Origin: Clostridia bacterium
Lineage (GTDB): Bacteria > Bacillota > Clostridia > Lachnospirales > Lachnospiraceae
Length of the DNA: 35,222 nt
Direction of reading: 5' to 3'
NCBI GenBank assembly: GCA_029101305.1
Contig: JAQXQS010000185.1
Coordinates: forward strand, 1-35,222
The notes beneath the pieces are model-generated. The model was not told the origin of the DNA, did no database searches, and saw nothing but the letters and a program-made list of their open reading frames with translations. Positions within the stretch are counted from its first letter, which is position 1; each line of letters opens with the position of its first letter. This document shows, piece by piece, positions 1 to 35,222 of this stretch. A program made the position numbers and the translations under genes.

Positions 1-241
1 CTTGTGTCTGAACTGCATCTATATGTTTACTATAAGTAGATGCATCATTGGTGAGCATATCTGCAGAAGCTTCTGCATAAGCAGCTCTCAAATTTGCGGC
101 ATCCGTAGCCTCTCTACTCTTCTCCAACTGACTAGTAAAAATCGGGATTGAAATAGCCACCAACACCGCGATAATAGCTACTACAATAAGCAGCTCGGCA
201 AGTGTAAAACCTTTTTTGTTCTCTTTCGCTTTCTTAAACAT
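1..241 (-). CDS. pilA: Major type IV pilin precursor (partial, C-terminus outside window)
   Basis: Shaft-type prepilin: PilD should cut its leader and the mature protein would be assembled into the pilus. The ATG lies at 239-241 behind a strong GGAGGC ribosome site (about 246-252). The product starts with a short basic leader of 11 residues (MFKKAKENKKG), then mature FTLAELLIVVAIIAVLVAIS with Glu at mature position 5, the class III signature. The first part of the helix (SQLEKSREATDAANLRAAYAEA) is typical of major pilins that have a compact globular domain. Only about 80 residues are visible. It is the last visible gene of the pilus operon, 59 bp after the GHKL-like gene, and no clear promoter is seen in that gap. 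Major rather than minor status is inferred from its canonical sequence and the strong ribosome site. Confidence 0.9.
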   Translation of the reverse strand, partial: MFKKAKENKKGFTLAELLIVVAIIAVLVAISIPIFTSQLEKSREATDAANLRAAYAEASADMLTNDASTYSKHIDAVQTQ

Positions 242-300
242 TTTAAAGCCTCCTATTATTATTTTTTCATTTTTTAAGATCTCGAAGCCTCCAGGACTTC

Positions 301-753
301 TCAGTTATCCGGCACGGCAATCTTAATAATGCCTTTGTCGCCTTCCAGCTGAAGCTTCAGGTAACCGCCTACGGATTCGATGAGATCACGCATCTTGATG
401 ATGCCTTTATCGAATTCCCGGATCAGGTGGTCCTCACAGGAATACTGAATCTTGATCAGTGTCTGCTCCTGCATGTCCCGGCAACGGATTCTTATGTAAC
501 GTCCCCGTGGGGGTGTGGTCTCGATACAATTCGCTCTGGCTGTATCAAGGGCCATGCGTACAATCTGGCAAAGCTGATTACCGGATCGATTCTCTTTAAG
601 CTCCTGAACCTCGGCAGATATCCAGATCTCATCTGCGTCTGCTTCTGCTGCAAATCTGTTTAATACTTCATTCATCTCAGGATAGGATGTATAAAAGCAT
701 CTGTTCTGTCTCTGATTCATTCCATCGATGGCATCCAACTTCTGTACTGCCAC
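301..753 (-). CDS. Short degenerate GHKL (HATPase_c_5-like) protein
   Basis: A 150-residue soluble protein that looks like only the ATP-binding half of an AgrC/CitA-type histidine kinase. Residues 58-76 (GNQLCQIVRMALDTARANC) match the N-box region of GHKL kinases, but the catalytic Asn is replaced by Thr71. Residues 114-148 (DKGIIKMRDLIESVGGYL then IKIAVP) match the G2 box and final strands, with the glycines mostly lost. No sensor, membrane or phospho-His segment is present. The start is GTG at 751-753, with AGGAG 11 bases upstream; Met12 is an alternative but has no ribosome site. The gene lies between the LytTR regulator and the pilin. By analogy with degenerate kinases it may bind the regulator or a pilus ATPase rather than phosphorylate anything. 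The family call rests on motif resemblance only. Confidence 0.6.
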   Translation of the reverse strand: MAVQKLDAIDGMNQRQNRCFYTSYPEMNEVLNRFAAEADADEIWISAEVQELKENRSGNQLCQIVRMALDTARANCIETTPPRGRYIRIRCRDMQEQTLIKIQYSCEDHLIREFDKGIIKMRDLIESVGGYLKLQLEGDKGIIKIAVPDN

Positions 754-787
754 TATCCGTCTCGCTCCTTTCTCTTAGGATGATAGC

Positions 788-796
788 ATTATAACA
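788..796 (-). promoter_or_regulatory. Extended -10 promoter before the GHKL-like gene
   Basis: On the minus strand a perfect TATAAT (788-793) is preceded by TGT, an extended -10 element. No good -35 lies at 17 bases; a TTGACA at 822-827 is 28 bases away, too far to pair with it. It would start a transcript for the GHKL-like gene and the major pilin, allowing pilin expression separate from the long operon. Confidence 0.45.
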
Positions 797-883
797 AATT
801 TTTTCGGATTTGTGTACATAATGTCAATAATAGCAACATTTTTGTAGAAATTGGATTTCAGATGTCGTTTTTTACATGGTTTT

Positions 884-897
884 TGTCATTTTTGACA
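884..897. promoter_or_regulatory. Small inverted repeat, operator-like
   Basis: TGTCATTTTTGACA is a perfect 5-bp inverted repeat with a 4-base spacer. It lies between the direct repeats and the extended -10 promoter, where an upstream operator could sit. No factor is known to bind it. Confidence 0.25.
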
Positions 898-918
898 CTT
901 TTTCCTATTATTTTCCCA

Positions 919-1023
919 ACATCTTATCAAACATAAATTTCTCTACATCTTATCGAATATATTTCTCCTGCACTTTATCAGACGCAATTTTCCACTACAT
1001 CTTCTCAAACATATAATCATAAT
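919..1023. repeat. Four ~26-bp direct repeats at the 3' end of the LytTR gene
   Basis: Read on the minus strand, a degenerate unit resembling TTTGATAAGATGTAG followed by GAAA occurs four times, with plus-strand cores starting at 919, 945, 970 and 997 (periods 26, 25, 27). The rightmost copy encodes the final residues FEKM and the stop of the LytTR protein; the other three are noncoding. This could be tandem duplication of the gene's tail or an array of regulator-binding sites, since LytTR proteins bind pairs of direct repeats. The sequence is not a clear match to known LytTR sites. Confidence 0.7.
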
Positions 1024-1708
1024 ACATTTCCCGCGCTGCCCGCTGATACTTCCGGGAAATGGGAATTTCCACCGATTGTACTACGAATTTGCCGGCTTCC
1101 ATTTTTTCCACAAAATACAGACTGATGATGTAGCTCTGGTGACAGCGGAAAAACAGGCGGGCCGGAAGCTGCTGCTCCAATTCATCCAGCTTGGCATAGC
1201 TTTCGATCGTGGTGCCATCGTCCAGGTAAATTTTCACCTTGCGGTTGGCACTTTCCGCGTAAAGGATATTGCGGCAGAAAACCCTGCGGAAGCTTCCACC
1301 AGCTTCTTTCAGCATCAGAGAAGCACGGCGCTCCAGGTTTGGCTTCTGCCAGAAGAAGGTAATGCAGTTATGAAGCTCGCTTACATCAAATGGATAAAGC
1401 AGATACCCGGTTGCAAATACGGAAAAAGCTTCCGCATAGTATCTCTGGGAATCTGTAATGAAACAGATCATCACTTTCCTGTTCCGGGCGCGGACTCTCG
1501 TCGCCAGCTGCACCCCGTCTCCCTCGCGGATCAAGGTAGTGTTCAGCAACAAAATGTCAAAGGAAGAGCTATCTTCATCCACGTTTTCCAGGTAATCGTA
1601 TTCATTTGTAAATTCACTTACCTGAATCTCTACATTCATCCCGGTAAGACCAGCCCGAATATATTCTCTGCGTTCTTTTGACTTTTCCACAATTGCTGCC
1701 CGCAACAT
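995..1708 (-). CDS. LytTR-family response regulator with degenerate receiver
   Basis: A 237-residue regulator of the AgrA/LytR type. Residues 1-120 form a receiver domain and about 135-237 a LytTR DNA-binding domain (FFRCHQSYIISL and IPISRKYQRAARE are typical). The receiver has lost its chemistry: the phospho-acceptor Asp is Asn56 in LLLN56TTL, the acidic pair is reduced to Glu8-Lys9, and the conserved Lys before Pro-Phe is Tyr105 (LLY105PF). Thr85 remains. It should therefore act without phosphorylation, perhaps controlled by abundance or a partner such as the neighbouring GHKL protein. A GGGGGAT ribosome site precedes the ATG. It sits inside the pilus operon, 71 bp after pilO, and probably regulates pilus genes or its own downstream region (inference). 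Confidence 0.85.
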   Translation of the reverse strand: MLRAAIVEKSKERREYIRAGLTGMNVEIQVSEFTNEYDYLENVDEDSSSFDILLLNTTLIREGDGVQLATRVRARNRKVMICFITDSQRYYAEAFSVFATGYLLYPFDVSELHNCITFFWQKPNLERRASLMLKEAGGSFRRVFCRNILYAESANRKVKIYLDDGTTIESYAKLDELEQQLPARLFFRCHQSYIISLYFVEKMEAGKFVVQSVEIPISRKYQRAAREMYYDYMFEKM

Positions 1709-1779
1709 AACCGGTTATCCCCCATCTTCCCCATAGTTATTATGAAAAATTTTATTTTTCAATTCTGTGTTTTTATTTC

Positions 1780-2409
1780 TTAATAGCTGCTATCTGCCAA
1801 TTCCCCGGCGGCATCTGCAGCGGCTGACGTATCTGCCGGAAGGCCACTGTCTGCCTTTCCACCCTGCATGGTCTCATAGAATGTCGCAGTCACACCAACA
1901 TTTACGCTTCCCACATTCAGGTCGTCACCTTCCCCAGCCACGTTAATATCACTTACGATGCATCTCCACTCTCCAGAGCAAAGGCTTTTCACCAGCTCTG
2001 CTGCCTTGTCATAGTTAGACGCTGAGAATGTCAGGCTGAAGGATCTGCGGATCAGATCTCCATCTCTTGTTACATCACTGAAACTGATATCGTATGTATT
2101 GGCATCCTTAAGGATCTGGTTCAGCTCATCCAGTTCCGCCTTGGAATTGTTGTAGCTGCCCATTTTTCCCAGGCCGCCGTCCTGCTCTATGGAGTCCAGC
2201 TCGCTCTGCATTCTGGACAAAGACGCTGCCTTCGTCTGTAAAAGCATCAGTTCAGTGTTCAGCTCGTCCTGCTGGCTTTTGGCCTCATTAATCGCGGTCC
2301 GGATGGGCTGGTCTACTACCACGTAGTATCCGGCTGCCAGAAGGATCAGTGTGAGCACCAGAAGCATTATTTTTTCTCTCATGGTAAAATCACGGCTCAT
2401 GATTTTCAT
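1780..2409 (-). CDS. pilO: PilO-like type IV pilus alignment protein
   Basis: A 209-residue bitopic membrane protein. It has a short cytoplasmic N-terminus (MKIMSRDFTMREK), one membrane segment at about 14-33, a coiled-coil stretch at about 36-75 rich in Glu, Gln and Leu, then a small ferredoxin-like domain (about 85-180) and an Ala/Asp/Ser-rich tail. Size and layout match PilO/GspM proteins, which pair with PilN outside the membrane and connect the platform to the assembling pilus. Direct sequence similarity is weak in this family, so context matters: its ATG overlaps the stop of the pilM-pilN fusion in an ATGA arrangement, implying coupled translation at near-equal amounts. An AAGGAGG site lies just upstream. 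Confidence 0.8.
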   Translation of the reverse strand: MKIMSRDFTMREKIMLLVLTLILLAAGYYVVVDQPIRTAINEAKSQQDELNTELMLLQTKAASLSRMQSELDSIEQDGGLGKMGSYNNSKAELDELNQILKDANTYDISFSDVTRDGDLIRRSFSLTFSASNYDKAAELVKSLCSGEWRCIVSDINVAGEGDDLNVGSVNVGVTATFYETMQGGKADSGLPADTSAAADAAGELADSSY

Positions 2410-4427
2410 TCCTGTGCTCCTCCTTCCGCGCTGTCTCCAAATCCGTTGTCTGCTGCACTTCCATCTACTGTACCGCCTGCTGCCGCACCATCGTCTGCCG
2501 TACTGCCAGCCGCTGAACCATCTGTAACACCGCCAGCTGTCATACCGGCATCTTCCATACTTCCATCTGCCATTCCATCTGCCATTCCATCCGCTGTCAC
2601 AGCCGCCTCTGCTGCATTCGCCTCCACCGTAAGCGGATCCAGCAGATAGATCACGATTTGCCCGGTTACTTTATCCGCAGCAGCTTCTGTCTCGGTATTT
2701 CCATCTGTCACCGCTGTCATCACATTGCAATAGTCCACAACCGGCTCCTGCTCCAGCTGCTGTACCAGGCTGTTGATATCGGACAGATTTTCTCCTGTCA
2801 CCGGAAGAGTCAGCTGATTGCCGCTTACACTCCAGCTGCTTACTGTCACCTTCGGGAAAATCACATCTTTCATTAAATGAAGGACGTCCGGGCGGTTGAG
2901 ATAACTCAGCTCGTCACTGGTCAGTCCCTGATAGGTGTAATGGGCATACGTCTCCTGAAGATCCCCGAAGCTGTCAATATAAGCCGTAATGTCATCCACC
3001 TGCTTTTGCAGCTCCGAAGCCGCGCTCTGGACTTCACTCATCTGCACCAGACGGTCTGCCACTGCAAATTTCCCAATAGCACCAGCCACCACCACAATCA
3101 CACCGATTGCAGGAATGGCAACGAAATAATGCTTTTTCTTCTGGCCTGCAAGTGCCAGGTTGATCTGCTTCTTCGGCGCACGTGCAGTACGGCCAAGGGC
3201 AGTACCTGCCGCGATCATCCACAGCGAGGAGGTTTCCTCCTGATTGCCTGTCCCCATTCCCTCCAGGAGCTCACTGGCATCATGAAGCTTCACATCCAGG
3301 TTCTCCTTAAGGCTCTGGCGCAGGCTTGCTATGGAAGCACCACCTCCGCAAAGGTAAATATCTTCCAAACGGCTGTCCGGATTACTGAACTGATAGAAGT
3401 TCAGCGCACGCATCAATTCTACACTGATCTGGGAAAAAGCATCCTGACACACATCGCTGTTCACACAATCTTCGTGATTCGTAAGAAGCCAGGTATGTGC
3501 CAGATGGATGTCGATATGTAAACTGTCTGCAAGGAGCTCTTCTACCTGCTCCATGCCTCGCTCGATCACACGGGTAACCTGGTGCCTGTCCCCCTTGAAG
3601 ATCAGAAGACGGCTGGATGTACTTCCCAGGTCAAGGATTCCGTATTCTCTCTCTTTGTCTGTCTCATTCTTCAATTTATAATGAAGCAGGTTCTCACAGG
3701 CGGAAACCTCCGGTGCTGCACAGGTCAGCTTCAGACCGGCCTTTCTCGCCATAAGCCGGAGATCATCCATAGCTTCAAGGGGTGCTGCGGCAGCAAGAAG
3801 CTCCATTTCCCTGCGTTCCTGGCCATCCTGATTCTCTGATACACCGGAAGCACCAAACGCCCCGGCGTTTCCAGCTGTTCCGGAACCTCCAAACGCGCCT
3901 GCACTTCCAGACGTTCCGGAGCCTCCAAACGCGCCTGCACCAGCTGTCCCTGTGCCTCCGGCCGCTCCCGCACTTCCAGAGCTCACTGAACTTCCAGATG
4001 CGTCCGGCTTCTTAGCTTTCCTGCTGCTTTTTCCGCCTTTTTTCAGCTTCTTTCCCTTCGGCATCTCCTCACTGGAGCCCCAGGAATAATCAAATGCATA
4101 TTTCTTCAGTTCATCTGTAATATAATCACGGAATTCATAAGGCAGGTTATAAACCAGCTGCTCTGCCGTCATCTCCGGCATGGTCACATTACGGAGAAAG
4201 CAGATTCCTGAAGACACCACAACAGCCGCTTCTTTACAGCGGATCTTGTTCTCCTTCATGGTTTTGCGGATAAGCTCTCCTGTGGTCTCCACAGAAACGA
4301 TCCTGCCATCCTTCAGAAGTCCCTCAGGCATCTGCACAGAGGCCGTCTTCTGAATGGTCTCCCCTTTCATCAGCACCAGTTTCAGCTGATCCTTTCCTAT
4401 ATCAATTCCAAGACATGATTTTGCCAT
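2406..4427 (-). CDS. pilM: PilM-PilN fusion protein
   Basis: About 673 residues combining two pilus proteins that are usually separate. Residues 1 to about 410 are a PilM actin-like ATPase (opening CLGIDIGKDQLKLVLMKG, later YGILDLGSTSSRLLIF and IYLCGGGASIASL). It is interrupted at about 125-230 by a Lys-rich then Gly/Ala/Ser low-complexity insert with 12-residue repeats. From about 418 comes PilN: the cytoplasmic INL motif (QINLALAG) that normally docks into PilM, a membrane helix (about 434-455), a coiled coil and a periplasm-type domain. It ends in an acidic Gly/Ala/Asp/Met tail. A Met four codons upstream (4439) is possible, but AGGA directly before the ATG at 4425-4427 favours this start. 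It should form the inner-membrane assembly platform with PilO. Confidence 0.88.
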   Translation of the reverse strand: MAKSCLGIDIGKDQLKLVLMKGETIQKTASVQMPEGLLKDGRIVSVETTGELIRKTMKENKIRCKEAAVVVSSGICFLRNVTMPEMTAEQLVYNLPYEFRDYITDELKKYAFDYSWGSSEEMPKGKKLKKGGKSSRKAKKPDASGSSVSSGSAGAAGGTGTAGAGAFGGSGTSGSAGAFGGSGTAGNAGAFGASGVSENQDGQERREMELLAAAAPLEAMDDLRLMARKAGLKLTCAAPEVSACENLLHYKLKNETDKEREYGILDLGSTSSRLLIFKGDRHQVTRVIERGMEQVEELLADSLHIDIHLAHTWLLTNHEDCVNSDVCQDAFSQISVELMRALNFYQFSNPDSRLEDIYLCGGGASIASLRQSLKENLDVKLHDASELLEGMGTGNQEETSSLWMIAAGTALGRTARAPKKQINLALAGQKKKHYFVAIPAIGVIVVVAGAIGKFAVADRLVQMSEVQSAASELQKQVDDITAYIDSFGDLQETYAHYTYQGLTSDELSYLNRPDVLHLMKDVIFPKVTVSSWSVSGNQLTLPVTGENLSDINSLVQQLEQEPVVDYCNVMTAVTDGNTETEAAADKVTGQIVIYLLDPLTVEANAAEAAVTADGMADGMADGSMEDAGMTAGGVTDGSAAGSTADDGAAAGGTVDGSAADNGFGDSAEGGAQE
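3850..3957. repeat. 36-bp tandem repeats inside pilM-pilN
   Basis: Three imperfect 36-bp copies starting near 3850, 3886 and 3922 encode 12-residue units of the type AGAFGGSGTSGS. They lie in the low-complexity insert of the PilM half. Such in-frame repeats are prone to copy-number change without breaking the reading frame. A second simple repeat, encoding MADGMADG, is at about 2567-2590. Confidence 0.75.
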
Positions 4428-4458
4428 ATGTATCCTCATTTCTATGTCTCAATTTACT

Positions 4459-4619
4459 ATGAAAGTCCTGTGCGGCAGCCATGAATCCAGCATGCTCGCA
4501 TGGTGGATTTACGGATATCGCACAGGCTAGACTGTATGAGTAAGTAGGGCGATTGCCCGGATTACGAATACAGTCGGCGATTGCGGGAGCGCCATCGGCG
4601 CGGAGCAATCGACTTTCAT
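4459..4619. repeat. 161-bp cloverleaf-like inverted-repeat element
   Basis: The terminal inverted repeats ATGAAAGTC (4459-4467) and GACTTTCAT (4611-4619) enclose three hairpin arms. Arm 1 is CCTGTGCG/CGCACAGG (4467-4474 and 4519-4526), with inner AATCC/GGATT pairing. Arm 2 is CTGTAT/ATACAG (4532-4537 and 4568-4573), with inner GGGC/GCCC. Arm 3 is CGATTGC/GCAATCG (4578-4584 and 4605-4611), with inner GCGCC/GGCGC. The element fills the gap between pilD and pilM. No target duplication is obvious. It may be a small nonautonomous mobile repeat or an RNA structure acting within the operon transcript. Confidence 0.7.
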
Positions 4620-4627
4620 TCATTCCC

Positions 4628-5422
4628 TCACAGCAATCCCATATACCAGTTCACCAGGCCGTCCCCATACAGCAGCATGGCATAAAATGCCAGCGCGATC
4701 GCAGGTCCGAATGGGATCTGGGGACTTTTCCCCTCTTTTCCACACTTCTGGATGGCTCCTGTAACAAGCCCGAGAATACAGGAAAAAAACAGAGCAAACA
4801 GGGACGCTGCCACTCCAAGGTAAAGTCCCATTACCACGAAAAGCTTCAGATCTCCGCCTCCCATGGTCTCTTTGCCAAGGATTTTATCAAAAAGCAGCAC
4901 AAGAGCCAGCATAACAGCTCCATAGCCTACGCCGGAAAGTACATGGTAAAGCACATCCATTCCACTCATTCCCACAAATGGAATCGCCACGAACCAGGCG
5001 ATCACCGGGATCAGCACACATCCATTTGGAATCTCGAAGATTTCCAGATCCACCAGGGAAAGACAGAACAAACAGCAGGCCAGCACCATATTGCGCACAT
5101 ACTCCGGGGAAAGATCGAACCGGAGAAGACTGAGCACGCTTACCAGGGCAAAAAACAGCTCCGTAAGCATGTATCTGGGACTGATCTTTGTTTTACAATA
5201 ACGGCACTTTCCACCCAGGAAAATCCAGGAAAAGACCGGAATCAGATCCAGGAACCCCAGCACATGACCGCAGCTGGTGCAATGGCTTCTTCCTTTTATA
5301 AAAGATTCTCCGTGGGCGATCCGCCATGCCGCGCAGTTTAGAAATGATCCAAGCACGGCACCGAATATCCCTGCCAACACACAACAGTATATCATAAAAA
5401 AAGTATCTTCATATATAGACAT
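4628..5422 (-). CDS. pilD: Prepilin peptidase (A24 family)
   Basis: A 264-residue multi-pass membrane aspartyl protease that removes the short basic leaders from the prepilins of this locus and usually methylates the new N-terminus. The N-terminal domain (GSFLNCAAWRI, then CTSC at 48-51 and CRYC at 73-76) has the four zinc-binding cysteines of full-length prepilin peptidases. The two catalytic aspartates are Asp125 (LVDLEIFEIPN) and Asp191 (MGGGDLKL). Several hydrophobic helices follow. The ATG at 5420-5422 has a weak AGGAA site. It follows pilC by 78 bp and is separated from pilM by the cloverleaf element. No residue needed for activity appears to be missing. Confidence 0.96.
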   Translation of the reverse strand: MSIYEDTFFMIYCCVLAGIFGAVLGSFLNCAAWRIAHGESFIKGRSHCTSCGHVLGFLDLIPVFSWIFLGGKCRYCKTKISPRYMLTELFFALVSVLSLLRFDLSPEYVRNMVLACCLFCLSLVDLEIFEIPNGCVLIPVIAWFVAIPFVGMSGMDVLYHVLSGVGYGAVMLALVLLFDKILGKETMGGGDLKLFVVMGLYLGVAASLFALFFSCILGLVTGAIQKCGKEGKSPQIPFGPAIALAFYAMLLYGDGLVNWYMGLL

Positions 5423-5500
5423 TTGAAATTTTTCCTGTTTTTCTATACAAATTTGTCACCTGGCGGCGACATTGACATAATTTCCACCATAATCTGTCTG

Positions 5501-6715
5501 TTACATAACACTGTACATCTGGAACATGGCAATATAAACGGCCAGTACAATATACCCGGCAACGCCAGCCATGAAAACCAGCAAAGTTGGCTCCAGTTTT
5601 TTCAGAACATCCTGTACTACCATGTCAAGTTCAGCCTCATAGTAACCGGAAATGGTATGCAAAGTGCCTTCCAGCTCGCCAGTCTCTTCCCCGACTGCCG
5701 TCATATCCACCAGGATATCCGGCAGACAATTCGCTTCACGCATACATTCTCCAAGAGTGTGTCCCTCTTCCAGACGGGAAGTCATCTTGCCCACGCACTG
5801 GCTGATGTAATAATTATCGATTACACGGGCGGTAATGCTGACAGCCTTTGTCAGCTGCAGACCAGCACCGATCAGGGTCGTCAGGTTCGCGGCAAACTCG
5901 CTGGCTGCGCCAAGGAGAGTTACATTTCCAAGCACAGGCAGCTTCAGGGCAAGCTTCGCCACGTTGAGACGGCCTTTTTCCGTATTGGCGTAAAGCTTGA
6001 AAATCAGGCCGATGGCAGCCAGAACCACAATGATCATGAAAATATACTTCTTAAAGAAATTGGATACCCAGATCAACGACTGGGTAATCAGCGGCAGCTC
6101 CGCATCATAGGATTCGAAAATATCCATAAAGGTGGGCACAACCTTTACCATCAGTACGATTACTACCACTACAGAAAGTGCAAGGACGAAAATCGGATAA
6201 ATCAGGGCGTTCCGCACTTTTGCGCGCATTTTTATCTGTTTGTCGTAATGCTGGTACATGGTCTCAAAGGCCCTTGCCAGGTTACCGGATTCCTCTCCGG
6301 CACGGATCGTCTCTATGAAAACTGCCGGCAAAATCTTGCCGCCCCGTTCCTGAAAGCTTGCTGCCACGCTGCGGCCTGCTTCCACATCCTCTGCCACTTT
6401 TTTCAAAATACCCTTCAGCTTCTTATCGGTCATTTTGTCCCCGATCAGCCGGACGGTACGGCCAATGGGAATACCGGACTTCAGGATAATGGAAAACTGA
6501 GAGCACATCAGGGAAAATGCCTTGGTATTCAGACGGTTTCCACCGATTTCCATATTCAGAAGCCCAGGCTTCTTCTCTTCCACTTCCGTAAGCTTCAGGA
6601 CAATATCGCAGTCCTGCTTGATACGGTCAACCGCATCAAATTCATTAAAGCCCTCTACAACACCGGAGACTTTCACTCCATCTTTGGAAATGGCTGTATA
6701 TTTGTAGGTTGCCAA
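5501..6715 (-). CDS. pilC: Type IV pilus inner-membrane platform protein PilC
   Basis: A 404-residue polytopic membrane protein with two T2SSF domains. The first is at about 68-190 (FSLMCSQFSIILKSGIPIG, then EESGNLARAF) and the second at about 270-395 (FAANLTTLIGAGLQL, then GEETGELEGTL); the paired EE-x-G-x-L signatures are diagnostic. Membrane segments lie near 170-190, 220-240 and 375-398. It forms the platform turned by the PilB and PilT ATPases. The start is a TTG codon (6713-6715), 7 bases after AAGGTGG and followed by ATYKYTA, the normal beginning of the family (first codon as Met). The rare start codon may lower its translation. It lies 41 bp after pilT in the same direction. Confidence 0.96.
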   Translation of the reverse strand: MATYKYTAISKDGVKVSGVVEGFNEFDAVDRIKQDCDIVLKLTEVEEKKPGLLNMEIGGNRLNTKAFSLMCSQFSIILKSGIPIGRTVRLIGDKMTDKKLKGILKKVAEDVEAGRSVAASFQERGGKILPAVFIETIRAGEESGNLARAFETMYQHYDKQIKMRAKVRNALIYPIFVLALSVVVVIVLMVKVVPTFMDIFESYDAELPLITQSLIWVSNFFKKYIFMIIVVLAAIGLIFKLYANTEKGRLNVAKLALKLPVLGNVTLLGAASEFAANLTTLIGAGLQLTKAVSITARVIDNYYISQCVGKMTSRLEEGHTLGECMREANCLPDILVDMTAVGEETGELEGTLHTISGYYEAELDMVVQDVLKKLEPTLLVFMAGVAGYIVLAVYIAMFQMYSVM

Positions 6716-6756
6716 TTCTTGCCCACCTTTCTGTTAAATGTTACAAAATTTAGTTT

Positions 6757-7803
6757 TTACGCGTTCTTCCTGATATACGCAGCATCGTGACCGTATTCCA
6801 GAGCTTCCGCCTTGTCGATCTGTCTGGATCTTACCAGACTTACCAGAGACTGGTCCATGGTCTGTCCGCCAATGGCAGCGCTGGTTGCAATGGCGTTGGC
6901 GATCTGCGGGGTATTTCCGCCACGGATCATGTTACGGATAGCGTCTGTTACTACCATAACCTCACTTGCCAGCACACGGCCGCCCATTTTTTTCTTCACA
7001 AGCTGCTGGGAAATAACTGCCATCAATGTCATGGAAAGCTGGAGACGGATCTGGTTCTGCATTCCTTCCGGGAAAACCTGCACCATACGGTCAATGGCAT
7101 CTGATGCGCTTCCTGTGTGCAGGGTTCCGAACACCAGATGTCCGGTCTCAGCTGCTGTGATAGCAGTTTCAATGGTGTCCTTGTCTCGCATCTCACCGAT
7201 GAGGATAACATCCGGGTCTTCTCGCAGGCTGGCACGCAGACCTTCGGAAAAGCTTGCCGTGTCTTTTCCCACTTCTCTCTGGTTGATCACGCAAAGATCC
7301 GGGGCATAAACATACTCGATAGGATCTTCCAGGGTTACGATATGGTTCTTTCTGGTATGATTGATCTCATCCAGCATAGCCGCCAAAGTGGTAGATTTAC
7401 CGGAACCAGTCTCACCAGTTACCAGAACGATTCCTTTGTGAAGTCTGGTGAATTCCAGTGCTGAGGGCGGAAGTCCCAGTGAATCCAGTTTTGGAATGGA
7501 TTCGCTAAGCAGACGGATGGCGGCTGATACCTTGCCCTGCTGCTTGAATACATGACATCTGCAGCGGATTCCCCTGATCTCACGGGAGAAATCCAGTTCC
7601 CCCGTGTATTCCAGTTTCTCATACATGGCGTCCTTTGCCAAATCCTGGCAGAGCCTGCCGCAGTCGTCCTCTGACAACCGCTCATCTGCCATGTTTTCCA
7701 ACTGTCCATCCAGACGGTATTTCGGCGGAAGGCCGCATACCAGATGGATGTCGGAAGCACCGTTTCGTTTCGCTAGTTCGGTTAAGTCTTCTATATTGTA
7801 CAT
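6757..7803 (-). CDS. pilT: Pilus retraction ATPase PilT
   Basis: A 348-residue hexameric secretion-type ATPase that powers pilus depolymerisation and twitching. Visible motifs are Walker A GETGSGKST (about 129-137), the Asp box VTLEDPIEYV, Walker B ILIGEMRD, the His box FGTLHTGSA, and the PilT-specific C-terminal AIRNMIR, needed for retraction in studied homologues. Length is normal for the family (about 345-370). An AGGAG site lies 8 bases before the ATG. It lies 27 bp after pilB. Its presence means these pili are probably dynamic rather than static fibres. Confidence 0.97.
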   Translation of the reverse strand: MYNIEDLTELAKRNGASDIHLVCGLPPKYRLDGQLENMADERLSEDDCGRLCQDLAKDAMYEKLEYTGELDFSREIRGIRCRCHVFKQQGKVSAAIRLLSESIPKLDSLGLPPSALEFTRLHKGIVLVTGETGSGKSTTLAAMLDEINHTRKNHIVTLEDPIEYVYAPDLCVINQREVGKDTASFSEGLRASLREDPDVILIGEMRDKDTIETAITAAETGHLVFGTLHTGSASDAIDRMVQVFPEGMQNQIRLQLSMTLMAVISQQLVKKKMGGRVLASEVMVVTDAIRNMIRGGNTPQIANAIATSAAIGGQTMDQSLVSLVRSRQIDKAEALEYGHDAAYIRKNA

Positions 7804-7830
7804 AATCTAGTCTCCTTACTTTCTGTTATC

Positions 7831-9555
7831 TCACTCTTCTTCTGCGCTCTTCACATCCCCGGTCTCATAAATAACACGCTGCACTTCTTCCGCAGTGGTA
7901 ATTCCCTCTTCCACCAGCTGGATGGCGTTTTCCCGCAAAGTCTTAAAATCGCTGTGGTCGCTTGCCAGCTCTTTCTCAATAGCCGGGCGGCCGGCCTGCT
8001 GGGAAATCAGCGGGCGGATTTCCGGAGTGATCTCCAATATCTCAAATACACCGATTCGTCCACGATAACCGGTATTAAAGCAGTCTGCGCATCCTTCGCC
8101 ACGGTAAAAAATGTGCTTATGGCCAGTATCCATCCCCAGACGGCGCACTTCCTCATCAGATGCCTCATAGCTCTTTTTGCATTTCGGGCAGATACGACGG
8201 ACAAGTCGCTGGGAAATAACGGCACGAAGAGCAGTTGCGATCAGATACGGCTCTACGCCAATATCCTCCAGACGCTCAATGGTTCCCACCGCATCATTGG
8301 TATGGATAGTGGAAAGCACAACATGTCCTGTGATGGCGGCACGCATACTGATCTGGGCGGTCTCACCGTCTCGGATCTCTCCTACTGCAATGATATCCGG
8401 GTCCTGACGGAGAATGGCACGAAGTCCATTGGCAAAATCCATACCGGTTTTCTCGTTGATCTGTACCTGGTTTACACCGTCAATATTATACTCAACCGGA
8501 TCCTCCAGGGTTACTACATTGACTTCCTCTGTATTTAACTGGGAAATCATGGTGTTCATAGTGGAAGATTTACCACTTCCGGTAGGTCCTGCGATCAGGA
8601 TAACACCACTGTTACAATGAATGGCGCGCTGGTATTTCTTCAGATTATCTCCCATAAGACCAATGGAATCCGGGGTAAGATATCCGGCTCTTTTGTCCAG
8701 AAGACGGGCAACGATTTTCTCTCCATAAACAGTAGGCAGGGAGTTTACACGAAGGTCAAACTCACGCTTTTTATTCTTTACATTGAAACGTCCATCCTGT
8801 GGAATACGTCGTTCTGCGATATCCATTCCACTCATGATCTTCAGACGGGAAATAACAGAGTTCTGCAGGTTCTTCGGAATGGTAAGGATTTTACGGAGCA
8901 CACCGTCGATACGCATACGCACCTGAAGCTCTTTTTCCTTTGGCTCAATGTGAATATCACTGGCACGTTCTAGAATGGCACGCTCGATAATGGAGTTTAC
9001 CAGACGGATAGTCGGGGCATCGTTGATATTATCATTAAGGATGTTTCCTGAGAACTGGGTTTCCTCTGTATCCTTCTCTTCTGTGGGTGCCTCACGCTTC
9101 ATGGCCTCAATGGCTCTGGCAGCACCCTCATTTCCGTAGAGTACCAGGATGGCATGCTCTACACCCGCGGCAGTGGCGATCATCGGAATGATTTTCTTAC
9201 GAACCGCCTTCTTCACTTCCTCGATCGCGTAGAAGTTCATCGGGTCACTCATAGCCAGATACAGCTCATCCTTCTCGATGCGCACCGGCACTACCTGGAA
9301 CTGTTTCGCAATATTTTTCGGAACCGCCTGCGCCAGTGAAATAGGAATGGTTGTCTTCGAAAGATCTATGTATTCAATACCCAGCTGAAGACGAAGGGCT
9401 TCGATCAGCTCCGCCTCTGTGATGATCCCAGCAGAAATCAGAGCTGCACCAAGTCGCTCCTTGGTCTGTTTCTGCCGCTGTAAGCCCATATCCAGTTCTT
9501 CCGGGGTAATGGTACCTGCCGCGATCAGCAGGTCACCAAGACGTTTGTATGCCAT
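7831..9555 (-). CDS. pilB: Pilus extension ATPase PilB with MshEN domain
   Basis: A 574-residue ATPase driving pilus assembly. The N-terminus has two copies of the MshEN c-di-GMP-binding motif: residues 5-28 begin RLGDLLIAAG, and residues 34-57 begin RLGAALISAG, with the spaced Leu and final Gln conserved. The motor domain has Walker A GPTGSGKSS (about 322-330), the Asp box VTLEDPVEYN, Walker B IIAVGEIRD and the His box LSTIHTNDA. A CxxC pair at about 457-460 (CPKC) and another at about 489-492 (CADC) form the zinc knuckle typical of PilB. A strong AGGAG site precedes the ATG. The MshEN motifs suggest c-di-GMP activates pilus extension, as shown for MshE and proposed for clostridial PilB. Confidence 0.97.
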   Translation of the reverse strand: MAYKRLGDLLIAAGTITPEELDMGLQRQKQTKERLGAALISAGIITEAELIEALRLQLGIEYIDLSKTTIPISLAQAVPKNIAKQFQVVPVRIEKDELYLAMSDPMNFYAIEEVKKAVRKKIIPMIATAAGVEHAILVLYGNEGAARAIEAMKREAPTEEKDTEETQFSGNILNDNINDAPTIRLVNSIIERAILERASDIHIEPKEKELQVRMRIDGVLRKILTIPKNLQNSVISRLKIMSGMDIAERRIPQDGRFNVKNKKREFDLRVNSLPTVYGEKIVARLLDKRAGYLTPDSIGLMGDNLKKYQRAIHCNSGVILIAGPTGSGKSSTMNTMISQLNTEEVNVVTLEDPVEYNIDGVNQVQINEKTGMDFANGLRAILRQDPDIIAVGEIRDGETAQISMRAAITGHVVLSTIHTNDAVGTIERLEDIGVEPYLIATALRAVISQRLVRRICPKCKKSYEASDEEVRRLGMDTGHKHIFYRGEGCADCFNTGYRGRIGVFEILEITPEIRPLISQQAGRPAIEKELASDHSDFKTLRENAIQLVEEGITTAEEVQRVIYETGDVKSAEEE

Positions 9556-9606
9556 TGGGGTCTCTCCTTTGTGTTGTAAAATGTTGATTCTTTATATTAT
9601 TATAGA

Positions 9607-10206
9607 TTACTTCGTTATCTTAATCTTGTTTACCGGAAGTACATCAAATGCATTGGTAACAAGTAATTTTCCATTTTTATCACTAATATTTAATACTACA
9701 TGAAACACATTATTTGATTCATCATATGTTATGTTCCCCGCCTCAGCCTTCAGATCATAGGAACTATAGCTTGCAGAAGAAATCAGCTTCTGCCAGATTA
9801 TTGCATTGGTAGTTTTATCGGTTACCTGTATGGCCAATTCGCCACCATCTGTACCTGATATCACGTTTCCATTTTCATCCAATGCGCAAAAACCGCTTTT
9901 TGTCTGTCCATAAACTACACTGAAATAAGCCGTTAAACGATTGCTTCCGTCCAAAGCTGCACTGGTAGCATATCGAAGTTCTGTTTCTATGGAATTCGTC
10001 AATGTAGAGCAAAGCTGCTTGGCATGAGAACGGGATAATGTCTCATTGTACATTCGTGTTGCAAAAGCAATTCCCTGTGCCATTACTTGACTTGCCAGCA
10101 GCAAAATAATTGTAGCCGCCAGCAATTCCCCCAGGGAAAAGCCTCGTCTTTCTGACAGCTTACCACGTATTCTGTTTATTATTCGTTTTTTCGCTGTGTG
10201 TTTCAT
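9607..10206 (-). CDS. Minor prepilin-like protein (PilW/GspJ type position)
   Basis: A 199-residue prepilin. A long basic leader of 22 residues ends in ERRG, then mature FSLGELLAATIILLLASQVM with Glu5 and a hydrophobic helix. The soluble part (about 60-199) has beta-rich patterns such as YFSVVYGQ and FHVVLNIS, and only two cysteines. A good AGGAG site precedes the ATG. It is the gene before pilB and one of four successive prepilin-like genes. By position and size it resembles the GspJ/PilW-type minor pilins that prime assembly with GspH/I/K-like partners, but I cannot assign it to one subfamily. Confidence 0.85.
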   Translation of the reverse strand: MKHTAKKRIINRIRGKLSERRGFSLGELLAATIILLLASQVMAQGIAFATRMYNETLSRSHAKQLCSTLTNSIETELRYATSAALDGSNRLTAYFSVVYGQTKSGFCALDENGNVISGTDGGELAIQVTDKTTNAIIWQKLISSASYSSYDLKAEAGNITYDESNNVFHVVLNISDKNGKLLVTNAFDVLPVNKIKITK

Positions 10207-10287
10207 TGCTTTTCTCCTGTGGAAATCATAAGACTGAAAGCCTAAAATTTTGCAAATTAATTTACTTCATAGTAAAAGTTACATAAA

Positions 10288-10599
10288 TTATTGTACTTCA
10301 TAATATTTATAGCCATTTTCTGTTTCGTGAAAGTTTACTGAAATCGAAATTTCTGCAGCCGTGCCTGCTTTTGAGCCGTCTGTGATTGTCACATTATCAT
10401 GCGTTACAGTTTCACTTTCTGTAGAAAATGAGGTATCAGTATTATCAGCTTTTTTATTGACTCTTGCAGATGTAACTACCGCTCCCGCCAGCATTAGAAC
10501 TGCCAGTGAAAGTATAATCATGGTAACTAATGTTTCTGCAATCGTCTCTCCAGATGTACTATTTATTTTTTTTCGAAAAATCTTTATTCTATTTCTCAT
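10288..10599 (-). CDS. Small minor prepilin
   Basis: A 103-residue prepilin. The leader of 17 residues ends in STSG, followed by mature ETIAETLVTMIILSLAVLML: Glu5 is present, but the first mature residue is Glu rather than Phe or Met. After the helix only about 55 residues remain, Thr/Ser-rich, with a short beta segment (ISVNFHETENGYKYYEVQ). Its ATG overlaps the stop of the upstream prepilin (ATGA), and GGAGG lies seven bases before it, so the two are translationally coupled. It resembles GspI/PilV-type small minor pilins in layout; the subfamily is not certain. Confidence 0.8.
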   Translation of the reverse strand: MRNRIKIFRKKINSTSGETIAETLVTMIILSLAVLMLAGAVVTSARVNKKADNTDTSFSTESETVTHDNVTITDGSKAGTAAEISISVNFHETENGYKYYEVQ

Positions 10600-11327
10600 G
10601 TGCCAGCCTCCGAAGTACGCTCCTGATCTCCGTAAATAAAATCGGTTGCCGTCCAGGTATATGTTTTATTAACAGTTGTAGTAGTAGTTCCTTTATTGGG
10701 GTCATTTATTGTATCAAACTTCTCATTTACTGCACCCGTCAGATATACCACAATCTGACAGTCATCTGCAGTTGCCCCTGTTGACAGCTTTATAGTAATA
10801 TCATATCCATTTCCGCTTTTTGCCTCTTGGATAATACAATTCGCAGTCACCGGCACAAAAGTTTGTCTGAGCTCTGTCCCCTCTGCCGTTGGTACAGAAA
10901 TATTATACGTTCGCTTTAATGTATTAGAAGATACTGAACTACGTTCTGCAAAGGTCTGAACATAATCCTGAAGAGATTGGGCAAACTCTGTCGAGATTGA
11001 TGTATTTTTCGGATTACTTTTCCAGCGTTCAGCTTCAGGTGTATCCTGTTCTACCATGCCTCCTGTTCCCTGTACTCTTATAACAGTGCTTCGATAATAT
11101 GTTATACTTGTATTTACAATTTCATCCCGCAACAGCTTTGCTGCACTGGAGCAGGTCAGATAATTCTGTTCTACCTTCTTATCGGATTCCACCCGTTTTA
11201 CAGTGGTAACAGAAGCACTCAGCATTACCGCGCTAAGAATAGACGCAACCATAAAAAGTAACAATCCAAAAAATATGGAGGTACCCCGATTTGACTTCAG
11301 TTTTTTCTCGATTCTAATTCTGAGCAT
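10596..11327 (-). CDS. GspK/PilX-like minor prepilin without Glu5
   Basis: About 243 residues. A frame open to 11420 would overlap the giant prepilin gene, but AGGAGGTG lies seven bases before the ATG at 11325-11327, which I take as the start (MLRIRIEKKLKSNRG). After Gly15 comes TSIFFGLLLFMVASILSAVM. The fifth mature residue is Phe instead of Glu, a hallmark of the GspK/PilX class that caps the pilus tip and needs no Glu5 because no subunit sits above it. The soluble domain is about 200 residues, with Thr-rich stretches near the end (KGTTTTTVNKTYTW). It is placed directly after the giant prepilin, suggesting the two act together at the tip (inference). Confidence 0.82.
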   Translation of the reverse strand: MLRIRIEKKLKSNRGTSIFFGLLLFMVASILSAVMLSASVTTVKRVESDKKVEQNYLTCSSAAKLLRDEIVNTSITYYRSTVIRVQGTGGMVEQDTPEAERWKSNPKNTSISTEFAQSLQDYVQTFAERSSVSSNTLKRTYNISVPTAEGTELRQTFVPVTANCIIQEAKSGNGYDITIKLSTGATADDCQIVVYLTGAVNEKFDTINDPNKGTTTTTVNKTYTWTATDFIYGDQERTSEAGT

Positions 11328-11382
11328 TTCAAAGCACCTCCTTTCTGTTACAATTTGTCTTTTTCCCGTGCAGAACAGCGCG

Positions 11383-14300
11383 TCAGCCTTCCCATCCAGC
11401 AAGATCATCTGAGAATCCATCTGCTTCCTGATTTGGAATCATATCCACTCCCTCATTATTCTGGTCTTCCTGATTATTGCTTTCTTCTGAAGTAAATCCA
11501 GAATCCTCAGTCGGCGTATCTGATGAAATAATCTGATTCGTTTCATCTGTTCCATTTGTTGCAGCTATTTTCGTCTGTGCCGTAAAGATGCAAAATGCAC
11601 TGTAATCCTTATTATCTTTTCCTTTTGCATTTACTGTAAGCCGGTAGGTTCCAGGAGCAGATACTGCCACCGTAACATTATACCCATCTGTGACTTTCTC
11701 AATAGCAACAACGCTTGCTCCCACATCGGATGCCGCCTGAGCCACAACTTCATCTTCTGTAGCATTCTGCTGGGAAACCTCGTTTGTTACCGTAAAGTCA
11801 GATAATGCCAATGTTTCTGCAAGGCATCCTGTTGCATCCTCTAAAAAGAATGTAGCCTTTACAGGATTCGTAGCTGTCGTTGTTGCATTTAACACTACAG
11901 ACTCGTTTGCGTTATTCCAACGAATTTCCGCCTCATTCTTAGTCGTTACTTCTACCCAGGCAATTCCACTGTAATCAACATTATTATAAGTATAAGTTCC
12001 GGTAACCGTCAAGGTTACAGGCGCATCCAAAGTTCCATAACATTGTACACTAAATCTGCCTCCGGATACTGCAGTACATCCAATTATATCCGGATCATCC
12101 GATGTGATCGTCCACGTCATCCTGGAAGCAAGATCCTTTCCTGTAGTCTGCGCAGTTCCCGCAGCCACTTCTTCTGCTTCATTATCTGTTACAATGTCTA
12201 CATAAGAATTTTCATCTATCGCTTCGTCATCACTTCCAGCTACCCATCCATCGTTTCCGGCGGATTGGACTTCTGTAACATCCTCGCCATCTAATATCGG
12301 AGAAGAAGCAGCATTCGCATGCACCTTAACCGCAGCGGTTTCCCCTGTATTCATTTCCAGCTTTTCCGGGTCCGTTGATACACTAAGATCTGCACTTACA
12401 CTAAGATTGAAAGAAGCACGGTATTCATTCCCATTCACATCTTTGGCTGTAACAGTGATAATGGTTGCTCCCGTTCTCAAAGCCCGAACCGTAGCAATAT
12501 AACACTTATTTACTTCATCATAACGAATGTCCCTGACTTCTGCAATCAGATCTTCCCCAGTTAATTCAACAGTACCAGGTTCTTCTGTCTGCTGGGCACT
12601 TTCTGTGGAAGCTCCCACTTGCGAAACATCCGAATCACTTCCACTTGAAAAGCCCTCCGAATCACCAATCTCACTGTCTCCATCTGAAAATGTGGCTATA
12701 TTCGCTTCCCCATCTTCTCCAGCAAATGAAGCCACTGCTGTATTGGTATCATCTTCTCCATTGCTATAACTGATGGTAAACTGATTATATCCTGGTGCCA
12801 AAACAGGTACCGGATCCAAAAGCCGGAATTCTTTTTCGGCCCACACCGTTTCTGTCTGCGCAGTGGTATCTTCTACTTGTAAATCTTCAAAAATATCCAT
12901 AGTTGCGCGGTTCTCTTCCCAGTATATACCTTCCAGCGGCCATTCACCATAATGAATATTAATATTGCCGTTCTGTTTCAAAATTGTGGGGAAAGGATAG
13001 TTCTCTCCATCCAATTCACCATGATTGCCAGGGAAAGTATATTTACCATCAACATCCTGGCCATTTTCAGAGGTCGTAACGGTAGAGAATTTATTTTCCT
13101 CTACCTGATTTTCATTTAACAACTCTACTAATGTTTTTCCGTTTATTTTTTCTATGCCGGCCAGTTGTTTCCAAGTAATAGGTTTCGCATCACTGTCTAT
13201 ATTCGTCCATTCTCTATATACATTCTGTTTTAAATCAGAATTCCAGAATGTTCCAGTATATTCTGGGCTATGGTCTTTAACCTGGAATTCTTTTGTTTTA
13301 GGAATATTATTGCCATAATAATAACAATTTCTCACGAGAACCTTTACATGATAATTGCTTTGATTTTCAAACGGTGTTTCTCCATTACTGCCAATTGGTT
13401 CTATTGACTTGATTCTGTTAATTTCCTCATTTTTGGACGGCATTTTTATATATTTATAACAATTTGTAATTTCGGTTTTATTTGTTTCACATTTTTTTCC
13501 ATTTTCAGCCCTATAAGCCGTTGTATCTTTAGAAGAATTTGTCCATCCTGTAACACCTAACACTGTCTTTCCAAGAAGCTTCAGGAAGTTTCCACTTCTC
13601 ATGCAAATTCCACCGGTAATACCGCCGAGAAATAATTTCGAGCCATAAGGATACTGTGCATTTTCCAGGCATCGCGGCGTAATTGATATCTCACCGCCAG
13701 TATAGCAATCACTTATTTTTCCACGCATACTGCCAACCAGACCACCGGTTCGCACAGATACACCATCGGTTTTTATTCCCTTCCCATTGGTATATTTCGT
13801 ATTTAATATAATATTATTAACTGCTGTACATTTCTTCAAATCCATTGTACTCATGCCAAACATTCCACCAATACATGCATCTCCCCATGCACTTTTTGTG
13901 CTGTTATCCTGAATATTATAGCCTGATACCGTACAATTCGTTATGTATACAGAGCCTGACTCTTTTTCCTGTCCTACAGCTGCAAGGCCACATAATCCTC
14001 CCATTACATACCAGGTTTTAGCATCTGATGTTCGTTGAATATAATTTCCATTGTCCGAATATAAAACAACGTTTTCAACATTTGCACCTATAATACAGCC
14101 AAACAACCCTACAGCTGTATTTCCACTGTTTATTTCTATATTTTTAATAGAATAAGTATTTCCATTGTATGCGCCACTAAAAAATGCCATATATGCATCT
14201 GCCCTTGCAGCCGCATTTCCATCAGCAGATCCATTTGCATCAAACAGAGAACCAATCGGATAAAAAAGCTCTGTAGTCTCATTTGGCTTCATATTTGCAT

Positions 14301-17300
14301 CCACATCATGTGTCTGATTCCAGAAATAATTGGCAGATCCAATTTGGTCTCCCCTAGTCTCAGCTGTATACATATACCCCAAGTATGTATATCCTTCAAC
14401 GATATTTGTATTATTACTGGTTATATCCGTAATAGCATTCTTAGTACTGCAATTCCAATTCAAATACTCCAACTGGTCATCTGAACGGATTTCATATTTA
14501 CATTCTGCTGTTCCAGGCATTGGATATGCACTTTCCGCCTGTGTGGCAATTCCATTTTCTGTCAGGCTTAAGCTCTTCGGCATACCATTATCGCTGCTGG
14601 TTCCATACTGCATTGCATTGGCAAAGAATGGATTAAACGTAAATGTATACTTCAATCCCTGGTATAAGAATGTCCATTCACCATTTGCAACAGATCTTTC
14701 ATTCGCAACCATGCGCATATAATCATCAGAGTCAGCAGTTCCGATTGCCGGTTTGGTGGTATATGCAACCACTGTAAAGCCATCCAGACGGCTGCTCAAA
14801 GCCTGGGAAGCCTCACTATTCCAGTTGCCAGTCTGGAAGTCCTTCGTTTCGGTTATTTTCGGAACATTTGCTCCTTCACTGGTATCTGCACTCCAATCCT
14901 CTCCATCTATACTTGCATAATAATAGCCATAGCCATATTCCGTAATAACACCGCCATCATCATGCTGCCTGCACAGAGTGCTTCCACTGATCATCTCTAA
15001 CGCATCGTCATTTCCTTTATAACCTTTATAAGAGAAATGATATCCATCGTTAGAGCCCCCCTGTTCAAGTTCCCAATAGACAATGCCAATTGCACCAAGA
15101 TTTTCTTTTATTTCCCAGTTTCCATAGTGACGTGCATTTCCTTCTTTGTCTGTAATAACAGTTTTAAATGGATAACTTAAATTGCTGTCACTGCCGGTTG
15201 CACTGTGACAGCGGGAATCATTTTCGCTATTTACTTCCATGTCTTTATAGCTCTTCTTCGTGCCACCGCCATTTTCATTATCAAAGGCATATAATTCACC
15301 TATATAACGGAATGTACCACCACTAAGATAACTGCAATCTGATACATTTCCACGAGGGGAAAATCCATAAGATGTAGTATTAGCTCCAGACGCAGTCAAC
15401 GCAACTGTGCAGTAGTCCCCCCCTAAATATCCGGCATTTCTGGAAGCAAAGCCACTGATTACCGTCTTTCCACCTTTTGCATTTTCAATCATAATATGAC
15501 CGATTGCATAGCTGTTCCGGATTCTTCCTCCCGAAGCATTTTCGCCGGCAAAACCGGCAAGATATGCATTTCCATAAAGAATCTCTGCATTAATCAGAGG
15601 AGTATCCGCTTCACAATTGAGAATGGTTCCGCTATTGCTTCCTGTCAGGCCGCCAAAATAGAAGGTTCCATTGCTTCGCACAAATACTTTTTTCGTTGTA
15701 TTCATGGTATAACCACTGACTGCGCAGTTCTGGATTCTTCCACTGTTGACTCCCACCAGTGCTCCCATATAGATTGTTTTGTTTGTTCCAATGGTTCCCT
15801 GATATTCCAGATATGGATTAGAGCCGCCTTCTTCATAATCAGAAACAAGAAAAACATTCTGCACAAGTCTACGGTTCTCTCCAATAAATCCTACTGTTGT
15901 TGCCGATGTAGAGAAACTGATTCCGCGAATTTCATAACAGTTTCCATTATATGCAGCTGTAAATGGAGTAATATTTTTGTTTCTTACTCCGATAGGTTCC
16001 TGTACCTGTACCAGATTGACTCCTGCATATTTATTCCAGGAATAGTCTCTGTAATCAATATTTGTTTCCTGAAAAAATGTGCTGTTTTTCACTTTTTCCG
16101 CATAATCAGGATAGTAAAGGCTTAAATGATATAGTTGTCTGGCTGTACGAATGCTGATATTCGTTGGAACAGCTGGTGCCTCAGTGGCATTTACAGCAGT
16201 TTTGGCAAAATGCGGATTATAGTAAAATACGCTTCCTGAAATTTCCTCTGCACTTTCGTCTGTGTCCGCAACGCCTACAGCACCTTCCCCTTGAATTACC
16301 AATTTCTGATAATAGGTATCTGGGATTGCCTGTGCATTTACAATTTCAGAGGAAAGTGGATATACATAATAAGTTTTTTCTTCACTTTCGCTATTTACTG
16401 TTACAGAATATCTGATTGCATCATCCGCTGTACTAATTTCACCTTTTTCTAATGTATCTTTATCTTTTGTTTCATAAAAAATCGTAATTTTATCTGACGG
16501 AATTTCCGCCCCTGCCTCATATGCAACTCCATATCCATCTCCAATAATGGTCTTATCATCTGATAACGTAGAGGGCATATTACCGCCAAACACACCATAA
16601 GATACATTCTCACCTTCCCGATAGATTTCATAATAAACCAGACTTCCAGACTCAAATGTAGCTTCCCAGTCTCCGTAATGTGCAATGTCCTTCAGTGCCG
16701 GGTATGAGTATCCCGTTAGGCCCTGGTTTTTCAGATTATAGGCATTGGTAGAAACAGCAGTACTGGTAAAGGCTTCTCCCAGCTTTGCAGCCATAGCAGT
16801 ACGGTTACTCAACGTTTTGTAGTCTACTTTTGTTCCTCTTCCAGAATTTTCCCCGAATTCACCCGGTGCTTTCATATAGTCTGTTCCACCATTCAGAAAG
16901 TAGCTGTTCCTTGCGGTTCCAGAAGCAAGAGATGCAATCTCTGCATTTCCTGACTGTGAAGTATTGGAAACGGTATTCCATTTAACCGCTGAATAGCAGT
17001 TTACCATATCTGTCCCCGTTGCTCTCCCTACCGCAACAAGTCCTCCGCCATTTTCCAAAGGAGTCTGATAGCCTACAGTATAGCAGGAATTGAGATTGAT
17101 ACTGATTTCACTTTCGGAAGCTGCTATAACTCCGCCTGTGACAGCTCCGGTCAGGTAAGAATCTGTATATGAATTTGTAACTGTAACTGTTGCTTTACTA
17201 TTGTTGTCAGGCACTCCAGTCCTTCCAATCATTCCGCCAACCTGCGTTGCATCCGTAGCCCCCATGACAGTCGAAGCAAAACATTTGTCAATTGTTACAT

Positions 17301-18855
17301 TTCCATAAGTTCTTCCAATAAGTCCCCCCTGTATTTTGGCGCCTGTAATCCAATAGTCCGCTTCTGTTTTTCCGGTAACATCTTCATTGCTTAAGAATAC
17401 CTGACAGTTTCTAAGTGTTACCGCACCAGCAGCTTCACCTGCAACTGCACCTGCAACAGAATTTTCACTATGATTTCCCGTTATACTGGTTCCAGACAAA
17501 CGTACCGAATCTACGATCATGCCATCTTTCAACGTTGCAAATAATCCAGCTTTATTTTCATTCGCTACATTCAGATGATAAATAACTGGCGTATTTCCGT
17601 TTGTATCAACTGAATAATTCGCTGAATAACCTGTCAGATTGTTATTTGTAATCGGTGTAAAGGTTTTATCTTTGTAGCAGCTATACCAGGAGCTTGTATT
17701 TTCTGTTTCTTCATCCAAGTCATCCTGTTTTTCAAAATGAATATCCTTCTGCTGTATCGCAGATGTAATTTTGTTCGTCACACCAGAAGTCTGATCCAGA
17801 TTCTGAAGGTGTCGGCCATACATAATAACTGCCTCATTTTCTGAAGAGTTATCTGCAAAAAGACTGTTTGTAGTGGCACTGACTTCTGCTGAATCAGCAA
17901 ACGCTCCAGAACTTTTTACCGTTGCTGTAATTTTCAAACTGCTACCCGGAGTCAGCCTTTTCGTCATATCTGTCACTTTGTTAGAGCTGTACAGATTAGA
18001 AAAACGGGATTCCGCATTTTTCAAATCATCCAAAGTCAGTTTCAGTTCATACCTGATACCTCTGACTGTACCCTCCTCATTCTTTGAGGTCGGCTGATTT
18101 TCTACATACATATCGTCTGAACGGTGAACCATTGTACCTCCCTGTGCTTTATAGCGCAAAGTCAGGGAATGGCCCTCACTGTCTTCCATTGTCACATCAA
18201 ACAGCAGATCATTGGCATCTGGTCGTTTGCAGCTGATTGTGGCCACCAGTTTTTCTTCATTTGTAATCGTCAAAGTCGGCGCAAGGGTAGATGTGTTTCC
18301 TCCTGCAATCATATCTCCACCGTAATAACCTACTTCTGCCCCATCAGCCAGTCTTGCCTTTTTATAACGAAGAGAATTATAAGTAATCGTATCATAGTTA
18401 TCTCTTGTTTCACTATAGAACACCGCATACACACTGGCACTGTCCGGATTATATTCTACCACCCAGTAATGATTGTATAGGTCATCATCAACGGTATCCT
18501 TTGTGACTAAAACACTTGCTACATTTCCTGATGTCTCCCTTTCGCTCGCAGTAACATAATACAATATAGAGCTCTTATCGCCATCTGCATCACTTGGATT
18601 CGCTGTTACCGGATTCGCTTTATCCTTCGCATACAACGAACTATTACCATTACTCTGCATCTTCACCAGATTGTTCTGCACTGCCGTGTAGATCAGCTCT
18701 GCCTTATTATCCAGGGCTTTCTGGCGCAGGTTTCTTTGTATGGCAAAAATTGCCGGTATGGCAATCGCCATAAGAACCAGAAGTATGGCTACTGTGAGCA
18801 GTACCTCGGCCAGCGTATATCCTTTTCTATTTTTATTTTTATCATATAAATTCAT
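11383..18855 (-). CDS. Giant GLUG-repeat prepilin, putative pilus-tip adhesin
   Basis: A 2490-residue protein beginning as a true prepilin: leader MNLYDKNKNRKG, then YTLAEVLLTVAILLVLMAIA with Glu5. After a pilin-like segment come three large blocks rich in GLUG-type beta-helix repeats (GGLIGRTYGNVTIDKCF, GALVGVNSGRIQNC, GGLVGSMRGKISDCY) at roughly 420-650, 890-1160 and 1450-1755. Each block is followed by an HYG-x-W signature (near 727, 1244 and 1969). Residues about 2050-2430 carry Ig-like folds (ITVTAKDVNGNEY, YRLTVNAKGKDNKDY), and the tail is acidic. No LPXTG motif or C-terminal anchor is seen, so attachment must be through the pilus. GLUG repeats occur in bacterial surface proteins. A GAGGT site lies six bases before the ATG. 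First gene of the operon. Adhesive function is inferred. Confidence 0.9.
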   Translation of the reverse strand: MNLYDKNKNRKGYTLAEVLLTVAILLVLMAIAIPAIFAIQRNLRQKALDNKAELIYTAVQNNLVKMQSNGNSSLYAKDKANPVTANPSDADGDKSSILYYVTASERETSGNVASVLVTKDTVDDDLYNHYWVVEYNPDSASVYAVFYSETRDNYDTITYNSLRYKKARLADGAEVGYYGGDMIAGGNTSTLAPTLTITNEEKLVATISCKRPDANDLLFDVTMEDSEGHSLTLRYKAQGGTMVHRSDDMYVENQPTSKNEEGTVRGIRYELKLTLDDLKNAESRFSNLYSSNKVTDMTKRLTPGSSLKITATVKSSGAFADSAEVSATTNSLFADNSSENEAVIMYGRHLQNLDQTSGVTNKITSAIQQKDIHFEKQDDLDEETENTSSWYSCYKDKTFTPITNNNLTGYSANYSVDTNGNTPVIYHLNVANENKAGLFATLKDGMIVDSVRLSGTSITGNHSENSVAGAVAGEAAGAVTLRNCQVFLSNEDVTGKTEADYWITGAKIQGGLIGRTYGNVTIDKCFASTVMGATDATQVGGMIGRTGVPDNNSKATVTVTNSYTDSYLTGAVTGGVIAASESEISINLNSCYTVGYQTPLENGGGLVAVGRATGTDMVNCYSAVKWNTVSNTSQSGNAEIASLASGTARNSYFLNGGTDYMKAPGEFGENSGRGTKVDYKTLSNRTAMAAKLGEAFTSTAVSTNAYNLKNQGLTGYSYPALKDIAHYGDWEATFESGSLVYYEIYREGENVSYGVFGGNMPSTLSDDKTIIGDGYGVAYEAGAEIPSDKITIFYETKDKDTLEKGEISTADDAIRYSVTVNSESEEKTYYVYPLSSEIVNAQAIPDTYYQKLVIQGEGAVGVADTDESAEEISGSVFYYNPHFAKTAVNATEAPAVPTNISIRTARQLYHLSLYYPDYAEKVKNSTFFQETNIDYRDYSWNKYAGVNLVQVQEPIGVRNKNITPFTAAYNGNCYEIRGISFSTSATTVGFIGENRRLVQNVFLVSDYEEGGSNPYLEYQGTIGTNKTIYMGALVGVNSGRIQNCAVSGYTMNTTKKVFVRSNGTFYFGGLTGSNSGTILNCEADTPLINAEILYGNAYLAGFAGENASGGRIRNSYAIGHIMIENAKGGKTVISGFASRNAGYLGGDYCTVALTASGANTTSYGFSPRGNVSDCSYLSGGTFRYIGELYAFDNENGGGTKKSYKDMEVNSENDSRCHSATGSDSNLSYPFKTVITDKEGNARHYGNWEIKENLGAIGIVYWELEQGGSNDGYHFSYKGYKGNDDALEMISGSTLCRQHDDGGVITEYGYGYYYASIDGEDWSADTSEGANVPKITETKDFQTGNWNSEASQALSSRLDGFTVVAYTTKPAIGTADSDDYMRMVANERSVANGEWTFLYQGLKYTFTFNPFFANAMQYGTSSDNGMPKSLSLTENGIATQAESAYPMPGTAECKYEIRSDDQLEYLNWNCSTKNAITDITSNNTNIVEGYTYLGYMYTAETRGDQIGSANYFWNQTHDVDANMKPNETTELFYPIGSLFDANGSADGNAAARADAYMAFFSGAYNGNTYSIKNIEINSGNTAVGLFGCIIGANVENVVLYSDNGNYIQRTSDAKTWYVMGGLCGLAAVGQEKESGSVYITNCTVSGYNIQDNSTKSAWGDACIGGMFGMSTMDLKKCTAVNNIILNTKYTNGKGIKTDGVSVRTGGLVGSMRGKISDCYTGGEISITPRCLENAQYPYGSKLFLGGITGGICMRSGNFLKLLGKTVLGVTGWTNSSKDTTAYRAENGKKCETNKTEITNCYKYIKMPSKNEEINRIKSIEPIGSNGETPFENQSNYHVKVLVRNCYYYGNNIPKTKEFQVKDHSPEYTGTFWNSDLKQNVYREWTNIDSDAKPITWKQLAGIEKINGKTLVELLNENQVEENKFSTVTTSENGQDVDGKYTFPGNHGELDGENYPFPTILKQNGNINIHYGEWPLEGIYWEENRATMDIFEDLQVEDTTAQTETVWAEKEFRLLDPVPVLAPGYNQFTISYSNGEDDTNTAVASFAGEDGEANIATFSDGDSEIGDSEGFSSGSDSDVSQVGASTESAQQTEEPGTVELTGEDLIAEVRDIRYDEVNKCYIATVRALRTGATIITVTAKDVNGNEYRASFNLSVSADLSVSTDPEKLEMNTGETAAVKVHANAASSPILDGEDVTEVQSAGNDGWVAGSDDEAIDENSYVDIVTDNEAEEVAAGTAQTTGKDLASRMTWTITSDDPDIIGCTAVSGGRFSVQCYGTLDAPVTLTVTGTYTYNNVDYSGIAWVEVTTKNEAEIRWNNANESVVLNATTTATNPVKATFFLEDATGCLAETLALSDFTVTNEVSQQNATEDEVVAQAASDVGASVVAIEKVTDGYNVTVAVSAPGTYRLTVNAKGKDNKDYSAFCIFTAQTKIAATNGTDETNQIISSDTPTEDSGFTSEESNNQEDQNNEGVDMIPNQEADGFSDDLAGWEG

Positions 18856-18968
18856 GGTTTTACCTCAATATATTTTTATTCATTTCCGTAATTCGTCTCA
18901 TCTGCAGTTTTTATTTAAACAGCCCTTGTCAGAGCGCATTTAAAAAACGATACAATTCGACATATCTC

Positions 18969-18997
18969 ATTATAAAACATGGTTTGGGCTTTCGCAA
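18969..18997 (-). promoter_or_regulatory. Sigma-A promoter of the pilus operon
   Basis: On the minus strand, -35 TTGCGA (18992-18997) and a perfect -10 TATAAT (18969-18974) are separated by 17 bases. Transcription would begin near 18962, leaving a leader of about 105 bases before the giant prepilin. I see no known riboswitch in that leader. This is the only strong promoter I found upstream of the pilus cluster. Confidence 0.75.
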
Positions 18998-19033
18998 CCT
19001 TCTGAATGTGAAAAAAATGTGGCAAAAAGGGCG

Positions 19034-19066
19034 AAAAAAAGGAGGGAAACGTGATGTTTTCCTCCC
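19034..19066 (-). terminator. Intrinsic terminator of the alarmone synthetase gene
   Basis: Minus strand: the stem GGAGGAAAAC / GTTTCCCTCC with a 5-base loop (19041-19065; one G-U pair) is followed by a run of seven T (19034-19040). It insulates the (p)ppGpp synthetase gene from the pilus promoter that begins 37 bp beyond. Confidence 0.85.
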
Positions 19067-19123
19067 GGTTTTCCGTCAGTTATAAATGTTTTAAATATAG
19101 CAGTTTTTCCAGATTAAATAAAA

Positions 19124-19726
19124 TCACATTTCAACCGGATGATCGTTGTATTTCTCAAATTCCTTCTCCATCTTTTCCAGGATATCAGAATACCCCAGCA
19201 GTTCTTTTACCCGCTGTTCTTTATTGTCATATTGCTTCTTATAGGATACCCGGTGCTCCATGGCGGCCCAGAAGTCCATGGAGATGGTGCGCAGCTGGAT
19301 TTCCACAGGATAATATTCGTTGGCATCCAGACAGCATACATTCACTCCCAGAATAATATGGTGGCTGCGGTAGCCATTTGGCTTGGGATTTTCGATGTAA
19401 TTGCTTTCCCGGATAAAGATCAGATCAGGCTGTTTTTTCAACATGTTTACCAGATTATTCACATCCCCCACGAAATAGCAGATAATACGCACTCCTGCAA
19501 TATCCTGCAGCTGGTCTTTCGCATTCTCCAGGGTTGGCTCAAATCCCCGGCGCACCAGCTTTTCTTCAATGCTGTCTTTCTTTTTGATCCGGTACTGTAT
19601 ATTGTGAATAGGTTTCCCCGTTTTTGTTTCATAAATTGAATGGTTCAGCACTTCCAGTCTGGTCAGAAACAGCTTCATGGCATCCTCATAAGGCTGGATC
19701 AGGCTGTAATATTCCTTGTCAGTCAT
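19124..19726 (-). CDS. relQ: Small alarmone synthetase (RelQ/YjbM-like GTP pyrophosphokinase)
   Basis: A 200-residue single-domain RelA/SpoT synthetase that transfers pyrophosphate from ATP to GTP or GDP, making (p)ppGpp. Visible signatures are the basic ATP-site segment around 46-57 (RIKKKDSIEEKL), DIAGVRI at 75-81 with metal-ligand Asp75, the guanine-stacking motif NGYRSHHIIL at 117-126 (Tyr119), and VEIQLRT with Glu142 followed by WAAMEHR. There is no hydrolase, TGS or ACT domain, and the length matches RelQ-type enzymes. The ribosome site GGAGGG lies just before the ATG. It has its own terminator and is not part of the pilus operon. Its promoter lies somewhere in 19727-19890, but I could not fix it. 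Confidence 0.93.
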   Translation of the reverse strand: MTDKEYYSLIQPYEDAMKLFLTRLEVLNHSIYETKTGKPIHNIQYRIKKKDSIEEKLVRRGFEPTLENAKDQLQDIAGVRIICYFVGDVNNLVNMLKKQPDLIFIRESNYIENPKPNGYRSHHIILGVNVCCLDANEYYPVEIQLRTISMDFWAAMEHRVSYKKQYDNKEQRVKELLGYSDILEKMEKEFEKYNDHPVEM

Positions 19727-19888
19727 AAAAACCCTCCTTCTTGTTCTCCATGGTAATATAAAAATGTGTTTATTTGGTGAGAAAGAAATAAACAGAGCAT
19801 AAACAAAGAGACCGTCTAAAATATATTTTTCTCTGCTCCATTCCCCTTGAAATCCCTCTGCCTAACTGGTACTATTAGAAGTAAGTAA

Positions 19889-19917
19889 TTGACGAAATGA
19901 TTGCATTTTTGTCTAAC
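19889..19917 (+). promoter_or_regulatory. Probable promoter for the glycosyltransferase genes
   Basis: TTGACG (19889-19894) and TCTAAC (19912-19917) are 17 bases apart. The -35 is good and the -10 differs from consensus at two positions. It lies about 55 bp before the first glycosyltransferase start and is the best plus-strand candidate in this divergent gap. Confidence 0.45.
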
Positions 19918-19971
19918 GAGCGCAGATGAAAGTATTTCATATGCATTATGGAAAGAGATAAGGAGTTTTTG

Positions 19972-22900
19972 ATGAAGTCTTTCAAAGTCAGCATCATTTT
20001 ACCGGTGTATAATGTGGAAAAATACCTGGGAGCCTGCCTGGACAGCTTACTTGCGCAGACCCTTGGGGAAATAGAGATCGTAGCTGTCAATGACGGCAGT
20101 ACAGATGGAAGCCTGCAGATTCTGCAGGCTTATCAGGCGTTAAATCTAGGGAAGCTCTTTATCTATTCCATCGAAAATCACGGCGTAAGCTATGCGCGTA
20201 ATTATGGGTTCGCCCACTCACACGGAGAATATGTGTGGTTTGTGGACAGCGACGATTATGTGGAAGCCGAAGCCTGCCGTCTTCTTTATGAAAAAGCCAT
20301 TTCCGATGGCAACGACTTAGTACTTTTCCGCTATTATAATGTAGATTCCCTGACCGGTGAGCGGACTGAATATGAGAATTCCTGTTATAACCAGAATTTC
20401 CGGATTGCAGATAAGCCTTATGAGCTTCCTGCTATTTCCCCTTATCCGTGGATCAAATTCATCCGCAGAGACCTGTTTATGGGGCTTCATTTTCCGGAAG
20501 GCATCCGTTTCGAAGATCTGCCGGTTGCCTATCTTCTGGCTGCGAAGGCCAGATCCATCGGTTATCTGGACCATTGCTTCTACAATTACCGTAAGAATGT
20601 AGGATTTCTCAGTTGCCTGACACCATCCACCCTCCATATAAAGAATGCCATCATTTTTCTAAAGGAGGAAATGCAGAAGCTGGGATTCTGGGAACAATAC
20701 CGGACAGAACTGGATTTTATTGCGGTCCGCCACTTTTTTTACCGCTTCTGGAAGCTTCTTACCAATTATGAAGCGGACAAGAAGGAGCTGAAACTAAGAC
20801 TGGTCAATGAACTTTTTGACTATATGGAGGCCGAGATCCCCGACTGGGAAGACAATCATTATGTTCTCTATTCCCTCCCCAGTCACATTATACGGCTGCT
20901 CTGTCTCTACGGTTCCCGCCAGGAGATGCTCCACTTTATCGAAGCCTGCAACGGTATGTCTGTCCAGCAGCAGAAAGCCTGGATCAAGGATTACAAGGCT
21001 TCTCATAAAGCCCTCCCTGATATTCCGGCTTCTGAAATGATCCGCCGTGAAAAGACAGCTTCCCAGTTTTACCGTTTTGCTTATACCGGAAGCCTTGTCC
21101 CGGATCCAGAGCAGATTTTTCTGGAATCCTGCCAGGGCAACGAGATATCCGCCTGGGTTCTTAAATTACTTGCCCATCTGATACAGAACTTTGGAGAACA
21201 CCATATCATCCTTTCCCTTACACAGGAGAAGCACTCACTTCTCCAGGCTCTTCTGAACCGTTATCTGACTGGTAACGGAGCATTACCGGACAATATTACA
21301 TTAATCAGTCCAAACACAGAAGAATATGGAAAAGCCCTGGCGCTCTCTGGATACCTGATTACAGATGGACCACTGCCTTACTATTTCAGGAAACAGAATG
21401 GACAATTTGTACTTCTCCACTGCGGGCACAGCCTTTATCCTGAAACGTCCCTGAATACGCCGGCATCCAAAGCAGATACCGGTCTGTGGCAGCATACCAT
21501 GTTTCTGGCAGATGCGCTGTATTTCAACAGCATCCAGAACCGTACTATATATATGAAAGAATGCATGACTGACCACATCTGCCCAACTCCATATATAATA
21601 GGTAACTCCACAGAAGCTCCGGTGATTCCGCAGAAGTCCCACAGGGAAAAAATCCGCCGCAGCTTACAGCTGGAGGGGATGCAGACCATTCTGTATGCCC
21701 CCCTTCTTCCAGGCTCTTACATGACAGACACCGCCCAGACTTTCCGCAATTTCATGTCTGCCCTTTACATACTGGATCTGGAGCTTAGTGAGGGGCAGGT
21801 TCTGTATCTCCATTTTGACGGGGAAAAAGAGATTGATTTTTCTGTATTTACACATATAAAAGAAATGCCACGGGATTTTGACGTTTCCGATTTTGCATCT
21901 GCCTGTGATGTTTTTGTTTCTGATTATCACAGTGCACTGTCGGCAAAATATAGCTCTGGCACCAGGGTTCTCAGATTTCTCTGCGGAAGCTTTGGCAAAC
22001 AGACTATCTGTCAGATAGACCATCTGGGAAACCAGCTGGTCACAGATGAATTTTTCCCGGACTTTCCTGCATTTTGCAATGCGCCACAGCTAGTACGTTT
22101 TATTGGACAGTTGAATTGTGACGCTAGATGTAATTGTCCAGAAGTTACTGTTTCACCGACGGGTATCTTTTTGGCAAACGAGACTTTCACCAGAGCAGTT
22201 AATACTGAGCTAATTTCTTCTGGTACAATTTCCGCTGGTGCAAACCATGTTGCTATTTCCACAAAAATAGGCTCCGCACCGCAGTACCTTATTACGGACA
22301 TTCTGGATTTTCTGCTTAACGGACGTCCATTGCCCTACTACAGCGAGCCAGGCCAGGAGGCTTCCGTTTCTTCTAACGTGATTACAGAAGGATCTTCCAG
22401 TAGAGTTTCAGAAGTCCCTTCCACCATGGCTTCAAAAGTTTCTTCCACCAGGATTCCAGCGGCACCGCGCACCCGGGTTCTCTTTTTCACCGGCCGTAAG
22501 CTTTCCCAGAATCTGATCCGGGATTTTAATGCCCTGGCAGCCCATGCACCGGATAAAGAATTCTGGCTTGCATACAACGACTTCCGCAATCCGGATTCTG
22601 CCAGATACTTGGCACAGCTGGCGCCAGGATGCTCCTGTCTGCCTCTCAAGCCAGACCCCGAACGTGGAACCCGGTGGAAGCTGGCCAGCATCCTTACCAG
22701 CCGGATGGGACTTTTCTCTATGTATCCACTGTCCCATATTCTGAACCTTGGGAAGAAAGAATGCCAGAAATATCTGGGAAATGCCCAGTTTGACCAGGTG
22801 ATTATCACCTCAACAGACAGCATCAAGACCGTTGCCACTTTGCTTGCTGCTGCCCCTGTGGCTTCCTATACCTTTGATACGTTCAGCCCGGAGCGCTACA

Positions 22901-23043
22901 GCACCTCCAGGCCTTACAGGCACCAGATCGCATTTCTGTGCCGTCTGTTGAAAGATACTGGAAACCTGGAACTGCCAGAAGAGCTCACCAGATTGAAGCT
23001 GACACAGATTTCTGGAGAAAATAAAGATAAAACTACCCTGTAA
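19972..23043 (+). CDS. GT2 glycosyltransferase fused to CDP-glycerol-transferase-like domain
   Basis: A 1023-residue multidomain enzyme. Residues 1 to about 230 are a GT-A family 2 domain (SIILPVYNVEKYL, DGSTDG at 41-46, metal-binding DSDD at 92-95). Residues about 430-700 resemble the TagF/CDP-glycerol glycerophosphotransferase fold: LLHCGHSLY near 481, ILYAPLLPGSY near 573, and SDFASACDVFVSDYHSA near 640-656. After a Ser/Thr/Val-rich linker (about 790-830) a further Rossmann-like domain begins RTRVLFFTGRKL. A start eight codons earlier is possible (19948), but AAGGAG lies correctly before the ATG at 19972. It probably builds a teichoic-acid-like or capsular polymer carrying glycerol-phosphate or similar groups. 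The precise sugar and acceptor cannot be told. Confidence 0.85.
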   Translation: MKSFKVSIILPVYNVEKYLGACLDSLLAQTLGEIEIVAVNDGSTDGSLQILQAYQALNLGKLFIYSIENHGVSYARNYGFAHSHGEYVWFVDSDDYVEAEACRLLYEKAISDGNDLVLFRYYNVDSLTGERTEYENSCYNQNFRIADKPYELPAISPYPWIKFIRRDLFMGLHFPEGIRFEDLPVAYLLAAKARSIGYLDHCFYNYRKNVGFLSCLTPSTLHIKNAIIFLKEEMQKLGFWEQYRTELDFIAVRHFFYRFWKLLTNYEADKKELKLRLVNELFDYMEAEIPDWEDNHYVLYSLPSHIIRLLCLYGSRQEMLHFIEACNGMSVQQQKAWIKDYKASHKALPDIPASEMIRREKTASQFYRFAYTGSLVPDPEQIFLESCQGNEISAWVLKLLAHLIQNFGEHHIILSLTQEKHSLLQALLNRYLTGNGALPDNITLISPNTEEYGKALALSGYLITDGPLPYYFRKQNGQFVLLHCGHSLYPETSLNTPASKADTGLWQHTMFLADALYFNSIQNRTIYMKECMTDHICPTPYIIGNSTEAPVIPQKSHREKIRRSLQLEGMQTILYAPLLPGSYMTDTAQTFRNFMSALYILDLELSEGQVLYLHFDGEKEIDFSVFTHIKEMPRDFDVSDFASACDVFVSDYHSALSAKYSSGTRVLRFLCGSFGKQTICQIDHLGNQLVTDEFFPDFPAFCNAPQLVRFIGQLNCDARCNCPEVTVSPTGIFLANETFTRAVNTELISSGTISAGANHVAISTKIGSAPQYLITDILDFLLNGRPLPYYSEPGQEASVSSNVITEGSSSRVSEVPSTMASKVSSTRIPAAPRTRVLFFTGRKLSQNLIRDFNALAAHAPDKEFWLAYNDFRNPDSARYLAQLAPGCSCLPLKPDPERGTRWKLASILTSRMGLFSMYPLSHILNLGKKECQKYLGNAQFDQVIITSTDSIKTVATLLAAAPVASYTFDTFSPERYSTSRPYRHQIAFLCRLLKDTGNLELPEELTRLKLTQISGENKDKTTL

Positions 23044-23088
23044 ACTATTAGAATTCTTTTTGAAAGATATGCTACGAGGATTAATCCG

Positions 23089-24249
23089 ATGAAACTAACC
23101 ACTATCATCCCAGTCCACAATGCCCAGAAATATATCACCGCCACCCTTGACAGTGTCCTTTCCCAGGATCTGGGCGGCCAGGGAAATCCGGAAGACCTGG
23201 AAGTCATCTGTGTAGATGATGCTTCCACAGATGCTTCTGTTTCTCTTATAAAAGAATATCAGCAAAAAGACTCCCGCATCCGTCTTTTCCAAAACGAAAA
23301 GACACAGTATGCAGGAGTCTGCCGTAACAAGGGAATCCAGGAAGCCACAGGAGACTACATCCACTTTCTGGATGCCGATGACCTGGTCGAAAAAGATGCT
23401 TACCAGAAATACCTGGCCATTGCAAAGCAATCCGATGCAGACATGGTAAAAGGCTGTGCCCTCTGTTTCGATAACGAAACCGGGGAACTTTCTGACACAC
23501 CACTTTTCGCACTGTCAGATGTTCCCGTCAGCTGTTTCGATACGGTTCTGGATTTCCACCAGTCCCCCGAGGTTTTCAGTCATATCAGTGTGGTTCCCTG
23601 GAACGCCATTTACAAACGGGAATTCATTCTGGAAAAAGATCTTCGGTTCAACAACCTGGTCTGTGTCAATGACCGTTCTTTCTACAGTGAAGCCGTATTC
23701 ACCGCCAGCAAAATCTGGCTCACCCATGAGCCGATTGTCCGTTACCGTGTGAATAACAGTGCTTCCCTTGTAGGAAACCGTGCCAGAAATTTCCACTGTG
23801 AATTTGATTCCTGGCAGCTGATCATGGACCAATGTGCCAAATATAATATTCAGGGCAGGGAACTGGCCATTGTAATGGAGCGTGAACTGATTGACATTTT
23901 CATCTGGTACCGTAAATACAAAAAAATTCCGGAAATATCGGAAGAAATCACTTCGCAAACCAAAGCATTTGCCCAGGGACTTGATATTTCGCCTCTTGAA
24001 GCATTCCCGCCTGCTTTCAAGTGGTACTATGATTATCTCACTTTTATGCCGGAATTTGAAACCCTTACCCAAAATTATAACAATATTGCCAATTTCAAAA
24101 AGCAGGCCAAAAAAATAATGCCAGAGTGCAAGAGCTTAGCAGAATTCCGCCAGCGGATCCAGGAAGCCCCTGCTTCCGCAGCAAGCCACTCCAGCCAACC
24201 AAGTTTATTTAAACGGCTGCTTTCTCATATTCATGGTCCTAAACATTAG
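23089..24249 (+). CDS. Family 2 glycosyltransferase
   Basis: A 386-residue GT-A enzyme. The N-terminal domain reads TTIIPVHNAQKYI, then VDDASTD near 43-49 and the metal-binding DADD near 95-98, all standard for GT2. The C-terminal part (about 210-360) is a helical region common in capsule and teichoic-acid transferases. No membrane helices are evident, so it is probably a soluble or peripheral enzyme using a lipid-linked acceptor. GAGGA precedes the ATG. It starts 45 bp after the large transferase and shares its direction, suggesting that both act on the same surface polymer. Donor and acceptor are unknown. Confidence 0.9.
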   Translation: MKLTTIIPVHNAQKYITATLDSVLSQDLGGQGNPEDLEVICVDDASTDASVSLIKEYQQKDSRIRLFQNEKTQYAGVCRNKGIQEATGDYIHFLDADDLVEKDAYQKYLAIAKQSDADMVKGCALCFDNETGELSDTPLFALSDVPVSCFDTVLDFHQSPEVFSHISVVPWNAIYKREFILEKDLRFNNLVCVNDRSFYSEAVFTASKIWLTHEPIVRYRVNNSASLVGNRARNFHCEFDSWQLIMDQCAKYNIQGRELAIVMERELIDIFIWYRKYKKIPEISEEITSQTKAFAQGLDISPLEAFPPAFKWYYDYLTFMPEFETLTQNYNNIANFKKQAKKIMPECKSLAEFRQRIQEAPASAASHSSQPSLFKRLLSHIHGPKH

Positions 24250-24283
24250 AATCTGTAAAAATAAAACCTGTTTGAAAATATAA

Positions 24284-24337
24284 GAAACAGTTCTGGTATC
24301 TTATCGTTACCAGGGCTGTTTCTCACCGTAATTTTTT
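24284..24337 (+). terminator. Hairpin terminator after the glycosyltransferase genes
   Basis: The stem GAAACAG/CTGTTTC (24284-24290 and 24316-24322) continues inward as CTGGTA/TACCAG beyond a TT/GG internal loop. Six T follow at 24332-24337, nine bases after the stem. The distance makes it a less than perfect intrinsic terminator. Confidence 0.55.
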
Positions 24338-24393
24338 CATTAACTGCGCCTCTGTTTGCTAACCGAAAACTGTGCTCGCTGTTTTTTGATCAC

Positions 24394-25472
24394 TTAAATA
24401 CAAAATACCGCATAAAGTGGAACAATCTTTTTATCATCTTCAAAAGCAAAATTCTTCGCAGAGAGTTTAATCGCATATGCCGGTTTATACGTATTCATAT
24501 AAACATTTAAGCTCTTGGCTCTGGTATTGTCAGCAGATTTCACTTCAATAGGAATCAGCTGTCCATCACGCTGAATCACAAAATCTATCTCTGCTCCTCT
24601 CTCAGATTCCCAATAATACGTACTGTATCCATTAATAGTAAGCTACACATTTACATAATTTTCAGCCATACCACCTTTAAAATCATTCAATTCCTCAACC
24701 ATATACAAAACATCATTAGCCGCCACCTCTTTTTTCGCACATAATAATCCCAGATCCGATACATAAATTTTAAACGAATCAATATCGCGGTAATTTTCCA
24801 AAGGCTTTCTGATCTGCTCTAGTTTATAAACCTGTGATACGATACCTGACAGGCAAAGCCATTCAATAGCATTCTCAAATTCAGAAGCCCGCCCGCCCTT
24901 TTTTATTAGTTTGTACTGAAAACGAGTATTTTTCTTTGAAAGCTGAACTGTGATGTTATCATAAGCAAGTCTGGTTTTTTTATCTCATTCAAATTATTAT
25001 ATTTGCTCATATCATTAAGGTAACTTACGAGTATCGTATCCTGAGTATGTCGCACAAGAATATAATCTCTCGTCTGAACGAACTGCATAACACACTCAGG
25101 CATACCTCCCACAACAAGATACTGCCGATAGAGTTGCATTGCTGCAGTATGAAGCGCAGAAGGCATAGGAGTATCTGACGCAAAACATTTTTTTATCTGT
25201 TCTACAAGTGCATTCTCCTCCATGGCAAGCATAAATTCTTCCATATCCATAGGATACAATGTTTTCATATCTACTTTACCCACAGGAAATGAAAATTTAG
25301 TCCTGTTCACCGCCACTCCCAGCAAACTGCCCGCCACAATAATGTGATAATCCGGGCTGATACTTTCCTCAAAGGTCTCAGACAGCTTCGGATTGGTTTC
25401 AAAATTAAAATATGCCACATTCTCATAATGAGTACGCCCAAATTCCAGAATAGAATAGGTCTTTCCAGCATC
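24394..25472 (-). pseudogene. Broken AAA ATPase with DUF4143 domain
   Basis: Remnant of an AAA_14/DUF4143 ATP-binding protein. Reading on the minus strand from 25472, the sequence opens inside Walker A (DAGKTYSILEFGR), so the N-terminus is missing. After FEESISPDY the text jumps to HIIVAGSLLG, skipping the usual Walker B stretch (an internal deletion). At 24975-24981 seven A (minus strand) occur where eight would keep the frame; restoring one base gives KKTRLAYDNITVQLSKKNTR continuing into KKGGRASEFENAIEWL. A TAG stop at 24643-24645 interrupts NYVNV-LTINGYSTYYW. The end, PIEVKSADNTRAKSLNVYM to YAVFCI, is the normal DUF4143 C-terminus. These lesions show a dead gene. Such ATPases are common, often mobile-associated, and of unclear function. 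Confidence 0.85.
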
Positions 25473-25784
25473 TACTATTTAATATCTGGTATATGAAGTA
25501 TTCGTGTAAAAATCAACGAAAATATTTATAATTTTAACATTAATTTACATGAATATTTTTCTGATATTCACATCAAATCGCGCGAATATTTTATTTCTAT
25601 GCTTCTGCTCAGCGACCTTTTTTATGCAAGCGGCCATATATGATACATTGGCACAACTTCCCACAGCCTTAAGCAGGTTAGTTATGAAAACATGTTTCAA
25701 AAAACTTTCTGCAAAATATACCACCAAGCAAAGTATGCAAAGCGCACAGATTGCGTTTAAATCAGATTCGCCGCCCCTTTCTTT
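25473..25784. other. AT-rich stretch with no recognisable gene
   Basis: A minus-strand frame (25545-25820) runs from the ManA remnant into sequence I do not recognise (AACIKKVAEQKHRNKIFARF near its end). A plus-strand frame of 83 codons covers the same bases. Neither has a ribosome site or a familiar family pattern. The part near 25490-25590 is very AT-rich. I read the stretch as degraded intergenic DNA between two pseudogenes. Confidence 0.4.
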
Positions 25785-25893
25785 TCCCACACGTCCATAA
25801 TCATAAACACGGTAAGTCACATTGGAATTCTGCTGAATTTCCGCAATCAGGATATCTTTGCCAATAGCATGAATAGTTCCGGACTGGATGGAC
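25785..25893 (-). pseudogene. Fragment of mannose-6-phosphate isomerase
   Basis: A short piece of a class I phosphomannose isomerase: [20 protein letters not shown] then NVTYRVYDYGRVGK, the cupin core that carries a metal-binding His and the substrate-site Arg. The family normally continues with a conserved ELHI segment, which is absent, as is everything before SGTIH. It joins directly to the GH130 fragment, but in another reading frame. Intact ManA interconverts mannose-6-phosphate and fructose-6-phosphate. Confidence 0.8.
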
Positions 25894-26185
25894 AGGTATC
25901 AGGCAGAATTACCGGGTAATCCCAGAAATGAAATCCGTCAATTCCCGTATCGCTCTCTACAACTGCAAAGAAGGATTTTCTGTCATTTCCTTCCACACGG
26001 ACTACCAGATAATATTTTCCATTTAACTCAATGGCACAGTAATTCAGCACTGTATTGATTCCAAGGCGTTCCATGAAATAAGGATAAGAATACAGATCAA
26101 TAAGGCTGTTCCAGGTGCGGTCAAAGAAAACCTCCTGTCTTCCAATCTCTTTGTTGCAGACTTTTTCGCCGAAAACATCCATCAT
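25894..26185 (-). pseudogene. N-terminal fragment of GH130 mannosylglucose phosphorylase
   Basis: The frame encodes [20 protein letters not shown], then [20 protein letters not shown] and [14 protein letters not shown], a close likeness to the first ~120 residues of GH130 4-O-beta-D-mannosyl-D-glucose phosphorylase. That enzyme cleaves mannosyl-glucose with phosphate during beta-mannan breakdown. After LPDT the family sequence stops and the frame runs into the ManA fragment out of frame, ending at 25847. The first ~35 residues ([17 protein letters not shown]) do not look like a normal start, and no ribosome site precedes them. More than two thirds of the enzyme is missing, so it is inactive. 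Confidence 0.85.
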
Positions 26186-26218
26186 AAAACTATGATAAAA
26201 TTCTCTATAATATAAAAC

Positions 26219-26248
26219 GGCTCTGACAAACCAAACATTGTCAGAGCC
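26219..26248 (-). terminator. Terminator after the acyltransferase-like gene
   Basis: A perfect 11-bp stem GGCTCTGACAA/TTGTCAGAGCC with an 8-base loop. On the minus strand it is followed by GTTTTATATTAT. It lies 30 bp past the stop of the acyltransferase-like gene. The T tract is short and broken, so efficiency is uncertain. Confidence 0.65.
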
Positions 26249-26278
26249 ACTCTATGTTTCCAATATTTATCTGTTACA

Positions 26279-27406
26279 TTACCGGTTCTTTTTTCCGTTC
26301 TTTATCTTATTTTCCATTATGACATAAGCTTCCACAATTAAATCTGTTGCAATCAGAACTGCCACAGACAGGAGCAGGCATCCTGCTACACTAAATTCGT
26401 AAAAAGCAGAAAAACCGCCGATCAGAAAGTAGACGCCTATATGTACTGCATACATTTTGGATATATGCCGGGAATAATAGCACAATTTGTTATATCCGAA
26501 TTTCCATTTTTCCACGAATGGTGTAATCCAGAACGAAACCGCAAAGACAAGCATAATACTGCAATAAGATCCTATTACCTTTACAAGCCCAGGTATTCTG
26601 TACTGCATAAGCATATATTCAAAGAATTCTTCAACTCCCGGATGCGATACGATACAGCCAGCTAACCAGATTGCTGCTATGATTCCACATATGGTTCCGC
26701 TCCTCTTATAGAAACTGCCTTTTTCATTTTCAGGTACTGTTCTGATCACTTTTCCAAAAACATATCCCAGAAATACATAGCTCAGATACGGAAAAAAGCA
26801 GAAGCTTGTTTCTCCTTTTCCACCAAATGTCATATCTAAAATCCAGTTCAGCACCTGATTATCTGAAACCAGCTGCCCTGCAAACGGCGAGACGATTCCT
26901 ACTATTATAACACTTATAATGTATCCGCCCAGTTTTACATTTAATTTCTTATACAGGGCAAGGACAAGATAACACATACCAGCTATAAAAAATATGTTTA
27001 CAAATGTAAGCATGGAATACAGGTTCGCCTCATACACCTCCCTGCTGCCTGGCACTTCACCAGTAACAGCATTTCTGATGTAATAGCTGACCGTCATCAC
27101 AGCTCCTACGCATAAATTGCTTAAACCCTGATAAAATAATAGCTTTACGCCATTTTTCACCATATCCTTCGGTTCGGAGTGGCGTGTAAATCCACTTCCA
27201 AATCCCATGGTAAAAAGGAAAAGACAGGCTCCTGTGGGCATAAACAGGGCAAACATAATTTGATATACCTTTGATGTTGCAGCATCCAGACTTCCTAACG
27301 TCTGAAATGAATGGATAAATACAATCATGATCATCAGGAAGCCTTTTACTAAATCAAGCTCCTTCTGCCGGCCGGTATTCACTTCTTTTTCGCTTAAAGA
27401 AAACAT
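26279..27406 (-). CDS. Membrane acyltransferase-family protein
   Basis: A 375-residue integral membrane protein with about ten hydrophobic helices. Its opening (RQKELDLVKGFLMIMIVFIHSFQTL) has the pattern of acyltransferase-3 and heparan-glucosaminide acetyltransferase-like proteins, in which a helix-1 His follows a charged Arg/Asp stretch. A later charged segment (FTRHSEPKDMVKNGVKLLFY) also fits. Such proteins move acyl groups across the membrane onto sugars or peptides. The ATG at 27404-27406 is preferred over the GTG one codon earlier because AGGAG sits seven bases before it. It is downstream of the alpha-galactosidase gene (114 bp gap, same strand) and may be co-transcribed. Substrate unknown; the family assignment is moderate. 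Confidence 0.65.
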   Translation of the reverse strand: MFSLSEKEVNTGRQKELDLVKGFLMIMIVFIHSFQTLGSLDAATSKVYQIMFALFMPTGACLFLFTMGFGSGFTRHSEPKDMVKNGVKLLFYQGLSNLCVGAVMTVSYYIRNAVTGEVPGSREVYEANLYSMLTFVNIFFIAGMCYLVLALYKKLNVKLGGYIISVIIVGIVSPFAGQLVSDNQVLNWILDMTFGGKGETSFCFFPYLSYVFLGYVFGKVIRTVPENEKGSFYKRSGTICGIIAAIWLAGCIVSHPGVEEFFEYMLMQYRIPGLVKVIGSYCSIMLVFAVSFWITPFVEKWKFGYNKLCYYSRHISKMYAVHIGVYFLIGGFSAFYEFSVAGCLLLSVAVLIATDLIVEAYVIMENKIKNGKKNR

Positions 27407-27519
27407 CACCTTTCTCCTCTCTCTGGTGTAACCGCTTTATTCTTTCACTTTACTTTTACACTTTCTTTCTCCACAACGTGCCCCGCCACAATGAATCATT
27501 TATAAAAAATGTTTTATTA

Positions 27520-29706
27520 TTATACTCTTACAAAGTGATACAATCTGCTCTTTGCATCTCCCCAGAAGTCCTTAAACAGGAACCCTGCTTTCATCAGCAT
27601 TTCCCCAGTGTAAACCTTGCCGGTCTCTTCCAGACGGTAATCTGCCGTCGCATCAAAGCCATCCAGACGGAGTTTCCGGCTGTGCATATTGGCCGCTGCC
27701 AGAACCTGTACATAAGTAACCAGCACTTCACTCTTATCCTTCGCAGCCACCGCCCAGCAGTCATAATAATGATTTTCCCTGTAGGAAGCAATGCGGTAAT
27801 AATCACCTTCGCGGACAAGATCATGGTATTTGTGGTACATCTTCGTCTGTTCCTGCACGATCTTATGCTCTTCTTCGCTAAGCTTGGTGATATCCAGCTC
27901 GTAGCCAAAGGTTCCTGCAAGCGCCACATGTCCTCTTGTCTCAAATGGTGTCACCCTGCCAACGGTATGGTTAGGGCAGACACTGACATGTGCGCCCATG
28001 GCAGACAATGGGTAGATCAGGGCTGTTCCCTCCTGAATCCGCAGTCTCTCAACGGCATCTGTATCATCGGAGCACCAGATCTGCGGGCTGTAATACAGCA
28101 TTCCCGGGTCGAAGCGGGCACCGCCGCCAGAGCAGTTCTCCAGAAGCAGATCCGGAAATTCTCTCACCAGACGCTCCTGCAGTTCATATACTCCAAGCAC
28201 ATAACGGTGGAAAAGCTCCTGCTGGTTTTCCCTGCCAAGCCAGATGCTTCCCATGTCACAGAGCTGGCGGTTCATATCCCATTTCACATATTCGATATTG
28301 GCACTGTGAAGCACCTTGGAAATACAGCCATATACATAATCCCGGATTTCCGGACGGGAAATGTCCAGCACATATTGCTGGCGGCTCTGGGTTGCTTCAC
28401 GCCCTGGGATCTGGATCGCCCAGTCCGGATGTGCCCGGTAAAGCTCTGAATCCGGGGAAATCATCTCCGGCTCCATCCAGATACCGAATTTCAGGCCGAT
28501 CTTATTCACCTCATCCACCAGATGCTTCAGACCGCCTGTAATTTTTTCTTCATTTACTGTCCAGTCACCGAGGGAACAGTTATCGCTGTTTCTCTTTCCA
28601 AACCAGCCATCGTCCATGACAAGCATTTCGATGCCGTCTGCCTTCGCAGTTCTGGCAATATCCAGCAGCTTGTCTGTATTAAAATCAAAATAAGTCGCTT
28701 CCCAGTTGTTGATAAGAATTGGGCGCTTCTTGTGATTGTAAGCGCTCCGGATCAGATGATCCCGGTAAAATCCGTGGAAGCTTCTGGTCATTTTTCCAAG
28801 GCCCTCCCCGGAATATACCAGTACTGCCTCTGGTGCCTGGAATTCTTCGCCAGGGTCCAGGATCCAGCAAAATTCCTCGCTGTTGATTCCCATAGTCATG
28901 CGGACAGAATCAAACTGGGTAAGCTCTGCCTGTGCCGTAAAGTTACCGGAATAGATGAAATTCATTGCATAAACCCGTCCCTGCTGCTGGGTAGTCTCTG
29001 GTGTGACCAGGGCAATAAACGGGTGCTCCTGATGACTGGATTCCCCACGCAGTGAGGATACCCGCTGTTTTCCATAATGAAGCGGTCCCCGCTGGATCTG
29101 GCGTTCTCTGGCCCAGGATCCATGAAGGGAGATCATCTGGAAGTTCTCATTGTCCATATCCAGGCAGGCGCTGTAGATTTTCTCCACCTTCAGGGTCTGG
29201 CTGCCTGTATTTGCCACACGGACATTTCTGGTGATCACATTTTCCTTTTCAAATACAGAATAGGAAAGAACTGCCTCAAGCCCCAGAATCTCGTCCCTGC
29301 AGGTAATGTCCAGAGTCTCTACTTCTCCTTCTTTTCCGAAGGATGCCGGAAGGCCTGCAAGCTTGTTCTTCCCTTTATAAATCTCATGGGATGCATAGGT
29401 AAGCTCACAACCCATGCGCCCTTCTTCGTTGCGGATATTCAGGCAGCTTTCACGGTAATCCCCGATTCCGCCTGTAGGCAGCTCCATAGGGAAAAAGTCC
29501 AGGAATGCGGATTTCTCCCGTTTGTTTACTGATGGGGTGAATGGAGCTTCTTCCATACGGAGAAGATAGTTGTCAGCCTCCTTTGCAAGGCGGTCACCAT
29601 AATAGATATGTCCCACATAGCCTTCTGATGAAAGTCCGATCACATAGGTAGTATCGGCTGTGTCTAATTTGAATATTTTACCGGATTCATTGTATGTAAT
29701 TGCCAT
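27520..29706 (-). CDS. GH36 alpha-galactosidase
   Basis: A 728-residue enzyme releasing alpha-1,6-galactose from raffinose-family sugars or galactomannan. The N-terminal beta-sandwich is at about 1-325, the (beta/alpha)8 barrel at about 330-650, and a C-terminal beta domain follows. Barrel landmarks are NNWEATYFDF, MDDGWFGKR and FGIWMEPEM. The catalytic nucleophile is Asp477 (YVKWDMNR) and the acid/base Asp548 (WCSDDTD), matching the positions known for Geobacillus GH36 enzymes. No signal peptide is present, so it acts on imported oligosaccharides in the cytoplasm. AGGAG lies five bases before the ATG. Length and motifs indicate a functional enzyme. Beside GH130 and ManA relics it may be the survivor of a mannan-use locus (inference). 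Confidence 0.96.
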   Translation of the reverse strand: MAITYNESGKIFKLDTADTTYVIGLSSEGYVGHIYYGDRLAKEADNYLLRMEEAPFTPSVNKREKSAFLDFFPMELPTGGIGDYRESCLNIRNEEGRMGCELTYASHEIYKGKNKLAGLPASFGKEGEVETLDITCRDEILGLEAVLSYSVFEKENVITRNVRVANTGSQTLKVEKIYSACLDMDNENFQMISLHGSWARERQIQRGPLHYGKQRVSSLRGESSHQEHPFIALVTPETTQQQGRVYAMNFIYSGNFTAQAELTQFDSVRMTMGINSEEFCWILDPGEEFQAPEAVLVYSGEGLGKMTRSFHGFYRDHLIRSAYNHKKRPILINNWEATYFDFNTDKLLDIARTAKADGIEMLVMDDGWFGKRNSDNCSLGDWTVNEEKITGGLKHLVDEVNKIGLKFGIWMEPEMISPDSELYRAHPDWAIQIPGREATQSRQQYVLDISRPEIRDYVYGCISKVLHSANIEYVKWDMNRQLCDMGSIWLGRENQQELFHRYVLGVYELQERLVREFPDLLLENCSGGGARFDPGMLYYSPQIWCSDDTDAVERLRIQEGTALIYPLSAMGAHVSVCPNHTVGRVTPFETRGHVALAGTFGYELDITKLSEEEHKIVQEQTKMYHKYHDLVREGDYYRIASYRENHYYDCWAVAAKDKSEVLVTYVQVLAAANMHSRKLRLDGFDATADYRLEETGKVYTGEMLMKAGFLFKDFWGDAKSRLYHFVRV

Positions 29707-29768
29707 GTTAACTCCTTTTTGTATTTATTTGTAACAAAAGCGCATATTTTCTATCTATGCAAAATGTG

Positions 29769-29804
29769 TTACTGCCGTTTTTTAATAACTTTTCTGTAAT
29801 CCAT
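29769..29804 (-). CDS. Possible 11-residue leader peptide upstream of the alpha-galactosidase gene
   Basis: An ATG at 29802-29804 sits eight bases after GGGAGGAG, a stronger ribosome site than most genes here have. The frame encodes MDYRKVIKKRQ then stops, 62 bp before the alpha-galactosidase start. It could be a regulatory upstream frame or the leftover start of a deleted gene. Nothing shows it is translated. Confidence 0.3.
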   Translation of the reverse strand: MDYRKVIKKRQ

Positions 29805-29908
29805 CGCTTAAACTCCTCCCAATATCCATATGCTGTTTCTGTGGTTCATTTAAGTTTAAAATATCATTAGCTTTAATTAATATCAGCTTAATTTTAATTA
29901 TATTAAGT

Positions 29909-29956
29909 AAAAAAAGCCAGAAAGCTGTTCATGCCTATACAATAAAGCTTTCTGGC
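29909..29956 (-). terminator. Intrinsic terminator of the LacI-GGDEF gene
   Basis: The 11-bp stem GCCAGAAAGCT/AGCTTTCTGGC (29916-29926 and 29946-29956) is followed on the minus strand by seven T (29909-29915). It starts 12 bp after the GGDEF gene stop. Its loop closely resembles a segment in the hairpin at 32243-32267. Confidence 0.85.
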
Positions 29957-29967
29957 CTTTTACTTCC

Positions 29968-32001
29968 TTATACATCCATCTGATTATTTGCCTTGCTTAC
30001 AGACTTCCGCCTGTTCTTCTTCGCTTCATACAATTGCCGGTCTGCAAGAGAGATTACCTGCTGGATATTTGTAGAAATATTAGGCCGGAATTCTGCGATT
30101 CCAAGGGAGATTTCTACCAGGAATGGTTTCCCTGATTTCTCATTAAACAGCCGACAGGCTGTTTTCACACGCTGGCGGAAAGTTTCCCCGAAATCCGTTT
30201 CTTCACATTCCAGCATGATGATATATTCATCTCCGCCTACACGCCCCAGAATATCATTGCTGCGCAGGCAGCCTTTTAATATTTCAGCCACACTTTTCAG
30301 GGCAAAATTCCCTGCCGGATGCCCCCAGGTATCATTGATCTCTTTCAAATGGTCCAGATCCCCATAGATCATATAAGCCCGCTGTCCATTGCCAGCCCTG
30401 CATACCCTCCTGGTGTGCTCCATAAATCCCCGCAGGTTCAGAAGACCTGTCAACTCGTCATACTCAGAAATAATGCCCAGGACACGGTTTTTCTCCTTAA
30501 TCTCCTCCATATCACGGGACATTTCCAGTCTTCTTGCCGCCTCTGCCTTGCTGATTTCCAGATAATGCAGGGAAAGACCAATCTGCAGACTGATCACATA
30601 GAAAAATGGGAAATCCTCCTGGTCAATGTCACATGCCAGAAGCCCGTACTGCTTCTCCCCTGAAAAAAGGAGAAATACCATAAACTGATGCCGGTCTTCA
30701 TCCTCCATCAGGTCACAAATCCCATTTTCCTTCATGACCTGAAGCCGGTCATAAGGTGCCCTGGTTATGATCTGTCCATTCTTATAGCTGGCTGCGAGAT
30801 GAAGGTTATAGGGACAGGTCCATTTTCTTTTGCCATCATAAACAATCGGTTCGTCCAAAAGAAACAGGTGGGTGCAGCGGGTATGGAGTTCTTTCATCTT
30901 CTCCATGATTTCCTTCAGAAAAGCCTGCTCATCATCCATACAGTCATTCAGATCCCGGGCGAGAACGGGAATAAACCAGGATTTCCGCTGGAAACCGATC
31001 AGCTCCAGCTTCATTCTGGCAATTGTTTTATTCAGCCTGTGCACCTGCGCACCAAGGCTTACCGGAGTCTCTTTCTCCTCGAAGCCTTCCGATATACAGC
31101 CACAGGATTCTCTTCTTACAAGGGAAACCGGCACTCTCTGGGAGGTAGCTTCCAGGTCGGTGGCCTTTCCATTCAGACGGTTTACCAGATCGTAAACTGC
31201 CATTTTCCCCATTAATTCCCCATCCTGGGAAACCGTAGTAAGGGGCGGTTCCATTCCGGATGCGCGCTCACAGTCATCAAATCCGGTGAGCATAATATCC
31301 CGTCCCACCACAAGACCTCTTTTCTCACAGACACGGTAACCGGCAAACGCCATCTCATCATTGGAAAAAACAATCGCCTGGGCATCCGGATTATCGTCCA
31401 GAAGACGCTCCACCTGCTTATCTACAAATTCAGAATAATCCCCCTGGGCGATCATCTGATGCGTTACAGGAAGTCCATACTTCTCCATTGCTTCCAGATA
31501 GGCTTCCTTCCGCTCAATGGCATCTGTATTGTGCTCCGGTCCTGCTACGAACAGGATTCTGGACAGATGATGCTCTTCTACCAGATGCTCCATGATCATC
31601 CGGATCCCACCTTTATTGTCACAGATCAGAGAATGACAATTGGGCACATCTACAACCTCTGTGAGAAATACTGTAGGAATCCCATTATATTTCCTGGCAA
31701 ATTCATCCGGGTCATCCTCCCGCAGCTGGATACCCAGAGTCCCATAATTAATGATCAGACCATCCAGCCCTCCGATCAGACTGTAGTCATGAATGGTATT
31801 AAACTGATAATCATAAGAATTTTTCTGATTGCCGCCGAGAACATCTTCAAAAAAATCCTTCGTCTGGGTACCCAGAAAAAAACAAACATTTACATTCAGC
31901 TCACTGGCCGCTTCTGAAATTCCCTTGATATGTTCTTTTGGAAAATAGGTATGCACTCCGCCAATGAGGATTCCAAGATTATACCTCTTTTTTTCTTCCA
32001 T
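29968..32001 (-). CDS. Cytosolic LacI-type sensor fused to GGDEF diguanylate cyclase
   Basis: About 677 residues. Residues ~7-290 are a periplasmic-binding-protein/LacI-like ligand domain (YNLGILIGGVHTYF, DGLIINYG, IVFSNDEMAFAGYRV, IMLTGFDDCE, PLTTVSQDG) without a DNA-binding helix-turn-helix and without a signal peptide. Residues ~290-510 form a helical and GAF-like middle region. Residues ~515-665 are a GGDEF domain with an intact GGDEY active site and an RSND inhibitory site five residues before it, so it should make c-di-GMP with product feedback. The start is the ATG at 31999-32001 behind AGAGGTG rather than an upstream Met (32058). A sugar-like ligand would directly tune c-di-GMP. It is monocistronic, with its own promoter and terminator. 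Confidence 0.9.
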   Translation of the reverse strand: MEEKKRYNLGILIGGVHTYFPKEHIKGISEAASELNVNVCFFLGTQTKDFFEDVLGGNQKNSYDYQFNTIHDYSLIGGLDGLIINYGTLGIQLREDDPDEFARKYNGIPTVFLTEVVDVPNCHSLICDNKGGIRMIMEHLVEEHHLSRILFVAGPEHNTDAIERKEAYLEAMEKYGLPVTHQMIAQGDYSEFVDKQVERLLDDNPDAQAIVFSNDEMAFAGYRVCEKRGLVVGRDIMLTGFDDCERASGMEPPLTTVSQDGELMGKMAVYDLVNRLNGKATDLEATSQRVPVSLVRRESCGCISEGFEEKETPVSLGAQVHRLNKTIARMKLELIGFQRKSWFIPVLARDLNDCMDDEQAFLKEIMEKMKELHTRCTHLFLLDEPIVYDGKRKWTCPYNLHLAASYKNGQIITRAPYDRLQVMKENGICDLMEDEDRHQFMVFLLFSGEKQYGLLACDIDQEDFPFFYVISLQIGLSLHYLEISKAEAARRLEMSRDMEEIKEKNRVLGIISEYDELTGLLNLRGFMEHTRRVCRAGNGQRAYMIYGDLDHLKEINDTWGHPAGNFALKSVAEILKGCLRSNDILGRVGGDEYIIMLECEETDFGETFRQRVKTACRLFNEKSGKPFLVEISLGIAEFRPNISTNIQQVISLADRQLYEAKKNRRKSVSKANNQMDV

Positions 32002-32101
32002 TATCACACCTCTTGCTGTAATGTTTTTACTTTTCCTGACATCGCATTTTATCAACATTTAACATCATTTTTCTAAAAAATCCGCATTTCAGTTTTCGTC
32101 T

Positions 32102-32131
32102 ATTATAACAATAATTACCCATTCATGTAAA
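32102..32131 (-). promoter_or_regulatory. Promoter of the LacI-GGDEF gene
   Basis: Minus strand: -35 TTTACA (32126-32131), 18-base spacer, perfect -10 TATAAT (32102-32107) with an upstream TGT extended element. The expected start near 32095 gives a leader of about 95 bases. Confidence 0.7.
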
Positions 32132-32179
32132 GTCATTTTTGTGAGCTTTCGCTAAATATGTGAATATTTTTGCCCTTCA

Positions 32180-32208
32180 TTGCAGTGCAGTTTTTTTTCT
32201 GATATACT
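32180..32208 (+). promoter_or_regulatory. Promoter upstream of the 76-residue protein gene
   Basis: TTGCAG (32180-32185) and TATACT (32203-32208) with a 17-base spacer, in the plus direction and divergent from the GGDEF promoter. Transcription would begin near 32215, giving a leader of about 145 bases before the small gene. Confidence 0.65.
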
Positions 32209-32221
32209 ATTTTATAAGACA

Positions 32222-32337
32222 CCAGGGTCAAAAGGTCAGGAAGCTGTTCGTGCCTGCACGATAGGGCCTTGTTGACCTGGCATCATTTTACATCAGGTGG
32301 GCAGCTTCAGACTGCATCCGGGCTTCCGGCACCTGAT
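32222..32337 (+). ncRNA. Structured 5' leader with two hairpins
   Basis: Beginning a few bases after the predicted transcription start, a long imperfect hairpin (about 32222-32280) has outer pairing GGTCA/TGACC and an inner perfect stem TCGTGC/GCACGA. A second hairpin uses ATCAGGTG (32292-32299) and CACCTGAT (32330-32337). Neither has a T tract at its end. The leader ends 23 bases before the 76-residue protein gene. It does not match a riboswitch class I know; it could be an uncharacterised regulatory leader or simply a stability structure. Confidence 0.45.
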
Positions 32338-32360
32338 AAGAAAGTAGGAAGGAACAAGAA

Positions 32361-32591
32361 ATGGCAATTAACCCAATGAAATTACTTGAATTAAGGAATC
32401 TCTGGAGTGCATTTACAAGACGGCACCCTAAATTCCCCCAGTTTCTTTCAGCCGTGCAGCAGGCCGGCATTTCTGAAGGAACCGTGATCGAAGTACAGAT
32501 CACCACTCCCGACGGCAGAACTTTTACTTCCAACCTGAAGGTACAGGCAGAAGATATAGAGGCTGTGAAAAGTCTACAGAATTACCAATGA
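32361..32591 (+). CDS. Small uncharacterised protein (76 residues)
   Basis: A 76-residue soluble, mostly polar protein. It opens MAINPMKLLELRNLWSAFTR, followed by an HPKFPQF motif and a beta-rich half (GTVIEVQITTPDGRT, then NLKVQAEDIEAVKSL). The layout, a helical N-half then a two-strand hairpin and terminal helix, looks like a compact folded domain. I do not recognise a named family. GGAAGGA lies seven bases before the ATG. It has its own promoter and a long structured leader, and an 18-bp palindrome begins at its last base. glgC starts 111 bp later from a separate promoter, so a glycogen link is only by location. Confidence 0.75.
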   Translation: MAINPMKLLELRNLWSAFTRRHPKFPQFLSAVQQAGISEGTVIEVQITTPDGRTFTSNLKVQAEDIEAVKSLQNYQ

Positions 32592-32608
32592 AAATTTAGC
32601 TAAATTTT
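32591..32608. promoter_or_regulatory. Perfect 18-bp palindrome between the small gene and glgC
   Basis: AAAATTTAGCTAAATTTT reads identically on both strands and starts on the last base of the small gene's stop codon. It is 33 bp before the -35 of the glgC promoter. It could be an operator or a weak AT-rich hairpin terminator. Confidence 0.35.
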
Positions 32609-32641
32609 ATCTGGATTTTACAGTTTTTTTGCACAAAAAAA

Positions 32642-32670
32642 TTGAAATTTTTGTACAAAGATTGTATAAT
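32642..32670 (+). promoter_or_regulatory. Promoter of the glgC-glgD operon
   Basis: -35 TTGAAA (32642-32647), 17-base spacer, perfect -10 TATAAT (32665-32670). The spacer contains the 8-bp palindrome TTGTACAA (32651-32658). Transcription should start near 32677, about 25 bases before the glgC ATG. Confidence 0.75.
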
Positions 32671-32702
32671 ATATCTCAAAGAAATGAAAGTGAGGGTTCA
32701 CC

Positions 32703-33845
32703 ATGAAACAGAACAGTATGTTAGCAATGATTCTGGCAGGCGGCCGTGGCAGCCGTCTTCATGATCTTACCAACAAAGTGGCTAAACCGGCAGTTTCCTA
32801 TGGCGGCAAGTACCGTATCGTCGATTTTCCTCTCAGTAACTGTGCCAACAGCGGCATTGACGTAGTAGGCGTACTGACCCAGTATGAGTCAGTTGAGCTG
32901 AACAGCTACGTTGCAGCTGGCGGACGCTGGGGACTGGATTCCAAGGACAGCGGCGTATACGTACTTCCACCACGTGAGAAAGCAGACACCGGACTTGACG
33001 TATATCGCGGAACAGCCGACGCGATCTCCCAGAACATTGATTTTATAGATCAGTATGACCCGGAATACCTTCTGGTTCTCTCCGGCGACCACATTTATAA
33101 AATGAATTATGACAAGATGCTTGCTTACCACAAGGAGAGACAGGCCGATGCTACCATCGCAGTTATCGAAGTTCCTCTTAAGGAAGCCAGCCGTTTCGGT
33201 ATCATGAACACAGACGGCCAGACAGACCGTATCACCGAATTTGTTGAGAAACCACCTGTCCCACAGAGTAATCTCGCTTCTATGGGTATCTATATTTTTA
33301 ACTGGAAGCTTCTGCGCAAGCTTCTCCTTGCAGATATGAAGAATCCGGATTCCAACCATGATTTTGGTAAGGACATCATTCCTACCCTTCTTAGCGATGA
33401 GAAGAGACTTTTTGCTTATCGTTTCAAAGGCTACTGGAAAGATGTTGGAACCATTGATTCCCTCTGGGAAGCAAACATGGATCTTCTCAGCCCGGACAAT
33501 GAGCTTGACTTAAGCGACCAGACCTGGAAGATCTATACAGAGGATGTAACAGCCCTTCCACAGTATATCGGTACAGAAGCCAAGATTCAGAATGCTTACA
33601 TAACCCAGGGTTGTGTCATCGAGGGTGAGGTTACCAATTCTGTTATCTTTACCGGCGCGAAAGTAAGGCCCGGTGCCAAAGTAATTGACAGTGTACTTAT
33701 GCCAGGTGCTATCGTAGAAGATGGCGCTGTAGTCGTACGTGCCCTTGTTGCCAATGGTATCACCATCGGTAAGGGTGCTCTGGTAGGAAGTGCAGACAGC
33801 GAGCACATCGAGCTGATTGCGAAACGTGTAAAGGGGGCCGAATAA
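32703..33845 (+). CDS. glgC: Glucose-1-phosphate adenylyltransferase, catalytic subunit
   Basis: A 380-residue ADP-glucose pyrophosphorylase making ADP-glucose from ATP and glucose-1-phosphate, the first committed step of glycogen synthesis. Residues 1 to about 260 are the nucleotidyltransferase domain: [20 protein letters not shown] (nucleotide loop and Lys), VDFPLSNC, catalytic [13 protein letters not shown] and GYWKDVGT. The C-terminal part (about 285-375) is a left-handed beta-helix of hexapeptides ([36 protein letters not shown]). All catalytic motifs are intact. GAGGG precedes the ATG. It is coupled to glgD (one base between stop and start), so the enzyme is probably a GlgC/GlgD heterotetramer. 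Confidence 0.97.
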
Positions 33846-33846
33846 T

Positions 33847-34962
33847 ATGTATAAAGCATTTGGAATTGTAAACTCATCATCCAGAAACATCCGGGTAGAA
33901 GGACTTGAAGACTACCGTCCGATTGGTGCTTTCTCTTTCCTGGGCAGATACCGTGTTATCGACTTCCCGATTTCCAATCTGAGCAACAGTGACATTGACC
34001 GTATCCAGATCTATGTACAAGAGAAACCCCGTACACTGGTTGCACATATCGGCACCGGCCGTCACTACAATATTAACTCCAAGAGCGGCAAGCTGCAGAT
34101 CCTTTTCTCCGATGCAGGTCAGAGAAATGATATTTATAACACAGATATTGCTGCTTACTATGAGAACCTGAAATGCATCGAAGAAATGCATCATCCATAT
34201 GTAGTTATCACACCGGATTACATGGTATATTCCGCAGATTTCTCCAAGCTGATCGAGCAGCACATTGAATCCGGAGCAGATATTACCTTACTTTACCATG
34301 CAGTAGACAATGCCAAAGAGGCATTCCTGAACTGCAATATTCTGGATCTGAATAAGCAGAAAGGTGTCCTTTCCATTGAACCGAACCACGGTAATGCCAA
34401 GAACCGCAATATTTTCATGGATACTTATATCATGAAGAAAGACCTGTTTGTAGAACTGATCCGTAAAGCAAGAGCGATCTCTTCCGCATTCACACTGACT
34501 GATATCATCAATGAGATGCATAATGACCTTGATGTACGTGGTGTTTCCCACCGTGGATTCTTCGCTTCCATCACAGATTTCCAGAGCTATTATGATGCAA
34601 ATATGGATCTGATCGATATCAAGGCTGCACAGACTCTGTTTGATCCGGAATGGCCGATCTATACACGTACCAACGATTCCTGCCCGACTCATTATTATAA
34701 TACGGCAGAGATCCGCAATTCTGTTGTTTCCAATGGCTGCCAGATCGAGGGTACCATTGAGAATTCCATTATTGGCCGTGGCTGCGTGATCCATAAGGGT
34801 GCCGTGATCAAGAACAGTATTGTTCTGGCAGGCGCTGAGATTGGCGAGGGAGTTCATGTAGAGAACCAGGTTGTAGACAAGCTGGTTAAGATTCTTCATG
34901 TGAAGGAAGTTGTTTCTGCTGATGGACTTCCGGGATATATTAAGAGAGGCGACACCATCTAA
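33847..34962 (+). CDS. glgD: Glycogen biosynthesis regulatory subunit GlgD
   Basis: A 371-residue GlgC paralogue. It keeps the overall fold (YRVIDFPISNLSNSDIDRIQ, and a C-terminal beta-helix such as NSVVSNGCQIEGTIENSIIG) but has lost catalytic parts. The GGRGSRL loop is replaced by NSSSRNIRVEGLEDYR, and the SGDHIY segment by TPDYMVY. In characterised Firmicutes the GlgD partner is inactive or poorly active alone and raises GlgC activity. It begins two bases after the glgC stop, with GGGGG at the end of glgC as its ribosome site. It is the last gene in the operon, followed by a strong terminator. Confidence 0.95.
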   Translation: MYKAFGIVNSSSRNIRVEGLEDYRPIGAFSFLGRYRVIDFPISNLSNSDIDRIQIYVQEKPRTLVAHIGTGRHYNINSKSGKLQILFSDAGQRNDIYNTDIAAYYENLKCIEEMHHPYVVITPDYMVYSADFSKLIEQHIESGADITLLYHAVDNAKEAFLNCNILDLNKQKGVLSIEPNHGNAKNRNIFMDTYIMKKDLFVELIRKARAISSAFTLTDIINEMHNDLDVRGVSHRGFFASITDFQSYYDANMDLIDIKAAQTLFDPEWPIYTRTNDSCPTHYYNTAEIRNSVVSNGCQIEGTIENSIIGRGCVIHKGAVIKNSIVLAGAEIGEGVHVENQVVDKLVKILHVKEVVSADGLPGYIKRGDTI

Positions 34963-34975
34963 ACTATCGCTTTGA

Positions 34976-34995
34976 GATATTTCCGATGAAATATC
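34976..34995 (+). repeat. Small hairpin after glgD
   Basis: GATATTTC and GAAATATC form a perfect 8-bp stem around a CGAT loop, 13 bp after the glgD stop and 12 bp before the main terminator. It may protect the 3' end of the message or be incidental. Confidence 0.45.
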
Positions 34996-35007
34996 CCAGA
35001 GCACAGA

Positions 35008-35055
35008 GGAATGTCCTGTGTATTTAAAGCCGCACAGGACATTCCTTTTATTTTA
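35008..35055 (+). terminator. Intrinsic terminator of glgC-glgD
   Basis: The 13-bp perfect stem GGAATGTCCTGTG/CACAGGACATTCC (35008-35020 and 35033-35045) is followed directly by TTTTATTTTATAC. It is one of the strongest terminators in the window. Confidence 0.9.
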
Positions 35056-35063
35056 TACAAGAA

Positions 35064-35194
35064 AGAATCCTGCTTTGCAGGATTCTCCGCCTGCGGCGGG
35101 TCGCTATAAGCGACATCTACCTTTCCGCCGCAGTGCGATCCTGCCCGGCAGGGCTTTTTATGCTATAGGGAATTCCAACGGAATTTCCTATAGC
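35064..35194. repeat. Cluster of four hairpins in the intergenic region at the right edge
   Basis: Four consecutive inverted repeats. The first is AGAATCCTGC/GCAGGATTCT (35064-35086). Next is a two-level arm with CTGCGGCGG/CCGCCGCAG outside and GTCGCT/AGCGAC inside (35091-35133). Then comes CCTGCC/GGCAGG (35140-35152), followed by GCTTTTT. Last is a 15-bp stem starting GCTATAGGGAATTCC (35162-35194). Such dense pairing is typical of intergenic repeat elements or stacked terminators. The copy number in the genome cannot be seen here. Confidence 0.6.
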
Positions 35195-35222
35195 ACAAAA
35201 AAGACATGTGCAGATACTTCCC

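Follow-up and report, generated by a model that had tools for sequence, protein, structure and literature searches.

The window analysed here, an entire contig of 35222 bases from a draft genome in 226 contigs, encodes a prepilin that exceeds a normal pilin many times in size. This raises the question of how a T4P (type IV pilus) machine would extract and assemble such a protein, and how so large a part would pass the cell wall. The reading that we find reasonably probable is that the giant prepilin encoded in it is a modular minor type IV pilin, in which a pilin of ~185 residues carries a C-terminal graft of ~2300 residues, and that it takes the fourth (H) slot of a minor-pilin set. Lachnospiraceae are major gut bacteria, and to our knowledge little is understood of the ways in which they attach to mucus, fibre or neighbouring cells.

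The giant prepilin gene and its operon

The frame of 2490 residues given in the preliminary description is real and open; it runs on the minus strand, which that description did not mention, from an ATG at 18855 to 11383 without internal stop, and encodes a protein with a computed mass of 270 kDa. The N-terminus, MNLYDKNKNRKG^YTLAEVLLTVAIL, has Gly at position -1 and Glu5 (RKG^YTLAE), i.e. the class III signal of type IV pilins. The canonical leader claimed earlier was borne out by both family models, N_methyl (24.2 bits, cut-off 21.2) and TIGR02532 (20.2 vs cut-off 16.3). An artefact of assembly or a fusion of frames might be suspected in a draft genome of 226 contigs, but we consider this extremely improbable and rejected it on account of homologues of stable length. 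The search for these took candidates of 0.55-1.75 times the query length, scored 7994 of them and found 2231 proteins at E <= 1e-3; within this length range, the best 120 of the 2231 measure 2379-2723 aa and show 46-99% identity. One of them, P0002, whose record bears the name Blautia sp. HCP3S3_H10_1, has 2492 aa and matches the giant along its whole length with 99% identity; Blautia belongs to Lachnospiraceae, and the NCBI name of this protein begins 'type II secretion system protein'.

In minus-strand order the giant is followed by K-like, I-like and J-like prepilins and then by PilB, PilT-type, PilC, PilD, PilM and PilO-like proteins (Table 1), so that relatives of six T4P machinery components share its operon. 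Behind the PilO-like gene the same strand carries a LytTR regulator, a 150-aa ORF and a truncated major-type pilin. The latter, absent from the preliminary description, led us to reject the giant as the major pilin. The gene directly after the giant does encode a prepilin lacking Glu5, as described earlier, with Phe in its place. As the scan for sigma-70-like sites performed close to chance (2 sites vs a shuffle average of 1.5), the place of the giant at the head of the operon is deduced from the order of the genes and from the 268 bases that separate it from its upstream neighbour.

Table 1. Features of the giant prepilin gene and its surroundings in the window
Feature	Position	Strand	Basis
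Giant modular prepilin, 2490 aa	11383..18855	-	ORF reading, N_methyl and TIGR02532 matches
Leader peptide of class III (residues 1-12), cleavage predicted behind Gly12	18820..18855	-	Sequence
Pilin module, ~residues 1-182, ending just past GYYGG (176-180)	18310..18855	-	Alignment with 198-aa same-slot pilin
Linker domain, residues 193-337, possibly beta-rich, no family match	17845..18279	-	47% median identity
GLUG-type block B1, residues 338-745	16621..17844	-	hhalign with B2 and B3
GLUG-type block B2, residues 893-1262	15070..16179	-	hhalign
GLUG-type block B3, residues 1448-1985	12901..14514	-	hhalign
C-terminal repeated domains, residues 2096-2430, possibly Ig-like	11566..12570	-	Pfam match below cut-off, hhalign
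Acidic C-terminal tail, residues 2431-2490	11386..11565	-	Sequence
Promoter-like site upstream of the giant, TTGCGA-17-TATAAT, 10 of 12	18969..18997	-	Sigma-70-like scan, not above chance
K-like prepilin without Glu5 (Phe5), probable start 11327 (Met32)	10596..11420	-	GspK model at only E 0.075
Small I-like prepilin, 103 aa, Glu5	10288..10599	-	Sequence
J-like prepilin, 199 aa, Glu5	9607..10206	-	Sequence
PilB extension ATPase with MshEN domain	7831..9555	-	Domain match
Probable PilT-type ATPase	6757..7803	-	T2SSE family; PilT from gene order and lack of MshEN
PilC platform protein	5501..6715	-	Domain match
PilD prepilin peptidase	4628..5422	-	Domain match
PilM with extra C-terminal part (probably PilN-like, by position)	2406..4439	-	Domain match
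PilO-like protein (T2SSM family)	1780..2409	-	Domain match
LytTR response regulator	995..1708	-	Domain match
Canonical major-type prepilin, truncated at the contig end after 80 aa	1..241	-	Sequence

Several other features of the genome were observed. Between pilD and pilM, on the other strand than the pil operon, lies a Clostridiales-1 RNA (Rfam RF01699, 106.3 bits) at 4460-4618 (+), which was not found in seven other pil loci. The PilM protein has a low-complexity Gly/Ser/Ala/Thr insert at residues about 130-200. MshEN is a domain of the c-di-GMP-binding type, and the contig also encodes a GGDEF protein with a sugar-binding sensor domain at 29968-32058 (-). Further major-type prepilins of the same genome (G000) occur on contigs C109 (L076), which has four, C131 (L077) and C13 (L078).

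Anatomy of the giant prepilin

The boundary of the pilin module could be placed by means of a 198-aa pilin of the same slot, which stops just past GYYG (residues 176-179 in the window's giant), where the graft begins; a second small pilin, of 213 aa, ends before this motif. A search for GYYG with a regular expression found it in 25 of 37 large prepilins, in one of them probably at the wrong place. Comparison of profiles by hhalign revealed an internal triplication of the graft, the three blocks being mutually related (B1-B2 4.4e-13, B2-B3 1.2e-11, B1-B3 3e-7). The linkers L1 and L2 are related as well (1.2e-6), and the two C-terminal regions repeat each other (4e-15); it should be underlined that all these are single-comparison E-values from shallow profiles (Neff about 2.5). 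A motif HYG[DNE]W follows each block (residues 726, 1243 and 1968), and repeats at the DNA level within the gene are short and weak.

The GLUG-type repeats of the preliminary description thus stand as motifs and as related blocks: the giant contains 12 GLUG cores, as compared with a mean of 0.95 and a maximum of 5 in 200 shuffles, and in 36 of the 37 large prepilins the count exceeds that of every shuffle (the exception is L088, of 670 aa). They do not stand as a family match, as a Pfam scan of the window's giant gave no hit with the GLUG model PF07581. This model is listed for 8 of 17 relatives, in 6 of the 17 above cut-off, and a Pfam GLUG assignment is precomputed for many homologues. Judging from the repeat type, the blocks may be beta-solenoids. 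The Ig-like domains claimed earlier fared similarly, the C-terminal self-repeat being evident but the Pfam match at residues 2380-2425 lying below cut-off (18.1 vs 27). PDB sequence searches gave no matches for block B2 and, for profile A1, matches to N-terminal pilin regions only (4 entries at E <= 1). Seven PDB matches of the GLUG region of another locus, L058 (five designed SAKe proteins and two 'scalloped'), were not taken as homologues.

With regard to conservation, the median identity to the window's giant among 27 homologues falls from 80% at residues 1-66 and 68% at residues 67-192 to 47-57% at 193-1968, 43-49% at 1969-2165 and 31% at 2166-2305. It is lowest at residues 2306-2430 (25%, 20 of the 27 homologues counted) and amounts to 35% in the acidic tail. 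Such a gradient is expected of a conserved stalk with a variable outer end.

The minor-pilin slot across genomes

Searches with the giant covered three genome samples that overlap (98, 64 and 397 genomes) and gave matches in 14, 5 and 17 genomes, respectively; within the genus, near full-length matches were confined to G000 and G014 among the 64 genomes. Twenty regions around matches were retrieved for inspection. Many of these loci share a set consisting of a large Glu5 prepilin, a Glu5-less prepilin, a small SGExxxE prepilin and a J-like prepilin. Gene order varies between loci, and in some the giant follows PilO and does not neighbour K, I and J; two loci (L061, L074) show no K, I or J within the stretch inspected, and in two others (L058, L069) the I-like gene has Ser5. 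A pattern scan of genome contigs yielded 97 pattern stretches, among which no relative was confirmed. In L064 the J-like prepilin beside the giant (10617-12857 (+)) is itself 746 aa long, so that a second slot can be modular too, and in L114 (G459:C3) two giant prepilins lie close together on one contig, the first with 2106 aa and the second an open frame with 2633 aa.

A sample collected without the giant as query was obtained by searching 397 family genomes with a profile of 16 I-like proteins, which 153 genomes matched at E <= 1e-3, many of the matches being other prepilins. We tallied the 33 of 42 listed rows at E <= 2.5e-9 that have frames up to 165 aa and left out nine with longer frames (G118, G105, G351, G193, G288, G137, G491, G437 and G103), five of which (G105, G351, G137, G437 and G103) sit on giant-bearing contigs. 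A further Glu5 prepilin of 670-4537 aa was present on the same contig in 31 of these 33 loci, a count that covers the matches listed and is biased, the profile having been built from giant loci and 13 of the 33 loci having supplied its rows. The remaining two end at contig ends (G164, a 3-kb contig, and G428, where an open GLUG-like frame runs off the end). Of the 16 tallied loci that the search with the giant had missed, 14 have the large prepilin and the other two are these truncated ones. The search for homologues in Lachnospiraceae that the preliminary description had proposed points to a four-prepilin set that recurs across genera.

The pilin module itself gave a second view of the slot. 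Among the matches listed for the giant-module profile, 57 rows at E <= 1e-18 in the 397 family genomes, 52, from 48 genomes, have frames of 600 aa or more (24 of the 52 lie outside the model rows) and five are short (G494, 340; G253, 200; G273, 226; G178, 154; G185, 163). Outside the family, frames above 2000 aa were found in G075, G800, G590, G579 and G730 among 391 class genomes, together with many ordinary pilins. The small pilins of 198 aa (G253) and 213 aa (G273) lie beside K-, I- and J-like genes and match the giant-module HMM at 4.5e-25 and 2.9e-25, so that the slot is not always occupied by a giant. The HMM is not exclusive, as it also matches major pilins, though less well (best 3.8e-22), whereas J-, I- and K-like prepilins reach 6.9e-8 or worse. 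At the other extreme, a 7662-aa frame in G280 (a genome with 7% contamination listed) has the leader and 88 GLUG cores with a PilT-like gene nearby, and would be by far the largest pilin known to us. The same genome has prepilins of 7662 and 3497 aa (G280:C19, i.e. L115/L116, and L117:2940-13433).

K, I, J and H are used here as labels, since all matches to the GspK, GspH, GspI and GspJ models stay far below cut-off. The best match of the J-like protein of L072 is GspI, and the GspH model matches the small same-slot pilin only (20.7 vs cut-off 80), whereas it does not appear among the matches of the giant. The I, J and H positions, the last being the one we assign to the giant, are suggested by gene order and size and by elimination.

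Leaders like those of prepilins are also carried by proteins that form no filament. It might accordingly be argued that the giant is a surface protein that uses its leader and the pil machinery merely as anchor or exporter, remaining in the membrane or being released and not entering pili; it is indeed difficult to imagine a protein of this size being built into a helical filament. We regard this as unlikely in view of its repeated occurrence together with T4P genes and with prepilins of the K-, I- and J-like types, of the small pilins in the same slot, and of Glu5, which is invariant in all 32 pilin modules aligned (from 32 of the 37 large prepilins); a motif D..A..I[FY].AAQN.L after alpha1 is common to most of them. 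A wall-anchored adhesin was rejected, as none of the 37 large prepilins has LPXTG in its last 80 residues. In 35 of the 37 there is no second segment with a Kyte-Doolittle value of at least 1.6, the exceptions being L059 (1.79) and L097 (1.64).

Proposed role and comparison with known systems

The earlier proposal of a pilus-borne adhesin at the tip can be kept in part: the prepilin leader, the T4P operon and the lack of any other visible tether speak for the pilus, while the retained Glu5 speaks against the apex. In the complexes described in PMC10628169 the apex is formed by a Glu5-less subunit, beneath which modular pilins display their adhesive modules; the giant is therefore likelier to lie below the K-like cap than at the apex, and its position is probably sub-apical. 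For a modular minor pilin we envisage that PilD would cut the leader and that the protein would wait in the membrane by helix alpha1 with its giant part outside. The PilB/PilC machine would then insert one or few copies below the K-like cap, the minor-pilin set including the giant would prime and cap the filament, and the growing shaft of major pilin would push the giant outward. The acidic graft, with its three GLUG-type blocks and C-terminal domains, would project near the pilus end and might bind a surface, a glycan or another cell, after which PilT could retract the pilus.

The pilus location of the protein, its kind of ligand and its part in adhesion are inferred, as is the name of its slot; the exposed module is probably an adhesin, and adhesion is our best guess for its task. 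The same modular pilin might instead serve a non-adhesive task, such as kin contact or DNA capture in the manner of ComZ, a solenoid-bearing pilin that can bind DNA (PMC6561018), and the Pfam scan of the window's giant matched no lectin or vWA family. We consider this rather improbable: the pI of the 37 large prepilins is acidic throughout (4.39-5.42), a property that hardly favours binding to DNA. The ComZ solenoid itself, however, has no characteristic positive patches according to the same paper.

Beyond this locus, we give an even chance to the view that the T4P of many Lachnospiraceae belong to a class not yet described, where a giant lineage-specific fibre is the default occupant of one minor-pilin slot and covalently takes over the role of a separate adhesin of the PilY1 type. 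The fibres of the proposed class would have about 0.7 to 7.7 thousand residues, and occasionally only 0.2. If true, these would be the largest pilins known and a main recognition system of these gut bacteria. A recurring pilus subunit of 670-7662 residues, with a 198-residue version in the same slot, provides a named gene for study, and it raises the further question of whether swapping one graft sets the target of each species.

Modular pilins as such are already known, over 1,200 proteins of 264 different architectures having been described (PMC8179133). The preliminary remark that the giant far exceeds known modular pilins holds against the extreme described there for multiple added domains, 860 residues vs 2490. 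A search by title and start of abstract in the open literature (i.e. outside most subscription papers and all preprints) found no paper that deals with T4P pilins of this giant type.

In Streptococcus sanguinis, PilB and PilC resemble the giant in having a class III leader and a pilin module with a grafted module, and their adhesive module has been shown near the pilus end beside a Glu5-less pilin (PMC8179133, PMC10628169). However, S. sanguinis PilB has a single vWA module and a mass of about 50 kDa, as compared with 270 kDa, a graft of ~2300 residues and three GLUG-type blocks. Thermus thermophilus ComZ is a pilin with a large beta-solenoid argued to lie at the pilus tip (PMC6561018); its DNA-binding solenoid of ~380 residues is inserted in the pilin sheet, whereas the graft of the giant follows the pilin module and is only presumably a solenoid. 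GspH-GspI-GspJ-GspK and PilHIJK likewise comprise four minor prepilins encoded together, with K lacking Glu5, but here the family models stay below cut-off and the fourth member has 670-4537 aa in the 31 settled loci. The tip adhesins PilC/PilY1 finally resemble the giant, as proposed here, in that a large adhesive protein is displayed by a minor-pilin complex; PilY1, however, is not a pilin, whereas the large part of the giant belongs covalently to one minor pilin.
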